Of a DNA stretch of 64,000 bases, positions 1 to 64,000 are shown one piece after another (positions within the stretch are counted from its first letter, which is position 1; each line of letters starts with the position of its first letter). This stretch comes from a virus: positions 45,913-109,912 of the IMG/VR virus record IMGVR_UViG_3300027141_000003; one strand, given 5' to 3'. The translations under genes and the position numbers were made by a program. Below the pieces are notes generated by a model, which had not been told where the DNA came from, searched no databases, and was given only the letters and a program-made list of their open reading frames with translations.

Positions 1-270
1 AAAATCATTTTTGTTTAGTACTCGCTTAACAAGTTCTTGTAGGGTTCCAGCTTCCCCGCAAGATGGGTTAAAGCATATGAATGCACCCTTCTCACGGCTA
101 ACGCTAAAGCTTGAAGTATGTCTGTTAGAGTGAAATGGGCAGTAGCATAGAAAGTCATTACCAGTTTCGCCAACTAACTCAAGACCTATAGATCTTAGGA
201 TAGATTTAATATGGTTTGGCGTGTAGTGCGTGGTATCGACTTCCCTTGCGTTATACCCTCTGATTGCCAT
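1..270 (-). CDS. DNA primase, N-terminal zinc-binding part (partial, runs off the window)
   Basis: This is the first 90 residues of a DnaG-type primase; the gene continues past base 1. Primases of this family make RNA primers for replication. A CHC2-type zinc site is visible: C44-P-F-H47 followed by C66 and C71 (motif CFNPSC), with the usual basic and serine-rich stretch between. The ATG at 270 was chosen because the frame opens there. The start lies inside the end of the preceding small gene, so translation is probably coupled. It sits downstream of the helicase gene on the same strand, as expected for a replication operon. The catalytic TOPRIM domain would lie outside the window. Confidence 0.85.
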   Translation of the reverse strand, partial: MAIRGYNAREVDTTHYTPNHIKSILRSIGLELVGETGNDFLCYCPFHSNRHTSSFSVSREKGAFICFNPSCGEAGTLQELVKRVLNKNDF

Positions 271-497
271 GCCTTCTTCTTTCCCACATATACTCCGTGA
301 ATGCTCATTAAGAACTTCCACGTCTCGCCAGTAAATTCTACCGAAAATGCTGGATCTATGTCAAGCACTCTTACGTATCCTTTACCCCTCATATCCTGAA
401 CCAAAAGGTTTTCGTACTGAGGCCTTAAACTTATTAGCTGAGAGTTGTCATGAAACTCTACATCTATTTGAAATCTTTTAATTCTTCGATGCGTCAT
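195..497 (-). CDS. hypothetical protein between helicase and primase
   Basis: About 100 residues, not recognised. It starts at the ATG at 497 (a TTG two codons earlier is an alternative), inside the last codons of the helicase gene. It ends within the primase start region, so three genes overlap in series. The protein is mixed alpha/beta in character, with a basic N-terminus, and shows no zinc motif, membrane segment or catalytic signature. Position suggests a replication accessory role, but nothing in the sequence proves one. Confidence 0.6.
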   Translation of the reverse strand: MTHRRIKRFQIDVEFHDNSQLISLRPQYENLLVQDMRGKGYVRVLDIDPAFSVEFTGETWKFLMSIHGVYVGKKKAWQSEGITQGKSIPRTTRQTILNLS

Positions 498-1722
498 TTG
501 CAAATGGGTTCTCGTAAATTTCTTTGATAATACCTCTGTTAATTTCCCAATCTAAAAAGACATTGAAATCCATTCCGTGACGATTCTTTCTGCTAACAAC
601 CTCAATCATATTGGTATCAGTGTACTTGTGAATAGCAATAGCCATATCTGCATCATACTCAATAGCCTTAGACCAAGCAACTTGGCTAAGCATAGGTGGT
701 GCATCTTGGTCTGTAATATCATCCATAGTTGCTGCAGTGATATCAATAACTGGAATATTGTTTGTCATAGCAAGCATTTTAAATTCACGAGATACGTTCA
801 TGTTACGCTCTGTTGCACCTGAACTCCGCTTATTATCAGAAAACAATTGGTGATAATCTAAAATAACTAAGTCTGGTTTATGCTGATCTATCTTAGACTG
901 AATAGTATTAGCGTTAACTTCTCCCATACCTTCATTAGATACCAGAATGAATCCGTTTTTATTCTCAAATCTCTTCTGACCCCATGAACGGAATGTGTCT
1001 ACATTTACGTCACCTCTTGCAAAGTCTGAAGCACGAAATAATCCTGAGCCCATCATTGTATAAATACGATCACGCATATTTTCTGGAGACATTTCAAGGG
1101 ATACAATCATAGGCTTAAAGCCCTGCTCCCACGCCTTACAAGCAAGGTAGGATGTAAACCATGTCTTACCACGTCCTGGCCAGCCAATAGCCACTATGAG
1201 GTGCCCTGGAGCCATACCAGTAGGATACGCTTTGTCTATAGCATCAAAGCCTGTAAGAATTCCTGGAGCCCCTCCCATAATTACTGAGCGCTCCTTGACT
1301 GCTAGGAAATGTTTTTCTGCTAACTCAATGTCTGTTACGTCTACGTCACGAACATGATTTGTAAACTTAGAAAGCTGAGACAACTTAGCCTGAAGATCTC
1401 CCAATACTCTAGAGGCTGCATCTTCTTTTAAAGCAGAGCCACTCTGAATAATAATATTTTTTAGTCTGCCAGTTAGGTATTCATTCTTTAGTTTATCTAA
1501 ATAATAGCCAGTCTCTGCTTTTGTTTCTACTGGCTCAAAGTCCTTGAATCTTTCCATAAGGATTCCAGCTTCTGGAACTGCCTTGAACTTATAATAATAA
1601 GACTTTAATGAATCCCAGATATCTTTATGTGAAGTAAATATCTCATCTACATTGTCTGCAAGCAGGGTGCTGATGTCTTTATTCTTACATACTGCTGAGA
1701 TTAACTCGGCTTCTGTATTCAT
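478..1722 (-). CDS. DnaB-like replicative helicase
   Basis: A RecA-fold hexameric helicase of the DnaB family, 414 residues, that would unwind DNA at the phage fork. The helical N-terminal half (residues 1-150) matches the DnaB N domain in type. The ATPase core has a Walker A motif GWPGRGKT (180-187), the VSLEMS segment (208-213) and a Walker B LVILDY (285-290). A C-terminal basic stretch near 373-377 (SRKNR) is a likely DNA-contact or arginine-finger region. The start overlaps the stop of the upstream gene by four bases (ATGA). Its place before the primase gene supports a two-part helicase and primase system. Confidence 0.93.
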   Translation of the reverse strand: MNTEAELISAVCKNKDISTLLADNVDEIFTSHKDIWDSLKSYYYKFKAVPEAGILMERFKDFEPVETKAETGYYLDKLKNEYLTGRLKNIIIQSGSALKEDAASRVLGDLQAKLSQLSKFTNHVRDVDVTDIELAEKHFLAVKERSVIMGGAPGILTGFDAIDKAYPTGMAPGHLIVAIGWPGRGKTWFTSYLACKAWEQGFKPMIVSLEMSPENMRDRIYTMMGSGLFRASDFARGDVNVDTFRSWGQKRFENKNGFILVSNEGMGEVNANTIQSKIDQHKPDLVILDYHQLFSDNKRSSGATERNMNVSREFKMLAMTNNIPVIDITAATMDDITDQDAPPMLSQVAWSKAIEYDADMAIAIHKYTDTNMIEVVSRKNRHGMDFNVFLDWEINRGIIKEIYENPFANDASKN

Positions 1723-2039
1723 TCATTCCCGCCTTCAACTAGTTCTTTCGTTGCCTGTAGTAGCAATTTACGATGCATTGCATCTTTTTCTCGTTCTGTT
1801 TTTAAATAGTCTAGCTTATCAAAGTTATAAAAGAAGAAACTAAGAGGGTGGCCTGACTTGGTTGTCTTGAAGTAGTATACCAAAAGTTCCTTTGCTTTGT
1901 CCATACCAACGCTATCTATAACATCTTGCATTGCCCACTTTTCACGAAATTTATTTATCCTAGGCTTTTTATTATATCTTTCAAGATAGAGGTTCTCGTA
2001 TAGTCCAATTAGAACATATGGCAGTTTTTCATTTGCCAC
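1719..2039 (-). CDS. hypothetical protein upstream of the helicase
   Basis: 106 residues, mostly helical and charged, without a recognised domain. The stop codon overlaps the helicase start (ATGA), so the two are probably translated together. Phages often place helicase loaders or replisome organisers here, and a small helical protein would fit. No ATPase motif is present, so it is not a DnaC-type AAA+ loader. Function unknown. Confidence 0.7.
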   Translation of the reverse strand: MANEKLPYVLIGLYENLYLERYNKKPRINKFREKWAMQDVIDSVGMDKAKELLVYYFKTTKSGHPLSFFFYNFDKLDYLKTEREKDAMHRKLLLQATKELVEGGNE

Positions 2040-2235
2040 TGCTTAGCTCTTTCTCTACTTCACGAGTCTTCTCTATTAATTTATTTTCTACAAACGCATA
2101 CACTCTCTCTGTAGCAGAGTCTACGTTCTCTCCACTACGGACATCATCTTCTACGCCTATGTTTATTCTAATGCTCTCGTAGTTTCCTAGATTGCGTGTG
2201 AATGACAAATCCACCTTTACTCTTGTTTCTGACAT
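2029..2235 (-). CDS. small hypothetical protein
   Basis: 68 residues starting at the ATG at 2235, which overlaps the stop of the upstream HTH gene as TAATG. This coupling, rather than the ATG five codons earlier, decides the start. The N-terminal half looks like two beta strands and the C-terminal half is a charged helix rich in Glu and Lys. It overlaps the next gene by eleven bases. No family recognised. Confidence 0.6.
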   Translation of the reverse strand: MSETRVKVDLSFTRNLGNYESIRINIGVEDDVRSGENVDSATERVYAFVENKLIEKTREVEKELSSGK

Positions 2236-2717
2236 TACTCCGCCTTCCATACAGGTACAAATTTTCCGTCTTCTGTCTTAGTATACATTATTAAATTGTG
2301 TTTGAGAAGAGCCTGCAATTCTGATCTTGAAGGCAGGTCCCTAATATGACCTGCATCAATAATAAACTCATGAATGTCCAGAATGTCCGATTCGCTAAGC
2401 ATATACTTAGACCAAGCACTTTCTGGATTACTAATTGGATATACTTTTTGGGGCTGCTTGATTTTGCCCTGCAAAATATATTCCTCTATAGTCACCTTAT
2501 GCCTTCCTAAAATTTTGCCAACTTCTGTTATGGTGTATGCCTTCTCCATATTTTTATCTACTTGAGAATAGGAATACATCATTCTTTTTTTATCTAAATA
2601 GGACCATGCTACAACTTCGTCTTTAGCCCTAGATAGCCTTAGCACCTTATGGATTTTACCATTTAAGAAGAAATAGACGAATCTTTTGCGTAGTCTTTGT
2701 CTGTTTTCTCTAGCCAT
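2235..2717 (-). CDS. helix-turn-helix DNA-binding protein
   Basis: 160 residues. The central part (about 60-100) reads as a MerR/excisionase-like helix-turn-helix: YTITEVGKILGRHKVTIEEY is followed by a short wing with KIKQP. The N-terminus is strongly basic. Proteins of this kind are common in early operons of actinobacterial phages and act as transcription or replication regulators; which one applies here is unknown. The start lies within the preceding zinc-ribbon gene. Confidence 0.7.
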   Translation of the reverse strand: MARENRQRLRKRFVYFFLNGKIHKVLRLSRAKDEVVAWSYLDKKRMMYSYSQVDKNMEKAYTITEVGKILGRHKVTIEEYILQGKIKQPQKVYPISNPESAWSKYMLSESDILDIHEFIIDAGHIRDLPSRSELQALLKHNLIMYTKTEDGKFVPVWKAE

Positions 2718-2851
2718 TTTCCGAAGGCACTCGTTTCTTTATTGATCATCCATCGCTTACCGCAAAGAATGCAAAACAACTCTGTGTGCAGCTTTTGAGA
2801 AAATACTCTATCTACAAAAACCCTACCTGAACATTTTTGGCATTTCATCAT
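2663..2851 (-). CDS. small zinc-ribbon protein
   Basis: 62 residues from the ATG at 2851 (a second ATG follows directly at 2848). Two CxxC pairs, CQKC near the start and CILC about 25 residues on, form a typical four-cysteine zinc ribbon. The start overlaps the stop of the metallophosphoesterase gene as ATGATG. It may bind nucleic acid or protein; the partner is unknown. An ATG ten codons upstream would only add residues that lie within the upstream gene. Confidence 0.65.
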   Translation of the reverse strand: MMKCQKCSGRVFVDRVFSQKLHTELFCILCGKRWMINKETSAFGKWLEKTDKDYAKDSSISS

Positions 2852-3648
2852 AGCGAGAATGTTTTTCCATCTACAACGCATGAGTAGTCTGGAGCAATGT
2901 GGATCATTTGAATGTGTGGATAATCATTTACGATGTGAGCCACAGCAAAACCTTTTTGCCAGTCGTGGTGCTGAGTATATTTCATACCTGGCCCCTTTTC
3001 GTCACACATGTGACCAATCTCATATCCACGAAGGGTTTCTCCTTCGCCATCGTTTCTTAATTCATATGTTACCATATGTGAAGCAATTCTATGTGAGTGT
3101 CCTCTGATTAAAGATACTTGTAGGTCTTCCATATCTTTTCTGACTGACCCAGTTGCCGATATCGAAATTCCGTGGTGTACGTGCACATCGCCAAAGCGAC
3201 GTTTTGGTAAAGAGTCATAATAGATATAATCATAACCTAAAGAATCTAAACTCCATAGTGCCTCTGGTGTTACCTCAGAAATGTAATCTGGAAGCTTTGC
3301 ATCAACGTAATTAAATACTCTAATGTCGTGGTTTCCTAGTGCTGAGAACAGCTGTGCATCTGGCAACATCTCTCTTGTTTTAGCATAAAAATCTCTTGCA
3401 CCCTTTGCCTCGTGGCGCATCATCGGAACAATTAGATCTTTGCTATCATTTTTATGATAGTTTAAAAACTCAGCTGATCGTCCCTCAGTATATTTGCTGT
3501 AACATGCTTGATCGTCTGTATCGCCAAGGTAATCAACTACGTCTGGCTTAAACCATTTCATTACCTTAAACCACAGGGCAATCATCTTATCGTCTTGATA
3601 CGGAAATTGCTGATCAGATGACAGCATCCATTTTAAATCGTTTGTCAT
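2848..3648 (-). CDS. calcineurin-like metallophosphoesterase
   Basis: 266 residues with the metal-binding motifs of the calcineurin-like phosphoesterase superfamily in the usual order. These are SDQQ (D12, in place of the common DxH), GD at 42-43, GNHD at 105-108, HVHHG near 156-160 and GHSH at 183-186. The family hydrolyses phosphomonoesters or phosphodiesters with two metal ions, so DNA processing or nucleotide hydrolysis are both possible. It is the first gene of the early operon. A near-consensus promoter and a leader hairpin lie directly upstream. Confidence 0.88.
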   Translation of the reverse strand: MTNDLKWMLSSDQQFPYQDDKMIALWFKVMKWFKPDVVDYLGDTDDQACYSKYTEGRSAEFLNYHKNDSKDLIVPMMRHEAKGARDFYAKTREMLPDAQLFSALGNHDIRVFNYVDAKLPDYISEVTPEALWSLDSLGYDYIYYDSLPKRRFGDVHVHHGISISATGSVRKDMEDLQVSLIRGHSHRIASHMVTYELRNDGEGETLRGYEIGHMCDEKGPGMKYTQHHDWQKGFAVAHIVNDYPHIQMIHIAPDYSCVVDGKTFSL

Positions 3649-3670
3649 TAATGTCCCTGCGTAAAGATAG

Positions 3671-3688
3671 GGCCACAGAATTGTGGCC
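3671..3688 (-). terminator. hairpin between early promoter and first early gene
   Basis: A perfect 7-bp stem GGCCACA/TGTGGCC with a four-base loop lies between the virion module and the early operon. On the minus strand it is followed by CTATCTTT, a weak U tract. It could terminate the late transcript arriving from 3735. It also falls about eight bases downstream of the predicted start of the early transcript, so it may be a 5' leader hairpin. Confidence 0.55.
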
Positions 3689-3702
3689 TTAATATTATCT
3701 AA

Positions 3703-3730
3703 ATTGTAGCATATTGAGCTACGGTGTCAA
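3703..3730 (-). promoter_or_regulatory. strong early promoter
   Basis: On the minus strand, TTGACA (3730-3725) is followed after 16 bases by TACAAT (3708-3703). This is a near-perfect sigma70-type promoter pointing at the metallophosphoesterase, helicase and primase genes. Confidence 0.85.
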
Positions 3731-3734
3731 GAGT

Positions 3735-4148
3735 TTAGCTATATACTGCTACGAAATAAACTCTTCCCTTGCCAGCCTTACCTGTAGCAGGACACTTCAC
3801 TCTGCATTTAGCAGAGGTTGCATCCATAGATCTTACCTGTGGCATATAAATTAAAGCATCATTGCTGCTAGTGTACACTTGACCAAAGGCAATTGCTGTT
3901 GGCTTTACCCCAAGATTGTGTTCAATTGTAAAGTCAACATATGTCCCTGGTGTAAAAGTTATTTGATCAGAAGATCCTCCAAAAAACTTTGCAACTCTGG
4001 CATCTGCGCCTGTTTTTGGAGCAAGATTTATAGTTGAGCCAGCAGATGCACCTTGTAGGGCAATAGATTCAACCTTTGCAAGTCTCTCCAGCAACTGCTG
4101 TAGTGATGCTGCATCAATTGGGTCGCCGTCATTAAATGTACTAGCCAT
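3735..4148 (-). CDS. putative virion-associated protein at the end of the tail module
   Basis: 137 residues. The N-terminus includes a short helical stretch (SLQQLLERLAKVES). The rest is beta-rich with an FTIEHNLGVKPTAIAFGQV segment of the kind found in phage fibre tips and small virion proteins. It is the last gene of the long late unit and overlaps its upstream neighbour by one base. A small tail or capsid-associated protein is likely by position; the family is not certain. Confidence 0.55.
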   Translation of the reverse strand: MASTFNDGDPIDAASLQQLLERLAKVESIALQGASAGSTINLAPKTGADARVAKFFGGSSDQITFTPGTYVDFTIEHNLGVKPTAIAFGQVYTSSNDALIYMPQVRSMDATSAKCRVKCPATGKAGKGRVYFVAVYS

Positions 4149-4546
4149 TATAAATTTTCTCCTAAATCGTGTGCTGCAATTTCTTTATCAGACACTTCTA
4201 TTACCTTAGATCTATCTAAACCATACAGCCCAAACGAGTCTGGACTAACTATATGCCTTAACTTATTCTGTGATACTAAATACATTTTACCATCTGCCAG
4301 GTTTTTTATCAAGGATCCATCTCTGAATCCAAGCTTTCCTACCAGCTTAATTCCTGATAATGCTGCTTCAGTTGCCAATACAGTAGTAAAGCTCCAAGAC
4401 TCAGCGGCCCTATTAGAAATTAATTTATACCTTTTGCCGTCTTTGATCCAGTAGGTATCTTTGTCTGTTTTTACAGCAATACCTGAAGGGAAATTAGTCG
4501 GCTGTGATATCGTTAAGATGCTCTGAGTAGTCTTGAATAGCCGCAC
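4148..4546 (-). CDS. hypothetical protein with a duplicated short beta motif (GTG start)
   Basis: 132 residues if it starts at the GTG at 4546, which has AAGAGG six bases upstream. The frame is open for 26 more codons to 4624, but that part is very basic and lies over the coiled-coil gene in another frame, so I take it as non-coding. Two similar units are visible, DTYWIKDGKRYKLIS and DGKMYLVSQNKLRHIVS, each followed by a conserved Phe/Gly segment. Function unknown; virion-associated by position. Confidence 0.55.
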   Translation of the reverse strand: MRLFKTTQSILTISQPTNFPSGIAVKTDKDTYWIKDGKRYKLISNRAAESWSFTTVLATEAALSGIKLVGKLGFRDGSLIKNLADGKMYLVSQNKLRHIVSPDSFGLYGLDRSKVIEVSDKEIAAHDLGENL

Positions 4547-4679
4547 TCTTTGCCTCTTTCTCTTCCACAAGTTGGGTAATTTCTGCTCGAAAAACTGCAA
4601 TCTGCGTTTCATAGTTAGAGACAATTTCTCCTATACGTTGCTGTAATGCAGTGATAATTAGTTCTGCTTTTTCTGCCAC
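4494..4679 (-). CDS. small coiled-coil protein
   Basis: 61 residues, almost entirely heptad-like helix (ITALQQRIGEIVSNYETQ and onward), acidic overall. It overlaps the start of the following gene by about 50 bases. It is one of three consecutive short coiled-coil proteins (4494-5083), which could form a bundle in the tail tip or act as chaperones of the adjacent fibres. This is inference from position only. Confidence 0.55.
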   Translation of the reverse strand: MAEKAELIITALQQRIGEIVSNYETQIAVFRAEITQLVEEKEAKSAAIQDYSEHLNDITAD

Positions 4680-4690
4680 TTATATTCCTA

Positions 4691-4903
4691 CTATTCTAGT
4701 GTTGCTGCTTCTGATTCCAGAGCAGTTCTTTTTGCCGTTAAAGCATTCATTCTAGTATTAAGCGTTGCAACAGAATCTGAATTTACTGGTGATTCAGCAT
4801 TTGCTTCAATTAGATCTAGTTCTAGATTATATGCTTGATAATCAATACTCTTAATGTGTTGATCTATAAGGTTTAACTTATCTGCGTTTGTTAATAATGT
4901 CAT
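4691..4903 (-). CDS. small coiled-coil protein
   Basis: 70 residues, predicted mostly helical with two heptad-rich segments separated by a short Pro/Ser-containing turn. AGGAGG just upstream of the ATG gives a good ribosome binding site. It belongs to the trio of short coiled-coil genes after the large fibronectin-type tail protein. No family recognised. Confidence 0.65.
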   Translation of the reverse strand: MTLLTNADKLNLIDQHIKSIDYQAYNLELDLIEANAESPVNSDSVATLNTRMNALTAKRTALESEAATLE

Positions 4904-4921
4904 TTTATTCCTCCTTTCATA

Positions 4922-5083
4922 TTATAGCATTTCAAGCATATTAGTCAATGCTTGAATTTTAGCCTGAAGGTCTTCTAAGGACTCTCCAGAATCTTCTTCC
5001 GTCCCTATTAAATTAATTCTTCCCTTTAAGGATTTAATTTTAGAATTAATTAGGTACTCCTTGTGTATTTTTTCTAGATTCAT
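4922..5083 (-). CDS. small coiled-coil protein
   Basis: 53 residues from the ATG at 5083, one base after the stop of the 1311-residue tail protein. An earlier in-frame ATG at 5158 lies inside that gene and would add an out-of-character stretch. The sequence is helical and acidic, with repeated Leu/Ile spacing. Third member of the coiled-coil trio; function unknown. Confidence 0.55.
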   Translation of the reverse strand: MNLEKIHKEYLINSKIKSLKGRINLIGTEEDSGESLEDLQAKIQALTNMLEML

Positions 5084-5084
5084 C

Positions 5085-8000
5085 TTATAACCACGCCGAG
5101 TAAGCGCTATAGTATGTTGTTCCATTTGAACCCAGCATCTTAACCCTTCCTCTACCATATCTTGCGGAAGAGCTATATGTTATGTCTCCGTCAGTTGTAC
5201 CCATTCTAAATGCCCAAATGGTTCCTCCAGCGCTGTACGGATATGATCCTGCTCCTGGATAGGATCTGGTTCCGCTTGCAAGAAGCGTTCCGCCTCCAGC
5301 AGTGGTTCTAATTTCAAACTCCATTCCAGTAATGGTACCATTACCTGATATTGAAGGATAATCACAATACCATTGCAAGTGTGTTGTGGCTGTTGTTTTT
5401 CTTGAAAACTGCATAGATGGTGCGGGAGATGTAGGGGCTACAAATACAACATTCCATATTGCTGTTGCTGTTGCATTTGCAGACCCGAATGTGTAAGAGC
5501 CACCTGCAGAATATGTAGTGCCTCCAATAGTCCATCCTCCAAATGTATACCCAGATAGTGTTCCAGCACTTGAAGCTAAAGTTATTGAAGCCCCCTGAAT
5601 ACCATTTTGTGTAGATGGTGTAGATGATCCACCATTAGCAGAATATGTAAGGCTATATGTTGGAACTATATTAGATGTTCCAGATGCTGTGGCGAAAGCG
5701 TTGTTGTATCCAGAAACAGATTTAGTAACTATAACTGAAGTGGTAGTATTAGAAGCTAATCCTGTTGTCGTTACTGTTCCAGTTGAAGAATTTATTGTTC
5801 CAGTTCCCGAAGATATAGAGTACGTTGCTCCCGACTGGGCAGTAACTACAGTGGCTGACCAGCCACCAGATGCACCAACTCCTGGGTTATATGAAAATGC
5901 AACGGCATCTGCGTTAGCTGAAGTAATCTGATTACTGTAGAAATAATACGTTGTTCCATTTATACCAACAACTGTGTCTCTTACTGCAAATACATAGGGG
6001 GTTCCTGCGGGATCGTTAGTTTGAATTACATATGGATTTGATGTTCGAGTTGAGGTGTTTGTATTTCCGCCTGGGGAAACAAGGTTTGCTGTATTTGTGC
6101 TAAGTGCATATAAAAGAACTGATGTTATAGATGCGGCATTAGTATAGCTACCAGTTGTCCAAGTTATGCTATCCAAATACTTGACAGTAGATGTAGAAAA
6201 AGTATTAGTTGCTCTAGTTGTTGGCGCACTGTTTTGTGAAACTGCAGTAGAGGTCATATTAAATGATACTCCAGCACTCCAAGCACTTGCTGTAGTTGAT
6301 TCTCCTGCAGATGTATCACCTACGTTTGTAACCGATCTAACATACATGTATTGTGTTGCCGTAGATGATGGTCCAGTATTATCTGTTAATGGGCTTAAAG
6401 AACCAGTTTGATCTGGAGTCACTTGGCCTGTTGGGGCTGTTGCTGATCCATACCAATACATTTGATAACTTGGTCCAGATCCTCCAGAAAAAGTAGCAGT
6501 AACTGGGCCACCTTGTGGACCTGGAGTCACCGTAACCGATGTTGGAGGAGTTAAACGCAAATTAGTTAGTCCAGATGTTCTAACATAAGGAGTCCATGTT
6601 GTTCCATTTGCAGATGCAGATACATAAAAATAATAACTACTTCCCAATGATGGGTTGTTATTATTTCTATCTGGATCTCCAGGACCCCATGCCCAAGAAC
6701 CAGCAGATGCAGTAATAGTACTTCCATCTACAACTTTTTGTTCATCATAACTTACTCCTGGATCTGTTGGTGCCGTGGGGCTACTACTCCAATAAATTCT
6801 ATAATAAGCTGCATATGTTGCACCAGACCAAGATACGGTAATTGTATTTGAGCTACCATTATTTGATGCAGTAACTGAAGTAGGTGCAGTTGCTACTTGA
6901 GGTATTGTAACTTGAACTCTAGTTGTACTGTAAGAGCTTACATTTACATTAGATGTATTTGAAGTAGACTCTAATGCAGATCTGACCCAGAAATAATATG
7001 TTCCTCCAGGTGTTGGATTAAATCCAGGAGTGTAAGTTATTGTACTTGTGTTTTGTGTTGCAGACCCTGAATCATATCCAGTTCCATCTGATGGGTATGT
7101 AGTGTTGTCAACTCTATACCAACTCTGAAACCATGGGCCTGATCCACCTGTATAGGATATAACAAAAGATGTACCGTTCCACACAACTCCAGTTGGATTT
7201 GGTGCAGATAATGCTGGAGAAATTACAACGCTTGTAGAGCCATTTGAATAGTCTGGTATTGTTTGAAAGTATGGATAATATTCACCAGCATTAGAATACT
7301 GTTTTATATTTGTAAAGGATGGTTTATTTGTGCCATAGGACCATTCTCCTACTGGCAGCCATCCGCTATTATTTCCATCCCCGTAGATAATTTTATATTG
7401 TCTTGGGTATGAGTTTCCTCCACCTAGAGCACCAATTGATCCAGAAAATGTTACATCTGTATTTACTTGAGCAGTAGTAGGAGATGCACTAAGTAATAAA
7501 TTTGCTGCTGGTCTAGAAATATACCAAAGAGCTCCTCCCACAAGATCTGCATAATATTTTCTTATTGAATTCTTTAAAACACTGACCTCTATATCAATAC
7601 TCCATCTATCAGTACTTGTAGTACTGCCTGTTGGGGTATAAGTTGTTGATCCAAACAGAGATGAGCTTATTACTTCATTGTGGGTTAATGTAGCGGTATT
7701 GCCAGAAATTGAAATTTCATTAATATATGTTCCGCCGTAGCCAAATTGTGTGCTTGAACCAGTGTAAGTAGTCCATGCACTAGAAGCAGATGCTCCATAA
7801 TTTGTTCCAGCCATTGAATAGTAGCTACTGGTTTGCCAGTTATACATTCTATATCTAATTCTATATGTTGTACTTCCATCAACCCCTGTAACATTAGATC
7901 TAATTTTCATCAGACCGCCTACTGGTATATAGCCCCTGTTATCTGTACCCTCATTGCTATAGTAATCTAAAATATCTAATGAGGTAACTTCAAGCGCCGA

Positions 8001-9020
8001 GCCTGGGGCTGTAGAATCTTCTGCAGTAAATGGGCTGTTTGGGGTAAAGCCAGATACAGGAATTACTGGAGATTGAGTATTTGAATTATTTAAAGTAAGT
8101 CTGGCAGCATAAAATTTATTTGGCTGTATAGCATAATAGCTTGCTGTACCAGATTTTGTTGTTGTGCCAGTTACGGACAGGGTATATAGATCTTGAATCT
8201 CTACCCGATTGCTTGCTGTTAGCGTTTCGGAGGCAGAATCTACAGCAAACCATTCTATATAAGAATCATAGAGGTCTGGCTTTCTGTACCACTCATCTTT
8301 ATAGGTAAAGTTTGCATATAAAGTTTCTGGAACATCTACGTTAGTATTTGTTAAATCTATTGTTCCGCTAGGTCTTTGTCTTATAATGTATACAGGAGCA
8401 CTTTCAGAAAAAACTGGTCCACCTGCTGAATTTGATGCTCCAACTCTGAATGTAAGAAAGTTTTTATCAAAGTAGTCTCCGTCGTCATACCCTAAATAAC
8501 TTTCAGAGTTTGTCAACATATCTGCTCTTCCAGTTGAAGAAGTATTTCTTGAACTTGATGTGCCTGAAACATAGAATTGTGGATCAAATATATTGTCGTT
8601 TGAATCACCAGTAGTATTATATAGCCATTGATAAATAAATGTTATGGTGCTTCCGTTACCAGAAGTCCATGTTCCATCATACCCCCACAGATGATTACCT
8701 AAGCTGGTGCTTGGCCAACCTGTTGTAGGAGTTGTTGTGGGAGGGCCCATCTGCTGAACTGGAGGAGCTTCAACTACTGGGTTTACTGTTCCAGCAACAG
8801 AGCTATTAGTTCTAAATGTATTAAGTCTTATCTTTGGTATATCGGTACCAACAAATGGCCTATTGCTTGCGGTATCATATATCTTTTGCCAGGTATAAGT
8901 GCCAGTTTTTATATAAGCTTTTCTTATTGCCTGCCAAGTAATACCACCAGTTTTTAAATATACTTTTTTGACTCTTGACCAAGTATATTCCCCAGTTTTA
9001 ATATAAGTTTTACCAGCCAT
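5085..9020 (-). CDS. large tail/fibre protein with fibronectin III-like domains and an InlB-type repeat
   Basis: 1311 residues, rich in Thr, Ser, Gly and Tyr. The N-terminus has three tandem units of about 16 residues built on Y(I/L)KTGxYTW. Many beta-sandwich repeats follow, with Fn3-like patterns such as PTSVTASNNGSSNTITVSWS. Near the C-terminus (roughly residues 1125-1190) lies a segment with GGWTIGGTTYSAGGSY that resembles the InlB B-repeat/Flg_new domain. Such proteins sit on the tail surface and bind host glycans or envelope proteins. It follows the other minor tail genes with two-base spacing. Confidence 0.75.
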   Translation of the reverse strand: MAGKTYIKTGEYTWSRVKKVYLKTGGITWQAIRKAYIKTGTYTWQKIYDTASNRPFVGTDIPKIRLNTFRTNSSVAGTVNPVVEAPPVQQMGPPTTTPTTGWPSTSLGNHLWGYDGTWTSGNGSTITFIYQWLYNTTGDSNDNIFDPQFYVSGTSSSRNTSSTGRADMLTNSESYLGYDDGDYFDKNFLTFRVGASNSAGGPVFSESAPVYIIRQRPSGTIDLTNTNVDVPETLYANFTYKDEWYRKPDLYDSYIEWFAVDSASETLTASNRVEIQDLYTLSVTGTTTKSGTASYYAIQPNKFYAARLTLNNSNTQSPVIPVSGFTPNSPFTAEDSTAPGSALEVTSLDILDYYSNEGTDNRGYIPVGGLMKIRSNVTGVDGSTTYRIRYRMYNWQTSSYYSMAGTNYGASASSAWTTYTGSSTQFGYGGTYINEISISGNTATLTHNEVISSSLFGSTTYTPTGSTTSTDRWSIDIEVSVLKNSIRKYYADLVGGALWYISRPAANLLLSASPTTAQVNTDVTFSGSIGALGGGNSYPRQYKIIYGDGNNSGWLPVGEWSYGTNKPSFTNIKQYSNAGEYYPYFQTIPDYSNGSTSVVISPALSAPNPTGVVWNGTSFVISYTGGSGPWFQSWYRVDNTTYPSDGTGYDSGSATQNTSTITYTPGFNPTPGGTYYFWVRSALESTSNTSNVNVSSYSTTRVQVTIPQVATAPTSVTASNNGSSNTITVSWSGATYAAYYRIYWSSSPTAPTDPGVSYDEQKVVDGSTITASAGSWAWGPGDPDRNNNNPSLGSSYYFYVSASANGTTWTPYVRTSGLTNLRLTPPTSVTVTPGPQGGPVTATFSGGSGPSYQMYWYGSATAPTGQVTPDQTGSLSPLTDNTGPSSTATQYMYVRSVTNVGDTSAGESTTASAWSAGVSFNMTSTAVSQNSAPTTRATNTFSTSTVKYLDSITWTTGSYTNAASITSVLLYALSTNTANLVSPGGNTNTSTRTSNPYVIQTNDPAGTPYVFAVRDTVVGINGTTYYFYSNQITSANADAVAFSYNPGVGASGGWSATVVTAQSGATYSISSGTGTINSSTGTVTTTGLASNTTTSVIVTKSVSGYNNAFATASGTSNIVPTYSLTYSANGGSSTPSTQNGIQGASITLASSAGTLSGYTFGGWTIGGTTYSAGGSYTFGSANATATAIWNVVFVAPTSPAPSMQFSRKTTATTHLQWYCDYPSISGNGTITGMEFEIRTTAGGGTLLASGTRSYPGAGSYPYSAGGTIWAFRMGTTDGDITYSSSARYGRGRVKMLGSNGTTYYSAYSAWL

Positions 9021-9022
9021 CT

Positions 9023-11944
9023 TTAATCCCTTGTGCTTAAGATTATGTCGCCAATTAAGCCCACGTTATAGAAGTTGCCGCCACTGGTTATAGCAGTTTC
9101 TGAGCTTCCAGATTTAAATATAGTTCTACCAACGGACACTGTGCCGTCACTTTTTATCATAAGCATTGCGGCTTTTTCATCTCCGTAATAATTGTTGTGT
9201 GCTCGGCCTGACAAGTTTTTAAAAACATACGCACCAGCAGTTGCGGAATTTAAAACTATTCCAGTGCTTGTTGCTGAAATATAAGAAGACCCAGCTCTTA
9301 AAAGTGCTGATATTGGATTTTGGCTTAAGGTTAAAGCCCCTCCAGATGTAACTCCAGCAGTTGCTTTTATGGAAATAGTTGATGATGTTGTTGATGCAGA
9401 AGCAGCTGATGAGCTGGCGTAAACAGAATTTGGATCGTCATCTTCATCAAGTGTACTTGCTGCTTTATTTTCAGTTGTAATTGTAGGTATTGAAACTGTG
9501 TCTTGATCTATTTCATACCCTTGCTTAAATGTAATTGTTTGATCTGAAGAGTCAAGTATAAGTCCGCTAGAAGATAGAGATGTGTCATCAATTGTCCATC
9601 CAGCAATTTTACTAATTCCACTTTTTGACAACTCAAATTTTGGCGTAGCTACTCCGCTTGTATATGCTGCAATTCCACCAGAGTTAATTAAAATTCTATC
9701 TCCAGAACTAGCGCTTGCTCCTATAAAAAATGTTCCAGTAATATCTAAGTTGCCAGTAATGGTTCCAGAATTTGCTGTAATCTTTCCAGTAATTTCTGCA
9801 TCTGTAGATATAAGTTTTCCAGTAGATGCTGCAATTGAAGATGCTCCTACTGTCAAAGAGCCTCCTGTAATTGTTATATCTGAAGCTGTAACTGCTCCAG
9901 CTGGAGTAACAGAAAATTTGGCTGATGAGTTTCCAGCAGATACTGGAGACCCTGCCCAAATTGCATACGTGCCAGATGAACTTATTCCAGTGTATGTACC
10001 AGTAGTTCCTCTTTCAAATTTAGATGAATCAATTGTCCACCCAGCAATTTGTCCATACTGTGCATAAATTCCACCATCTGAAGTATCAAGTCTTAATTGA
10101 ACTGCGCCTTTTTTAATTGCAAGCCCGCCACTATTTAACAAAAATCCGTCGCTAGTTAAATTTCCAGACACATTTAATGTTCCTTGAAAAATAGAAGCCC
10201 CAGATGCTCCCATAGAAATATTGCCACCAATGGTTGTTCCGCCTGCAACTCCCAAATCTCCATCAATAGATAACTTAGTTCCATTCCAAGAAACAAAGTT
10301 GCTAGATGCTCCACCTATTTTAAATAATGCAGATTGAGCAGAATCAATGTACCAATAGTTATTTGGATTTAAAACAAGACCACGTTTGCCTGTGTCTACT
10401 CCGTATCCAAACTTAAATGTTCCAGTATCAGTTCCGCTTACTCCAGCTTCAAAGTATCCAGTGGTTGAAACATTTGTGCCAACAAATGGGGATCCGCTTA
10501 CCGCAATGTTTGGAGAAAGAGCGGTATATGCAGAAGAAGTATTATTAAATTCATCATAAGAAGCAATGCCAACTTCGTAAGTAGTTCCTAAAGCTAATCC
10601 TGCAAGCCTATATGTTGTTGCATTACCTGGCGAGTCTACATAAGAATAATTTTCAAATGGCGCTGATGCTTTGTATGGCCTAAATCTAATTCTATATCCA
10701 CGAAGAGTTGAATCGGATACTCCAGTCCAAGAAATATTTACAACTCCATTGAATCCAATTGTTCCAGTGCTATCTGTTCCTGCTGTTGCAGATATTGTTG
10801 AAGGAGCAGCAGGTGCATTTACGTCTGCAGCGATTGCATCAATTGGAGTAACAGATTGCTCTGCTGACCACGAAGATGTAAATCCATCATCTGTTATATA
10901 TCTAATTTTAACATATCTAAGAGTGTATACGGTCTTCTTTATAATTGCTGGGCTTGCTCCGCTAAAAACTAAATCTAATTCTGTTGGATTGCCAGCCCCC
11001 CAAGAACTTCCACTTTCGTAAACCTTAGCAAAGGAAGCTCCAGGTGGCAACGTCCAGGTTGCAGTGTATCCATTTGTAATTGCAGTTAATGTAAATGTAG
11101 GAACTACTCCAAGCAAAACATTTGTTTTTTCAGATACAGTAAACGATACGCCAGAGTCACGATTATCTAATGAATCTGCTGAAACAAATAAGCCAGTAAA
11201 CGATGTAAAGTACTGTCCAAATGTGTTATATAGTTCTTGCTGAGTAATTAAAATTGATTGTGATGTTCCAGATGTGCTTGGAAATTTTGTAAAGAATCCA
11301 TTGTTAGATCCGTTTGTTAATCTTATAACAAACTTTTTAGCGTCCGCAGATACTGTTGCTGTTATTAATATATTATTTCCAGACCAAGATGCGGTGATTC
11401 CAGATGCTGGAGTAGGAGGAGTAACATCTAATGCTGCTGCTACTGGATCTACTGGTGTTACTGAAACTGGATCAGAGTATGCAGTATTTCCTGAAATCTT
11501 ATCTATTAGCTTTATTCGAACCCATCTCTTTAAAACATCACCAACTGTTACTGTTGTTGGGTTAGTAGAAGTTACTTTAACCTCTGTCCATCCAGTAGTT
11601 GGAGCAGTATTAGAATTAGAAACAGATTCTTCAATAATTGCATGCTCAAAATTTTTGTCAGTTTGTTTAGTAAAAGAAACTATATACCCTAAAGATGATG
11701 GGGTTACTGTAATCGTTGGCTTTGTTAATTTTGTTGTATAGGAAGCTGTAGTTACTGTATAGCCATCTGACCACTTACTTCTAGTTCCGTCTGGGAAAAC
11801 CCATTGAAAATTAAATGCATGTGGAGTGCCTGGTGTTAAATTTAAAATTGGTATAATAAAATAATCTTGTTCTGTGGTCTTTGAATTATTTTTATCTAAG
11901 TCTTTAGGGAAATAGCTTAATCTTTCTTCGTATGCGCCAGCCAT
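9023..11944 (-). CDS. minor tail protein / fibre with Fn3-like repeats
   Basis: 973 residues. The first half contains Fn3-like domains (PSTISATAGTDSTG onward). The second half is a fibre with short repeated strands, including two copies of an IAGWTID unit (GQIAGWTIDSSKFERG and SKIAGWTIDDTSLSSS), a pattern common in phage side fibres and host-specificity proteins. The N-terminal 60 residues contain FNFQWVFPDGTRSKWS, typical of an Fn3 edge. It probably attaches to the tail tip and contacts the host. Confidence 0.75.
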   Translation of the reverse strand: MAGAYEERLSYFPKDLDKNNSKTTEQDYFIIPILNLTPGTPHAFNFQWVFPDGTRSKWSDGYTVTTASYTTKLTKPTITVTPSSLGYIVSFTKQTDKNFEHAIIEESVSNSNTAPTTGWTEVKVTSTNPTTVTVGDVLKRWVRIKLIDKISGNTAYSDPVSVTPVDPVAAALDVTPPTPASGITASWSGNNILITATVSADAKKFVIRLTNGSNNGFFTKFPSTSGTSQSILITQQELYNTFGQYFTSFTGLFVSADSLDNRDSGVSFTVSEKTNVLLGVVPTFTLTAITNGYTATWTLPPGASFAKVYESGSSWGAGNPTELDLVFSGASPAIIKKTVYTLRYVKIRYITDDGFTSSWSAEQSVTPIDAIAADVNAPAAPSTISATAGTDSTGTIGFNGVVNISWTGVSDSTLRGYRIRFRPYKASAPFENYSYVDSPGNATTYRLAGLALGTTYEVGIASYDEFNNTSSAYTALSPNIAVSGSPFVGTNVSTTGYFEAGVSGTDTGTFKFGYGVDTGKRGLVLNPNNYWYIDSAQSALFKIGGASSNFVSWNGTKLSIDGDLGVAGGTTIGGNISMGASGASIFQGTLNVSGNLTSDGFLLNSGGLAIKKGAVQLRLDTSDGGIYAQYGQIAGWTIDSSKFERGTTGTYTGISSSGTYAIWAGSPVSAGNSSAKFSVTPAGAVTASDITITGGSLTVGASSIAASTGKLISTDAEITGKITANSGTITGNLDITGTFFIGASASSGDRILINSGGIAAYTSGVATPKFELSKSGISKIAGWTIDDTSLSSSGLILDSSDQTITFKQGYEIDQDTVSIPTITTENKAASTLDEDDDPNSVYASSSAASASTTSSTISIKATAGVTSGGALTLSQNPISALLRAGSSYISATSTGIVLNSATAGAYVFKNLSGRAHNNYYGDEKAAMLMIKSDGTVSVGRTIFKSGSSETAITSGGNFYNVGLIGDIILSTRD

Positions 11945-12871
11945 TTAAAACTCCAGCAATAACTTGTATTCAATGTCTACGGGTCTTCCTGGCTTCTTTA
12001 TTAACGGGGTAGACAATACGGATCTACTAATTATTCCATATCCTGGATCAAAGGTATCTTCATCATTAACTCTAATGCCATCAAAGTAGACTGTTGTGTT
12101 CCCGCCAGCTGCTGTTACGGCAACTCCTATTTTTGTAATAGATGCAGGATCTGGCAAGTTTGGAGAAGCAGTATAATTTGAAAAAAGGCTGTTCATTGAC
12201 AGACTTTGTATTCTATCTCCTGAGCCAGTTGCGGGAGTAAAATCAACATAGTAGTATGCTGTTGGAGAACTATAAAACTTTACTCTAATGTTAGATAAGT
12301 TATTGTCTGATTTTTTGTAAGCGATAGATATAGTATCATTAATGCTATAGCCTGAGATATCATAAGAATCTAAAGAGTTAGTGTATTCTTTTGTTGTACC
12401 AGAAGTTGCATCTACTCTAATCATGCTATCATCAATTTTTGATAAAAATGTGTAGTTCCCAGAAGCATCCTGGGTATTACTCTGAATAGTTGGATTGAGT
12501 ATTCCGTCAAACCAATTAAAATTATTTGTAAAAGAAGAAATAAACTGACTATCATAGTTGTTGAAAGAAGATCTACCTCCAGGATAAAGACCTATTTCTG
12601 ACACTACACCAGACACATCTTGTGGAATTGTTGAGGAATAAACAACATTATATTGAAATACTGGATTGTTGCTTCCATCTACCCCAGTTTGAATTACGTC
12701 AAAACTTGATAAGAGGACGGGCAATCTATAAAATTCAAACTCTAGTTTAGTATCATTCCCATTAGCATCGACAGGAGTAGAGCCTATTCCTAATGCTAGC
12801 TCTCTGCCAGAAGAAGAATTAACCCCTGCCAGTTGACCTGCTAAAAATCTTTTACCAAATTTAGTTATCAT
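11945..12871 (-). CDS. minor tail protein with a lectin-like beta domain
   Basis: 308 residues. The first 100 residues (MITKFGKRFLAGQLAG onward, with VVSEIGLYPGG) resemble the N-terminal anchoring part of phage tail fibres. The middle (about 105-280) looks like a jelly-roll carbohydrate-binding domain, with KVRFYSS-type strands and VYFDGIRVND near its end. It overlaps the next upstream gene by four bases. A role in adsorption is likely. Confidence 0.6.
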   Translation of the reverse strand: MITKFGKRFLAGQLAGVNSSSGRELALGIGSTPVDANGNDTKLEFEFYRLPVLLSSFDVIQTGVDGSNNPVFQYNVVYSSTIPQDVSGVVSEIGLYPGGRSSFNNYDSQFISSFTNNFNWFDGILNPTIQSNTQDASGNYTFLSKIDDSMIRVDATSGTTKEYTNSLDSYDISGYSINDTISIAYKKSDNNLSNIRVKFYSSPTAYYYVDFTPATGSGDRIQSLSMNSLFSNYTASPNLPDPASITKIGVAVTAAGGNTTVYFDGIRVNDEDTFDPGYGIISRSVLSTPLIKKPGRPVDIEYKLLLEF

Positions 12872-13257
12872 TTTTTCTCTACTCTCATATCAATTGCTTT
12901 TAACATTTTACCACTGCTATTTTTTACTTTAAAAACTATTTTTGCAGAAGGTATTCCAGCCAAATCAAAAACCACTTCGTTAGAAACAATTTCTATATCT
13001 GATAATTTGGGCCTGTCATTACCTTCAGGGGGATCTTCAGGTTCTTCTGGATCGTCTGGATCATCTGGGTCTTTTGGTTCTTCTGGGTCATCTAGCCCAT
13101 CATTAGCCTGCTTACCACCAAATCTGGCTGCAGCAACATTTGGCTGTAAATATGCTAGATAGTTTGAGTTGGCAACAACGTCTATATCTGAACCAGCAAC
13201 CGTAACAATTGGGGCTGTTACTGGAGAGGAGCTTGCAGACTTCTTGGAATTTTTCAT
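12868..13257 (-). CDS. virion-associated protein with an acidic Pro/Asp/Glu linker
   Basis: 129 residues. The centre holds an unusual low-complexity run of (D/E)(D/E)P units, for example DDPEEPKDPDDPDDPEEPED, which should be extended and strongly negative. The C-terminal 45 residues look like a small beta-sandwich (IEIVSNEVVFDLAGIPSAKI). The proline-rich linker makes it another possible substrate for the phage dioxygenases. It sits among minor tail genes. Confidence 0.6.
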   Translation of the reverse strand: MKNSKKSASSSPVTAPIVTVAGSDIDVVANSNYLAYLQPNVAAARFGGKQANDGLDDPEEPKDPDDPDDPEEPEDPPEGNDRPKLSDIEIVSNEVVFDLAGIPSAKIVFKVKNSSGKMLKAIDMRVEKK

Positions 13258-13274
13258 CTTTTTTATTATACCAT

Positions 13275-16200
13275 TTACTGACTATAAATAGATCTAGCAG
13301 TTATTTTAGTATTAAGCCCTCCCTCAAAGCTGTTATTTATATTAGATACTATAAACTTCTGTGTTCCGTCGAATCCATTTGCAGGATAGTTAATTGTAAC
13401 AAGATCTCCCACAGAAATCAAGGGGTTGGAGAATACTTCTAGTTCGCAAACTGACTGCTTTTTAGACCATTGCTGTTTAATCCACTCAGATAAGCTCTTA
13501 GCATCCGACTCCCTTTGTATCCAGGCCGACTCGAAAGTTGCCTGCTCTGGAGTAGTAAATTCATTTATTGTTTTATCCAGATATTCATTTTGGCCAGACT
13601 GAACAATAGTGTTTCCTAGGATAGTAAAAGAGGCAAACTGAGAGTCATCTAGCGGAACAAACGTACCCGCATTATTTACAACATAAACTTCGGCTCCAAA
13701 AGACGTTAGCCTTGATCCTAAAACTTCTACATACTGGCTTAGCCCAACGCTTGCAAAAACTGGGAATGCGGGCCTAGAGTCAAATTTAATATCTATCTTT
13801 TTTAGCTCTCTTGCAACTGTGCCAAATTCATCTACCGTTCCGCCAGAAACACCAGTGTTGTCAAAATTACTTGTAAGCTTGTCTCCATAAAGAAAATCTA
13901 GTGTTGTACTTCCAAATCTTCCGTAATACTGATCTTTAAATAAACCCTTGTCATACTGATCTTTAGTTAAGGGGATTGCATATACGTAATCAAAGAAGGT
14001 AGTTCCTGTTCTTGAGTATATAGCTATATTTGGAGTGGGAACAATAATATCGTCTGCGTCAGCTGCTGTAATCTTAAATCCATTAATAAATACGTCTATA
14101 GCAATAACCTCATTGACTGTATCATGCTTTACACGTATGTCAACCTTATAAGAAGTAGATCCTGATAAAAATGCTAATGTTTTATTTATATCCGACTGCG
14201 AATCAGTAAGAGATGTCATAATGCCATCTTTAACTTTAAATACCCCTAATGACTTATCTGATCCGCTTTTTGCTAAATTAGCTGTTGTTTCTAAAGAGAC
14301 ATAATATCCATCATCTCCATTAGCACTTGTAAAGAATCCAATTCCCCCAGCCGCTGATACATCCTTGACGGTGCTTTTAAAAAACATTCCTGTTCCGAAA
14401 GTGTAGTAATCTCCAGAGTAATCTATGGCCATATTTTTTACAGCCACAGAGTATAGTTGCTTGTTGGTAGAATCAGATGTTATTTTAAATAAAGACTTTT
14501 GAATTTCTTTAACCGACGAATTTGTTTCTGTTGGAACTGAATCTAAAGATGGTGGATTTGCTACAGATGCTAAAATATCAGATGACACAGAGCTTGGTGC
14601 CAGAGGGTCTGAGTTGGCTTTAAATACATTATTGTATCCTGACCACCCAATTTTAGCGTTTGCCCCAGCAGCTGTATGCGCTGCTATAGCTGTGCCCAAT
14701 GCGCCTCTAGTTTTAATTCTTATTCTTCCAGTTTGTCCTATAGATTTATTAGCAGCTTTTGTTGTTGTCATATCGTTTGCAATTTTTTGCAAGTCGCTCT
14801 GCTGCTTGATGTCAATCTTTTTTATAGTATCATTGGCGCTGTAATACTGATACTCAACTGCGTCATACTCTATAATTTCAGAATCAATAACTAAATATCC
14901 AGAGTAGCTATAAATAATTTGTTTTTGTTCTTGATTAACTATGATAGGAGATAGGCTAATATACTCTCCTGCTCCTGCGGTTGCTGACAATGCGGTATTA
15001 AGCGAGTATGCTCCTAGATATGCAGATCCTGACTTCCATAAAGGCTGGGCGCTACCAAGCAATTCGCTGGCTGTTACTGGATTCCATAATACTTTTACTT
15101 GGTTAATTGCTGGTAAATCTATTTTATTTAAAGACATTATGTTAGGTAAAATGGTTCCGTCTTTTGCATACTTAAAGTTCCAGTGTGCAGTAGTTTGAGA
15201 AAATAAGTAGTCTCTTGTATAAAATTGAAGAACGTTGTTTTCATCAAAGGTCGCCACCATTTGCGAATCTCTACAGAGTTCCTGTATGGCATTCCAAACA
15301 CTTTCACTGTCATCTGTCCACCAATATATAGGACTGAGTATAGATTCATCTTTTACTGTACCCACCGTTGGCTTGTAGTTTATATTATAGTTGGTAAAGC
15401 CTACATTATCTAAAAGCCTTCTTATAATTCCTATTGCCGAAGTGTCCTTGCAAACCATTCCTGGAACGATTATGTCTTGCAAAGCTTTAGCACCATCTAA
15501 GGCTGTTAAATTAATATTGCCAAATTCAGATGTATTCCAGCTATCAATATAAAATGTTCCCTGCTTTACCCTTTGGTGTGTACCCTTTGAATCACTAAAT
15601 GGCGCAGCTGAATAATAAACTTTTATATATGGCTTTAGCTCGGCACCCTTATACATATACAAATATGATGAATTGAATGCTGTTCCCTTTTCGTATGAAA
15701 CAATTTTTCTTGGGGATTCATAAGAAAGCAAAGAGGCCGACATTGAGTTTGCTGAAACTTTTCCAACTGGCAATATATCATCAGCGCTAGTAGATGATTC
15801 TTGGGATGTAGAAAAACTTATCATGCTATCAGTTAGGTCTGCTACCCATCTAGGAGATAGCTCAATGACTCCAACATGTGCATTAGTTACGCCTGCTGTT
15901 GTTAGCCTTAAAGATGTTATAGGCACAGGAGCTGATAATGTTGAAGGCTCCGTAGTTGTCCAAGATGTTCCGTTATAGTATAAAGTTAGAGTTCCTGCAT
16001 CGTAATTTTTTGTTCCGCTAGTAGTGAATGGTTTGATTGCAGAACTTGACCCTGTTGCAAGTTGAACATTTCCTTCTTTAAATATTGTCCATGTGCCTGG
16101 AGTTGAATGTGATATCTCAAACCTAACAATAATTTTATTTGTTAATATTGTTTGTCCATTATATGTAATTGTTATATCTGCCCCTACTCCTTTTTGAGTA

Positions 16201-16535
16201 AGATGATATTTGTAGTACGTATCTATGCCAGGGTAATAGGTTCTGTAGTTTAGTCCGTAATCTACGTTCTTGGGATCCAGCCAAGTTTTGCTAGGAACGT
16301 CTCCAAAAACTCCATATTTAACTCCAGCTCCAACGGGCCTAAAAGCTTTTGTAACAGAAGACAATGGAAACAATTTCTTGTAAGGTTTTGACTGATCGCC
16401 TTTAGTGTACTCGGTACCTGTAACCGTAATATTATCTACCATTGAGTTCATATTATATTCAATGGTGCAGCCGACATTAGCTTCAATTGTAGTATTCTGT
16501 TCTATAATGTCTTTAACTGCTGGTAAATTAATCAT
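13275..16535 (-). CDS. large minor tail protein, tail-tip (Tal-like position)
   Basis: 1086 residues starting at the ATG at 16535, which overlaps the upstream stop as TAATG; this excludes eleven extra N-terminal residues. It follows the tape measure and a Dit-sized gene, which is where siphophages encode the tail-associated hub and receptor-binding protein. A segment QGTFYIDSWNTSEFGNINLT and the later SLFKITSDSTNKQLYSVAVK region look like beta-rich domains, the second LamG-like. The C-terminus (ISVGDLVTINYPANGFDG) matches tail hub proteins in style. Confidence 0.75.
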   Translation of the reverse strand: MINLPAVKDIIEQNTTIEANVGCTIEYNMNSMVDNITVTGTEYTKGDQSKPYKKLFPLSSVTKAFRPVGAGVKYGVFGDVPSKTWLDPKNVDYGLNYRTYYPGIDTYYKYHLTQKGVGADITITYNGQTILTNKIIVRFEISHSTPGTWTIFKEGNVQLATGSSSAIKPFTTSGTKNYDAGTLTLYYNGTSWTTTEPSTLSAPVPITSLRLTTAGVTNAHVGVIELSPRWVADLTDSMISFSTSQESSTSADDILPVGKVSANSMSASLLSYESPRKIVSYEKGTAFNSSYLYMYKGAELKPYIKVYYSAAPFSDSKGTHQRVKQGTFYIDSWNTSEFGNINLTALDGAKALQDIIVPGMVCKDTSAIGIIRRLLDNVGFTNYNINYKPTVGTVKDESILSPIYWWTDDSESVWNAIQELCRDSQMVATFDENNVLQFYTRDYLFSQTTAHWNFKYAKDGTILPNIMSLNKIDLPAINQVKVLWNPVTASELLGSAQPLWKSGSAYLGAYSLNTALSATAGAGEYISLSPIIVNQEQKQIIYSYSGYLVIDSEIIEYDAVEYQYYSANDTIKKIDIKQQSDLQKIANDMTTTKAANKSIGQTGRIRIKTRGALGTAIAAHTAAGANAKIGWSGYNNVFKANSDPLAPSSVSSDILASVANPPSLDSVPTETNSSVKEIQKSLFKITSDSTNKQLYSVAVKNMAIDYSGDYYTFGTGMFFKSTVKDVSAAGGIGFFTSANGDDGYYVSLETTANLAKSGSDKSLGVFKVKDGIMTSLTDSQSDINKTLAFLSGSTSYKVDIRVKHDTVNEVIAIDVFINGFKITAADADDIIVPTPNIAIYSRTGTTFFDYVYAIPLTKDQYDKGLFKDQYYGRFGSTTLDFLYGDKLTSNFDNTGVSGGTVDEFGTVARELKKIDIKFDSRPAFPVFASVGLSQYVEVLGSRLTSFGAEVYVVNNAGTFVPLDDSQFASFTILGNTIVQSGQNEYLDKTINEFTTPEQATFESAWIQRESDAKSLSEWIKQQWSKKQSVCELEVFSNPLISVGDLVTINYPANGFDGTQKFIVSNINNSFEGGLNTKITARSIYSQ

Positions 16536-16981
16536 TAAACTTCTTCCAGTGAAATAGATACGTCCCAAAATGCTTGTGCTGTATCCGCCGCTTTTCCCTT
16601 TACATTTCTTTTGATCATATTAAATGAGCATGAAGTAAAGCTTGCAACAAAATCTTCAGTTCTAGCTGAGTTATAGGCTATTCTTACATTAAATGTTCCT
16701 TGGCCTTTAGCGCTTAAATAAAACGTTTTTATATCTTCTGCTCCCCAGCCTGAATCTACAGTCATAGAAGAGTATGAAGGGATATTGTTCCAAGAGGTAG
16801 AAACATTCTTCTTGTCGGCTATAAATAGCTTTCTAAGGCTTCCATTAGACATTCTGGCTGTTTGCTCAATACGTTCTACGTTTATAGATACTGGGGCTCT
16901 ATTATGCTCAGTTAATTTTTGCCACGTACCAACGGCATCCTGTATAAATAATGCCGAACCTACTGGTAAAGTTATAGCCAT
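16535..16981 (-). CDS. minor tail protein, Dit-like position
   Basis: 148 residues, beta-rich, directly after the tape measure gene with a one-base overlap. Size and place fit the distal tail protein or the small ring protein that links tape measure and tip hub in siphophages, although sequence alone does not prove that fold. Features include RIEQTARMSNGSLRKLFIAD and a closing VSISLEEV strand. Confidence 0.6.
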   Translation of the reverse strand: MAITLPVGSALFIQDAVGTWQKLTEHNRAPVSINVERIEQTARMSNGSLRKLFIADKKNVSTSWNNIPSYSSMTVDSGWGAEDIKTFYLSAKGQGTFNVRIAYNSARTEDFVASFTSCSFNMIKRNVKGKAADTAQAFWDVSISLEEV

Positions 16982-19900
16982 TAAACACTTCCTCCTATTC
17001 TTCTGCCGACTCCTTCTTTTGCATTAATCAAAGACAGCTCCTGCTTAAAGCTACGCATTACGTCATCTACTGTAACAGTTGTTCCATTTAATGCTATATC
17101 AATATTGTAAACATTATTGCTGCTTGGGCTATTACTAATATTAACCCCAGACATTTTAGTTCCAGAAGGTATATCATACCTTGGCATGGTAGCAGCATTT
17201 GGATAAATTATTCCTGAAAACTTAGGCTCAATAAGAATTCCTTCTTGTTGTGCACCCAATGGATTAATTCTATCATTGATCTCCATAAGTTGTCCAGCAG
17301 CAAATCGTCCGCCCAAAGAACTCTGCCTTACTGCTTCTTTAGGACCAATTCCAAATCTTTTTTGTACCTTGTACTTAACTCCATTAGGATCTTCAATTAT
17401 ATCGCCAACTTCTAATTGATCTCCAGCAATTACTGCTTTTCTTGCATCATTCGTCAAGTATCCGTCCTTGCCATAAGGATTTTTAAGAGTGGCATCACTT
17501 GCGTTACCATCATACATTGCTGAATAAAGGTCTCCCGCAGTAGCATACTTACCCTTCATTCCGTCTTTTACCTGATCGGTATAAATTGTAACGTATGGGG
17601 CATTAATTCCATTTTTTAAAGCATTAAGAATTTCATCTACAACTCCAGTAGCTGGTTTTTCAATTCCAAGTTTCTTGCCCAGAGTTTCTAAAGCAGACAT
17701 AGTCTCTGTAAACTCTTTAGTCATTTTAAACTTGTCGCCTTCAGTTTGAAGTTTATTAATTATGTTAGATAGGTTAGTGCTATATGTAGTCAAATCTTTA
17801 TTAAGATTGTCTGCTTTTGTTTGAAGAACTCCTAATTTATCTCCAGCTAAAGCTGCCTTGTCTGCAAGCTTTGTGTTCTTGGCAGTAAGTGAATCTATTT
17901 GATCTTGTAAGGGTTTAATCTCAAGCTCTGCTTTGAGGGTAATTGCCTCTTCTGCTGATTTACGATTAGATTCATTTAGTATCTGCTCTATACTCATTTG
18001 CTCTTCTGCATAGGCTGTCATGTTGCCAGTTGCAAGAGCTTGCTGTGCTCTTAGTTGAGCCTTCTGAATTTCTAGCTGAGCGTTTTCTGCTTCAGTTGCT
18101 TTACGAATTCCATTGATTTTATCTTGAGCAGCTTTTTTAATTTTATCTATCTGTTTGTTTAATGAAGCAATTGCATCTCGGCTATCTATTTGAGCTTTTG
18201 CAGATTGCCCCTTTTGAGCAGTTTGAAGATCTTTAATTTGTTGAGTTAACTTACCATACTTTGTGTATTGTGCACCCACTGCACCTGTTGTTTTTATTGT
18301 GTCATTAATGATTGAGGCAAGTTTAACTGCAGCTACAGCGGCAGTACCACTTAATGCGTTTACGTCTAAATTAGTTCCTTGAACTAAAAGTTGAAGTTTA
18401 GCAAAAGATGTGACTAGAGTATCTGTAGTGTTTAGAACTTCCGCTAGTTCTGGATTTGCTTTACCAATTTCAGCAATAATTTTTGTTGTTAAGGTAGACT
18501 GATTTTGATAAGAAGCATTAATAGCATCAATTTGTTCTCTTGTCGCTTGACCAACTGATTTTGCAACACCCTTATTCTTTTCTGCTGCCTCTGCAGTCTT
18601 TTTAACTGTTTCATCAATTGATCCAGTAATTGCCGCAAAAGTAGTTAACATTGCTGCGGCTTGCCCCTCAACGTCTGAAACTTTTAGCGCTGACTCAAAT
18701 GTCTTTGTTGATTGAATTGCAGCTTGCTCTAATGTTTGAATACCTTGGAATGCTTTTGTTCCTATTGCGCTGCCCGCCATTGCGGCTTTATTAGACGCAT
18801 CTACAATGGCATATATTTTAGCTGTTGCAACCGCAGCAGAATCTCCTGCTGCCATAAATTGAGCCTTTAATTGAATTGCAGTTTGACCAACATCTTTTCT
18901 ATCTGTTTGATCAAATAGCTTGATGTAATCCTGCATAGTAGATTTAACTTGAACCTTAAGCTTTTTGTATTGTTCAATTGTCATATGTATTGGGACGTTA
19001 GCTTTTGTCATGCTCTCATAAATCATTTTATTTTGAGCCTTTAGATCTTTAGCATCTTCGATAGCAGTTTTTATTTGCTTATTATAATCGGTATACTTGT
19101 ATCCTGCTTTGGCAGCAGCATCTGCTGTCATGCCAAATGCTGTTCTATTAATTCTTAATTCTTCTGTGTGATCTTTATGTCTTTTAATTAGGAACCCAAT
19201 GGTTGCTGTAACCGCAGTAAATGCTATTCCTATAGGACTAGTTAATTTAAGTAGTGTTGCAAATCCTTTAAGAAGTGGTCCAAATATTCTTAGTATTCCT
19301 GATAGACTTCCTCCAGTTTTTGATGCTGCCTGCGCTAATCCATTTAGTGGACCTATTGGCTGCTTTAATTGAGTAGGAATTTTATCCATTTGTCTAGACA
19401 TCATTCCCCCGCCTGCTGGCTTGCTTCTAGCAGAACCAAATCCCATTCCCATACTTGCAATTAGAGATGCGATTTGTATAGCGCTTCCTAGTCCTCCGCC
19501 AACTTTTTGCCCAAGCATTTGTCCGCCATATGAAACTGCTAATCCAGCTCCTATGCCTCCTAGAATTCTGCCTCCTCTGCGAGGAGCCTGTTCTTGAACT
19601 TCATCACCATTGTTTAGGTATTGAATTTTAGGAACCATTCCGCCAAGATTATAACCTGGAACCATGCCTCCACGATTCATTCCAAACATTTGTTTTCTTA
19701 GTTTAGAAGTTGACGGAGTCCATGATTTATTATCCCAGTTTGCATATTTAGTTCTTAAGATTTCTCTATCAATTTTACTTAAGCTCTTACCACCTGAGCT
19801 AAGCACATCTGATGCAGATGATTTAATAAGTACATCTACAATGTCTGGCTCTAAAGCCCTTTGCAGATGTCCCTGAGCATTTGTTACATATCCGTACGGT

Positions 19901-22900
19901 CTCTCTTTTTCAAGATTGCTGATTAGCTTTCCATACATTAAATTTTGTGCTTTAGGAGTAAGTCCTGAACTTCCAAATAATTTCTTTCCCATGCCAAGAG
20001 ATAAAGAAGTGGCTCCCCAACTATCTCCTATTTTCCCAAACTTAGCGCCTAAGTTTTTAAATGCAGTACTCTTTAATACATTGCCTATTTGGCCTCCTGC
20101 ATTATATCCTGGAATTATACCGCCACTATTTCTAAAGATTATGTCTGGATCATTTGCAACTACAGATGCTCCAGACCCTCTAATTCCAACTCCTCTGGCT
20201 GTGCCAAGCTTTTGCATTTCATCATAAAAATTAACATTTGATTCTGGAATTTTTAAATCTTTTAAATTTTTCTTTAATATGTTTCCAGCAAACTCTTCAA
20301 ATGTGTCTGAATCTTTTCCAAATGCAGATCCTCTAGCTCTTAATCCACGTGTTAGTTCTTCCCAAGCTTTTCCAAAAGCACTGTCGATATCTCTTGACGG
20401 ATACCCTAGCTGCCTTGCTGCCGATCTCATTGTTGAAAATGGATTTAGCGGAGTGTTATTTAATGAGCTAAGAATAGCTTTTGGATCTCCGCCTGCGTTA
20501 AGTGAAAGATTTCCTCCAGCTCCATATCTTGCTTGTGGGCCAAAAAGTGCTGGGGAAACATATTGTCCACTTGAATTTCTTGCTCCCGCTGGGGCAAAGT
20601 GACTTCTATCTAATCCGCTCCATATTGCGTTTACCTCATCCTTAGAAAGCGATTCTAATTCTTTTTGAGTATATGCTCTTCCTTGTGGACTTTTAACAGC
20701 CCATCCAGAAATATGGCTCTCTATTAAGTCAGCTCTTCTTGCACCAACGTCTTGTCCAGTTGCAGTAGACCAATAGTGTCGTGATAGAGGATTTCCTCTT
20801 ACCGATACAGTTGCTCTGCTTTTTGCTCTTGAAAAAGATCCTCCAAACATTCTAGCAATATCTGCAGCAGATGGTCGTAATCCATATCCGCCTTGTTCTG
20901 AAGAAACTGGTCCACCTAAAGTTCCTTGGTTAATTGCATGTAGCAGCGGTAGGTTTCTTTGAGTTGCTTCTTTATTTACAACAAATTCTCCTGGAGTAAG
21001 CATTGCTGGTACTGTATCTGTATTGCCAGTTCCTGGAACAATGTTTCCCCTGTTTAATCTTTTTGGAACTGTTGTTTCAATGTTATATCCTGCTCCTGAA
21101 GTTCTTACGCCTAGGGCTCCTGCTACCTTATTAATAAAATCTCTAGTTTTTCCTTTTTTAAATAACTCTCTCATATTAGACTTGCCAGTTGCATCAACTA
21201 CAGGCTGGTTTAAAGTAGGTACCACTGTTGGATTTAAAGTTCTTCCCATTGAGACTGCGTGAGCCTGCATAGATGTAGAGATCATTCTTTCTGTTTCTAA
21301 GTTTAATGCTATAATTTTTGCTCTGGCTTGTTCAACATTTATTTTACCTGCACGTAATTCAGAAACAATTAAGGCCGATTCTCTTGCAGCGTTATCTGTT
21401 AGCTTGGAAACAATTGGTAAAATGTCATCAAATTGATTCATAAAGTCTTTACTCAATAATCCAGTTGCAACCATTTGCTTCTTAAGCTGGTCTATTTCTG
21501 CTTTAGATTGCATTGCAAGTGTCGCCATCATTGCGTGATGCCTTGCAGCTTCTCCAGCTACAATTCCAGTTGATGCTCCATTTACTCTTGTAAGACCAGG
21601 AACATCTGGTAAATTATCGTTCATGTATATCTGAGGATTTTGACCAATTTTTTGATTTACGGGAATTGATCCTGGAACCATTCCAAATATCGTCTGCTGA
21701 AGTCTTTCAGCCTCTGTCATTCCAGACCTAGGCACCATGTGAGTACTTGCACGAGATCCCATTGGTCCAACTAGAGGGTGTGCTGGGTTTACAACTCTTC
21801 CTCCGCCTGCCATAACAAGGCTTCCAGCCATTGTGCTTACTGCTGGGCTTATAGACATTGATCCAGATTTTGCTTTTGCTTCTAGCAATGAGAATTCGTC
21901 TAATAGGTTTCTAAGTGCTTGTTGCAATACTGCTGCTGCTTTAGCATCGCTATAGAAAGATTGTTCTACTAATTTTCCAGCTTTTTCTGCTGCCATCATT
22001 TCTGGAGTTAAATATTTAAATCCTTCTCCACCTTTTAAAAATGCTTTTATGTGGAAAACGCCTTTTGCCATATTACCAAAGAAGTTTGCAAGTAAACCAG
22101 TTAACATAATCAGTGGGCCAGCAATTGCTGTAACTCCACCAAGTAGTGCTAGTATCTGCTTAACTGGTCCAGGCAAGTTCATAGCAAACTGGACTATCTT
22201 ATCTACTACTGTAATTAAAGCAGTATTAATTGTTAAAAATTGTTCTCCCACTTCCGCCAGAGAAGCCTTTAATCCCTCTAATGCTCTTCTATATTTACCA
22301 GATGCGGACTCTGTTACTGCTGTTAATTCTCGATCAGCTACCTGCGCTAACCCGTCGGTAGATTCTTTCATCAAATCTAAAACTTTTAAAGTCTGGCTTC
22401 CTTCTCTTCCTAGGTTTTCAAAAAGAGCATTAAGTCTTGAAAATTGAAACTTACCAAATAGCTGCTCAATTGCCTGTTGCTTTTGTAGTGGGTTTAAGTT
22501 ATCTAAAGCTCCTTGTAATGCCATTAAGGTTCCAGTAAGGTCCCCAGCATTATTATTTACTATCCCAAGTAAATCAATTCCAAGCGTTTCAAACTTGCCA
22601 ACGGCTACATCTGTTGGGTTAATTAAAGATGCTAATGCTGACTTTAATGCGTTTGCTCCTTCTGAAGCATTAATTCCGCCTTCTCTCATTGCAGTTAAAT
22701 ATAATGCTAAATCTTTTACATCTCCACCAAGTCCTTTGACAATAGGGCCAGCTTTAGGAATTGCCTCCACTAAGTCATTAAGAGTTGTTGATGTTTGGTT
22801 TTCAACTGCGTTAAGAAAGTTAATTGATTCTGATAATTCATCTGTATTGGATTTAAATGCAGACTGAATTGCAAGCGTAGCCTTCATGGCTTCTTGTCGA

Positions 22901-23766
22901 TCTACTTCTCCAAGTACGGCAAGTCTAGTTGTTTCTCTAACAGATCCTAAAAGGTCGTCTCCAGTTTTTCCAGTTGCCGCAATATCCGCTGCTAGACCAA
23001 TAGTTTCTTTAAAAGAAACTCCCATAGCCTGTGAAATTTCTTTTGCTGTTTGAACAACATCGTCTCTTACTTTACCCAGCTCTGCTGAAGAAGTTCCCGC
23101 AACATCTCCATATACCTTTGTTAATCTTACTAATTCTTGATCCGCTTCTCTAAATGCTTTTGCTGCAGCACTGCCAAACGCAACCAGCGGGACAGTAAGT
23201 CCGACTGTTAGCTGACGGCCTGTCCATTGAGTATTTTTACCAAAATTAATAATCTGACCAGCACCATCCTGGACAACCTTATTCATGATTTGCATTTCTG
23301 TTCTTGCTATTGCTGTAGCATTTTTTACTGCGTCTAGTCCTCTAGGGACCTGAACATTGAACTGCATAAGTCCTTGTGCGTTTCTTCCAAGTGGCTGTAG
23401 GACTGAGTTTTGTAGTGCTACTTGCTGTTTTGCTAGATCTCTAATAAGACCACCAGATGTTTTAGTTTGATCTCTAAAAGCGCTAAAGTATTGATTTAAC
23501 TTTAATTTTCCGCCGTCAAGATTCTTACCAAACTTTTCTACATCTGAAGTAAGGCTTACGAAGTGTGTGGAGAACTGACCTGTGCTTCTTAATGTGTCAG
23601 AGAACGATCTGTTCATGACGGCAATTTGATTTGCCATCATCTTATTAGAGCTAGCTAATTTTTCTTGAAGTTTTGATAGGCTGGCAGTAACCTTATGCAC
23701 ATCGGCGATAAGAGCTGAGAAGTCGGCATTAGCGACTATGCGGGTACTGATTGTTTCGTCAGCCAT
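16981..23766 (-). CDS. tail tape measure protein
   Basis: 2261 residues, the largest gene here. The N-terminal 500 residues match the TP901-type tape-measure core in style: helical, with AFREADQELVRLTKVYG, ATGKTGDDLLGSVRETTRLA and REGGINASEGANALKSAL. Hydrophobic segments occur near residues 530, 1400 and 1510. Gly-rich motifs such as GGMVPGYNLGG and DTVPAMLTPGEFVVNKEATQ recur, as in many tape measures, and a long coiled coil lies near 1800-2000. The protein sets tail length and helps DNA pass the envelope. By the usual 1.5 angstrom per residue rule the tail would be about 340 nm (inference). Confidence 0.93.
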   Translation of the reverse strand: MADETISTRIVANADFSALIADVHKVTASLSKLQEKLASSNKMMANQIAVMNRSFSDTLRSTGQFSTHFVSLTSDVEKFGKNLDGGKLKLNQYFSAFRDQTKTSGGLIRDLAKQQVALQNSVLQPLGRNAQGLMQFNVQVPRGLDAVKNATAIARTEMQIMNKVVQDGAGQIINFGKNTQWTGRQLTVGLTVPLVAFGSAAAKAFREADQELVRLTKVYGDVAGTSSAELGKVRDDVVQTAKEISQAMGVSFKETIGLAADIAATGKTGDDLLGSVRETTRLAVLGEVDRQEAMKATLAIQSAFKSNTDELSESINFLNAVENQTSTTLNDLVEAIPKAGPIVKGLGGDVKDLALYLTAMREGGINASEGANALKSALASLINPTDVAVGKFETLGIDLLGIVNNNAGDLTGTLMALQGALDNLNPLQKQQAIEQLFGKFQFSRLNALFENLGREGSQTLKVLDLMKESTDGLAQVADRELTAVTESASGKYRRALEGLKASLAEVGEQFLTINTALITVVDKIVQFAMNLPGPVKQILALLGGVTAIAGPLIMLTGLLANFFGNMAKGVFHIKAFLKGGEGFKYLTPEMMAAEKAGKLVEQSFYSDAKAAAVLQQALRNLLDEFSLLEAKAKSGSMSISPAVSTMAGSLVMAGGGRVVNPAHPLVGPMGSRASTHMVPRSGMTEAERLQQTIFGMVPGSIPVNQKIGQNPQIYMNDNLPDVPGLTRVNGASTGIVAGEAARHHAMMATLAMQSKAEIDQLKKQMVATGLLSKDFMNQFDDILPIVSKLTDNAARESALIVSELRAGKINVEQARAKIIALNLETERMISTSMQAHAVSMGRTLNPTVVPTLNQPVVDATGKSNMRELFKKGKTRDFINKVAGALGVRTSGAGYNIETTVPKRLNRGNIVPGTGNTDTVPAMLTPGEFVVNKEATQRNLPLLHAINQGTLGGPVSSEQGGYGLRPSAADIARMFGGSFSRAKSRATVSVRGNPLSRHYWSTATGQDVGARRADLIESHISGWAVKSPQGRAYTQKELESLSKDEVNAIWSGLDRSHFAPAGARNSSGQYVSPALFGPQARYGAGGNLSLNAGGDPKAILSSLNNTPLNPFSTMRSAARQLGYPSRDIDSAFGKAWEELTRGLRARGSAFGKDSDTFEEFAGNILKKNLKDLKIPESNVNFYDEMQKLGTARGVGIRGSGASVVANDPDIIFRNSGGIIPGYNAGGQIGNVLKSTAFKNLGAKFGKIGDSWGATSLSLGMGKKLFGSSGLTPKAQNLMYGKLISNLEKERPYGYVTNAQGHLQRALEPDIVDVLIKSSASDVLSSGGKSLSKIDREILRTKYANWDNKSWTPSTSKLRKQMFGMNRGGMVPGYNLGGMVPKIQYLNNGDEVQEQAPRRGGRILGGIGAGLAVSYGGQMLGQKVGGGLGSAIQIASLIASMGMGFGSARSKPAGGGMMSRQMDKIPTQLKQPIGPLNGLAQAASKTGGSLSGILRIFGPLLKGFATLLKLTSPIGIAFTAVTATIGFLIKRHKDHTEELRINRTAFGMTADAAAKAGYKYTDYNKQIKTAIEDAKDLKAQNKMIYESMTKANVPIHMTIEQYKKLKVQVKSTMQDYIKLFDQTDRKDVGQTAIQLKAQFMAAGDSAAVATAKIYAIVDASNKAAMAGSAIGTKAFQGIQTLEQAAIQSTKTFESALKVSDVEGQAAAMLTTFAAITGSIDETVKKTAEAAEKNKGVAKSVGQATREQIDAINASYQNQSTLTTKIIAEIGKANPELAEVLNTTDTLVTSFAKLQLLVQGTNLDVNALSGTAAVAAVKLASIINDTIKTTGAVGAQYTKYGKLTQQIKDLQTAQKGQSAKAQIDSRDAIASLNKQIDKIKKAAQDKINGIRKATEAENAQLEIQKAQLRAQQALATGNMTAYAEEQMSIEQILNESNRKSAEEAITLKAELEIKPLQDQIDSLTAKNTKLADKAALAGDKLGVLQTKADNLNKDLTTYSTNLSNIINKLQTEGDKFKMTKEFTETMSALETLGKKLGIEKPATGVVDEILNALKNGINAPYVTIYTDQVKDGMKGKYATAGDLYSAMYDGNASDATLKNPYGKDGYLTNDARKAVIAGDQLEVGDIIEDPNGVKYKVQKRFGIGPKEAVRQSSLGGRFAAGQLMEINDRINPLGAQQEGILIEPKFSGIIYPNAATMPRYDIPSGTKMSGVNISNSPSSNNVYNIDIALNGTTVTVDDVMRSFKQELSLINAKEGVGRRIGGSV

Positions 23767-23777
23767 TTATATTCAGG

Positions 23778-24439
23778 TTACTCCTTAGCATATCCTAGTC
23801 CTTCTCCAATTCCGAAACCAGCTTGCGCTGCGAATCTTCCTTGAAGTGATACTACATCGTCTGCACTGGCAGTTATGCCTGCGGCTCGCAATTGTATTTC
23901 TTCGAAACTAGAAGTTTTCTTTTCTTCTTCGTATTCGCCCATATCTACTCCAGTTAAAGAAGCTTGAAACTTCTTACTGTCGTAATCTCTTTTCTTCAAA
24001 GCCTTTAAGGTATTTACAAGTTCTGGCATTGAAAGACTTTCTTCTAGTTCCTGGTAATTCTTCCAATGTCCTAGTAAAAAAACTTCCCCCTCTAAAGCGG
24101 CTAAGTCTAGTTCTGACCAGCCAGAACCGCTGCCGCTAGTAGGTTTGGGTCGTCAAGCTTGATCCCTCCGCAAACTTCTAGAATGCGATTCATTGTTGGA
24201 ACATCTAAGGCGTTCTCAAATGCTTCTCTGTCTGCTACCAATTCTGGTAGTTGTTTTTCTATTGCAATTGCACATGCATCGATCAAGATGTTTAGTGTGT
24301 CATCTTCTGTTTCTGATTCTGCCGTCTTCTTAATTGCTAGCATAAACTTACGAAGCTCTGCTATTGATAGGGGCTTTAGCTTTACGGTCTGGCCGTTTTG
24401 AAGCTGTACCTCTTCTACGCTATATACTGTTGTTGCCAA
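23778..24439 (-). CDS. tail assembly chaperone, long form made by -1 frameshift (G-T type)
   Basis: The downstream frame is open from the slippery site to 23778 and has no convincing own start. Slipping back one base at CCCAAAC (24149-24143) joins it to the short chaperone. The joint reads ...DDP/PTSGSGWSELDLAALEGE and gives about 220 residues. Siphophages of this kind make both forms in a fixed ratio; they coat the tape measure and recruit the major tail protein. The region after the joint (VFLLGHWKNYQELEE and onward) has the acidic helical character of such T domains. The gene lies directly upstream of the tape measure, as usual. Confidence 0.85.
24107..24439 (-). CDS. tail assembly chaperone, short form (G type)
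   Basis: 110 residues from a TTG start at 24439, with GGAGG seven bases upstream. This is the unshifted product. The sequence (VEEVQLQNGQTVKLKPLSIA at the start, then a helical acidic body) matches the small G-type tail chaperones of siphophages. Its own promoter lies at 24470-24498, just after the terminator that closes the major tail protein unit, so expression can be set apart from the highly made tail protein. Confidence 0.88.
   Translation of the reverse strand: MATTVYSVEEVQLQNGQTVKLKPLSIAELRKFMLAIKKTAESETEDDTLNILIDACAIAIEKQLPELVADREAFENALDVPTMNRILEVCGGIKLDDPNLLAAAVLAGQN
24143..24149 (-). other. -1 ribosomal slippery site
   Basis: On the minus strand the heptamer C CCA AAC is in the zero frame of the short chaperone gene and fits X XXY YYZ. 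After a -1 slip the new frame (CCC AAA CCT ACT AGC) stays open to 23778. Confidence 0.85.
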
Positions 24440-24469
24440 TTTAGGTCCTCCTAGGATCTACTCATAAAC

Positions 24470-24498
24470 ATTATACTAAAAGAAATATCCTAATACAA
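24470..24498 (-). promoter_or_regulatory. promoter for the chaperone and tape measure unit
   Basis: TTGTAT, 17 bases, then TATAAT (24475-24470) on the minus strand. It lies between the terminator of the major tail gene and the chaperone start. Confidence 0.7.
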
Positions 24499-24502
24499 CC
24501 AC

Positions 24503-24530
24503 AAAAGCCCCTAATTTCTTAGGGGCCTTT
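24503..24530 (-). terminator. intrinsic terminator after the major tail protein gene
   Basis: An 8-bp stem GCCCCTAA/TTAGGGGC with loop GAAA on the minus strand is followed by TTTTGT. The near-symmetric flanking A/T runs could also stop transcription from the other direction. Confidence 0.88.
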
Positions 24531-24556
24531 GTATCGTATTTAATAAATTAAATTTA

Positions 24557-25264
24557 TTATGCTACTAGAACACGGTCAATAATCTTGCCGTACTCTGAGC
24601 CAGCGTAGCTAGCATCTGGGAGTAAACGGAAAGTTACTGGGAATGTTGTTGGTGTTGTACGAGCAAGTGAGAATTGTGACTGTTGTACAGACAATACTCT
24701 ACGAGCATAGTATACACGCTCTGAAGCTGTTGAAGATGCTGTTGGAGCTAGTCCAACTGCAATTAGCTGACGCTCTGTTGGAGCTGCACCAAGTGCACCT
24801 GCCTCAAGACCGAGAGTGTCTTTCTTTCCTGTTCCAGTTCCTGTTGTTGATAGAGTTGATGCTGGTTGTCCGAATACTGTTGCAATGTTCTCAAGAGTAC
24901 CTTCTGACATTTCTGTTGCAATCATAACTTCCATTGCTGACTTGAACAGCTTAGCTGTATCGAGCAACTGATCTACAGTTACTGAGTCGAATGTTGGGTT
25001 ATATGTAATTTGAAGACCATTGTTAGTAAAACCAACGTTACGGTATCCAAATAGTCCTGCTGTTTGATTAACAGAGTTTAGTGTATTAGCGTATGATACG
25101 CCTGTTGCAAATGCTGGGACGCCTACTGTTCCTGCGCTTGATGCAATTGCTACGCCTGCTTCTGCGTTTTCGATGTAATCAGCGTCGTTCACGTCAATAG
25201 TTGACAAGAACAGTGGTGATGCACCGACTAGAATATTTCTAGCATTACCTACGGATTGTGCCAT
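24557..25264 (-). CDS. major tail protein
   Basis: 235 residues, flanked by its own promoter region (about 25361-25390) and a strong terminator. This arrangement is shared only with the capsid gene here and fits a highly expressed tail-tube subunit. It lies between the tail terminator gene and the tail chaperones, the standard place. Compositionally it is a balanced, Ala/Thr-rich globular protein with central VTVDQLLDTAKLFKSAMEVM and a C-terminal FPVTFRLLPDASY strand. A strong ribosome site (GGAGG, eight bases) precedes the ATG. Confidence 0.87.
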   Translation of the reverse strand: MAQSVGNARNILVGASPLFLSTIDVNDADYIENAEAGVAIASSAGTVGVPAFATGVSYANTLNSVNQTAGLFGYRNVGFTNNGLQITYNPTFDSVTVDQLLDTAKLFKSAMEVMIATEMSEGTLENIATVFGQPASTLSTTGTGTGKKDTLGLEAGALGAAPTERQLIAVGLAPTASSTASERVYYARRVLSVQQSQFSLARTTPTTFPVTFRLLPDASYAGSEYGKIIDRVLVA

Positions 25265-25382
25265 AGTTATTTCCTCCTATATTTCAATATATATATATTT
25301 TTGTTCAAATCTTAAATTCAAGCTGGCTAGGCTTCTTTCCTCTTAACCTAAGTTTATAATATTATAGGTAAAAAGGCAAACC
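25265..25382 (-). promoter_or_regulatory. promoter and AT-rich leader of the major tail gene
   Basis: TTGCCT at 25390-25385, overlapping the end of the upstream gene, is followed after 18 bases by TATAAT (25366-25361). The predicted transcript has a leader of about 90 bases with an (AT)n run before the ribosome site. Confidence 0.6.
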
Positions 25383-25910
25383 CTAGGCAAATCTGCCCAA
25401 TGTGCTTGAGGCCCCATTGGTATCTGTATCTCTTGAGTATTTTATTTCTAAAATGATCTCAGAGGAGAAAAATCCCTGAAGTTCTTCAGATGGTGCCGTT
25501 GGGGAGATATCTGCTATATGTATACTGTGAAACTTAAACATATCTGAAAGTCCTGTCCACCTGTTTATGTCTCTAGCCGACTCGTCCATTCTTCTAAACT
25601 CATCTGTCATGTAATTTCTAATCTCATTTATATCTGCCACCGAAGTTGAATATACGGTAAAGAGAATCTGCTCACAGCATATCAACCAATTGTCGTCATA
25701 TGACATTCCAATCTTGTCGTAAACAATATGCTTTTTGCCGCTCATAAATTGATTTAATTCTGGCGCCTGCTGAACTGGAATAATTGGTATAATATTCTCG
25801 TTTAGGTTATCGCTCCAATAGTCGTCTTCGTCAAATATGTTTCTGGTATAAAGCTCTTTCCAAAGATACTTTCTTAGCTCCAGCATTGCGTCTAACTTGT
25901 AATTAGCCAT
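25383..25910 (-). CDS. tail terminator / tail completion protein
   Basis: 175 residues, alpha/beta. It is encoded between the neck gene and the major tail protein, where siphophages place the tail terminator that caps the tube and joins it to the head. A strand-helix-strand pattern is visible (WLICCEQILFTVYSTSVADI, then NEIRNYMTDEFRRMDESAR). It overlaps the upstream gene by one base. The role is assigned mainly from gene order. Confidence 0.7.
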   Translation of the reverse strand: MANYKLDAMLELRKYLWKELYTRNIFDEDDYWSDNLNENIIPIIPVQQAPELNQFMSGKKHIVYDKIGMSYDDNWLICCEQILFTVYSTSVADINEIRNYMTDEFRRMDESARDINRWTGLSDMFKFHSIHIADISPTAPSEELQGFFSSEIILEIKYSRDTDTNGASSTLGRFA

Positions 25911-26692
25911 TACATTGAACCTCCGAATGCTAAGGCTAAGGCTGAGTCAGCTTGAGCCCTAATAGAATTTGCTGAAAAAGAATACTGAACTCTTTTGATA
26001 TTTGATGGAACTCCCAGTGCCCTTGTAATACTTGAGTTAAATAATCTTTGAAACCCAGATCTTTTCATTGAGTCGCTTACTAATCTACCGCTAAAAAATC
26101 TTGAGTAGGCTAGTGTAAATTGATTGGTAGCTGCAGATCCTCCAGGGCGACGAACTGTAACAGACGCTCCCTTTGGCATAAACACCACTTCTCCATCCAT
26201 TTCAAATACAAGGCGCTCTGCGCTTTTAGGTTTAATTACTAACGGCTTACCATTTTCCATAACAGAAGCCTTATTTGCAAACATATGACTACGTCTTCTA
26301 TTTGATGAGGGGACCATTGTTTTAGATGGCAAGAAATCATAGTTAATACCAAATGATAAACCAGTTTGTGTGGTCTTGTTTAGTTTAAACAGCCTATGGG
26401 TTTTGTTACCAGCCTTTTTCCATTCGTAAACATGATGCAAAGACTTGGGCTTACTTCTAGCCAATGCGTCAATATAATTTCCAAAATCTAGATTTATCTG
26501 ATCAAACATAAGCTTGCTAAATGAATTCTGAAACTTTTTATTACTTGTTAGTTTTGCTATTACTGATGCTTCATAATATACGTATGCTGATATTTGTGCC
26601 ACTGTACTGTCTCTCAATGGCCCTTTTTGATTTGAGTGCATCATTCTTTCAAGTCCGCTTGCTGCTTGAACTAGTAGTCCGCTATTATCCAA
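25910..26692 (-). CDS. neck / head-tail joining protein (minor capsid-like)
   Basis: 260 residues if translation starts at the TTG at 26692, which has GGAG ten bases upstream and follows the end of the stopper gene closely. An ATG at 26734 would add residues that lie inside that gene. The N-terminal part is helical (LLVQAASGLERMMH), and a basic beta region follows. Gene order suggests an HK97 gp10-like tail-completion protein, but it is longer than most of that family. Confidence 0.6.
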   Translation of the reverse strand: MDNSGLLVQAASGLERMMHSNQKGPLRDSTVAQISAYVYYEASVIAKLTSNKKFQNSFSKLMFDQINLDFGNYIDALARSKPKSLHHVYEWKKAGNKTHRLFKLNKTTQTGLSFGINYDFLPSKTMVPSSNRRRSHMFANKASVMENGKPLVIKPKSAERLVFEMDGEVVFMPKGASVTVRRPGGSAATNQFTLAYSRFFSGRLVSDSMKRSGFQRLFNSSITRALGVPSNIKRVQYSFSANSIRAQADSALALAFGGSM

Positions 26693-27110
26693 TTTGCTGG
26701 TTCTCCGATCTCTTGAGAGATGAGTTATAAGCAATTACTCTACCAAACGGGTCTGTCATTGGTGTAGTTCCCATTACTTCAAATACTGTTGGGGTCTCAC
26801 TTGGATAGTTAATTTCATTCCAGATTGTGTTTCCTTCAACATCTTTTATGTTGGTAACTTTTTCTCTAGCTGTTAATTTTTCAGAAGTTCTTACCTGAAT
26901 AACTTGATCATTTAAATACTTGTTTGAAAAAATTTGCTTATCGCTAGATCGAGTCGTTGCAGAGTTGCTGATTACACCCTTTGCGTGACATGCAATTGTT
27001 TTATAGTAATTCCACTCTTTTACGATTGCTCCAGTATCTGGATCTTGAATTTCAGACTGTCTGTAAACATCTAAATTCATAGACAAGACAGAGTCTACGA
27101 TGCCACTCAT
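26685..27110 (-). CDS. head closure (stopper) protein
   Basis: 141 residues, beta-rich (NLDVYRQSEIQDPDTGAIVK, then TRSSDKQIFSNKY and VIQVRTSEKL). Its place between the adaptor and the tail-completion genes and its SPP1 gp16-like size support a stopper that closes the connector after DNA packaging. It overlaps its upstream neighbour by one base. Confidence 0.7.
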   Translation of the reverse strand: MSGIVDSVLSMNLDVYRQSEIQDPDTGAIVKEWNYYKTIACHAKGVISNSATTRSSDKQIFSNKYLNDQVIQVRTSEKLTAREKVTNIKDVEGNTIWNEINYPSETPTVFEVMGTTPMTDPFGRVIAYNSSLKRSENQQIG

Positions 27111-28090
27111 TATATAATCTCAGCTTTAATTGTTAAGACATAATCGGCTAACAGGTTGTCCGCAAAAGCGTTGCCTGTGCCTGTATAAGCATCTCCTGTA
27201 TACTCAAAATCCCAGTCAAATGTTGATATAGACTTGACGTATTTGTTTCTCCAAGCAGTGTCCTTAGAGAAATAATCTTTTATAAGCTCAATAGCTGCTA
27301 GCTCTACATTATCTGGAACTTCGCTCCAACCAAATCTACCAGTTACTTTATAAGGAACTCCTGAATTAAATAATCCTGAGTAATCATGAATGCTGGGTGG
27401 AACCATACCGTTTGCTGTATAGACTGTGTTATCTACTAAACTTGCTCTATTAACTCTAATACCATATCCGCTTTCAGAAATCTGAACAGGGAAATTCCAG
27501 TTGTTAATATTATTAATATTGTCTAGTAGTAGGGTGTCGTTCATTGTTAGGCTATGAAGTGCATTTATCTTAGCAGGCAGCGGAAGAGTGTCTGAATCAT
27601 ATCCGTAAACTACCTGAATGTCGTCATATAGGAAAAACTTTTGCCCAGTATATTCTTCAATTTGTTTTCTAGCATAACGCTCTGCTTTTAATAATTCTTT
27701 GTAAGACTTGTATCCTGGATCAGATGAGTCTGTGCTAAATCCTAAATCTTGTACGTGGTTAAAATCAACATATGGGGTTACCACAAAAACTGTGTCTGAT
27801 CTAACAACAGCAGTTCCGCCTATAGAGTATTCCCATTGTAGTTTCAGGGTTCTGCTTCGGCCAGTAAGAGAGTACGGAATATTTACACTGTAAGTTCCAG
27901 GATTGCTTTCGTCTATTGCTGATGTTAATGTGCTTAATAAAGTTGTAGGGAGTACGGCAGGACTAATTGTCGCATCTAGAGTGGTATCGTATATCTTAAC
28001 AATAGGCAATGAATCTGTGACTGCAATGTCACCGTTCCAAAATACTTGATGAACAATTGGTGATTGTGATTTAACTAAAATCTCTGCCAT
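27110..28090 (-). CDS. head-tail adaptor with an extra N-terminal beta domain
   Basis: 326 residues. The C-terminal two thirds (from about 115) look like a gp6/gp15-type connector: helical YKSYKELLKAERYARKQIEEYTGQ, then GRFGWSEVPDNVELAAIELIKDYF. Residues 1-110 form an Ig-like beta domain (FWNGDIAVTDSLPIVKIYD) that classical adaptors lack. The extra domain may decorate the neck. It is the first connector gene after the capsid region. Confidence 0.75.
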   Translation of the reverse strand: MAEILVKSQSPIVHQVFWNGDIAVTDSLPIVKIYDTTLDATISPAVLPTTLLSTLTSAIDESNPGTYSVNIPYSLTGRSRTLKLQWEYSIGGTAVVRSDTVFVVTPYVDFNHVQDLGFSTDSSDPGYKSYKELLKAERYARKQIEEYTGQKFFLYDDIQVVYGYDSDTLPLPAKINALHSLTMNDTLLLDNINNINNWNFPVQISESGYGIRVNRASLVDNTVYTANGMVPPSIHDYSGLFNSGVPYKVTGRFGWSEVPDNVELAAIELIKDYFSKDTAWRNKYVKSISTFDWDFEYTGDAYTGTGNAFADNLLADYVLTIKAEII

Positions 28091-28104
28091 TTTATTGACT
28101 TAGA

Positions 28105-28506
28105 CTAGCTGTAATACTCCTGGACTTCTCTAGGAGATGCTAACCTAAAGCCTTCCTCCTTATCAAAAATTTCTTGAGCGATCTCTTCAGATAAGGCTAC
28201 GAATGGATGCTCTTTGGTAAAAGTGGCTCCCATAATATCAAATCTAAAGTTCTCTCTGGTCATTCTTACTAATACTGTATTTTCTGGCTGTTCTACTTTT
28301 GGATCAAACTTTGGCAATACTTCTATTGACATGTCTTCCGTCTCTTCTTCAATCTTTTTAATAGTGCTGTTATATACAGACCATGTAACGCCCTCTTCTG
28401 CAAGAGAGGCAATAATATCAACCTTGGTTTTTAGGCCTTCGGTATCGACTGCAAAATCTTCTGCGATCTTTCTTAGCTCTGATATCTTTAATGTCTCAAA
28501 TGACAT
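28105..28506 (-). CDS. capsid-adjacent protein with a SAP/HeH-like N-terminus
   Basis: 133 residues. The start (LKISELRKIAEDFAVDTEGL, then KTKVDIIASLAEEGV) has the helix-extended-helix pattern of SAP/Rho-N domains that bind nucleic acid. The rest is a small beta region with MTRENFRFDIMGATFTKEHP. Phages often encode a head fibre or decoration protein at this place. A promoter (28534-28562) and a good ribosome site (AGGAG) give it expression separate from the capsid gene. Confidence 0.65.
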   Translation of the reverse strand: MSFETLKISELRKIAEDFAVDTEGLKTKVDIIASLAEEGVTWSVYNSTIKKIEEETEDMSIEVLPKFDPKVEQPENTVLVRMTRENFRFDIMGATFTKEHPFVALSEEIAQEIFDKEEGFRLASPREVQEYYS

Positions 28507-28533
28507 GCAAATCTCCTATTTCTACTTAAAGCA

Positions 28534-28562
28534 ATTATAGCATTGTTAAATTAAAATGAAAA
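28534..28562 (-). promoter_or_regulatory. promoter downstream of the capsid terminator
   Basis: TTTTCA (28562-28557), 17 bases, TATAAT (28539-28534) preceded by TG at the extended -10 position. The -35 box is the U tract of the capsid terminator itself. Confidence 0.75.
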
Positions 28563-28588
28563 GCCCCTAAAATTAATTAGGGGCCTTT
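28558..28588 (-). terminator. intrinsic terminator after the major capsid gene
   Basis: An 8-bp stem GCCCCTAA/TTAGGGGC with a six-base AT loop is followed on the minus strand by TTTTC. The stem is identical to the terminator of the major tail gene. Confidence 0.88.
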
Positions 28589-28609
28589 CCAACTAGTTAA
28601 ATCCTATTA

Positions 28610-29665
28610 TTAGGAAGCAACCTTAACGTTACGAACAACTACCCAAGCATCTGCCTGCTCGATTTGAACGCCAACACGAGTATACAATGTGTACTCGATT
28701 GAGTCCTTACGTGGCTCGAAGAAGCGGTAAACGGTTACATCACGCTTGATACCAATAACTACGTTATTTGGGAATGTCAAGTGGACGTCTCCGTGGTTTC
28801 CTGATGGAGAAGAGTATGATCCAGTCTGTGTCTCAGGAAGAAGTGGAACTTCAACAATCGGAATACCGAATGCGAATGGTGCCACATATCCTGCTGGTCC
28901 ACCTAGTGGTGAAACTCCTCCACGGATTACGCTTGATGCGATATCTTGTGGAATTGTTTGGTTTGTTCCAATGCTGTTAGCATATAGGAAATCCTGAATC
29001 AGGTTTGATCCTGCTAGGAAGCGAAGGTCTGCACGACGTTGCTTGTACTTACGTGGCATTGCCTTGAGTGCTTTGTTAAACAACTCACGGCTTACGCCTG
29101 CTCCAAGAGCATCTACTACGTGTGCATTTGCCTTTGCCTTCTTTACAACGCCATCAAATGACTTGTATAGGGCATCGGTTGTTAGGGATGTATCACCATT
29201 GAGGATTACATCTTCAATGTCGTTACCTGCCTGTGTTGCCATCAAACGTGCAATATGATCTTCAAGATCTGCACCTTCGATGTTATCTTCTAGTGACTCT
29301 GTTGAAAGTTCCCAGTCCATGCGGAGCTTCTTTGTAGTCAAAGAGATTTTTGAGAAAGTTACTGCGCCATTTACGGCTGTATTGTCACCTTCGGTTGCAA
29401 GCTTCATAAGCTTCTCACCAACGGACATACGATCAATCTCAGATGTGTCAGCCTTCATACGAACTGTACGGGCGACCTTACCGATTACGGTAGCGTCGAA
29501 CATGTAGTCCAGGAAGCGAGCTGATTGTTCTGCGTTTAGGAGACCAGCGTTGCCTGCCTCGCCAGCTTTATGCTGACCAGTAGCAGAACCACCTGTGACT
29601 CCTGCAAAAGTACCTGTTGCAGTTGTACCTGCAGCGATAGCTTTTTCTAAGTTTTCATTACTCAT
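28610..29665 (-). CDS. major capsid protein (HK97 fold, inferred)
   Basis: 351 residues from the ATG at 29665 (MSNENLEK); a GTG four codons earlier is an alternative. It follows the prohead protease and is closed by a strong terminator, as expected for the main shell protein. The N-terminal 45 residues are Gly/Thr/Ala-rich and may be a delta-like region. The body has GEKLMKLATEGDNTAVNGAV and a C-terminal VIGIKRDVTVYRFFEPRKDS strand like those in HK97-type capsids of actinobacterial phages. Base composition in this gene is clearly higher in GC than in its neighbours, consistent with codon optimisation for high expression. Confidence 0.88.
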   Translation of the reverse strand: MSNENLEKAIAAGTTATGTFAGVTGGSATGQHKAGEAGNAGLLNAEQSARFLDYMFDATVIGKVARTVRMKADTSEIDRMSVGEKLMKLATEGDNTAVNGAVTFSKISLTTKKLRMDWELSTESLEDNIEGADLEDHIARLMATQAGNDIEDVILNGDTSLTTDALYKSFDGVVKKAKANAHVVDALGAGVSRELFNKALKAMPRKYKQRRADLRFLAGSNLIQDFLYANSIGTNQTIPQDIASSVIRGGVSPLGGPAGYVAPFAFGIPIVEVPLLPETQTGSYSSPSGNHGDVHLTFPNNVVIGIKRDVTVYRFFEPRKDSIEYTLYTRVGVQIEQADAWVVVRNVKVAS

Positions 29666-29687
29666 TTTATATTTCACCTACCTTATT

Positions 29688-30986
29688 TTAGTTAAAAATT
29701 TCGTTCACGGAACCAAGGAAAGAACCGTTCCACTTTGATTTTTTGATCATTACTTCCTGAGACCCGCCAAGGTCTGAGGACTTCTTAATTGCAGTCTCTG
29801 ATTCTACTGCGTCGACACGCTTTTGTACACCATCAATCGTGCTCTTGATATTTTCAACAGCAGTTGAGAGTGCTGTGTGTTGTTCTGCCAACTCTGAAAT
29901 TCGGCTATCTACGCTCTTGCTGAACGTTTCAACTGTATCTTTAATTGTTGAAACTTGTTCTGCATTTGCCTCTGTAGCTTTATTCAATGTCTCTGAGAAA
30001 AATCCCTTAAGGTCGCCAAGCATTTTAGCAAAATCAGGTTCATCAACCATAACTTCTGATACATCGGCTGCTTTTTCTAGAGTTTCGGCAGGAGCGTCTT
30101 CTACTGGTGCTTCTACAACTGCTGGTGCTTCTTCGGCAACAACTGATGCTTCCGCAACTACAGTCTCTTCGACTGCTGTGTTTTCTGTGTTTTCTGACAC
30201 TTCATTACCTCCTTCTATGTCTGCCTGTTTTGCAATTTGTGTTTCAGGCGTGGACAATCTTGATTTTTTATGTAAATCAAGAATCTTTTTTATTTCTTTT
30301 GCTTTGTTAACATCGTTTGACTCTACCCATCCGATTAGTGTTGCAGGCTTTCCTGTAACTGGGGAATCGTATGATGCTTCTGTTGAAATAAATACTGAGT
30401 CTGAGTCTGCACAATAAAAAATGTTTTCTGCTTTAACTTCAGTTGCTATTCCTTTAAATATTAGTTCGCCGTTCATCTTGGAGATAGAAAGGATGTTACA
30501 TAGTTCGTTTGCTGGAGAGTCGACAATTGAAAGCTCCATTAAAGAATAGTCCTTAATAAATCTTGTTGTCTTACCAGTTGACTTATTGACTTCGTTATCT
30601 GATTCAATAATCTTTCCGCCGATTGAAAATCCTGTTAGAGTTCCATCTAGAACTTTTTCCCAAGTATCTTGAGCACCCTTTGAAACGTATGCGTCAACAT
30701 AGACTCCATTATAAAATTCTTGCGACTTAGCATCATAGTATGTTTCTGGCTTAAATGAAATCATTTTGCCAACTGCATTTGAGCTGTGCATCTCACGAAT
30801 GTTTCCTCGGAAATTTTCAAAAGCTTTAATGCTTGCTTCCATAGTTACTACGTCACCTGTCTGATCAACGTTGTCTAGTGTTGCAAAACCTGAGACAGTA
30901 CGCTTTTCACGGTTGACTTTTGTAAATGGGACCGATAAAACTATCTGATCGCCATTGGAAGACCATAAGGATTTTTCAATGTTCAT
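29688..30986 (-). CDS. prohead protease fused to a scaffold-like domain
   Basis: 432 residues. Residues 15-165 match the HK97 prohead protease (peptidase U35) in pattern: the REKRTVSGFAT start, catalytic H67 in REMHSS, catalytic S121 in GFSIGG, and ELSIVDSPAN (151-160) with the acidic member. The C-terminal half is acidic, rich in Ala/Val/Glu (about 270-310), then coiled coil (340-410), which looks like a scaffold. The protein would drive shell assembly and then cleave the capsid and itself. A promoter with its -10 seven bases before the ATG lies at 30994-31022. Confidence 0.88.
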   Translation of the reverse strand: MNIEKSLWSSNGDQIVLSVPFTKVNREKRTVSGFATLDNVDQTGDVVTMEASIKAFENFRGNIREMHSSNAVGKMISFKPETYYDAKSQEFYNGVYVDAYVSKGAQDTWEKVLDGTLTGFSIGGKIIESDNEVNKSTGKTTRFIKDYSLMELSIVDSPANELCNILSISKMNGELIFKGIATEVKAENIFYCADSDSVFISTEASYDSPVTGKPATLIGWVESNDVNKAKEIKKILDLHKKSRLSTPETQIAKQADIEGGNEVSENTENTAVEETVVAEASVVAEEAPAVVEAPVEDAPAETLEKAADVSEVMVDEPDFAKMLGDLKGFFSETLNKATEANAEQVSTIKDTVETFSKSVDSRISELAEQHTALSTAVENIKSTIDGVQKRVDAVESETAIKKSSDLGGSQEVMIKKSKWNGSFLGSVNEIFN

Positions 30987-30993
30987 ATGCTTA

Positions 30994-31022
30994 ATTTTAT
31001 AACGTTATCGTATATAAGGCAA
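30994..31022 (-). promoter_or_regulatory. candidate promoter of the protease and capsid unit
   Basis: TTGCCT, 17 bases, TAAAAT on the minus strand. The -10 ends seven bases before the protease ATG, so the mRNA may be leaderless or nearly so. Confidence 0.5.
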
Positions 31023-31039
31023 ATAATGGTTGAGCAGGG

Positions 31040-32623
31040 TCAGTCGACTTGTCTTCCGTCTCCTTGAGCATTTCTTCCCTCTCCAGAAATATCGGGGGAA
31101 TTTGCAGACCTTTCAGAATCTCTAGCTCTGGTTTTTCCTGCCTGTGCTCTAACCTCTGCCTGTGCCTGTGGCTTTAACTCTACAACTTTATCTCCACCAT
31201 CAATTGGAACCATGCCCATTCTAATTCTTACTTCATTAGGAGTTACTACCTGCATCCTTAAATATCTTTCATCAATTTTAGACTGAGTGTCTTCGTCGGT
31301 CAAAGTAAGCTCATTAAATTTAAGAAGCAGGGCATCGGTCATTTCTTCAATAATTTTATTTAATTTCTTTTCTAAATTCATTTGTGCTGGGCGGCATACT
31401 TGCTCTCTAAATGTTTTATCGGCATCTCTGGCTACCGCTAAATTTACTCCCTCTGGAGTTCCAATTTTATTAATTGGCACACGGTGAGATAATAGAATTT
31501 CGTCTCTATTTGATTTACGATATACGTTAAATGAAGACTCTTGGGTTCCCGCCTCAATTGGCTCCATCTTAAATTCAACCTTTGAATCTGGTGAATCTGG
31601 AGGAAGTGGAATATATAGAGATCTATGGTTCTTGCCCCTCAGTCCAACTTGGAAGAACTCAAGCAATTTACGCTCTGACTCTGTAGAAAGCTTTGCACCC
31701 TTTACTGTAATAATGTAACGAGGCACCGCCTTATTCTCAAAGTAATCAAGGTTGTACTTACCAGCAAATTCATTTCCTGCCATTGCATTTGATGACGCTA
31801 CAATATCTGGGATACCGTAGTAGTTATTTGTAGGGGTGTACTTCTTAAGATGAATAATTTCGTTAGGTCTATCTAGTCCGCCTGCAATTGGATTCTCTGT
31901 TTCTTGATCTCCAAATGTACGGAAGAATACTGCCTTGCCATAAAGCAATTGAATAAATCCATCACGCAGTCTACGAATTCTCATAGTCTTTGCTGGAATG
32001 TGACCGATATATCCAATCTTGCCAGCAGATGTTCTGCCGATTTCAATATAGCCATTTCCTGTTGCTTCAACGTCTGTGTATGCTTTAATTAATGTCTCTG
32101 TAAATGTTTCTTCTTCATTGCAATTCTCAAGCCACTCGTATAAATCTTGACGTAGTCTATTTAGCTTTCTACGAGCTCTCTCTAATGATTTATCATCTGT
32201 AATATTATCAAACGCTTCTTGCGTTTTACGTGTTTCAACAAAGTCATGGCCAAGACCAACAATATTTGAAACCTTAGCATTAATTGCTGAATAGTTGTAT
32301 GGAGAAATTTCATAAATAGTTGATAGGTAATCTAGGTTATAAGGAGGCTCAACAAGATCAAACATTGCATAGCCAGTGACTGCTTGCTGCAATAGGTTTT
32401 GCTGTGTCTCTGTTCCGTCAAGACCCTGAAATCTTTTTTGTAGATCTCTATTCATCTTGCGACGAAATGCTGGGCTAAGCCCTGAAATTTTTGTTAGATC
32501 TTCTCCGCTCACCTTAAATAGGTCAGTAGTTGTTTCTTCTCTGGGAGTATTAAACTTCATCCAGTCCGCCACGTTTGAGACTACAATATCTTGTGAGTCA
32601 TCATCTTCTACAAATTTTGTCAT
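31040..32623 (-). CDS. portal protein
   Basis: 527 residues with the order of a phage portal: an N-terminal YNYSAINAKVSNIVGLGHDF region, a wing with ATGNGYIEIGRT, the central EIIHLKKYTPTNNYYGIPDI, the DEILLSHRVPINKIG segment and a long helical C-terminal part (MNLEKKLNKIIEEMTDALLL), then a polar tail. It forms the dodecameric ring at one capsid vertex through which DNA enters. The gene starts the head module and overlaps the stop of its upstream neighbour as ATGA. Confidence 0.92.
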   Translation of the reverse strand: MTKFVEDDDSQDIVVSNVADWMKFNTPREETTTDLFKVSGEDLTKISGLSPAFRRKMNRDLQKRFQGLDGTETQQNLLQQAVTGYAMFDLVEPPYNLDYLSTIYEISPYNYSAINAKVSNIVGLGHDFVETRKTQEAFDNITDDKSLERARRKLNRLRQDLYEWLENCNEEETFTETLIKAYTDVEATGNGYIEIGRTSAGKIGYIGHIPAKTMRIRRLRDGFIQLLYGKAVFFRTFGDQETENPIAGGLDRPNEIIHLKKYTPTNNYYGIPDIVASSNAMAGNEFAGKYNLDYFENKAVPRYIITVKGAKLSTESERKLLEFFQVGLRGKNHRSLYIPLPPDSPDSKVEFKMEPIEAGTQESSFNVYRKSNRDEILLSHRVPINKIGTPEGVNLAVARDADKTFREQVCRPAQMNLEKKLNKIIEEMTDALLLKFNELTLTDEDTQSKIDERYLRMQVVTPNEVRIRMGMVPIDGGDKVVELKPQAQAEVRAQAGKTRARDSERSANSPDISGEGRNAQGDGRQVD

Positions 32624-32961
32624 CTTAGTTTACCTAACTTTTTCATTTCATCTTTATAGTTTCCAATATCCAAAGGATCTGGAACTAGTCCCCACTCAAG
32701 TCTTTGTTTTTGTTCTGCAAACTCTTCGTCGTTGATTTTCCGCCTAGCGGAAAGAAACTTAGGCCCGCCTTCATATATGCCGTATGAGCGAACTTCTCTA
32801 GCCAAAGCATCGATGAGGGATCTATTTCCCTTTTTGGACGTGACCGAAAGATAATTACCATCATCGTCTCCAATCCATCTGCCGTCAGGCATTTCCCAAA
32901 CATATATGCCTAGGGTTGATTCATCTTGCAAAATTTTTGTATTAGTCTTCTTGATGTCCAT
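32620..32961 (-). CDS. hypothetical protein preceding the portal gene
   Basis: 113 residues. The N-terminal half has a beta pattern with YVWEMPDGRWIGDDDGNYLS, the C-terminal half a basic helix with LSARRKINDEEFAEQKQRL. It is coupled to the portal gene by a four-base overlap. In many phages the terminase lies here, but this protein is far too small and lacks ATPase motifs. Function unknown. Confidence 0.6.
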   Translation of the reverse strand: MDIKKTNTKILQDESTLGIYVWEMPDGRWIGDDDGNYLSVTSKKGNRSLIDALAREVRSYGIYEGGPKFLSARRKINDEEFAEQKQRLEWGLVPDPLDIGNYKDEMKKLGKLR

Positions 32962-33003
32962 AGACCTTTATTTTACCATTACTTGCTGTCTAAGTCCAGC
33001 TTT

Positions 33004-33022
33004 TTGTCAAGGTGCGTGACAA
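33004..33022. repeat. inverted repeat after the lectin-like gene
   Basis: TTGTCA and TGACAA face each other across seven bases just after the stop codon at 33025. It can form a short hairpin, but there is no clear U tract, so termination is uncertain. Confidence 0.35.
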
Positions 33023-33024
33023 AT

Positions 33025-34770
33025 TTATATACTTTGTACCACGATCCAGTCGTTATCATAGTATTCTGGTGCTTCTTCTGTCACATTGATAGCTGGATCT
33101 ACGACTGAAGTAGAAGGTCTTCCACAATATAAATCAAAATGTGTGTCTACTTCTGTAATTGAAAGGGCTCTAGGGTATAAGGCAATATTATTATATAGAT
33201 TATCTGGCCCCCCAGAAGATTCATAATTAAATTTAAATACTCCCGTAATTGGAGATGCAAATACTAAAACTATGTGGTGAGGCTCTCCTGGGACCAGGAA
33301 ATTGTTTACATTTGTTTGCGATGTCTTATCTACCCCATTGACGTAAAGAGCGCTTATAGAGGCCTTAGAGACCGTTTGAGAGCCATTCCAGGCATACTTA
33401 GTGCCAGAGGCTGCGTGATAAAATAATGTATTTGCGCCATTAGTCTTAGGAGTAAAAAACATCTCTACTGTACTTATATTTAATCCAGTATTAGAATCAA
33501 ATCCATACCCAGACTTAGCCCTAATTCCATTATTGTAGTGTCTAATTAATGGTGAATAATTTAATGATCCGACTCTAAATTGACTATTAGATCCAATATA
33601 ACTATTTGAGTTGTCTGCATACACCAAGGATTCTCTATAGAACCTGATTGAAAAATAAGAAAGTCTAGGAAGGAACTTACTAGCATCTGTAGTAGACATT
33701 GTGATTTTTATATAAAGTAGCCCACTAGAATTAAATGATCCTTTTGTGTATTGTGGGATAGAGTCTCCATTTTCACACACTACATAATTAGTTCCATCTA
33801 TACTGGTTTGAACTGTAATTCCTAAGTCGTTCCGCCATTCAATTTTTGAATTTGTCAATCCACTTTCTGTTGGAATAAATAAAAAGTCTTCAATAATTAA
33901 TGTTTTTGAGATAGCGGTTTCAGTCGGAATAAAGGATACATATTGACCTACTTCATCATAATAAGTATTAGAATCTATTACCTCGTCCCAAGGCTTGGAT
34001 ACACCGTATATGTAATCAAAGTCCACTCTGTTATTTAAATCTGAGCAAGAAAACACTGTGCCATTTTCTGGGTGCGCCACATGAATTGGCTGTATGTAAT
34101 AATTGCCGTCATTGAAATGCTTTAATATCTTATCTCCTGTTAGCCCATATCTATATACCGCTGGAGCATCTACAATAAAGGAGTCAGACACATTTGAGGT
34201 TGGACCAATTTGTAAGTCTAACTGTGTATTAGTAAATTTAAATGAAGAGTCTATAGATTTAATTGCTACCTGCTTACCATCTATAAACAAGCTAATAGAA
34301 TCAACCGAATAAACTCCTGCTACGTGAATAGCTTTTTTGCTATAAAATAATGCCCATCTAATTTGCTCCGTACTGGAAATTTTAAACACTACATCTCCCT
34401 TTTCATAATATAAACCTATGCCGTCTGCAACATCTGCAAACAGAGGGGTTGATGTGGAAGATTGAATATCTTGACTTACCCATAGCTCTAAGGTAAAGTC
34501 ATTGTCTGAAGAGTATTTGTTTCCTAGCCCATTTGAAACAGATGAGCCATAGAAGTCTTTTGATGTTGGTAGTGTTATATAAGCAGTATTAGTTATTTTG
34601 GTTCCTGATCCGCCGCCTGCAATAATTGGCAACATGTTTGATGCGGGAGATCCCACATATGTAGCATTATTTCCACACCCTGAAATATCTGCGGCATTAG
34701 TCCCCGAAGTCTCATCCAGTGGCCAAAACCCAATTGGATAATCTTTGATAACCTTCAGTGTATACGTCAT
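33025..34770 (-). CDS. virion protein with two concanavalin/LamG-like domains
   Basis: 581 residues. The first domain (about 10-220) starts with PIGFWPLDETSGTNAADISG, a classic LamG/laminin-G-like opening, and continues with FTLELWVSQ and a closing HVAGVYSVDSISLFIDGKQV. A second one (about 400-560) has VEMFFTPKTNGANTLFYH and HHIVLVF. Such domains bind glycans, so a host-binding or decoration role is likely. The ATG lies six bases after a TATAAT box (34777-34782), which predicts a leaderless mRNA that separates this gene from the dioxygenase operon. Confidence 0.75.
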   Translation of the reverse strand: MTYTLKVIKDYPIGFWPLDETSGTNAADISGCGNNATYVGSPASNMLPIIAGGGSGTKITNTAYITLPTSKDFYGSSVSNGLGNKYSSDNDFTLELWVSQDIQSSTSTPLFADVADGIGLYYEKGDVVFKISSTEQIRWALFYSKKAIHVAGVYSVDSISLFIDGKQVAIKSIDSSFKFTNTQLDLQIGPTSNVSDSFIVDAPAVYRYGLTGDKILKHFNDGNYYIQPIHVAHPENGTVFSCSDLNNRVDFDYIYGVSKPWDEVIDSNTYYDEVGQYVSFIPTETAISKTLIIEDFLFIPTESGLTNSKIEWRNDLGITVQTSIDGTNYVVCENGDSIPQYTKGSFNSSGLLYIKITMSTTDASKFLPRLSYFSIRFYRESLVYADNSNSYIGSNSQFRVGSLNYSPLIRHYNNGIRAKSGYGFDSNTGLNISTVEMFFTPKTNGANTLFYHAASGTKYAWNGSQTVSKASISALYVNGVDKTSQTNVNNFLVPGEPHHIVLVFASPITGVFKFNYESSGGPDNLYNNIALYPRALSITEVDTHFDLYCGRPSTSVVDPAINVTEEAPEYYDNDWIVVQSI

Positions 34771-34776
34771 AATTCT

Positions 34777-34805
34777 ATTATATACTAACTCTTACCTTTT
34801 GAAAA
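34777..34805 (-). promoter_or_regulatory. leaderless-type promoter of the LamG-like gene
   Basis: TTTTCA, 17 bases, TATAAT on the minus strand, then exactly six bases and ATG. It overlaps the last codons of the dioxygenase gene at 34792. Confidence 0.75.
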
Positions 34806-35385
34806 AGAATATGGGCACCATATACTTAGTTCCAGATATTGTTGGCTTTGGATCATGCAAAACTCCTTCTGAGGCAAATACAACTACGCTTCCAGCTTCT
34901 GGCTTTAATGATATGCCGTGATCTGGGAATTCTATTTCTCCGCCTTCGTAGTCATCATTTAAATACATAACCATTGAAACAGTAGATGTATGCTCTGCCC
35001 CATCGTATGCGTCTACATGCGCCCCCATATGAACACCAACATTATATTTATTTATACCAAAATAAACTGGTAAGTATCCTAGTTCTATTCCAGAACTAGC
35101 AGCATACTCTTCACCTATTGAGATTACATTTTGTGTAATCATAGAGCAAAGTTTGGCATTACTTCTATCTGCATCCGTAATGTTTTGAAACATATTTAAA
35201 AAGCATTTTTTTAGCTTCCCATAAGAAACATTACTATTTGATGCATTCCACTGTTCCCATTGTGATATTTGAGAAAAGGGACCCTGAAAGGCATCCATAT
35301 CTTCAATCTCTTTTACAAAGGATATCGGGTCTGCAATAACATTTTTATAGTAATGTATTTCAGGATGTAAAATTTCTTTAATCAT
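34792..35385 (-). CDS. 2OG-Fe(II) dioxygenase, prolyl hydroxylase-like (array member 6)
   Basis: 197 residues from the ATG at 35385, which has AAAGG five bases upstream and overlaps the previous stop. The double-stranded beta-helix core is clear: iron ligands H123-V-D125 and H177, and K187 at the 2-oxoglutarate carboxylate position. The conserved YLNDDYEGGEIEFP signature lies between them. Lys at that position is typical of prolyl 4-hydroxylases. It is the last gene of the operon that starts at 41118. Substrate unknown; proline-rich virion proteins are the proposed target. Confidence 0.85.
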   Translation of the reverse strand: MIKEILHPEIHYYKNVIADPISFVKEIEDMDAFQGPFSQISQWEQWNASNSNVSYGKLKKCFLNMFQNITDADRSNAKLCSMITQNVISIGEEYAASSGIELGYLPVYFGINKYNVGVHMGAHVDAYDGAEHTSTVSMVMYLNDDYEGGEIEFPDHGISLKPEAGSVVVFASEGVLHDPKPTISGTKYMVPIFFFKR

Positions 35386-36085
35386 ATTTACCTTTATATG
35401 TTGGAATGTTGCCAACTTCTTGGCCCTTCTTCCACTCCTTATAGGTTTCTTCTTGTTCTGCTCTTGTTTGCTTTAATTCAGATTCCCACTCCGCTATCTG
35501 CTCTGGAGTGTAAACAGCATCTGCATTATCCCAAAAGGATCCAACCGTGTATCTTTCTGCATTTTTAACAGTAGTCACTTCATGCTCATTGCCATGCCCA
35601 CCTTTAAAGAAGGCCAATCTTCCTGGCTTTGCTTTGACCACTATATCGTGATGTTTAAAGTTTAGGTCCCCACCTTCAAAATTATCATTTAGATATAAGA
35701 ATCCAGCATACTTACTTTTATAAAATGCAGATGGGCTTCCGTCTTCATGTGTATTGTCTGAATGAAAACTAGCAAATGCTCCAATAACCCATTTTTGTGC
35801 ATGATAGCTTACCTCTGATAGCTCTCTACCAAAACACTCTTCTCCAGCTTTTTTAATTTTTTCCTTTAATTGAGAAAAGTAATCTGATGGCAGCCCAAAC
35901 AACAATAGGTTATCGTCATGTGGCCAGTAGCCCATGGCAAATGAGCCATAAAAAGAAATTTGGTTCCACTCTAAATGTCCTGCATTTACAATTCCGTCTA
36001 GGTATCCAATAATAGACTTACATTCCTCTTCTGTTATTAAATTATCAATAATAAAGACATCGTCTTTTAAAGCTGTTATTTCCAT
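35378..36085 (-). CDS. 2OG-Fe(II) dioxygenase (array member 5)
   Basis: 235 residues from the ATG at 36085, six bases after AAGGA and overlapping the previous stop. Iron ligands are H108-S-D110 and H168, with R178 for 2-oxoglutarate; YLNDNFEGGDLNF is the family signature. The C-terminal 45 residues are a charged helix (EQIAEWESELKQTRAEQEET) not found in most neighbours. The Arg instead of Lys suggests a different subfamily from the Lys-bearing members. Confidence 0.85.
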   Translation of the reverse strand: MEITALKDDVFIIDNLITEEECKSIIGYLDGIVNAGHLEWNQISFYGSFAMGYWPHDDNLLLFGLPSDYFSQLKEKIKKAGEECFGRELSEVSYHAQKWVIGAFASFHSDNTHEDGSPSAFYKSKYAGFLYLNDNFEGGDLNFKHHDIVVKAKPGRLAFFKGGHGNEHEVTTVKNAERYTVGSFWDNADAVYTPEQIAEWESELKQTRAEQEETYKEWKKGQEVGNIPTYKGKYD

Positions 36086-36927
36086 TAGCATTCCTTCTTT
36101 TCTGCTTTAGATACAAAATCTAAATGATCTTCTATTTCTTTTTTAGTTGGCTCAACCTTTTGGCCATCTTTAAACACTAAGTTTCCTCCATAAATGTCGG
36201 CGTCTATTCTTGCCTGTTCCATTTCGGCCCAACGTTTTGCCCCATACTTAAGCTGGTTAGCAAGCCACTCTTCTGATCCTGCATACGGGTAGATCATAAA
36301 GTTTCTAATAAGATACTTGTTACCTCTAGTAGCTGTTCTAACTCCGTGATAATAAGGCTCTCCAGATGGAAATACCATGATGTCTCCAGCCTCTGGTTTA
36401 TATGCAGGAACAAATTCCCCGTCTACATAAAATTCAATCTCTCCACCTTCATAGTCATCATTGATGTAAACAGTGCATGTTAAGAAAAATTGATTGCCTG
36501 GCATGTCTTTTTCGCTTTGCTTAAAATCTGTATGGTACTGCATTGTTAAATTATTTTTTAAAGCGTCTACATTTGTGTGGTATTTACAGAAAGAAGAAGA
36601 GCCAAGCTTGCAATCTTCTGGAAGATCAATTTTATACTTATCAATATAATCATCAATTGCTAAGTTATAGGCATCATATACTGTTTCTGCGGCCCAATAT
36701 TGCAGATCAAACTCTTCATCTTTACCCAATTGATCTTGAACCCCACCTTTAAATTTTGTGCTGGCATAATTACCGAAAGCACTCCAAGGGGTCCATGGGT
36801 TAAAGTATTTGTCTCCAGTATTGTTTTCTGTAGATTGAATTACTTCAAATATTTTCTTATGATCTGGTAGTAAGTTTTTGTAAACTTCAATTCTAGGATA
36901 TAGTGTTTTTGTTACAAGACTCGACAT
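36085..36927 (-). CDS. 2OG-Fe(II) dioxygenase (array member 4)
   Basis: 280 residues, the longest of the array. Ligands H132-T-D134 and H194, K204 at the 2-oxoglutarate position, and YINDDYEGGEIEF in between. A helical C-terminal extension of about 65 residues carries AEMEQARIDADIYGG. The stop overlaps the start of the next gene as TAATG, and the start overlaps the previous stop by one base, so translation is coupled. Confidence 0.87.
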   Translation of the reverse strand: MSSLVTKTLYPRIEVYKNLLPDHKKIFEVIQSTENNTGDKYFNPWTPWSAFGNYASTKFKGGVQDQLGKDEEFDLQYWAAETVYDAYNLAIDDYIDKYKIDLPEDCKLGSSSFCKYHTNVDALKNNLTMQYHTDFKQSEKDMPGNQFFLTCTVYINDDYEGGEIEFYVDGEFVPAYKPEAGDIMVFPSGEPYYHGVRTATRGNKYLIRNFMIYPYAGSEEWLANQLKYGAKRWAEMEQARIDADIYGGNLVFKDGQKVEPTKKEIEDHLDFVSKAEKKEC

Positions 36928-37595
36928 TATTTGCCTCTTCCCAACTTATCTATTGTCCAGAACCACGGAGAAGTGTATCTGGTGCCTTCTGTAATTATAT
37001 CAACACCGTGAATATAATTTAAATCTCCAGGGAAAAAATAGGCTGCTTTTTTCTTTGGCTTAAAAGCAACTTTTTGTTTAGGGAAATGCAACCTACCACC
37101 TTCGTAGTCTTCATTTAAATAAAAGATTGTTCCTAAGTCATACCAAGGGAAGTTACCTGGCTTGCCAGCATCTGGACCTTCATGTAGCTCTTTGTCGGCA
37201 TGGGGCCATTGCATTGATCCAACTGGCCATCTAACTAGACACGGTCCAGTAGGCGTTACCTCTACATCAAAATGTTCTTCTATAACTGGCTTTAATCTGT
37301 TAATGATTACTTCAAGCATTTCTACTACTTCTGGCCCTGTTTGATCTAAGGACTTCTTCGTAGCTACTCGGTCTTTCCAGACATTATGCTGGTAAATAAT
37401 TGTTCCGTTTTCGTTGTATACATCTTCGCCTGGATCCCAAGTTGTATTATTTTTAGCAAACTCTAGGAGGTAATCACACTCTTCATCTGTTAAAAAATTT
37501 TCAACTTCTACTATATTCTCTGGGCCTGCGCCAAAATATCCAGATGGTGTTATAGACGTTCTGTGATCTCTTATGTCGGAAATGTTTTTATCCAT
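36927..37595 (-). CDS. 2OG-Fe(II) dioxygenase (array member 3)
   Basis: 222 residues. Ligands H132-A-D134 and H196, R206 for 2-oxoglutarate; FYLNEDYEGGRLHFP is the signature. The N-terminal part (VEVENFLTDEECDYLLEFAK) is the typical helix before the catalytic core in prolyl hydroxylase-like proteins. AAAGGA lies upstream of the ATG. The gene follows the unknown protein at 37612 by 16 bases. Confidence 0.87.
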   Translation of the reverse strand: MDKNISDIRDHRTSITPSGYFGAGPENIVEVENFLTDEECDYLLEFAKNNTTWDPGEDVYNENGTIIYQHNVWKDRVATKKSLDQTGPEVVEMLEVIINRLKPVIEEHFDVEVTPTGPCLVRWPVGSMQWPHADKELHEGPDAGKPGNFPWYDLGTIFYLNEDYEGGRLHFPKQKVAFKPKKKAAYFFPGDLNYIHGVDIITEGTRYTSPWFWTIDKLGRGK

Positions 37596-37611
37596 TTATT
37601 ATATCCTTTTC

Positions 37612-38340
37612 TTATTCATACTTTTTGGGAACCCAAGTTTTTTGCTTATAAACTCCATATTTTACTTTTCCTAAACTATCTTCTCTATAAATTTTTGTAT
37701 GTGCTTCGTGGCTATTTGCCATTTCTTGTTCTGTAAACAAGTTAAATTCGGAAGACCAATTTTCTCTTTTGTAGGGGAAAATTTGTGCGTAAGGAGTTCC
37801 TTTTTTAATTATACCCTGAAAAGTATTTTTTATAAAAAACGGGATAAGCCCTGGGGCCCCGTACTTATCACTATCAATTATACCTCCTGTGGTCAAAAAA
37901 GGCAGCTCGAAATGATTTATAGGTTGCATTACAAGGGCGCTATAGCCCTTTGGTAAAGTGAACCCCCAGTCTGGGTACCAATGAAATCCTTGGTTGTAAT
38001 ATCCTTCTGGATAGTGGAATTGACCCATATGAGGCCTGCCTTCACAAAACCCCGCAAAACCTTGCTCTGGCTGAATATAAATACTATCGTTATATTTAGT
38101 AACCGCTACATCACATGGGGTTGTAAACATATATCCTGAAGAAAAAACATCATGTAATGCTGGACAAGATTTAAATCCAGGACCTTTGCTATTGTCTGGT
38201 GGTAAATCTATTACTGCGTCATTTTCATCAGTCCAATATTTGCTTGCATTTAAAAACCAATCTGGAGTAGTTTTTTTTGCTGGAGAAGGCACAGTATTTT
38301 TATCGTTATATGCCCTATTGGAATTAAAAACAATTTTCAT
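37612..38340 (-). CDS. conserved-looking protein of unknown function, possibly DUF6065-like
   Basis: 242 residues without a recognised catalytic motif. Notable parts are KKTTPDWFLNASKYWTDEND, FKSCPALHDVFSSGYMFTTP, YSALVMQPINHFELPF and GTPYAQIFPYKRENW. The late Pro/Gly-rich strands suggest a beta barrel. It shares general plan, length and position with the two following paralogues, but I see only weak direct similarity. Overlap of four bases with the upstream gene places it firmly in the dioxygenase operon, so it may process or hold the same substrate. Confidence 0.7.
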   Translation of the reverse strand: MKIVFNSNRAYNDKNTVPSPAKKTTPDWFLNASKYWTDENDAVIDLPPDNSKGPGFKSCPALHDVFSSGYMFTTPCDVAVTKYNDSIYIQPEQGFAGFCEGRPHMGQFHYPEGYYNQGFHWYPDWGFTLPKGYSALVMQPINHFELPFLTTGGIIDSDKYGAPGLIPFFIKNTFQGIIKKGTPYAQIFPYKRENWSSEFNLFTEQEMANSHEAHTKIYREDSLGKVKYGVYKQKTWVPKKYE

Positions 38341-39059
38341 TTATTTAGATTCTTAACATCTAGCTTAATTGATTTAACTTCATGCTCTCCTAGAGCATTA
38401 CCCATGTAGTCTACGGCATCTCTGTAGTAATCCGTCCACTTACCTTCGGCATTAGCTTTTTCAGCAGCAGCCATTGCTCCCTCAAGAGTAAGAGGGATAT
38501 CTCTTTTTAGAAAAGGAGCATCGTGTCCTTCTCCCAAATTAATTGTAGAATTATTTAATTGAGTAAGAGATATTGGCATTATTGCAATTATAGGATCATT
38601 TGCCTTTATTGTAATTGGTACAAATGGTCTTGTAATTTTCCATGCAACTGGGAGAGGCCCTTCAAAAAAAGATGTAGTTAAAATACTTGTGACTGCGCTG
38701 GCCCCATCTACAAAATGATTAGGAACTGGGAAAGATAAAAGGCTGTAGTCTTTATCCGTTACAAATCTAAGGTTGGTTTTAAAGTTAATTGTTGCGTGTC
38801 CTCTACCAGTTTCACAGTATTTTTCTCCTTCTAAAATTTTTACATTGTCTGGATAGGTGCTTGTTATTCCATCCCACATAAAGGTTATATTTTCAGGAAA
38901 AGACAATCCCCATCCTATTTGATTGCTAAGTGTAATTGGAAAACATCTATATGCATGCTTATGAGCAGTTTCATCCATCCAGTCTCTTTTTGCAGAAAGT
39001 GGTGTTATGTTTGCAGAAAATGAAGATCCTGAAACCTTATAGGCATTTAAATTAATCAT
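38337..39059 (-). CDS. paralogue A of an unknown family (DUF6065-like)
   Basis: 240 residues from the ATG at 39059, which overlaps the previous stop and has a GGGGG/GGGGA stretch upstream. It is clearly related to the next gene: both have an RxWM motif, AY(R/N)CxP(I/L)T(L/I)SN, GWG(L/I)SFP, SILTTSFF/SITSSSFY and a C-terminal YRD(A/G)xDxxGNxxGxHE. The pattern is what I recall for DUF6065, a family without known function. The predicted fold is mostly beta. Confidence 0.7.
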   Translation of the reverse strand: MINLNAYKVSGSSFSANITPLSAKRDWMDETAHKHAYRCFPITLSNQIGWGLSFPENITFMWDGITSTYPDNVKILEGEKYCETGRGHATINFKTNLRFVTDKDYSLLSFPVPNHFVDGASAVTSILTTSFFEGPLPVAWKITRPFVPITIKANDPIIAIMPISLTQLNNSTINLGEGHDAPFLKRDIPLTLEGAMAAAEKANAEGKWTDYYRDAVDYMGNALGEHEVKSIKLDVKNLNK

Positions 39060-39750
39060 TATTTTTTCCCCCTTCAATAACATAAAGACTTATTTTTTTT
39101 GTTTCGTGCTGGCCTACAACATTTCCATATTGGTCTAATCCGTCTCTGTACCAGTTTGTAAATCCATTTTTCGATAAACTAAATTCTTGCATTTTTTTCA
39201 TGTATTCTTCGTCATGTTTTAAATTGGGCACTTCTTTATTGTGCATTGTAATTGATGACTTATTCAATTCGGACAAAGATATCGGAATTATTGATGCTAC
39301 GGGTGTGCCAGCTTTAATGGTAATAACTTTATTTTTAGACAGAACCTTCCATACAACTTGAAGTCCTGCTGTATAAAAAGATGAAGATGTTATTGAAGTA
39401 AGGCATTGAACATCTTCTGCAATTTGATTTGGAACGGGCATAGTTAAAATACTAAAATTTGAATCTGTTTTAAATATTAAATTTGTTGCAAAACATATTA
39501 CTGATTGCCCACGTTCAAAAAAACAATATTCTTCTCCGCTTATTACTTCTATCCCAGACTCATTTCCATTATCATTTAAAACAAATGAAATATCTTTTGG
39601 GAATGATATACCCCATCCAAGTTCATTTGATATAGTCAATGGCGGACAGTTGTATGCATATGGATGAGTTTGCATCCATTCTCTCTGTGGCTTTAATGGA
39701 GATAGTATTGCCTCTAAGCCACCTGTTCTATAGCAATCAAAGTCTATCAA
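39052..39750 (-). CDS. paralogue B of an unknown family (DUF6065-like)
   Basis: 232 residues from a TTG start at 39750, directly after the stop of the dioxygenase gene. It shares most conserved positions with paralogue A, including REWM, AYNCPPLTISNELGWGISFP and a C-terminal NWYRDGLDQYGNVVGQHE. The tandem pair points to a local duplication followed by divergence. Metal-binding or catalytic residues are not obvious. Confidence 0.7.
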   Translation of the reverse strand: MIDFDCYRTGGLEAILSPLKPQREWMQTHPYAYNCPPLTISNELGWGISFPKDISFVLNDNGNESGIEVISGEEYCFFERGQSVICFATNLIFKTDSNFSILTMPVPNQIAEDVQCLTSITSSSFYTAGLQVVWKVLSKNKVITIKAGTPVASIIPISLSELNKSSITMHNKEVPNLKHDEEYMKKMQEFSLSKNGFTNWYRDGLDQYGNVVGQHETKKISLYVIEGGKNND

Positions 39751-40491
39751 CTACATATCCCTTTGTTCGGCAGGCTTAAATCTTTTCCCTTCAACCAAGT
39801 GGTTGTACTCGTAGCTAGCTTCGATTTCTCGATACATTGGAGTATGAGGTGCTTCTTGATAGTCTAACATTGTTACAATTGCATATTTAGTTCCTGATTT
39901 AACTGGCATTGCTGCATGAGAATATATATAAGAAGACGGGAAAAGATATAGGTCTCCAGCTTTAGGTTTTACTGTAACGCCAAGCTTGTCAAAAAATAGC
40001 TCTCCGCCTTCATAATCATCATTGATATACCCTACTGAAGACAATACGCATACGTAAGAATATCCATGATCGGAATGGACATTAAAATGTTGGTTTTTGC
40101 CGTACTTAATAAAATTAAACGACTCCCAATAATTTAACGGAGGAATTTGAAACATTTGCATATAGTCTGCTACTGCCGACATTTGAAGACTTTTTGCTTC
40201 TCTCCAAATTTGCCTTAATTCAATTTCATCTTCAGTAAAATCTTTTGGGTCAACATGAGTTCCATTACCCAGCATTAATGATCCGCCATCGTTTTCTTTA
40301 ATTTTAAAATCCCAAGCATCTCTGTAGTCTTTATTTAATGTATCGTATCCAGTCTGGGCTAGATTCCAATGCTTCTTGCCCTGTGTCTTAGATAGCACTG
40401 ACTCCAGCCTTTGATCTAAATTATATTCTTTTTTAAAAACATCTCTGTATACAACAATTCCAGGATATATTGTTTCTGCATTTGGCAACAT
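39751..40491 (-). CDS. 2OG-Fe(II) dioxygenase (array member 2)
   Basis: 246 residues. Ligands H139-S-D141 and H192, K202 at the 2-oxoglutarate position; GYINDDYEGGELFF between them. It resembles the next upstream dioxygenase closely (both have YPGIxxY near the start, YSHxAxPV around the distal His, and VTMLDY after it), so these two arose by tandem duplication. It starts directly after the stop of that gene. Confidence 0.88.
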   Translation of the reverse strand: MLPNAETIYPGIVVYRDVFKKEYNLDQRLESVLSKTQGKKHWNLAQTGYDTLNKDYRDAWDFKIKENDGGSLMLGNGTHVDPKDFTEDEIELRQIWREAKSLQMSAVADYMQMFQIPPLNYWESFNFIKYGKNQHFNVHSDHGYSYVCVLSSVGYINDDYEGGELFFDKLGVTVKPKAGDLYLFPSSYIYSHAAMPVKSGTKYAIVTMLDYQEAPHTPMYREIEASYEYNHLVEGKRFKPAEQRDM

Positions 40492-41118
40492 TTAATTAAC
40501 CACCTTTTTGTGTTTTCTATCAACATAGTCATCGTATTCTTTTGAATGAGCATCATCATTATAGTCTAACATTGTTACAAAAGAGTACTTCACCCCAGAA
40601 TCCACTGGAAGGGCCACATGAGAATAAATAAAGGAAGACGGGAAAATTATTAAGTCTCCTTCATTAGGCTCTATATGTAAATCGAACTTAGGAAAAAAAA
40701 GACCTCCGCCAGTATAGTCAGAATTAGGATATCCAACTAATGATACGGTAGATTTATAAGACCATCCATCGTCAGCATGCTCTTTAAAAAATTGATTTGG
40801 ATAATACTTTACAACATTTGTCCATTCCCAAAAATCCATTTTAATGCTGTACATTTCACAAAAATCTTCTACTTGATCTTTTTGGCAACTGTATATGTCA
40901 TTGTATATATCTAAATATTCTGGCTTATCGTAAATCTTTAAGTCTTGACAATTTCTATACTCTAAATCTTGATCTTCTAAAGATACCGTTGCAATATCCC
41001 ACTTTAAAATATTATCGTTTACCTTATCTTCAATTCTTTGAATTAAATTTAATTCTTTAGGGAAGGCATTTGGATATTTCCAGATGCCTGGATATAGCTG
41101 TTGTTTGTTATATATCAT
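40492..41118 (-). CDS. 2OG-Fe(II) dioxygenase (array member 1, first gene of the operon)
   Basis: 208 residues. Ligands H114-A-D116 and H167, K177 at the 2-oxoglutarate position. The usual NDDYEGG signature is changed to NSDYTGGGLFFP. The promoter at 41125-41153 puts its -10 box exactly six bases before this ATG, so the operon of eight genes down to 34792 may start with a leaderless mRNA. Sister copy of the downstream dioxygenase. Confidence 0.87.
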   Translation of the reverse strand: MIYNKQQLYPGIWKYPNAFPKELNLIQRIEDKVNDNILKWDIATVSLEDQDLEYRNCQDLKIYDKPEYLDIYNDIYSCQKDQVEDFCEMYSIKMDFWEWTNVVKYYPNQFFKEHADDGWSYKSTVSLVGYPNSDYTGGGLFFPKFDLHIEPNEGDLIIFPSSFIYSHVALPVDSGVKYSFVTMLDYNDDAHSKEYDDYVDRKHKKVVN

Positions 41119-41124
41119 AAATAT

Positions 41125-41153
41125 ATAATATCATTTTAAACAGTCCTAGTCAA
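41125..41153 (-). promoter_or_regulatory. leaderless-type promoter of the dioxygenase operon
   Basis: TTGACT, 17 bases, TATTAT on the minus strand, then six bases and ATG. The -35 box begins a few bases after the stop codon of the repeat/Hint protein and is followed by AG, as in the promoter at 61531-61559. Confidence 0.8.
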
Positions 41154-41157
41154 TAGG

Positions 41158-42750
41158 CTATGCTAGGGTTTTGCAGCCGTTGTAAGCCAGCATTGATTCT
41201 GCTGCTATTAGTCCCCATGGCTCTCTATAAAACAAAAATACCTTGGTTTCTTTTTCAACAACTTCAAGTGATTCAATATTGATAAATTCTTCTATACCAT
41301 CTTTATAAAATACAATTTGATCATTTTCTTTAAGATTTGATGTTGTTGCAAACTGATATCTACCGCCTCTTTTTATTAAAATCTGCTCAACTGTAGACAA
41401 GTCGTTTTTTTCTTCATTGTTTATTCTAATAACAGTAGTATTGGTCTTTTCGTAAATATTAAAGACCGTAGACTCAACATAAGATACGTTGTTCAATGTA
41501 TCTGCTCTCCAGTTCTCTACTAGTTCCAAACAGTTCCTCGTAACTTCGCCTATGCTACAAGCGTCGTCTCCTTCTGGGCTATCGTCAAAGTTTACTGTTA
41601 ACAAAATATCTCCGTTAACGATTTCTTTGGCTTTTTTGTAGCCATTTTTTGTTAAGACATTGGTATCTTCTGGAATACAAAAAGTTGGCGGCGCAAAGAA
41701 TCTAGGTGGAGAAAAGAATCTAGGTGGTGAGAAGAATCCTGGTGGCCCAAAGAATCCTGGTGGCGAGAAGAATCCTGGTGGAGAAAAGAATCTTGGTGGT
41801 GAGAAGAAGCCTGGTGGAGAAAAGAATCTAGGCGGTGAGAAGAATAGGGGAGGTGAGAAAAATAGGGGAGGTGAAAAGAATCTAGGAGGAGCGAAGAATA
41901 GGGGAGGGGCAAAGAATAGAGGTGGAGAAAAGAATCTAGGCGGAGCGAAGAATAGAGGTGGGCTGAAGAATAATGGTGGGCTGAAGAATAATGGTGGGGA
42001 GAAGAATAATGGTGGGGAGAAGAATCTTGGCGGGGCAAAAAAATCAGGTGGGGCAAAGAATAGAGGTGGTGAAAAGAATGTAGGAGGGGAAAAGAATGTT
42101 GTAATTTGATTTGAGGATCTTGGCAAAGACGTTCCATTTGCATTTACTGCAACTACAGAATAAGTTTGAACTGTTCCCATTGTTTCTCTAATGTTAATAG
42201 TTGTTGTTGTACCAGTAACTTCATAAGGAGAAGCTAATCCTCCTGGCTGAGCCGCCGTATCGGTAGATGTAATAATATATTTTGTTAAAGGCTTTCCACC
42301 AGAAGTTGATGCAGACCAAGAAACAACATCCTGACCTCTTAGGTCTTCTGTTGTGTGTCCTGGTCCAGTTGTACTAGAAACTGCAGTTACTGATGCTGGA
42401 GCAGCAGGTATGGTTGTAAATAAAACAGGAGAAGAGGCGGTTGATGCATCTGATTGTCCATTTGCGTTGGTTGCCTTTACAGTTGCCGTTCCTGTTGCAC
42501 CTTGTGGAATACCAACAATTGTAATTGGAGAAGATGCTCCAATATCCGAAAATGTTCCTTGATCAGTTACTAAAGTAGCGGTGTAGCTTACAATTGGTAG
42601 CTGGTTTGGTGGATACTCAAAAGAGATTATAGCTGAAGCATTGTTAAAAGGCCTGTTTGTTCCAACGTCTGTTACAACAACATTTATAGGTGGTATGGGA
42701 AGTTCAAAGTCTCCAGAGAGCTGAGATTTTCTACCAACTTTTTTACCCAT
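41158..42750 (-). CDS. Fn3 - proline-rich hexapeptide repeat - Hint domain protein
   Basis: 530 residues with three parts. Residues 20-215 are two Fn3-like domains (PASVTAVSSTTGPGHTTEDL opens the second). Residues 219-356 are 23 perfect-length hexapeptides FF(S/A/G)PPx. From C358 to the end lies a Hint (hedgehog/intein-type) domain: CIPEDTNVLTKNGYKKAKEI is block A and ATTSNLKENDQIVFY is close to block B. The usual TxxH reads TVEQ, and the usual C-terminal HN reads YN (AYNGC). Hint domains cleave or splice at their Cys; the changed residues make activity uncertain. By position it is a fibre protein and a candidate dioxygenase substrate. Confidence 0.8.
   Translation of the reverse strand: MGKKVGRKSQLSGDFELPIPPINVVVTDVGTNRPFNNASAIISFEYPPNQLPIVSYTATLVTDQGTFSDIGASSPITIVGIPQGATGTATVKATNANGQSDASTASSPVLFTTIPAAPASVTAVSSTTGPGHTTEDLRGQDVVSWSASTSGGKPLTKYIITSTDTAAQPGGLASPYEVTGTTTTINIRETMGTVQTYSVVAVNANGTSLPRSSNQITTFFSPPTFFSPPLFFAPPDFFAPPRFFSPPLFFSPPLFFSPPLFFSPPLFFAPPRFFSPPLFFAPPLFFAPPRFFSPPLFFSPPLFFSPPRFFSPPGFFSPPRFFSPPGFFSPPGFFGPPGFFSPPRFFSPPRFFAPPTFCIPEDTNVLTKNGYKKAKEIVNGDILLTVNFDDSPEGDDACSIGEVTRNCLELVENWRADTLNNVSYVESTVFNIYEKTNTTVIRINNEEKNDLSTVEQILIKRGGRYQFATTSNLKENDQIVFYKDGIEEFINIESLEVVEKETKVFLFYREPWGLIAAESMLAYNGCKTLA
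41683..42096 (-). repeat. 23 tandem 18-bp repeats coding FFxPPx
   Basis: Exactly 414 bases, 23 units of 18. The first two residues are always Phe and the PP pair is invariant. Position 3 is Ser, Ala or once Gly; position 6 varies among Leu, Arg, Gly, Thr and Asp. Synonymous differences between units show an old, drifting array rather than a fresh expansion. The Hint cysteine follows directly as FCIPED, a degenerate next unit. Confidence 0.95.
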
Positions 42751-42763
42751 TTAATTGCCTTTC

Positions 42764-43264
42764 TTAAACAGTTAAGTCACCAAATAGAAGCCAGGTGTTG
42801 GCGTCTCGTTTTAATAGTGTTGCCATTGACCACTGGAATCTTAATTTGTTGCCTGGAGTGTAATTTAAAACTACACCTGCGCCAGCCACAACGGTTGTTT
42901 GGCCTGTTCCAGATTGCAAAATATCTAAAGTTGTTCCTACGGGGAAATTTACAACAGAGTCTGCTGGTATTGTAAAATTATTTGCAACTTGCATTCTAAT
43001 GTCTACAATTGTATCTCTTTGATTTAAGTTATTAAGCGTATGCGGGAAATAATAAGTATTAATTGGGGTTAAAGATTGTACGGCTGTTTTGCTCTGAATT
43101 CCATCTTGAAATACTACAGTTCCGCCTGCAAGATTTAAAGTGCCAGCCAAATTAACTGTTCCAGCTAAGGTTGTTGTTCCTTGAAATCCAGCTCTGTCAT
43201 TCACTGATAAGGACTTGACTTGCAAGTCCTCATCAGTATTGAATTTACCTTTATTGAGGGCCAT
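42764..43264 (-). CDS. small fibre / fibre-tip protein
   Basis: 166 residues. The N-terminal part has short repeated beta units (TTTLAGTVNLAGTLNLAGGT), typical of fibre shafts. The C-terminal part is a compact beta domain (VDIRMQVANNFTIPADSVVN, closing with WLLFGDLTV). It lies between two fibre genes and is probably part of the same adsorption structure. Confidence 0.65.
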   Translation of the reverse strand: MALNKGKFNTDEDLQVKSLSVNDRAGFQGTTTLAGTVNLAGTLNLAGGTVVFQDGIQSKTAVQSLTPINTYYFPHTLNNLNQRDTIVDIRMQVANNFTIPADSVVNFPVGTTLDILQSGTGQTTVVAGAGVVLNYTPGNKLRFQWSMATLLKRDANTWLLFGDLTV

Positions 43265-43273
43265 GGCTTTACC

Positions 43274-46200
43274 TTATGCCTGGGCTTCTGTCCAAGATAG
43301 TCTTCCGAACACAGATGCTGTTGATGTTCCAATATTTTGAACAACGATTGTCAAAACATCTGGTCCGTCAGGATAAATTCCAACGTTAGAGGTTGTTCCT
43401 CCACCACCCAAGATTGAGTTTCCTAAATCACGAACATTTGATAGGTCGATTGAGTTTGCTCCAGATCCTAAGAAGAATCCTGCTGTAACTTCACCACCTG
43501 TAACTGTTGTAGATCCACCAGAGTAATCTGAGATCTGAGATAGTGATGAGTTAGCAATACCTGCTACGTTACCAACTGCGTTTGTCCAAGTAGTTGCGGA
43601 GCTTGAAACTCCATTCAAAATTGCTGTAACAAGTAGGTTTGCTGCGCCCGAAGCCGTAGTAGCAGTTACATCAAGAGCCTTTAGGGCTAGCTGCATTCTG
43701 TTAATAAGTTCACGTTGTCCAAATGCTGCGGCAATACCGTTATCAACTGAAGGAGCAAGTCTTATTGCAAAGAGCGCTCTGCTTTGTCCTGATGCTACAG
43801 AAGTTGAAGTTCTTTGTCCGTAAGTAAACACGAGGGATTTATCTTCATCAAATCCGCCGTCCATAATTACTGAAGTTCCCCAGTGTGATATAGAAGCTGC
43901 AAAGCTTGGGTAAGCTAGCTCTACCATTGTTGGTGACACTGGATCTAATGTAAATAGTTGAGCGCTTGTAGCTCCCATAGGGACTGCAATGACTCCTGTT
44001 GGGTTTGCCGATAGTGCTGCAAAGCTAGTCTTGAGTGTTAGTCCATTTATAGAGTGAATAAATGTGCCTTCTGGGTAAGCTGCGCTAATTAATCTCATAC
44101 CAGCTTGTAGATTAGCCACGCTAGAAACTGTTCCTTCAGAAGAACCAACAGCTTGAGTTATGCTTAAGTTAGCTTCTCCTGCTCTACCTCTTGTAAGACC
44201 AGTAAATGATGTATCTGATTTTGCAGAGTAATTTACATACTCTACAGCAGATTCATTTTTAATTGCTAGAGTTCCAGCTTGTGGGAATCCTGCTGTTGAC
44301 CTTACATTTAGAGCTAAGTCTGTTGTCAAAACAGTTTGAGTTGTTGCTGTGTATGCTGGAGTAGTTGAAGATTCATAGCGTCCTGGAAGGTTTCCGCTTC
44401 GCATATATGCTTCTGTGTTAACGTTATTGTTAGGCATCTTGTGGCAATAAACAACGTCACCCTTTGGGCCTCTTACTCCCCATCTTACGAAACCTGCACC
44501 ATACCATGTGTAGTCAATATAGAACATCTGCATCTTTGAAAGATCGATATTATATTGGGATGGTCCTGTTCCATCTAGCTTGTCCATATTAAATTCGGAC
44601 TGTTTAATTCTAGTTTCTTGTGTTTTCGATATAATTGCAAATGATGTCGATGCGCCTCTGTAAGCAGGGCTAATAGTCATAGATGCATCAGTTCCAATTC
44701 CAACTACCTTATAGGATTGTCCTCTAATTACAACGTAATCTCCTGGTATTAGCTGCTTTCCAAACGCAGTTGGGAAGTAAGCATCTGACTGAGTAACTGT
44801 TGCTGAGTTTTGAGTAACGCTTACTTTACCAGAAAGCTGGAAAGTTGAATTTCTTTTAACTGCAGATAAATTTTGACCGTCATACTCCCAGAATAATCCA
44901 TTTTGATTGTCAAACATTCCTAGTCTGTTTTGGCATCCATACCAAGACTCTACAGATACAAAGAATGCTCCTGTAGCAAGTGAGGATGATGGGGTAGCTG
45001 GGGCTTCATAAGTAAACTTATCGTCTGAAAGAACATTTACAATTGCAAATGATCCATTGTATGCGGCTTGATCACATCCACCAACTTTTACTATTGTTCC
45101 TGGTTGCAGATTGTGTTTTTCTTTTGTTTGAACTGTTACTATAAGACCAACGCTTGAAATACTTTCAACTCCTGCGTATGGCTTTAAAATTGTACCAGAT
45201 GATACCTGAAGTCCTTTACCAGATTGATATCTAAAATATCTTCTAGTCTGTCTAATACATGATGCGTAGTTTGATGAAGCATTTGTGCCAAAGAGCACTC
45301 CTCCATCATTTGGTCTATGAGCAAAAGTAGATTGAGGTCTTACGTAAATTACCATTGGGCCTGCAAGAGTTCCCGTTGGGGCCGCATCTGCATAGTAAGA
45401 AAATGTTGATGGGCCAGTAATTTGAGCAACTTCCTGATTTCCATTTGGAGGATTAGTTGATGCTGTAGATCCTAGCACAACAATTTCATTTCCAAGAGCA
45501 AGTCCGTGAGGAACTTGTGTTGTTACAGTTATCTTTCTTCCACTATATGTAAATGATGTTGGAAGGCCACCAATTGATGCTCCAGTAAAAAGATCTCCCT
45601 GGGTAATAAGAGTTTTATTAGGATCAAATATAGCTGTTATACCAGTTCTATTTACTGCGCTTGCAGCGTATGTAAATGTTGTGGTTCCACCGCCAGATTC
45701 AATCACAAAGTTTCCATTTGCAGCGGTTAAGTATGTGTCAACTACGCTAATTGGAGTTCCGTTTGCTGGGGCTGCGCCTGATGATAGGGTTACTGAAACT
45801 GTTCTTCCTAAAGCAGCGTATGTAATTGAAGAAATATTAGCAATAGGGGTTGGTCGGGCAAAAGAAAATGGCTTGTTGTTATATAGCCCTAGATTTTCCC
45901 ATTTTGTTTGCTGAATACCATATTCAAAGTCGGTGTCAATGAGTGCTTTAGGCTGAGTTACTCTTAGCTTATTTGTTGTATCCAGCAAAGTTTCTGCTGG
46001 CATAAATGTTTCGTTGGCATCATCAATTGTGATTTGGATCTTATCGTTAGAAGACATCGATGCAGTGTTGTATTCTAGAACAAGTGTCGTGTTCTCTACC
46101 ATTGCGGTGCTTGTGCTTGTATTGTATGCAGTACATCCTAAGCTAGGATCTGAGAAGTTATAAATAACCTGATTTGTTGTTACGTTTGTAATCAACAGCA

Positions 46201-46291
46201 GTCTTTCTCTCAAAATTGTCTTTGGAATTGAGATCGTTCTCGTTGAAGGTGTAAATGTGTAGCTTGTCTCTAGTAATACTTTTCTTGCCAT
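43274..46291 (-). CDS. large virion structural protein / fibre
   Basis: 1005 residues, Thr/Ser/Ala-rich and mostly beta. It contains repeated small domains with VTVQTKEKHNLQPGTIVKVG and VTTQVPHGLALGNEIVVLGS, which look like duplicated beta modules. A later NVRSTAGFPQAGTLAIKNES segment resembles units in virion proteins of marine and freshwater phages. The last 200 residues include a helical ALFAIRLAPSVDNGIAAAFG stretch. Host interaction is likely; the exact location in the particle is not clear. Confidence 0.7.
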   Translation of the reverse strand: MARKVLLETSYTFTPSTRTISIPKTILRERLLLITNVTTNQVIYNFSDPSLGCTAYNTSTSTAMVENTTLVLEYNTASMSSNDKIQITIDDANETFMPAETLLDTTNKLRVTQPKALIDTDFEYGIQQTKWENLGLYNNKPFSFARPTPIANISSITYAALGRTVSVTLSSGAAPANGTPISVVDTYLTAANGNFVIESGGGTTTFTYAASAVNRTGITAIFDPNKTLITQGDLFTGASIGGLPTSFTYSGRKITVTTQVPHGLALGNEIVVLGSTASTNPPNGNQEVAQITGPSTFSYYADAAPTGTLAGPMVIYVRPQSTFAHRPNDGGVLFGTNASSNYASCIRQTRRYFRYQSGKGLQVSSGTILKPYAGVESISSVGLIVTVQTKEKHNLQPGTIVKVGGCDQAAYNGSFAIVNVLSDDKFTYEAPATPSSSLATGAFFVSVESWYGCQNRLGMFDNQNGLFWEYDGQNLSAVKRNSTFQLSGKVSVTQNSATVTQSDAYFPTAFGKQLIPGDYVVIRGQSYKVVGIGTDASMTISPAYRGASTSFAIISKTQETRIKQSEFNMDKLDGTGPSQYNIDLSKMQMFYIDYTWYGAGFVRWGVRGPKGDVVYCHKMPNNNVNTEAYMRSGNLPGRYESSTTPAYTATTQTVLTTDLALNVRSTAGFPQAGTLAIKNESAVEYVNYSAKSDTSFTGLTRGRAGEANLSITQAVGSSEGTVSSVANLQAGMRLISAAYPEGTFIHSINGLTLKTSFAALSANPTGVIAVPMGATSAQLFTLDPVSPTMVELAYPSFAASISHWGTSVIMDGGFDEDKSLVFTYGQRTSTSVASGQSRALFAIRLAPSVDNGIAAAFGQRELINRMQLALKALDVTATTASGAANLLVTAILNGVSSSATTWTNAVGNVAGIANSSLSQISDYSGGSTTVTGGEVTAGFFLGSGANSIDLSNVRDLGNSILGGGGTTSNVGIYPDGPDVLTIVVQNIGTSTASVFGRLSWTEAQA

Positions 46292-46295
46292 ATTC

Positions 46296-49200
46296 TTATT
46301 CTCCTAAGTGTATATCCACTGCCCTAAATGGATAAAGTGATTTTTTAGCTGTCTGATTATTCGGGCCCGACATGTATCTTGCTTCAAACTTGGATCCTAC
46401 TGGAACTGGTTCTCCAAACTGTACGAATCCATCATTATCAAATAAATACCCCTCGGACTGAATTGGACTTAGCCAATGAGTGCTTTGGTTTCCCAATACT
46501 TGTAGTATACCATTAATTGTTATTAAAAGCTTGTATGGGTTTGTTGGGGTAAAATTTGAACCATCATATTTTAATTGGAATCTTGATTCAGACCCGTCGA
46601 ATTCATCAGAAATATCGTCTATAGGTAATATATCAGATCCAACGGCATCAGAAAGAGCTGCGGTTACGTATGCCCTGTTTACAGCATGCCCATCTTCTGT
46701 AGGAGCTACTACAGATATAGGGGCTGTGCCAAAATTGACACCAGTAATAGTAGGACTTGTTAGTGTTTTATTTGTAAGCGTTTGTGTACCAGTAAGAGTT
46801 ACCACCCCTGGTAAATTATTTGTTAAAGGATCAATTGTTTTGTTAGTAAGAGTTTGGGTTCCAGTTAATGTGGCTATACCAACAAGTGTGTTGCTTGCGG
46901 AACTAATTGTTTTATTAGTAAGTTCCTCAGTGCTATTTGGAAGTACTACTCCAACCAATTGGTTATTTGTGACATTAATTGTTTTATTAGTAAGAGTTTC
47001 AGTGCCAGTAAGAGATACAAAATCATCATCAGTTAGTGCAGTATTAAATTGAGCAAGTGTACCTGTCAATGTATTGCTAGCTAGACTTATACTTTTATTG
47101 GTGACTAAGTCAGTGCTATCTGGAAGGAGTACTCCAACAAATGTGTTGTTGCTTGCGCTTATTGTTTTGTTGGTTAAAGTCTGGACATTTGCTTGTCCAA
47201 CAATCGCACCTGATGCACCGTGGGCTTGTGTTAGGGAAGCGTGTCCCGTGACCTCTGCTGATGCAGCTGATGCTGTAATTGCTGCTACATCTTTAACAAA
47301 TTCAGTTGTTGCAATTTTATTGCTATCGTCAGTTGATGCTTGAGTTACAGCTTGAGTTGCAGATGGAAGAATAACAGTCCCAGTAAATGTTGGTGCATCT
47401 AATGTAGCTTTAAGTCCTAGATCTGTAGTTAATCCTGATATCTTAGACTGTGCAATTGCTGCTGTTGCAGAAACATCTGCATCTACAATTGTTCCATCAA
47501 GAATCATAGCTGAAGTTACTGTTCCTGTTGGAAGAGTTACTGTTCCAGTAAATGTTGGAGAAGCAAGTGGCGCTTTAGTTCCTACTAGTGTAGTTAGAGC
47601 AGCAGAAGCTGTATCATCTGCAACCATTAAATCTTGTAATTCTTTTAATGTGTCATATGCTGCTCCTGCACCATTAGTTAGATCTGATACTACAGACTTA
47701 ACATATGCGGTTGTTGCAACCTGTGTTGTATTTGTTGAAGAAGCTGCTGTTGGCGCCGTTGGAATTCCAGTTAATGCTGGAGAAGCAAGTGGGGCCTTAA
47801 AATCAAGTGCTGTCTGAGTGGCAGTTGAAATGGGCTTGGCAGCATCTGTTGTGTTGTCTACGTTTGCTAAACCAACATCAGACTTAGTTATACCAGTTGG
47901 GGTATTAATTGTTGGCGAATTTAAAGTTTTGTTAGTTAAGGTTTGAGTACCAGTTAAAGTGGCTGCTCCAGTAATCGTATTGCTTGCAGTATCAATTGTT
48001 TTGTTTGTAATAATCTGAGTGCCAGTTAAAGTGGCTACAGTTGGGTCAATCTCTAAGGTTATTGTGTTATTTGTTACTGCAGAAGTAATTCCTGTTCCAC
48101 CTGCAACGGTTACAGTATCTGTTAACAAACTTACTGTATCTGTTCCAGTGTCTCCAGCTATAGAAAGAGCGGTTGCAAGGGCAGCTGTTGAGGCCGCTGT
48201 TAGACGTCCCTGTGCATCTACTGTAAATGTAGGAATTGCAGTTGAAGATCCATATGAACCCGCTGTTACCGCTGTATTGTCAAGATCTATTGTAATGGTA
48301 TTTGCTACGTCATCGTATGTTTTTGTAAGAGCAACTCCTGCAACAATTGCTGTATTTACTGCATCTTGTGCTAGCTCTGTGATTGCAGAAGAATCTGCCT
48401 TGAGGTTTAAAGCTGTTTGGGTAGCTGTAGATACAGGCTTATTTGCGTCTGACGTGTTATCAACATTTGCAAGCCCTACATCAGATTTTGTAATCCCAGT
48501 TGGGGTGTTAATAACTGGAGATGTTAAAGTTTTATTAGTAAGAGTTTCTGTTCCTGCAAGTGTCGCAAGATCTGCGTCAGTAACTGATGTATTGAATTGT
48601 GCAATTGTTCCTGATACTGTATTTGAGCCAAGATCAACTGTCTTATTTGTAAGAGTTTCTGTGGCATTTTTTAATAGAGTACCGTTTAAATATAGAGACT
48701 TTCCTGAAGCAAGGTCTATGTTTTCTGATGAAGTCCATGCGTCTGTAGCGTCTACCCAGTTAAGTGTCTTATCTGTTGTACCCTTTAATGTTATACCGCC
48801 ACCATTAGCGGTTGCATCTGTTGGAGTTGCTGTATCTCCAAGGACAATATTCTTGTCTTCAACCACAAGATTAGTTGAGTTAAGATTTGTCGTAGTTCCA
48901 TTTACAGTCAAGTCGCCAGATATTGTTAAATTAACCGCAGTGGCTGTTCCTGTTAATGCTGGTGAGGCTAGTGGAGCCTTGAGATCAAGGGCGGTCTGAG
49001 CTGCAGTTGATATTGGCTTTAGTGCGTCAGTTGTATTGTCAACATTTGAAAGACCAACATCGCTTTTTGTAATTCCAGTTGGTGTATTAATTGTTGGAGA
49101 TGTAAGGGTTTTATTTGTAAGTGTCTGTGTGTTGGTTGTACCAACTACGGCGCCTGTTGCGCCATGTGCTGCTGTAAGATCTGTGTGTGCTGTAATATCT

Positions 49201-49592
49201 GAAGTAAGTGCTACTGTTCCAGAACTATTTGGGATTGTGATTGTTCTATTAGCTGTTGGTTGTGTAGCCGTTAATGTTGTTGTAAAGTTATAGGCATCGT
49301 CATTCCAAAGAATAACTGAGTTTTCTGGGATAATTAAGTCGCCGTTCGCATCAAGTTCTGCTGGTCCTCCAGGATTTCCTTGATCGGATACGAGTATATA
49401 GTTTCCAAGGCTGTTAGTTAGTCCAGAAGGAGTAACGTTTGCATATCCAGAAGTAGCATTCCATGCTGAGCCGTTACCAATTTTAAATTTAAGGGTATCT
49501 GTTTCAATACCAATTTCACCTGCTCGTAATGTTGGGTTTACTGAAGTCCAATTTGCTGCTGTGTCTCTGCGTAATTGAATTCTAATTGCCAT
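46296..49592 (-). CDS. long tail fibre with TNK(T/S) and [13 protein letters not shown] repeats
   Basis: 1098 residues. The N-terminus ([20 protein letters not shown]) is the common fibre-attachment module of many tailed phages. The shaft carries eleven short (L/V/I)TNK(T/S) units and three copies of a 50-residue block around [19 protein letters not shown]. The C-terminal 110 residues form a separate tip ([20 protein letters not shown] onward). A central block is shared with the fibre at 50012. It follows the next gene with a one-base overlap. Confidence 0.82.
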
Positions 49593-50008
49593 TATGCACC
49601 ACCTCCGTCAATATAATCACCTAGAAAATTTGAACTATTACTTCCTGAATTTGCAAAAATTCTAGAGTCATCGACATACTCTCCATAATTTACGTCTTCT
49701 ACTATACCACTTGATACGTTGTGGGTGTGCTCCAAAATTTCTTTTGGTCCCGCAACATCATACCAAGCTTGTCCATTGTAGCCTTTAAATGTATTTTCTG
49801 ATGTATCAAAATAAAGTTGCCCTAAATCTGGATTAGCTGGTGGTCCTGATAATACTGAAACTCCTGTAGAAACATTTTCCCAAGCCGTACCAGAATAAAA
49901 CTTTAGCTTTCCAGTTACACTATTATAGTAAATAGCTCCAGCTATTCCTACAGATGGATCTGCAGTAAGCGCTGGTGGTGCTATAGGCGTTAAGAATTTT
50001 TTTGTCAT
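49592..50008 (-). CDS. short fibre protein with two GxxYY/YF repeats
   Basis: 138 residues. Two related units, [21 protein letters not shown] and [20 protein letters not shown] in abridged form, are typical of phage fibre-base and collar proteins. A helical or coil C-terminus follows with TFANSG-like strands. It probably forms part of the fibre network with its neighbours. Confidence 0.65.
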
Positions 50009-50011
50009 ACT

Positions 50012-51442
50012 TTATCCGACAATAACTACTCTGTATGCTCCAGCTGTTGGCTGTGCTGCAAATGTTAGAGTTGCTGTTGAAGTAGATGTTAGGTCAACAT
50101 CACATTCAACTTGATTATATGGTGCGGCTGTTGCAAAAACTTGTACCGTGACATCTCTAGTGCCTAAATTATGAGCGGCTATAAATGTAAATGGAGCGGC
50201 TTCTGTTGTTGTTATATTTGATGTATATTTTCTAGCAATTGAGTGATAGTTGGTTCCATCATTTGTAAGTCCCCAGGTTCCTGCAGACTGTAATGAACCA
50301 GCTGACTCTCTCCATAGGATTTCTGTGTCTGCAGATGTTCCACGCTCTACACGAATACCAGCATCTGCTACTGGGGCACCAGTAAAGTCGGTATTAAGAT
50401 TAATCTTATTATCAACAATATTTACCTGAGTAGTGTTTACTGAGTTAATTGTTCCAGTTACGTTTAAGTTACCGCCAACTGTAAGGTTATTAGTAATTGT
50501 TACATCATCTGGCAAGCCGATTGTAATTGCGGCTGTTTCTCCACCTGAACCAGATACTGTTACTTCATTTGCTGTTCCAGCAACTGTTGCAATGTATGCT
50601 CCAGTTGTATCTGTACCCAACTCAACAGAGTTTGGCTGAATTGTAGCTGCAAAACTTACGTTACCAAGATTTGTTACTGTTCCAGTACCTGTTACATCTC
50701 CTGTAAGAGTAATATTAAAATCATTTGTATCAAAATCAAGCTTACCGTTTGTGTCATCATATGAAACAGAAATTCCAGACTCTGTATTTGGCGCTGTGAC
50801 CATACCACCAACAATGTCTTGGACTCTTTCTGCATTTAATACTACGTTGCCTGATGTTACTGTAAAGTCTGTTGAGTCAAAACTTGCAACACCCTTGTTT
50901 GATGAAGTAGCATCTTCTGCTGATACGGTAATTGTGTTTTCTGTTACAGCAACATCAATTCCTTCTCCACCAGATACTTGTAATCCTTCTGTTAGTAATG
51001 AAATACCAGTTGTTCCAGTATCTCCATTAACTGTAAGTATTGTTGCTACACTTACTACACCTGCCGCAGTTAAGCGACCTTGGGCATCTACTGTAAATGT
51101 TGGAATTTGTGTTGTTGAACCATATGAACCAGCTGTTACAGCTGTGTTGTCCAAATCAATTGTTGTTGTTCCTGCTGGATCGCCATATGTTGATGTTAAA
51201 CCAACTCCGCCAACGATAGATGAACCAATAACATCTTGAATAACTTCTGTGGAGCCAGACATTGGCATCCATGGACCATTAGGTGATGCTAGTCCATTGT
51301 AGTAGTACATCGTGTTGTTCGATGTGTCATAGTAAATCTGTCCAGTTACAGGAGCTGAAGGTGCTGAGCTTAATCCCTGAATTCTGGCATTCTGAAGTTC
51401 ATTCTTATTCAGATTAATATCGGTTACAAATAATCTTGCCAT
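50012..51442 (-). CDS. tail fibre protein sharing a module with the long fibre
   Basis: 476 residues. It opens with the GQIYYDTSNNTMYYYNG unit also seen in its neighbours. Residues about 85-180 are a close match to a block in the 1098-residue fibre: both have [16 protein letters not shown](S/T), then [15 protein letters not shown]. The C-terminal 80 residues form a compact beta tip (FTFIAAHNLGTRDVTVQVFA). It is likely a fibre with its own receptor-binding end. Confidence 0.75.
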   Translation of the reverse strand: MARLFVTDINLNKNELQNARIQGLSSAPSAPVTGQIYYDTSNNTMYYYNGLASPNGPWMPMSGSTEVIQDVIGSSIVGGVGLTSTYGDPAGTTTIDLDNTAVTAGSYGSTTQIPTFTVDAQGRLTAAGVVSVATILTVNGDTGTTGISLLTEGLQVSGGEGIDVAVTENTITVSAEDATSSNKGVASFDSTDFTVTSGNVVLNAERVQDIVGGMVTAPNTESGISVSYDDTNGKLDFDTNDFNITLTGDVTGTGTVTNLGNVSFAATIQPNSVELGTDTTGAYIATVAGTANEVTVSGSGGETAAITIGLPDDVTITNNLTVGGNLNVTGTINSVNTTQVNIVDNKINLNTDFTGAPVADAGIRVERGTSADTEILWRESAGSLQSAGTWGLTNDGTNYHSIARKYTSNITTTEAAPFTFIAAHNLGTRDVTVQVFATAAPYNQVECDVDLTSTSTATLTFAAQPTAGAYRVVIVG

Positions 51443-51456
51443 ATGCTATATCTCCC

Positions 51457-51915
51457 TTAAGACAGGTATGCTGTCCCGCCGAATGGTTGAGCCATTGTCA
51501 GCGTAATTTTGTTAATACTATTATAATCTATTCCTGTTTCTAATATGTCCCCAGCACTATTTTTTACAGTAACATTTGGGTTATACCCCATATTATGTGT
51601 TATTTCAAGGTAGTGATAGGATCCAGCATTAATAACTTGGGAAATCGAGAATGGATAAGTCAGTGTGCTTGTGCTTAGTAGATAGTTTGTGGCTCCAGCC
51701 CATGATGCATCGTTTGGCTTTGGACCATAAAATCTAGTCGTTTGCTTGTCGTAATAAAAATCTCCTTCAAATCCTAGAATATCAGCAGGGGCACCATTGC
51801 CATTTAGAATCGTTTTACCACGAGGACCTTGTGGTCCAGGGGTATTCAAAACAAGCTTGTTTACCTGTTCTGTTACTATGACTGTTGGATTACTATTATT
51901 GTTGGTAATTGGCAT
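51457..51915 (-). CDS. small fibre protein with a collagen-like GPQGPRG stretch
   Basis: 152 residues. A short collagen-type segment TPGPQGPRGKT lies near residue 30, followed by DFYYDKQTTRFYGPK and a beta-rich C-terminus (YHYLEITHNMGYNPNVTVKN). The C-terminal part resembles the tip of the fibre at 50012 and the small protein at 3735, which share an HN(M/L)G motif. Collagen-like proline makes it a second candidate dioxygenase substrate. Confidence 0.65.
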   Translation of the reverse strand: MPITNNNSNPTVIVTEQVNKLVLNTPGPQGPRGKTILNGNGAPADILGFEGDFYYDKQTTRFYGPKPNDASWAGATNYLLSTSTLTYPFSISQVINAGSYHYLEITHNMGYNPNVTVKNSAGDILETGIDYNSINKITLTMAQPFGGTAYLS

Positions 51916-52262
51916 TAAATGGTTACCGATCTACTCAAAGTGATGAAGCCTTCAAGCAACTTTGTTTTATTCAAATTGCTATCTGTCAACATAACATCGT
52001 ATGAGGATTTAGGATAAAATAATTTGTTTGTTTGGGTAGGGGTCATCTTAATTGTGATTTTGCCAAGGGCTTCGTCTATCAGTATTCCGCCTGCTGGGGA
52101 TGTAAGGCTAAAAGCTAATTTACTTCCGCCTTTAGTGTCACGAACCTGCATTTTTACAGAGCAGTTAGTAAGAGCAATTGCAACACCGTTATTGTCTTTA
52201 TATTCAACGGTAAATGTAAAAGTAGTGTTTTGATCTATTTCAAAATTCTTCTGGCTTGCCAT
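51915..52262 (-). CDS. BppU-like N-terminal baseplate / fibre adaptor
   Basis: 115 residues that read as a single beta sandwich: FTFTVEYKDNNGVAIALTNC, then VKMQVRDTKGGSKLAFSLTS and a closing KTKLLEGFITLSRSVTI. This is the plan of the BppU/DUF2479 N-terminal domain used to attach receptor-binding proteins to the tail tip. It starts the fibre operon after a terminator and has GGAG upstream of the ATG. Confidence 0.7.
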   Translation of the reverse strand: MASQKNFEIDQNTTFTFTVEYKDNNGVAIALTNCSVKMQVRDTKGGSKLAFSLTSPAGGILIDEALGKITIKMTPTQTNKLFYPKSSYDVMLTDSNLNKTKLLEGFITLSRSVTI

Positions 52263-52283
52263 TTGCTAAATCTCCTAAATAGG

Positions 52284-52314
52284 AAAACTCCTATGCTTAT
52301 TTTAGCACAGGAGT
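52284..52314 (-). terminator. intrinsic terminator after the holin gene
   Basis: On the minus strand ACTCCT-G-TGCT pairs with AGCA-T-AGGAGT (one mismatch) around an AT loop and is followed by TTTTCCTATTT. Confidence 0.75.
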
Positions 52315-52335
52315 CATCCTAATTACTTGTTAAAA

Positions 52336-52563
52336 TTACTTCTTGGTAAATCCAAAAGCTGGCTCGTTTGGATTAAGTGCCTTCAAAATAACTGGTAGAC
52401 AAGCTGCGATACCACCCTTAATTAAATCTCCTGGGTCAGTATTTCCAGTCATGTAAAGAGCAATGGCGGCACCTAAAAAGTGACGACCATAGCTTGCTAA
52501 CGCTGCTAGAATTTTTTCTTGCATTGTTACCTTTCCATCATTGTTAAGATCTTGCTTTGGCAT
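52336..52563 (-). CDS. r1t-type holin with an N-terminal EF-hand-like loop
   Basis: 75 residues from the ATG at 52563, which has a strong AAGGAGG five bases upstream (an ATG eight codons earlier lacks this). Residues 5-16 read DLNNDGKVTMQE, a full EF-hand/dockerin-type calcium loop (D, N, D, G, V, E at the key places). Two hydrophobic helices follow (about 22-42 and 50-65). The end, AACLPVILKALNPNEPAFG, matches the r1t holin family pattern. It would permeabilise the membrane at lysis. Confidence 0.72.
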   Translation of the reverse strand: MPKQDLNNDGKVTMQEKILAALASYGRHFLGAAIALYMTGNTDPGDLIKGGIAACLPVILKALNPNEPAFGFTKK

Positions 52564-52634
52564 AAGATCCTCCTTATTTCTGGGCATTGTGCCCAGGAAT
52601 TTTGGGTTTTACCCCAATCTTTATTATATACCCT

Positions 52635-54569
52635 TTAGGCAGAAATGTCTACAAGCTCACAATTTCCGTCTGAACTGCATGCCAGGGTGGCATTGGTAGA
52701 TGTTCCATCTTCTGTTTCATAAAAAGATAAGTCTTCCCAACGAATTTCTTTAGGCATCTTGGCGACAAGGTTTTCGTATTCTTCTTTTGTTACTTCTTGA
52801 TATGGAGCTTGCTTATAAGAGTGATCTGAATGCGGCAAGAATGAGATACCAGAAACTTCATCAAAGTTCTTATATACCCAAGCTCCTACTTCCATCCATT
52901 CATCCTCTTTAACTGAAACTGTAATTGATGGCTTATGTTCACACCAAGCACGTTGGTAAACTAGCCAAATATTTAAATGCTCGATAGCTGTTAGGTCATT
53001 TCTAACGATTGCACCCTCTGGTGCTTTTACTGGAAATGAAAATACGTAAGTCTCGTTTGGCTTCATTACGTCATCCTCTACTGGAATTCCGACTTCCTTC
53101 AAAAAAGTAGAAATTGGATCTCCCTTAGAACCACGAACTGTGCGAATATAATATGGGGAATGCCATGCATGCATTCCTGAAGACACCCCGACCAATTGAG
53201 ATACTGTTCCTGATGGCTTTACGCATGTAATAGCGGCAGACTCTGGAATCCCAATTTTTTCAGCCTCATCTTTATTCTTTGCTCTTGCTGATTCTCTAAG
53301 AGTCATTAAAAATGCTTCTAGCGAAACCAGGTCTTCTTTGCCTGACATGAACTTATGTCCAAATTGTCCAGTAAGAGATACTCCTAGCAGACGTTCTTCT
53401 TCTGTATTGTCTTTCCAAATTTTGCGGAGATATTTAAAGTCTGTAAGCGTTGACTGCCATGTCCCAAGAATAGTAGCAAGCTCAACTTTACGTTCGATAT
53501 CTTTCTTTGTATCATTTTCACGCAGTACGACTTCTGAAAGGTTACAAAACTGGTAAGGACGTAGGATAATCTCTGAACAGGGGTTAGTTCCATAGTGTAT
53601 ATCTGGATCTCTTCTTCCATATTTGGCTGCTTGGGCTTGAGCTGCGGCCACATTGTATATACCTCGTTCTCCTGACTTTGAATCATATAGAGATTTCCAT
53701 TCTGCAATAAACTGCTCCATCTCTGGTTTGCGTGAATACGCAACAGAGTTATTAGATAGTGAACGCTGGGTATTATTCTCCCACCAGTTGCCAGATTTTG
53801 CTGCGGCCATTTCAATATCATTAATATTAGAAAGAGAAATCATAGCTGAGCGACGAACTCCTCCAACTACAACAACTTCACCAATCTTACACATAATGTC
53901 ATGTGCTTCAATAGGCTTTAGATTGCGTCCTGCTGCTGATTTAAATTTTGCAACAGTAAAATCAAATAGGTTAACTAATGGTTGTGGGCCAGATGATCTA
54001 CCACCCATTGTTTTAAGTCTTGCTCCTGCGGGACGTACCTTAGATACATCAATTGCTGGAATTTGTCCTGACCAAAGTAACGCAAGAAGTTCACGGTATG
54101 CTTTTGCCCAACCTTGTTTAGAATCTTCAACCACAATAACTGTTGTTGATTTTTCAAATGTTTCTGGAACGGCAGGAAGCTTATTAATATACTTATACTC
54201 AACAGAGAATCCTACACCTGTACCACACATAAGAATATACATGGTTTCATCAAATGATCTTGGGTTATCTACTGGAACAAATGAGCAATTGTATCCAGCA
54301 ACATGATCTCTATCTAATGCAGCACCTGCAGTCATGACCGATCTCATTGATGGCATAACATTTCTGTTAAAGACTGCAGACTTTAACTCTTCAATTAATT
54401 TTGATTCTGGTTCATACGAGTGTTCTTTAAAAAGATGGTTTAACATAAAGTCAAAATATCTATCTACTGTTTCCCCCCAAGTCTCACGACGATTTTCTTC
54501 TGGAATCCATCTTGCATAACGAGACAATGCAATAAAATTTTCGTATGGGTTTTCAATAGTTTTTGACAT
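52635..54569 (-). CDS. nrdJ: class II (adenosylcobalamin-dependent) ribonucleotide reductase
   Basis: 644 residues, monomeric triphosphate-reductase type as in Lactobacillus leichmannii. Key residues are visible: C95 in YNCSFVP, then C331-S-E333 and C342 in NPCSEIILRPYQFCN, with the 11-residue spacing of the thiyl-radical and redox cysteines. The C-terminal shuttle pair is C631 and C637 in ACSSDGNC. It makes dNTPs for replication without oxygen or a second subunit but needs vitamin B12 from the host. It is flanked by the glycosyltransferase and the holin, away from the replication block. Confidence 0.93.
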   Translation of the reverse strand: MSKTIENPYENFIALSRYARWIPEENRRETWGETVDRYFDFMLNHLFKEHSYEPESKLIEELKSAVFNRNVMPSMRSVMTAGAALDRDHVAGYNCSFVPVDNPRSFDETMYILMCGTGVGFSVEYKYINKLPAVPETFEKSTTVIVVEDSKQGWAKAYRELLALLWSGQIPAIDVSKVRPAGARLKTMGGRSSGPQPLVNLFDFTVAKFKSAAGRNLKPIEAHDIMCKIGEVVVVGGVRRSAMISLSNINDIEMAAAKSGNWWENNTQRSLSNNSVAYSRKPEMEQFIAEWKSLYDSKSGERGIYNVAAAQAQAAKYGRRDPDIHYGTNPCSEIILRPYQFCNLSEVVLRENDTKKDIERKVELATILGTWQSTLTDFKYLRKIWKDNTEEERLLGVSLTGQFGHKFMSGKEDLVSLEAFLMTLRESARAKNKDEAEKIGIPESAAITCVKPSGTVSQLVGVSSGMHAWHSPYYIRTVRGSKGDPISTFLKEVGIPVEDDVMKPNETYVFSFPVKAPEGAIVRNDLTAIEHLNIWLVYQRAWCEHKPSITVSVKEDEWMEVGAWVYKNFDEVSGISFLPHSDHSYKQAPYQEVTKEEYENLVAKMPKEIRWEDLSFYETEDGTSTNATLACSSDGNCELVDISA

Positions 54570-54657
54570 TTTTAAGTAACACCTTTTCTCCGCCTTGCGG
54601 TTGCATGATTTTTAGTTGAAGTCTAATTCTACCAAATATTAATTCAAAGGGGAAGGG

Positions 54658-55653
54658 CTACAGAAACTTTTTGTCTAAATGATCAAATGCATTCTTGGTC
54701 AACTTAATCCAATTGTATTGTTCATGTATTCTAGGAGACTGGGCAAAGTAGTATCCTGAATATGCTTTAAAATTAATAACTGAATCGTACATCAAGTCTT
54801 CTAAATGTTTTGCATTTGGCTTAAACATTTTACCAATATGTGGATCTCCTACTGCTTTTGGAAGAGTCTCATCTGTAAGGTTAGACTTTAGGGCTAATGG
54901 ACCAATAAACTCTTTGTATTCCGCCCACGGATAAGTTGTTATAGTGGGCATTCCTGATGCAAGAGCCTGGAGCGGTATGAATCCAAAACCTTCTCCCCAA
55001 GTTGGATACACAAGAACGTGGTGGCTGTGATAAAGCATTACTAGCTGATCAATGTCATACTCTTCCGTAATAATTTTTACGTTGCTATAAACATCTGACG
55101 GCGAAACAAGTTGTTCTTTATCGTTGTAAACTCTAATTGAAGTAGTTAAGTGTGCTTTAATTGTTAAATGATATTTTGGATTATTGCCAAACATTTTAAC
55201 AAAAGTATCTAAAACTAATTGCCCATCTTTTCTGGGAGAAGGCTCCCCAATATGCAAAAATTTAAACACATCTTTAACAACTCTTTTACGTGGCGCCCAA
55301 ACATCTTGGATACCGTGTGGATAAACCATTATGTCTTTGTTGACGCCATTTTCTTTAAATATTTTTGAGTTCCATGTTGAAGTTGCCCAAACTTCGTCAC
55401 ACAAATTAAATCTATCTACCCATTCTGGCCGCATGCCAGTTGATTCCCAGGGAGTATATCCTATTTGATATTGGTTTTTATGCAGCTTATATAAATGAGG
55501 TTGAGTAAAGTTTATTTGTATTGGAGCTTTTGAATTTGACCACTTTACAGTATGTCCTAATTCTTGTAATGATTTAACTATATGTTGAGATGCATATCCA
55601 AAGCCAACTGCTGGATTTAATCCTGATTTTGGTGTATAAAAAGATATATCCAT
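54658..55653 (-). CDS. glycosyltransferase, GT-B fold (GT4-like)
   Basis: 331 residues. N-terminal Rossmann-like half (GFGYASQHIVKSLQELGHTV), a central HIGEPSPRKDGQLVLDTFVK start of the C-terminal half, and the donor-binding EGFGFIPLQALASGMPTI signature of GT4-type enzymes. It transfers a sugar from a nucleotide donor; acceptor unknown. Possible targets are virion proteins (including hydroxyproline, if present), phage DNA or host glycans. It is read divergently from the transglycosylase gene. Confidence 0.87.
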   Translation of the reverse strand: MDISFYTPKSGLNPAVGFGYASQHIVKSLQELGHTVKWSNSKAPIQINFTQPHLYKLHKNQYQIGYTPWESTGMRPEWVDRFNLCDEVWATSTWNSKIFKENGVNKDIMVYPHGIQDVWAPRKRVVKDVFKFLHIGEPSPRKDGQLVLDTFVKMFGNNPKYHLTIKAHLTTSIRVYNDKEQLVSPSDVYSNVKIITEEYDIDQLVMLYHSHHVLVYPTWGEGFGFIPLQALASGMPTITTYPWAEYKEFIGPLALKSNLTDETLPKAVGDPHIGKMFKPNAKHLEDLMYDSVINFKAYSGYYFAQSPRIHEQYNWIKLTKNAFDHLDKKFL

Positions 55654-55675
55654 GTTTTCTTTCTGGTTGACTGGC

Positions 55676-55705
55676 TTGACAGGCTTATCCTATCAATGCT
55701 ACTAT
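55676..55705 (+). promoter_or_regulatory. promoter of the plus-strand lysis and small-gene unit
   Basis: TTGACA, 18 bases, TACTAT, between divergent genes. A TATAAT on the minus strand (55704-55709) overlaps it and may serve the glycosyltransferase. Confidence 0.7.
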
Positions 55706-55738
55706 TATAGTTCGTTATCTCTAGAGGAGGAAATGCCA

Positions 55739-56299
55739 ATGGAGAAAATCAAAGAGCGTTTGAGCGATGTTGCTCATAACTGGTCTTACATAGTAATGAT
55801 AACATTATTTATGTTTACAGTCCAGCCTGGGCCAACAACAAGTCAAGCGTTAACAACATTACCTGTAGAGGTAATAAAAACCGAAAAACAACTAAAAAGA
55901 GAAATACTAGATAAGTTCAGTAATGATACTTATAAGCATTCAGAAATGCTTGCAGCCTCAGATTTAAAAGATTTATTATGGGCTGTAGGATTTGAAGGAA
56001 TTGCTTTAAAAACAGCTTGGGCTGTTGCTCGTGTAGAGTCTAACGGGAGACCGCTAGCTTTAAATGACGACACCAGGACTGGAGATAAATCTTACGGGAT
56101 TTTTCAGATCAATATGTTGGGAAACCTAGGTATGGATCGTAAAGAAAAATTCGAATTAGTTTCAAATAAGGAATTATTTGATCCAGTAACAAACGCAGAG
56201 ATAACGTATTATATGACCAAAGGCGGAAAAGATTGGTCATCTTGGCCAAACTCAATCGGTAAAGCCAGGAACCTCATATCAGAGTTTCCAAAAGATTAA
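55739..56299 (+). CDS. membrane-anchored lytic transglycosylase / lysozyme-like protein
   Basis: 186 residues from the ATG at 55739, eight bases after AGGAGG; an ATG at 55733 is too close to the site. Residues 15-30 form a signal-anchor. The SLT/goose lysozyme-type core has the catalytic glutamate E100 in AWAVARVESNG and the SYGIFQINM motif at 118-126. It would cut the glycan strands of peptidoglycan, for lysis or for entry. It heads a plus-strand gene group with its own promoter and is separated from the holin by the reductase and glycosyltransferase. Confidence 0.85.
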   Translation: MEKIKERLSDVAHNWSYIVMITLFMFTVQPGPTTSQALTTLPVEVIKTEKQLKREILDKFSNDTYKHSEMLAASDLKDLLWAVGFEGIALKTAWAVARVESNGRPLALNDDTRTGDKSYGIFQINMLGNLGMDRKEKFELVSNKELFDPVTNAEITYYMTKGGKDWSSWPNSIGKARNLISEFPKD

Positions 56300-56310
56300 A
56301 AGGAGATGGG

Positions 56311-56520
56311 TTGCAAAAGATTCAAATTGTTTCTAAGTACCTAACTCTAGCAGAGGAAGGCCTTGTTCCTAGGATTAATTGTCCAATGGATCAGGGCCTT
56401 CTTATGCCTAACCTATCAAACGAAGATGAGATATACTTATATTGCCTTTCATGTGATTACAAGAAAACTATTGGAACGGAATATTATGGAAAACTTAAAG
56501 AGCACGTCGATAGAAACTGA
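56311..56520 (+). CDS. small protein with CP...CLSC metal-binding pattern
   Basis: 69 residues from a TTG at 56311, five bases after AGGAG. NCPMDQG and LYCLSCDYKK give three cysteines in zinc-ribbon spacing. With D or H as a fourth ligand it could bind zinc. It lies just after the transglycosylase and overlaps the next small gene. Function unknown. Confidence 0.65.
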   Translation: MQKIQIVSKYLTLAEEGLVPRINCPMDQGLLMPNLSNEDEIYLYCLSCDYKKTIGTEYYGKLKEHVDRN

Positions 56521-56596
56521 CGGAGGTCAGATAGTAGAAACTGACCAAATGGGTCGAGAGAAATTCTGGGAAGATCTAGGCAGGCCTAATGACTGA
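56486..56596 (+). CDS. very small acidic protein
   Basis: 36 residues from the ATG at 56486, inside the end of the previous gene. The stop overlaps the next start (ATGACTGA). The sequence (ETDGGQIVETDQMGREKFWE) is acidic with one helix. The frame is open further upstream, but only as an unlikely hydrophobic stretch. Accepted because of the tight overlap chain. Confidence 0.45.
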   Translation: MENLKSTSIETDGGQIVETDQMGREKFWEDLGRPND

Positions 56597-56801
56597 GGAT
56601 AATCAGCCACAAAATTTAGAAGACAACCTTCCAATGGTTAATTATATTATGCTACATAGAATATATGATTTACTCACTATAATATCTAATAAATTAGTGG
56701 GTAGCGAAGATACACGAAAAATGATACAATATCATGAACAGGGGTTCCTACTTGGGCCCACCCCTTCTTATTCAGTTGAGGAAAATAAAGATGGCGAATA
56801 A
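56589..56801 (+). CDS. small hypothetical protein
   Basis: 70 residues, with a central helix (NYIMLHRIYDLLTIISNKLV) and acidic ends. It is coupled to both neighbours by overlaps. No family recognised. A short helical hairpin of this sort can be a small membrane-associated or regulatory protein, but no clear transmembrane segment is present. Confidence 0.6.
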   Translation: MTEDNQPQNLEDNLPMVNYIMLHRIYDLLTIISNKLVGSEDTRKMIQYHEQGFLLGPTPSYSVEENKDGE

Positions 56802-56988
56802 AAACGCAATTGTAGAAATTATGGTAGAACAACTTAATATTCAACAGCGTCAGTCGGCAGTAATGCAGAAGCAAGACCTTGTGGAGCTAGAAAAGCACCT
56901 TCTGTCAGTTCAAGAAGGATACCGACAAATGTGTGGCGGAATGGTAGATGCTTTAATTGCTCGTGGGGCTATTTCTGTAGATCAATAA
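56791..56988 (+). CDS. small helical protein
   Basis: 65 residues from the ATG at 56791, with GAGG about nine bases upstream. It is Gln/Glu/Val-rich and almost all helix (VEQLNIQQRQSAVMQKQDLV), likely a coiled-coil oligomer. It overlaps the preceding gene by eleven bases and is followed by a 13-bp inverted repeat. Function unknown. Confidence 0.6.
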   Translation: MANKNAIVEIMVEQLNIQQRQSAVMQKQDLVELEKHLLSVQEGYRQMCGGMVDALIARGAISVDQ

Positions 56989-56994
56989 ATCTTG

Positions 56995-57024
56995 AATTAG
57001 TATACTCTTAGGAGTATACTAATT
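56995..57024 (+). terminator. perfect 13-bp inverted repeat holding a ribosome site
   Basis: AATTAGTATACTC and GAGTATACTAATT are exact reverse complements around a TTAG loop. On the plus strand TTATG follows. The AGGAG for the next gene lies across loop and stem, so the hairpin could mask it. A terminator, a translation switch or an operator are all possible. Confidence 0.6.
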
Positions 57025-57026
57025 TT

Positions 57027-57194
57027 ATGTCACCACATGAATTTTCTAAGCAGATGAAAAACCCTTACTTTCAATCAAAGTACTATAGGGAAGAATCCCC
57101 TGCTGGGCTAGCGGAAGCCAGAATAGAAGCACGTATAGAAAAAATTTTCTATAAGATATTCTTTTGGAAAAAAAGGAAAGATGCTAAATTTTAA
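57027..57194 (+). CDS. very small basic protein
   Basis: 55 residues starting MSPHEFSKQMKNPYF and ending FFWKKRKDAKF. The middle is a charged helix (AGLAEARIEARIEK). The stop lies inside the start of the dioxygenase gene, giving a 14-base overlap. AGGAG in the upstream hairpin is its likely ribosome site. Function unknown. Confidence 0.55.
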   Translation: MSPHEFSKQMKNPYFQSKYYREESPAGLAEARIEARIEKIFYKIFFWKKRKDAKF

Positions 57195-57735
57195 CAACAA
57201 CTTAAATATTGAAAAGCTTCACGAAAAAGAAATATGGGTTTATAGAAATTTTTTAAGCAAGGAAGAAGTATCTGGTCTTTATGAGGTATGCAAAAGCTTA
57301 AAGGAAGATGCTTGGCACGGTGAAGGCGGATCTGAAAATACAATTAACTTTTACAATGGAAGAGTCACCGAAGTAATTCCAGAACTGCGATTTGTAAGAG
57401 AAAGAATTGCATCCATTGTGCAAGGATATAACGTAACGCCTTCAGAAACGTTTGTAAGAATGTTTGAAAAAGACACAATGCATGAACACGAAGATAGTTG
57501 TGGCGAAGAAGGAACTAATGACAGAGATGACAATGGTACTTGTGCTATTACAAAATACGGGTGTGTTGTTTACATGAATGATGATTTTGAAGGCGGAGAA
57601 TTGTATTACCCCGACCTTGATCTGTCATACACTCCATCAGCTGGAGATCTAGTAATCCATGGCTCAAGAATTACACATGGGGTTGCTGAAGTTAAATCTG
57701 GGATAAGATACGTCTATCCAAGCTTTTTATACTAA
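57181..57735 (+). CDS. 2OG-Fe(II) dioxygenase
   Basis: 184 residues. Ligands H103-E-D105 and H166, R176 for 2-oxoglutarate; VYMNDDFEGGELYYPDLD between them. It belongs to the same family as the minus-strand array but stands alone, in a small-gene group. It resembles the dioxygenase at 58247 around the distal site (both have HG, then KSGIRYVYPSF or TSGIRYVYSNF). The Arg subtype suggests a different substrate from the Lys subtype. Confidence 0.87.
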   Translation: MLNFNNNLNIEKLHEKEIWVYRNFLSKEEVSGLYEVCKSLKEDAWHGEGGSENTINFYNGRVTEVIPELRFVRERIASIVQGYNVTPSETFVRMFEKDTMHEHEDSCGEEGTNDRDDNGTCAITKYGCVVYMNDDFEGGELYYPDLDLSYTPSAGDLVIHGSRITHGVAEVKSGIRYVYPSFLY

Positions 57736-57746
57736 AGGGATTAATA

Positions 57747-57947
57747 ATGAATAATCTTCAGGCTATTGATGTTATTGAGTCTTATTTAAACAAATGCCTT
57801 AATGTTAAAGACGGTAGGTGCAATTTAACTTGGAAACATGAAGACTGTAAAGTCCTCATGGATATCTTGTATGAATTAACTGAAAATGATAAATATAAAG
57901 AAACGTCTTGGGAATTTGACCAAAAGCAAACAACTATTTGGGATTAA
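57747..57947 (+). CDS. small hypothetical protein
   Basis: 66 residues, alpha-helical and acidic (DYLNK-like start NNLQAIDVIESYLNKCLNVK), with three Cys spread through it and a WKHEDCK segment. AAGGGA lies upstream of the ATG. It closes the plus-strand gene group before the predicted RNA gene. No family recognised. Confidence 0.6.
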   Translation: MNNLQAIDVIESYLNKCLNVKDGRCNLTWKHEDCKVLMDILYELTENDKYKETSWEFDQKQTTIWD

Positions 57948-57950
57948 GTA

Positions 57951-57979
57951 TTGACTTTGAATATATATCATTTTATACT
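57951..57979 (+). promoter_or_regulatory. promoter of the candidate RNA
   Basis: TTGACT, 17 bases, TATACT. No coding frame follows before the terminator at 58046-58085. Confidence 0.8.
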
Positions 57980-57985
57980 TCATAT

Positions 57986-58085
57986 GTACTGGTTGTAGCA
58001 TCCCACAGATTAAGCTCCCAGTATAACGTGTAGCAATACACTAGGAAACCCCATTTGGATCCGCCTCCGAATGGGGGTTTTTCTT
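57986..58085 (+). ncRNA. candidate structured small RNA
   Basis: About 100 bases between a strong promoter and a strong terminator, with no open frame. Three stems can be drawn: TACTGG with CCAGTA closing an internal 25-base region; GTGTA/TACAC with a GCAA (GNRA) tetraloop at 58028-58041; and the terminator. I do not recognise a known riboswitch or RNA family. It could be a free regulatory RNA or a leader that controls read-through into the dioxygenase gene at 58247. Confidence 0.6.
58046..58085 (+). terminator. intrinsic terminator
   Basis: ACCCCATTTGGA pairs with TCCGAATGGGGT (one T-G pair), followed by TTTTTCTTT. It is strong on the plus strand; the A-rich flank makes weak function on the minus strand possible, after the tRNA at 58088. 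Confidence 0.88.
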
Positions 58086-58087
58086 TG

Positions 58088-58159
58088 TATCCCTAGAGAG
58101 ATTCGAACTCCCGACACACAGGGTAGAAACCTGTTGCTCTTCCGCTGAGCTATAGAGAT
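58088..58159 (-). tRNA. tRNA-Arg (anticodon TCT)
   Basis: Full cloverleaf on the minus strand: acceptor ATCTCTA/TAGGGAT, D arm GCTC/GAGC, anticodon stem ACAGG/CCTGT with loop TTTCTAC, T arm GGGAG-TTCGAAT-CTCTC. Discriminator A; CCA is not encoded. It reads AGA, which is frequent in AT-rich phage genes. Confidence 0.93.
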
Positions 58160-58234
58160 ATAAATTAAATTATATCTTATTCCGTAGTAATATACAATGG
58201 GCATTGAGGGGTCTAGCACGTAATTAAAATATGG

Positions 58235-58240
58235 TAGAAT
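58235..58240 (+). promoter_or_regulatory. -10 box of a likely leaderless gene
   Basis: TAGAAT, six bases, ATG of the dioxygenase at 58247. No ribosome site lies upstream of that ATG. A clear -35 box is not visible. Confidence 0.5.
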
Positions 58241-58246
58241 TGATGT

Positions 58247-58957
58247 ATGTTCTCAGATAATCCAAATATAATTAAGTACGCTGACGAAGTGTATCTGTAT
58301 AAAAACTTTATATCTAAAGAAGATGTTGCATACATCAATTCCTTGATGGAACCACATAGAAAAAAAGAAAAAGCATTTTCTACGGACGTTAACACCATAG
58401 ATTGGTATAACGACAAAGAGGGTCCTCAGATGCCAGAGCTTACAAGAATCTGGGACCAAGTATCTGAATTTTTAGCTCCAGAGTTTGTAATACACCCACA
58501 GCAAAATCTTGCTGTAATGGAACCAGGAGATAAGGGAATGTTTGTCCACAATGATAATCCTGGCGAAGGAATGGACGACTTACTAACCCAGGAAGACAGA
58601 TGGCACACATGCTGTGTTTTATCCTATGGTGTTTGTGTATACTTTGGAGAGTTCGAAGGCGGAGAATTATTTTATCCACACATTCAGTCAGATGGAAAAC
58701 TTGCAACAGAAGAACATATAGATGACTACCTAGTAGTACCAGTTCAACCAGGGGATCTTGCAATCCACTGGGCTCAATCTCCTTACGAGCACGGAACAAA
58801 AGAAGTAACTTCTGGTATCAGATATGTTTACAGTAACTTTTCGCTAAGAGCAGAAAAAAATCCAGGAACTTTCCCAGCATGGGGAACTCAAGAAGACTTA
58901 GATAGAAAAGCTAACGGAACGTGGATGAATGTTATCTGCGACAAGCATAAACACTAA
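58247..58957 (+). CDS. 2OG-Fe(II) dioxygenase
   Basis: 236 residues. Ligands H101-N-D103 and H182, R192 for 2-oxoglutarate; YFGEFEGGELFYP is the signature. An insert (about 147-165, rich in acidic residues) widens the loop before the distal site. The gene lacks a ribosome site and has a TAGAAT box six bases before the ATG. Its stop overlaps the stop of the convergent gene at 58954 by two bases. Sister in type to the copy at 57181. Confidence 0.87.
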   Translation: MFSDNPNIIKYADEVYLYKNFISKEDVAYINSLMEPHRKKEKAFSTDVNTIDWYNDKEGPQMPELTRIWDQVSEFLAPEFVIHPQQNLAVMEPGDKGMFVHNDNPGEGMDDLLTQEDRWHTCCVLSYGVCVYFGEFEGGELFYPHIQSDGKLATEEHIDDYLVVPVQPGDLAIHWAQSPYEHGTKEVTSGIRYVYSNFSLRAEKNPGTFPAWGTQEDLDRKANGTWMNVICDKHKH

Positions 58958-59508
58958 GCCATAAAGTATCCTGGCGCCTCTACAACATAATCTATATACG
59001 AATACTTTACTCCAGATTTAACTTTTAAAATTTCTATGTCAGTAGGCTTAAATATAAGCAGATCATTTTTTTGCGGGGAGTAAGTTATTCCTAGATCACT
59101 AAAAACTATTTCTCCTCCTTCAAAATCTCCTGCATAGTAAGCAAGCAAGTAGGGTATATTTTTAAAATGAGACATTTCCTGAATTACAGATTCGTCAGTA
59201 GGTCTACTTCTAATAAAGTTATCATGACTAAATATCCAGTATTGGGGGCTAACAAAATTTATAATATCGCTGTGAAATTGCTTATCAATAAAACCTAAAC
59301 TTAGCCTATCATTCCACATAGGATTTTCATGGTCTTCTGGCTCATAATTACCGTGAGTTTTCCAGTCTTCTTCTGCCATGCCTGCAAGAATCTCTTCCAT
59401 CTCGTTGATATTTTCATAAAAATCTTTATAAAGGTAAATATCTTCGCCCAGCAATATTCCAGACTTACCCTTAAACCTTAAATCTTTATCTAACATTTTC
59501 TCTAACAT
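58954..59508 (-). CDS. degenerate dioxygenase-like protein lacking iron ligands
   Basis: 184 residues from the ATG at 59508, preceded by AGAGGG; earlier in-frame starts run into the tRNA. The fold signature of the family is intact (YYAGDFEGGEIVFSDLGITY and KVKSGVKYSYIDYV), but the HxD motif is absent near RPTDESVIQEMSHFK and the distal His position reads IEIL. It keeps Lys at the 2-oxoglutarate position. It is probably a catalytically dead relative, perhaps a substrate-binding partner. It is transcribed together with tRNA-Asn. Confidence 0.7.
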   Translation of the reverse strand: MLEKMLDKDLRFKGKSGILLGEDIYLYKDFYENINEMEEILAGMAEEDWKTHGNYEPEDHENPMWNDRLSLGFIDKQFHSDIINFVSPQYWIFSHDNFIRSRPTDESVIQEMSHFKNIPYLLAYYAGDFEGGEIVFSDLGITYSPQKNDLLIFKPTDIEILKVKSGVKYSYIDYVVEAPGYFMA

Positions 59509-59526
59509 AATCCCTCTTTCTGTTTG

Positions 59527-59599
59527 CTGGACCACCAGGGCTCGAACCTGGGACCTAGAAGTTAACAGCTTCCCGCTCTGCCAGCTGAGCTATGGTCCA
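59527..59599 (-). tRNA. tRNA-Asn (anticodon GTT)
   Basis: Full cloverleaf: acceptor TGGACCA/TGGTCCA, D arm GCTC/GAGC, anticodon stem GGAAG/CTTCT with loop CTGTTAA, T arm CCAGG-TTCGAGC-CCTGG. Discriminator G; CCA not encoded. Confidence 0.95.
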
Positions 59600-59892
59600 A
59601 TATTTTATAAGTATACTAAATAAAGCCCGAAATGAAAAGTGCGAAAAAAAAGTGCGTCGGCGAGAGAAGACCCATATTCCAATCTGCGGTAATTTCTAGA
59701 ATATCCTTTATAAGCCTCTTAAGAGGGTTCTAAGGCCCTAACAGGTCGTATTTGGTGGATACACCCCATAGACCCTTAAAAGGGCGGCAGAGAAAAACCT
59801 AGCGATTTCCTACAATAGCCAAGATATAATATATACACCCATAAGTACCCAAGATACATAGATTATAGATTTATAAAGTTTAGAATACTTTA
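59600..59892. other. non-coding gap with short palindromes
   Basis: No convincing gene in either strand. It holds the tRNA-Asn promoter at its left edge, a perfect palindrome CCTCTTAAGAGG (59715-59726), a CCCTT-AA-AAGGG hairpin (59773-59784) and two AAAAGTGCG copies around 59636-59656. Purpose unknown. Confidence 0.5.
59610..59638 (-). promoter_or_regulatory. promoter of tRNA-Asn
   Basis: TTTTCA, 17 bases, TATACT on the minus strand, about ten bases before the tRNA. The same TTTTCA -35 is used before the LamG-like and SAP-like genes. Confidence 0.75.
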
Positions 59893-60171
59893 TCACAATT
59901 TATTTTGCTTTCTAATATAAGTCCTAATACGATGACAATTAGAACAGACTATCTCACATTTAGCTATTTCTTCATCAATCTTCTTTTTGGATAGAGTCTT
60001 GATCAATTCCATAACATTTGCATGTTTCTGACCTCTTACGTGGTCAAAGTCCATAACATAATATGGGTAGATCAATTTGCAATCCATACAAGCAGTTGAA
60101 TTCTTAAGATCTCTAATATACTGAGCCAAATAAGACTTCTGTTTGGCTATAGAGAGCTTTTCGGACTTCAT
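59893..60171 (-). CDS. small HNH endonuclease-like protein
   Basis: 92 residues. CMDC and CSNC pairs bind a structural zinc, and DFDHV with a later CHRIRTY gives the HNH-type active site residues. Free-standing small HNH proteins in phages nick or cut DNA in packaging or as mobile elements. It sits alone between gaps; a role in packaging cannot be excluded, since no terminase lies nearby. Confidence 0.8.
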   Translation of the reverse strand: MKSEKLSIAKQKSYLAQYIRDLKNSTACMDCKLIYPYYVMDFDHVRGQKHANVMELIKTLSKKKIDEEIAKCEIVCSNCHRIRTYIRKQNKL

Positions 60172-60250
60172 CCTAGGTAATACCTACAAGAGTGTCTCAT
60201 ATAGCTTAATTGTAGCAAAGAAAATTCTTAGCTACCCCGCTTTTTTAATA

Positions 60251-60820
60251 TTAATCCTTATTAGGATGATATTCTCCACCTGAATAAACAATACCTGCTC
60301 TAGGGGTTAAAGATTCCACTCCATGTTCTGTGCCATATTTAATAAAAACAATATCCCCAGGTTCAACTAAATATTCGTGAGCTTTACCATCCTGATATAA
60401 AGTCCACATAGTAGCACCTACTGCTTGCCAATGAATTGTATCAGTAGTATCAGTGTGTCTCATAATTCCACTGTTATTTGCAATCGCTCTATAGTTTTCA
60501 GATATAACAAACGTTAAGCATGCTTGCGAAGTTTGATGATCTAAAGCATTTGAAGATGAATCTTCTTTTTCATAGACTTTGCCCATAGCCTTAAGAAATT
60601 CTGCTACTCCATTAAAATTAGATATATCGTGATCTACTCCACAGTGCAGGATATAAAATCCTTCATAATCAGATCTATAGTTTCCAGCTGTTTTTGAAAA
60701 TTCAATATAGTCTAGCATATTCTGCCAGCTAGGTGTTTGCACCAAAGCCTTTTTAAATATCTTATGGTTAACTGCAGGATTTGCTATTGCAGCTTTAAAA
60801 TCTTCAACTAATTGTTCCAT
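60251..60820 (-). CDS. JmjC/cupin-like putative dioxygenase
   Basis: 189 residues. A jelly-roll core with H122-T-D124 and distal H166 gives the 2-His-1-Asp iron site; R174 may hold the co-substrate. The long spacing and HWQAVG segment after HTD are more like cupin_8/JmjC hydroxylases than the prolyl hydroxylase type. An N-terminal helical region (about 1-100) is extra. The ATG lies six bases after TATAAT (60827-60832). Downstream of the SGNH hydrolase gene on the same strand. Confidence 0.7.
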   Translation of the reverse strand: MEQLVEDFKAAIANPAVNHKIFKKALVQTPSWQNMLDYIEFSKTAGNYRSDYEGFYILHCGVDHDISNFNGVAEFLKAMGKVYEKEDSSSNALDHQTSQACLTFVISENYRAIANNSGIMRHTDTTDTIHWQAVGATMWTLYQDGKAHEYLVEPGDIVFIKYGTEHGVESLTPRAGIVYSGGEYHPNKD

Positions 60821-60826
60821 AGTTTA

Positions 60827-60832
60827 ATTATA
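60827..60832 (-). promoter_or_regulatory. -10 box six bases before the JmjC-like gene
   Basis: TATAAT, six bases, ATG on the minus strand. A TTGACT lies eleven bases upstream (60844-60849), too close for a normal -35 box. Confidence 0.45.
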
Positions 60833-60841
60833 CCCCATATT

Positions 60842-61411
60842 CTAGTCAACTGCATTATATATGTATACTCCAAGTTTAAGTAAAAGGCTTCTTTTTAAAT
60901 GACATCCATCATCTGATTCTTCCCAACTAAGTCTATCTACGCCAAGTGCATCAACTATATCAATAACCTTTTGCCCAGAATTTTTTAAAGCCTCGTAAAA
61001 AATAGTTTGCTGCTTAAATCTTCTATCAAATGTGTGCCAATCATCTTTGTTATAATTGAACTCGTAAGTCAACTGGTCTATAGCTTGAGGTGTTGGTAGC
61101 ATAAATACAATATTCAGCCCATCAAAGAATTTAAGTGAAGTATTTACGTACTTTTCTACTACCTGCTCAGCATTCTTATGCTTAGGTAAATGCCTTCTGA
61201 TATCGCATTCTCCAAAGTTAAGAAGAATCGTTGTGTCGTGCTGTATATTTGATCTATCTACTAAAGTTTCATAATCTAGGGTGTATGCACTTCTACCGCT
61301 AAACACTATAGAGTTTGAAAACATGTCTAATTTATACAACCTTGATGCCTCTGATAAAGCAACACCCAAAGCACTAGCATGAGAATCCCCTACTACGGTT
61401 ATGTTCTTCAT
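60842..61411 (-). CDS. SGNH/GDSL-type hydrolase
   Basis: 189 residues. Block I GDSHA has the nucleophile S10; block III reads NFGECDIR (66-72) with G67; block V is D168-G-C-H171. This is the full order of an SGNH esterase, which removes acyl groups from sugars or lipids. It could trim O-acetyl groups from host surface glycans or from phage glycans. The start overlaps the stop of the zinc-finger gene as TAATG. Confidence 0.82.
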   Translation of the reverse strand: MKNITVVGDSHASALGVALSEASRLYKLDMFSNSIVFSGRSAYTLDYETLVDRSNIQHDTTILLNFGECDIRRHLPKHKNAEQVVEKYVNTSLKFFDGLNIVFMLPTPQAIDQLTYEFNYNKDDWHTFDRRFKQQTIFYEALKNSGQKVIDIVDALGVDRLSWEESDDGCHLKRSLLLKLGVYIYNAVD

Positions 61412-61524
61412 TATTTACTCCCGCAAGATTTAATATGATTGCTTAGTGTCATATGGGCAAATCCAGATCTTACTTCTATTTCCCGCCCACATTTATCGCA
61501 AGTTACTAGTCGGTTAGATGCCAT
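61411..61524 (-). CDS. 37-residue zinc-finger protein, leaderless-type start
   Basis: Sequence pattern CDKC then HxxxC (CDKCGREI...NHIKSC) is a C2HC zinc finger. The ATG lies exactly six bases after TATAAT of a consensus promoter and has no ribosome site. The stop overlaps the SGNH gene start. Likely a small DNA- or protein-binding regulator of this operon. Confidence 0.65.
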   Translation of the reverse strand: MASNRLVTCDKCGREIEVRSGFAHMTLSNHIKSCGSK

Positions 61525-61530
61525 TGTTTT

Positions 61531-61559
61531 ATTATATACTCTATCTATATTCTAGTCAA
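61531..61559 (-). promoter_or_regulatory. leaderless-type promoter of the zinc-finger and SGNH operon
   Basis: TTGACT, 17 bases, TATAAT on the minus strand, then six bases and ATG. A 12-base palindrome AGATATATATCT (61563-61574) lies directly upstream and may be an operator. Confidence 0.85.
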
Positions 61560-61715
61560 CTAAGATATATATCTAAGTATTGAAGTATGTGGATCCATTT
61601 GTATAATAAAAGTATTTAATTGTGTACTAGCAAGTAACATAGAAAAGTGTATAGCTACAGATAAAATTTTAGATGTTGATGATATTTTTTTCGTTGATGT
61701 TAGTATTGCATTCAT
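61560..61715 (-). CDS. very small possible membrane protein
   Basis: 51 residues from the ATG at 61715, eight bases after AGGAAGAG. A Ser/Thr/Lys-rich N-terminus is followed by a hydrophobic helix (ILSVAIHFSMLLASTQLNTF). The stop overlaps the region just before the next promoter. Not recognised; real coding is plausible but not certain. Confidence 0.4.
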   Translation of the reverse strand: MNAILTSTKKISSTSKILSVAIHFSMLLASTQLNTFIIQMDPHTSILRYIS

Positions 61716-61752
61716 ATGCTAAACTCTTCCTATATATGTTATATGTGTTATA

Positions 61753-61779
61753 TTTTGTATTTTTTGTATTTCTTGTATT
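61753..61779 (+). repeat. three tandem 9-base repeats
   Basis: TTTTGTATT, TTTTGTATT, TCTTGTATT in a row, followed at once by two C6 runs. The AT-rich, iteron-like look suggests a protein-binding or melting site; there is no direct proof. Confidence 0.55.
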
Positions 61780-61792
61780 TTCTGACCCCCCG

Positions 61793-61802
61793 ACCCCCCT
61801 AT
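61793..61802 (+). repeat. left copy of ACCCCCCTAT flanking the homing nuclease
   Basis: Exact ten-base direct repeat of 62453-62462; the two copies bracket the HNH gene at 61815-62258 and its promoter. Confidence 0.6.
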
Positions 61803-61814
61803 GGAATTATAACA

Positions 61815-62258
61815 TTATATATTTTCGTATGTCAAGACCTTTGTGTTTTTACTATTAGAAAGTTTATTTCTGACCATATCAGCAAGATTTGCTTTCTGGG
61901 TATCGTATCTTAAATTAGTCAACTGGTTATTATTCTTAACATCATCATAATGACAGACTACCTGACCTTTACCAGGTGCACCTACAAATGCCTGCATAAC
62001 TAATACATGTCCACGAATATTTTTTCTGTTTGACTCTGCGTCATAGAGTTCATACTGGATGTATCCAACTCCATCATTTCTTCCGTTTAAATAGCGATAT
62101 TCAGATAGATCAGCTCTTTTACCAGTAGCTTTTCTAGGTTTGCCATATCTTTGTTTTTTAGTTCTTACCCGCCCCAAGTTTGATACTTCATACTTGTCTG
62201 GTTTAAACGAACCGTTGCGTTGTATAATTTCTGGTACTTCTTTCCATATTTCATTCAT
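61815..62258 (-). CDS. NUMOD4-HNH homing endonuclease
   Basis: 147 residues. The N-terminus (WKEVPEI, then YEVSNLGRVRT) is a NUMOD4 DNA-binding motif. The core HVLVMQAFV...VCHYDD...NNNQLTNLRYDT is HNH_3. Such proteins cut cognate DNA and spread as selfish elements. A leaderless-type promoter precedes the ATG. Ten-base direct repeats lie on both sides, which could mark the insertion. Confidence 0.88.
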   Translation of the reverse strand: MNEIWKEVPEIIQRNGSFKPDKYEVSNLGRVRTKKQRYGKPRKATGKRADLSEYRYLNGRNDGVGYIQYELYDAESNRKNIRGHVLVMQAFVGAPGKGQVVCHYDDVKNNNQLTNLRYDTQKANLADMVRNKLSNSKNTKVLTYENI

Positions 62259-62264
62259 CTTAAA

Positions 62265-62293
62265 ATTATATAATATTTGTAGATTCTGGTCAA
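62265..62293 (-). promoter_or_regulatory. leaderless-type promoter of the homing endonuclease
   Basis: TTGACC, 17 bases, TATAAT on the minus strand, six bases, ATG. Like the one at 61531 it reads TTGACYAGAAT around the -35. Confidence 0.85.
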
Positions 62294-62322
62294 CTACTAT
62301 TTCAGATTTAGCAAAATGTTAA

Positions 62323-62328
62323 TATATT
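62323..62328 (+). promoter_or_regulatory. -10 box of a small leaderless-type gene
   Basis: TATATT, six bases, ATG at 62335; TTCAGA 16 bases upstream is a possible -35 box. Confidence 0.4.
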
Positions 62329-62334
62329 TTTATG

Positions 62335-62490
62335 ATGTATGATCCAGGGTTTAGAAATGTCCGTTTTGTCTATATAGTGAGGACAGAGACTACCGACTTT
62401 GAGCGTGAGTGTGATGCTAATCACAAAAATACTTTTAGAATACTGACCAGTAACCCCCCTATTTGTCAGTCCCCCCTGCTAGGATTATAG
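62335..62490 (+). CDS. very small hypothetical protein
   Basis: 51 residues from the ATG at 62335 (a further ATG precedes it directly). N-terminal part RNVRFVYIVRTETTDFEREC looks like a real strand-helix start. The C-terminal part runs through the C6 repeats and is Pro/Leu-rich. It contains a Crp-like box (62410-62425) within the frame. Its stop lies in the -10 of the next promoter. Coding status moderate. Confidence 0.4.
   Translation: MYDPGFRNVRFVYIVRTETTDFERECDANHKNTFRILTSNPPICQSPLLGL
62410..62425. promoter_or_regulatory. Crp/GlxR-type box, copy 1
   Basis: TGTGATGCTAATCACA fits TGTGA-N6-TCACA perfectly. It lies about 40 bases upstream of the TTGTCA/TATAGT promoter. Confidence 0.6.
62453..62462 (+). 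repeat. right copy of ACCCCCCTAT
   Basis: Matches 61793-61802 exactly; a second C6 run follows at 62471-62476. Confidence 0.6.
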
Positions 62491-62491
62491 T
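62463..62491 (+). promoter_or_regulatory. promoter of the right-end tiny-gene operon
   Basis: TTGTCA, 17 bases, TATAGT, about 50 bases before the first ATG at 62537. Confidence 0.65.
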
Positions 62492-62536
62492 ATAAAGAAA
62501 ATCAAGAAAGGTTCTTGATAAAGAAAGGAAAACAAA

Positions 62537-62725
62537 ATGTTTTCACTAAAATACACAGTAGGCTTAGGCTCTACTACCCTCCTAGTTCCTAGCGAGGAAT
62601 ACGCTAACGAGTATCTAGACCTAGTTTCACAGACTAGAGTTATAGATACAGTAACTCTAACCGAGTTACCTAACTACAAGCCTAGCACTCGCAAGGTTTA
62701 TGCTACTACTAGAAGTTGGGAGTAA
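62537..62725 (+). CDS. small hypothetical protein, first of the right-end operon
   Basis: 62 residues with a beta-strand start (FSLKYTVGLGSTTLLVPSEE) and a Thr/Arg-rich end. AGAAAGGA lies upstream of the ATG. Base composition is higher in GC than the genes to the left, and the same is seen through the whole tiny-gene run. No family recognised. Confidence 0.65.
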   Translation: MFSLKYTVGLGSTTLLVPSEEYANEYLDLVSQTRVIDTVTLTELPNYKPSTRKVYATTRSWE

Positions 62726-62729
62726 TCTA

Positions 62730-62834
62730 ATGAACGATTATCTTGATTATATGGACGAAATCTACGAGGAACTCGTAGAGGAGTTCGGACACGAAATTGA
62801 GTCCGTGTGTGACCATAATCACACTAACGCCTAA
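62730..62834 (+). CDS. very small acidic protein
   Basis: 34 residues, MNDYLDYMDEIYEELVEEFG then HEIESVCDHNHTNA. It is highly acidic (about one third Asp/Glu) and so small that it may mimic DNA or bind a basic host protein. A Crp-like box lies in its last codons. It starts four bases after the preceding stop. Confidence 0.5.
   Translation: MNDYLDYMDEIYEELVEEFGHEIESVCDHNHTNA
62808..62823. promoter_or_regulatory. Crp/GlxR-type box, copy 2 (inside a coding frame)
   Basis: TGTGACCATAATCACA fits TGTGA-N6-TCACA perfectly. It overlaps the last codons of the gene at 62730 and lies 46 bases before TACAAT (62869-62874). Confidence 0.5.
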
Positions 62835-62835
62835 C

Positions 62836-62844
62836 GGCGTGTCG
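62836..62844 (+). repeat. GGCGTGTCG repeat, copy 1
   Basis: First of four copies; the others are at 63710-63718, 63760-63768 and 63803-63811. All lie outside recognised genes. Confidence 0.6.
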
Positions 62845-62850
62845 CTATAC

Positions 62851-62909
62851 AATGTCGGCGTTATGCGCTACAATTCCTACTATAACTACTAACGAAAGAA
62901 GAACAGATA
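62851..62909 (+). promoter_or_regulatory. promoter and leader cassette, copy 1
   Basis: It contains TACAAT (62869) and AACGAAAGAAG before the ATG at 62910. It aligns over about 60 bases with the cassette at 63901-63959, and the -10 to ATG distance is 41 bases in both. Confidence 0.6.
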
Positions 62910-63059
62910 ATGACAATAACATACTCACTATGGGACGGCGCTCAACTACTAGGCGTTGATTTCAAGGCTACTAGCGCCGATGAAATGAATAAGGTTGTAG
63001 CAGACCTACAAAAGGTTTCTAAGGGTGTCGTAGCACACCTACGAAAGGTTGAAATGTAA
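62910..63059 (+). CDS. small hypothetical protein
   Basis: 49 residues: TYSLWDGAQLLGVDFKATSA, then a helical basic tail with two KV(S/E)-type units (LQKVSKG and LRKVEM). AGAAG ribosome site eight bases upstream. The stop overlaps the next start (TAATG). Confidence 0.6.
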   Translation: MTITYSLWDGAQLLGVDFKATSADEMNKVVADLQKVSKGVVAHLRKVEM

Positions 63060-63232
63060 TGATGACTAAATGGGATACTATTCAGGCAGATGTAGCAGAC
63101 GCTTATGTCTATCTAGAAGAAGAAGAAGCCTATAACAAGGCACTAGCAGAGGGCTTAGACTTACGCCTTAGCGAATACGAAGAAGATGAAATGTCTAAAT
63201 CACTAACACTAGATTGGGAGTCATACGAATAA
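63059..63232 (+). CDS. small acidic helical protein
   Basis: 57 residues (two ATGs in a row at the start). It is strongly acidic: YLEEEEAYNKALAEG and YEEDEMSKSL. It begins inside the previous stop (TAATG) and ends inside the next start. Acidic early proteins of phages often act as decoys of DNA-binding host factors, but no specific homology is seen. Confidence 0.6.
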   Translation: MMTKWDTIQADVADAYVYLEEEEAYNKALAEGLDLRLSEYEEDEMSKSLTLDWESYE

Positions 63233-63387
63233 TGATACCTACAGGATTTGAGTTATCTATAACTAACGAATACGGATTTGAGTTTGATAGTTTCTTAGGG
63301 GCTATCTACTTACCTTGGCACACTATTATTCTAACTACCTTGGCGGTAATTGCTTATAAGGTTTATAAAAGAAAGCGGGCTAAGTAA
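63232..63387 (+). CDS. small single-pass membrane protein
   Basis: 51 residues. A hydrophobic helix WHTIILTTLAVIAYKVY is followed by a basic end KRKRAK, so the C-terminus should be cytoplasmic. Coupled to both neighbours by TAATG overlaps. With the next gene it forms a pair of small membrane proteins; an accessory lysis, exclusion or envelope role is possible. Confidence 0.6.
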   Translation: MIPTGFELSITNEYGFEFDSFLGAIYLPWHTIILTTLAVIAYKVYKRKRAK

Positions 63388-63500
63388 TGACTACTAATCG
63401 CTTACTAACTACCGCCGTCCAATTACTACTAGCGGGCGTAACTATTCCGCTACTAATCGCCGTAATCAAAGATATAAAAAATGGGGGACTAAATGACTAA
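63387..63500 (+). CDS. very small membrane protein
   Basis: 37 residues, LLTTAVQLLLAGVTIPLLIA is one clear transmembrane helix, then VIKDIKNGGLND. Coupled at the start by TAATG; the stop overlaps the next start (ATGACTAA). Confidence 0.55.
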   Translation: MTTNRLLTTAVQLLLAGVTIPLLIAVIKDIKNGGLND

Positions 63501-63693
63501 GTCACAATTTGAGAAAGATTTAGATATCAAAGATAGTTTTATAGATTTGCTAAATGATGTTTATCCTAGCGTAAAAATCGGTTACTCAACTTTTACACCC
63601 GCCGAAATCTTAGAGTGTTGCGATCCCGTTGCGTTTTCTATCGGGCTAATTGAGCACCAAGATTATTTAGCAGAATTAGAAGATGAGACGTAA
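63493..63693 (+). CDS. small hypothetical protein, last of the operon
   Basis: 66 residues, helical, acidic, with TFTPAEILECCDPVAFSIGL in the middle (a CC pair) and an acidic end. It follows a GGGGG/GGGGA stretch. This gene ends the coupled run. No family recognised. Confidence 0.65.
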   Translation: MTKSQFEKDLDIKDSFIDLLNDVYPSVKIGYSTFTPAEILECCDPVAFSIGLIEHQDYLAELEDET

Positions 63694-63838
63694 CTCACAC
63701 TAAAGATACGGCGTGTCGGCTTGACAAAATCGAGCTGGCCCGCAACTACTGCGGAGTCGGGCGTGTCGTTACGAGATTGTTATAAAATTCCCTGAATTCT
63801 GCGGCGTGTCGATTTGACAGACAAATCGGACATTTTGA

Positions 63839-63854
63839 TGTGATGCTTATCACA
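63839..63854. promoter_or_regulatory. Crp/GlxR-type box, copy 3
   Basis: TGTGATGCTTATCACA fits TGTGA-N6-TCACA and differs from copy 1 by one base. It lies 65 bases before TATAAT (63919-63924). Confidence 0.6.
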
Positions 63855-63900
63855 CGGCTTGAGCGTCTCACTATTTGGATTTACTGGCTAGTAATGTGAA

Positions 63901-63959
63901 AATGTCAGTGGGTTCGTGTATAATTCCATACATAACAACAAACGAAAGAAGGTCTGCCA
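63901..63959 (+). promoter_or_regulatory. promoter and leader cassette, copy 2
   Basis: TATAAT at 63919 and AACGAAAGAAGG before the ATG at 63960; similar in sequence and identical in spacing to the cassette at 62851. Confidence 0.65.
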
Positions 63960-64000
63960 ATGGCTACCAAACTATACACAATCGAAAGCCTACTTGTAGG
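63960..64000 (+). CDS. start of a gene cut by the window end
   Basis: The first 13 codons (MATKLYTIESLLV) are visible after a good AAGG site and the conserved leader cassette. Too short to classify. Confidence 0.55.
   Translation, partial: MATKLYTIESLLV

Follow-up and report, generated by a model that had tools for sequence, protein, structure and literature searches.

The window, by which we mean the whole 64,000-nucleotide stretch of viral DNA that was analyzed (positions 45,913 to 109,912 of IMG/VR record IMGVR_UViG_3300027141_000003), carries on its minus strand a gene array headed by a 530-residue protein, F (Table 1). The first-pass annotation had described six 2OG-Fe(II) dioxygenase genes with intact HxD...H ligands, headed by a protein with 23 FFxPPx repeats, and this is borne out by alignment, by PF13640 matches and by the repeat count. 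However, the six oxygenases are not alone in the array, as two DUF6065 genes and P, a relative of these, sit among them.

Table 1. Features of the array and of the adjoining gene (positions in the window)
Feature	Position	Strand	Basis
F, Fn3 / (FFxPPx)23 / Hint protein, 530 aa, array head	41158..42750	-	ORF and domain searches
Fn3 domain of F, residues about 124-218	42097..42381	-	PDB 1uey, E 3.3e-7
23 FF(S/A/G)PPx repeats of F, presumed substrate region	41683..42096	-	pattern and codon counts
Hint-fold domain (predicted), C-terminal in F, from Cys358 (CIPEDTNVLT)	41158..41679	-	AlphaFold and Foldseek
ox1, 2OG oxygenase, core type A (ox1/ox2 clade), Lys at 2OG site	40492..41118	-	PF13640, alignment
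ox2, 2OG oxygenase, core type A, Lys at 2OG site	39751..40491	-	PF13640, alignment, PDB
DUF6065 copy 1	39052..39750	-	PF19541, E 6.9e-25
DUF6065 copy 2, predicted dUTPase-like fold	38337..39083	-	PF19541, E 2.8e-30
P, phrog_7084 protein, distant DUF6065 relative	37612..38340	-	profile match
ox3, 2OG oxygenase, core type B, Arg at 2OG site	36927..37595	-	PF13640, alignment
ox4, 2OG oxygenase, Lys	36085..36927	-	PF13640, alignment
ox5, 2OG oxygenase, Arg	35378..36091	-	PF13640, alignment
ox6, 2OG oxygenase, Lys (Lys or Arg across its clade)	34792..35415	-	PF13640, alignment
G, phrog_11584 protein, concanavalin-like (Laminin_G_3) domain	33025..34770	-	profile match, relatives

All 23 repeats of F are perfect, with FF and PP invariant in 23/23, while their codons vary synonymously (CCA 14, CCT 5 and CCG 4 at Pro-4; TTT 12 and TTC 11 at Phe-2). 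Hence, the repeat is maintained at the protein level and is not mere slipped DNA. A DNA pattern for three repeats occurs 21 times in the window versus 0 in 100 shuffles. The residue preceding PP is Ala, Ser or Gly in 95% of cases and the residue following it is Gly in 43%, so that many of the sites read (A/S/G)PPG. Examples of tryptic peptides from the repeats are FFSPPGFFSPPR and FFAPPR. The fn3 profile exceeds its cut-off in relatives.

The AlphaFold model of the C-terminal domain of F (pLDDT 92.6) matched hedgehog autoprocessing domains (1at0/6tyy), BIL domains and inteins in Foldseek with E-values of 3.4e-6 to 1e-5, and this domain is thus predicted to have the Hint (hedgehog/intein) fold. 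The residues taken as the set for self-splicing or autoprocessing (Cys1, the block-B His, and a C-terminal HN plus nucleophile) do not occur together in it: by eye, Cys1 is kept, the block-B His is replaced (TVEQ), and the C-terminus reads AYNG. Judging from these residues, full intein chemistry is not expected, and the domain may perform N-terminal cleavage. The domain shares its fold with bacterial intein-like and hedgehog Hint domains, and Cys1 is usually kept among the relatives of F. However, unlike in these Hint domains, the block-B His is mostly replaced and Cys1 is missing in some relatives, which makes self-cleavage doubtful in many of them.

Five of the six array oxygenases scored above the PF13640 cut-off, with ox3 reaching 26.0 of the 27 bits; a genome-level search of the virus record gave eight copies above the cut-off, ox3 included. 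The two further PF13640 genes lie at 14.7-15.5 kb of the 109,912-bp record, outside the window. The HxD...H iron triad aligns in all six proteins and is essentially invariant in 476 sequences of their six clades. These clades are orthologous and the order of the array is conserved; most relatives of this phage retain ox4, ox5 and ox6 as distinct orthologues. The likeness to prolyl 4-hydroxylases that had been proposed earlier holds as a family resemblance: ox2, the only one of the six searched against the PDB, has bacterial prolyl 4-hydroxylases as its nearest relatives of known structure (3itq/5hv0, E 3.5e-5), and the array enzymes share with these and with the collagen and plant extensin-type enzymes the 2OG-Fe(II) fold family and the HxD...H...K/R site. 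The Lys at the 2OG position, on which this likeness had been based, is indeed present in ox1, ox2, ox4 and ox6. It is not diagnostic, however, because ox3 and ox5 have Arg in essentially all relatives. Like the substrates of the collagen and extensin enzymes, the presumed phage substrate is a proline repeat, and its (A/S/G)PPG resembles collagen-type sites; unlike the Gly-X-Y triplet of collagen, it is an aromatic-diproline repeat with a period of 6 or 4. PF13640 enzymes also hydroxylate non-proline substrates, and residues of the repeat other than proline may be the target of modification.

The conserved gene set occurs in many uncultured water phages. The expectation that the repeat protein and the oxygenases would co-occur in virus genomes held in all 50 FFxPPx-positive IMG/VR records of at least 39 kb, each of which has 1-15 PF13640 genes, and DUF6065 is found in 48 of the 50; these counts lack phylogenetic independence. 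The controls gave 0/22 for random virus records and 0/34 for random loci, a small sample in which the records were mostly shorter than the FFxPPx-positive ones. Arrays regularly devoid of a proline-repeat protein had been named as evidence against the proposal. We looked for them among 152 loci anchored on DUF6065 and found FFxPPx or ([FY]FPP)n repeats wherever there was enough upstream DNA. The repeat protein is visible in 118 of these loci, and in 32 of the other 34 the upstream sequence is too short to show the gene. The last two (L474 and L479) are near-identical, and the whole record of L479 has ([FY]FPP)n repeats just past the flank. Several candidates for repeat-less loci (L246, L248, L250, L464, L471, L472 and L477, among others) were dismissed upon finding variant repeats of the PPFFPPYFPP type. 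The form of the repeat thus shifts from FFxPPx to [FY]FPP among loci while the partnership with the oxygenases is retained. Both core oxygenase types, ox1/2-like and ox3-like, are present in 148/148 DUF6065 loci with 3.5 kb on each side, and hence the shared core consists of the repeat protein, two oxygenases and DUF6065. A second group, of large genomes (records up to 211 kb), had been considered T4-like, which we rejected as a gp23 search gave no match. The repeat pattern also matched cellular sequences 11 times; none of these matches was to an Fn3-repeat protein, and no oxygenase or DUF6065 relative lay nearby.

Comparative genomics strongly supports the earlier proposal of the repeat protein as substrate of the oxygenases, an enzyme-substrate relation that we infer from this near-universal co-occurrence. 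Two of its extensions fared worse. The proteins at 12868 and 51457 had been suggested as additional substrates, but they are unsupported in this role because the FFxPPx motif is missing from both; the former contains an acidic DDPEEP stretch and the latter a single short PGPQGPRG. Sugar addition by the glycosyltransferase at 54658 is rejected as a core step because relatives of this enzyme (phrog_2170, the sole glycosyltransferase family searched) are present in only 18/50 FFxPPx-positive records.

The most likely explanation, which we consider probable, is that this is a phage protein-hydroxylation module, in which the core oxygenases and DUF6065 would act on an aromatic-diproline stalk. The repeat protein would be a fibre-like, virion-associated protein with an Ig/Fn3 base, an (FFxPPx)n or ([FY]FPP)n stalk and a variable tip, often of the Hint fold, made together with its dedicated 2OG-Fe(II) oxygenases. 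The type A and B enzymes with DUF6065 would then modify the stalk, most likely by hydroxylating prolines of the PP sites, and ox4, ox5 and ox6 might carry out further oxidations or act on other sites. DUF6065 is probably non-catalytic and would present the peptide to the oxygenases or assemble them. Hydroxylation could make the otherwise very hydrophobic Phe/Pro stalk stiffer and more soluble. The position of the array among structural genes and the cellular DUF6065 fusions, both described below, favor this explanation. That such hydroxylation of a dedicated fibre is widespread and unrecognized in phages, with labor divided among orthologous oxygenases and the substrate presented by DUF6065, as a viral parallel to the maturation of collagen or mussel adhesives, is in our estimate an even bet. 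G, commonly the final gene after the array in relatives, may belong to the module.

Like the oxygenases of the array, the prolyl 4-hydroxylase of the chlorovirus PBCV-1 is virus-encoded. To our knowledge, this algal virus has a single such enzyme and no FFxPPx protein, ordered array, DUF6065 or Hint tip. The PBCV-1 enzyme is described as active on peptides (Eriksson et al. 1999; PMC9301287, PMC7019647), and amino-acid analysis of the particles reportedly revealed no hydroxyproline (PMC7019647). Hence, a virus may encode a prolyl hydroxylase without its virion bearing the mark. If our explanation is true, the abundant unexplained "prolyl hydroxylases" of phages would gain a likely, specific substrate. 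The module would also be the first system for protein hydroxylation to be described in phages, as far as the searched literature shows; no match to FFxPP-type strings concerned such a phage protein, by title and abstract. The enzymes are a possible hydroxylase source for Phe/Pro-repeat biomaterials.

Alternatively, the oxygenases might target a different protein, in the tail or on the host surface, with the repeat protein being a co-inherited neighbor or scaffold. Adjacency within a late operon can reflect co-inheritance, and the array is surrounded by structural genes (portal, virion structural and Mtd_N tail protein), with G and the Mtd_N protein adjoining it as well; furthermore, the repeat gene is several kb away in some large-genome arrays. 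However, the pairing persists through changes in repeat form, N- and C-terminal domains, strand and spacing, which counts against simple linkage as linkage would not predict such survival, and neither partner was present in random viral loci. We therefore regard this alternative as unlikely.

A system for nucleotide or DNA modification, composed of DUF6065 as a dUTPase-like enzyme, TET/JBP-like oxygenases and the glycosyltransferase, is very improbable. The model of DUF6065 copy 2 (AlphaFold pLDDT 93) does resemble dUTPase in Foldseek (target TM-score about 0.6, E 3.7e-4), a likeness that might hint at nucleotides, the array oxygenases give weak Tet_JBP (PF12851) matches (best 18.3 bits versus a cut-off of 34.9), and the glycosyltransferase lies 12 kb from the array. 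However, PF13640 far outscores Tet_JBP in every member where the latter appeared, the dUTPase catalytic motifs do not appear to be kept in DUF6065 alignments inspected by eye, the glycosyltransferase is infrequent as described above, and the constant repeat protein would be left unexplained. In addition, 3/5 long cellular DUF6065 proteins tested also contain a domain of the protein-hydroxylase type (Cupin_8/JmjC). These fusions, from Alphaproteobacteria, couple DUF6065 to a 2OG oxygenase as the phage module does, but the oxygenase is of a different class and part of the same chain, and no FFxPPx partner was found in the short stretches examined. DUF6065 is absent from text-searchable papers, and the module supplies its first functional context.

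Roles in 2OG/nitrogen signaling or AlkB-like repair have been proposed for the 2OG-Fe(II) oxygenases of cyanophages (PMC3037559). Cyanophage isolates do possess such enzymes (phrog_61), which belong to the same superfamily and likewise occur in several copies per genome, but their genomes, unlike the loci described here, yielded neither DUF6065 nor the repeat protein by tblastn. Among isolate phages in general, near-match and tblastn searches with the repeat protein, four divergent DUF6065 versions and the [FY]FPP protein found nothing. For the repeats, this result is weakened by the low-complexity masking of BLAST, which leaves the result for DUF6065 unaffected. An auxiliary metabolic or DNA-repair function of this kind is hardly to be expected for the array, as several of the cyanophage matches listed lie under or beside replication and recombination genes, whereas here several orthologues stand in a fixed order beside one structural-type protein at more than 100 loci.

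The window comes from a virus record of 109,912 bp, in which the repeat protein F lies amid structural genes (see table). The first-pass annotation had placed six 2OG-Fe(II) oxygenases downstream of this 23-repeat protein, and this arrangement holds: ox1 immediately follows F, the genes then run ox2, two DUF6065 copies, a phrog_7084 relative and ox3 to ox6, and all six enzymes retain HxD...H, four with Lys and two with Arg at the 2-oxoglutarate position. Two more PF13640 oxygenase genes, adjacent to each other, lie outside the window and distant from the array (G000:C1:14660-15520, in whole-record numbering). At window 46296-49592 lies the gene for a large tail protein whose N-terminal domain is of the major-tropism-determinant type (PF18454).

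Genes of the array (window positions) and cellular DUF6065 fusions (positions in their loci)
Feature	Position	Strand	Description
F	41158-42750	-	530 aa, amid structural genes
Repeat region of F	41683-42096	-	23 FF(S/A/G)PPx units
ox1	40492-41118	-	2OG oxygenase, HxD...H, Lys at 2-oxoglutarate position
ox2	39751-40491	-	2OG oxygenase, HxD...H, Lys at 2-oxoglutarate position
DUF6065 protein, first copy	39052-39750	-	
DUF6065 protein, second copy	38337-39083	-	
phrog_7084 relative	37612-38340	-	
ox3	36927-37595	-	2OG oxygenase, HxD...H, Arg at 2-oxoglutarate position
ox4	36085-36927	-	2OG oxygenase, HxD...H, Lys at 2-oxoglutarate position
ox5	35378-36091	-	2OG oxygenase, HxD...H, Arg at 2-oxoglutarate position
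ox6	34792-35415	-	2OG oxygenase, HxD...H, Lys at 2-oxoglutarate position
Cellular DUF6065, Cupin_8/JmjC fusion	L487:1495-3126		
Cellular DUF6065, Cupin_8/JmjC fusion	L493:1471-3168		
Cellular DUF6065, Cupin_8/JmjC fusion	L496:571-2220		
Cellular DUF6065, SapC fusion	L495:691-2340		

The Phe-Phe and Pro-Pro pairs are unchanged across 23/23 units of F while their codons differ synonymously, and hence the repeats are maintained at the protein level. F is also more modular than had been described: residues 124-223 align with an Fn3 domain of known structure, and the repeats are followed, from Cys358, by a predicted Hint-fold tip (AlphaFold pLDDT 92.6), whose model matches hedgehog autoprocessing, bacterial intein-like and intein domains in Foldseek (E 3.4e-6). 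Among relatives the tip is a Hint domain with or without Cys1, a Cys-rich segment or a few residues (FGSRFIRAY, FK). The block-B His is mostly replaced in Hint tips, and autoprocessing of F is doubtful because only Cys1 and a late Asn are left. In 141 repeat proteins, Ala, Ser or Gly precedes PP in 95% and Gly follows it in 43%, so that many sites read (A/S/G)PPG. Two FFxPPx proteins per phage occur in loci L107 and L149; in L121 and L164 the repeats lie within a far larger protein, which in L164 also has a sub-threshold PASTA match.

Arrays regularly lacking a proline-repeat protein, named beforehand as the observation that would count against the pairing, were not found. Using at least four aromatic-PP repeats in a single open frame as the criterion, 118 of 152 loci anchored on DUF6065 contain them, and 32 of the other 34 have upstream DNA too short to show them. 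The remaining pair, L474 and L479, are nearly identical to each other, and in the full 210-kb record from which L479 comes the repeats lie at 191.6 kb, ~2 kb past the flank examined. Loci seemingly without FFxPPx bear a variant, ([FY]FPP)n, on a similar Fn3 protein or on short FK-ending proteins. The pairing thus persists when the repeat takes another form, when the domain architecture differs, and when strand or spacing changes.

A DNA pattern of three FFxPPx units matched at least 119 stretches in IMG/VR, where homology found 78 loci. PF13640 genes were present in 50/50 distinct FFxPPx-positive records of at least 39 kb (1-15 per record) and DUF6065 in 48/50. IMG/VR records are fragments, and these co-occurrence counts are not phylogenetically independent. 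No relative of the array oxygenases or DUF6065 was seen in 34 control loci chosen by an arbitrary 14-mer, and PF13640 was found in 0/22 random whole virus records, a small control of mostly shorter records. Across 84,980 cellular genomes the pattern matched just 11 places, 0/11 with an oxygenase or DUF6065 relative nearby.

The order F, ox1, ox2, DUF6065, phrog_7084, ox3 to ox6, lectin-like gene is found in many loci, alongside a shorter form (F, one oxygenase, DUF6065, four oxygenases). In a tree of 596 array oxygenases the window enzymes fall into separate orthologous clades (ox3, 109 loci; ox4, 92; ox5, 90; ox6, 85), with ox1 and ox2 as sister groups, the assignment being by a single FastTree tree and HMM best hits; the copies are therefore not interchangeable. 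The iron triad is essentially invariant and the 2OG residue differs by clade. Where at least 3.5 kb was available on each side of DUF6065, ox1/ox2-type (type A) and ox3-type (type B) enzymes each occur in 148/148 loci, which defines a shared core made up of DUF6065, the repeat protein and an oxygenase of each type. Ox4 to ox6 are for the most part lineage-specific additions to it; ox5 is present in 98/100 loci of the first group of relatives but in 0/48 of the second, large-genome group.

On the best reading, enzymes of types A and B would hydroxylate the stalk of aromatic-diproline repeats, with proline as the most likely target; the nearest PDB structures to ox2 are prolyl 4-hydroxylases (E 3.5e-5). 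The several array enzymes may differ in target site or in product. Precedents are the PBCV-1 prolyl 4-hydroxylase and the cellular collagen and extensin systems; the proposed hydroxylation of a proline-repeat protein by viral enzymes would be of this known kind, with a setting and parts that are new. For cyanophage 2OG oxygenases, functions in DNA repair or in balancing 2OG have been put forward (PMC3037559). What viral prolyl hydroxylases are used for has been termed cryptic (PMC9301287). The literature searched held no description of DUF6065 or the repeat proteins, and 50,697 isolate phage records gave no match to either, low-complexity masking limiting BLAST with repeats. According to a reference note (PMC7019647), PBCV-1 particles are reportedly without hydroxyproline, a warning against assuming stalk hydroxylation in the virion. 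The further proposal of the first-pass annotation, sugar attachment, was not borne out: the one glycosyltransferase family tested was present in only 18/50 FFxPPx-positive records. L474 encodes a tryptophan halogenase (L474:3002-4330; PF04820, E 4.9e-76) near tail genes and the DUF6065/oxygenase array, and a collagen-like GPAGPT tail protein (6465-7283). An extra aspartyl/asparaginyl beta-hydroxylase-like gene lies immediately ahead of the array at L262:105-701 and L264:734-1342, the latter preceded by a sulfotransferase-like gene (L264:1-774).

The DUF6065 model, built from 65 relatives (pLDDT 93), resembles dUTPases (E 3.7e-4); by eye, the alignments suggest no dUTPase motifs. DUF6065 scores above cut-off in 24/190 alphaproteobacterial genomes. 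Of five long cellular DUF6065 proteins examined, three are fused to a Cupin_8/JmjC hydroxylase domain, which independently ties DUF6065 to protein oxidation, and one is fused to SapC. A PMT-type protein-mannosyltransferase gene adjoins the DUF6065 gene of L487.
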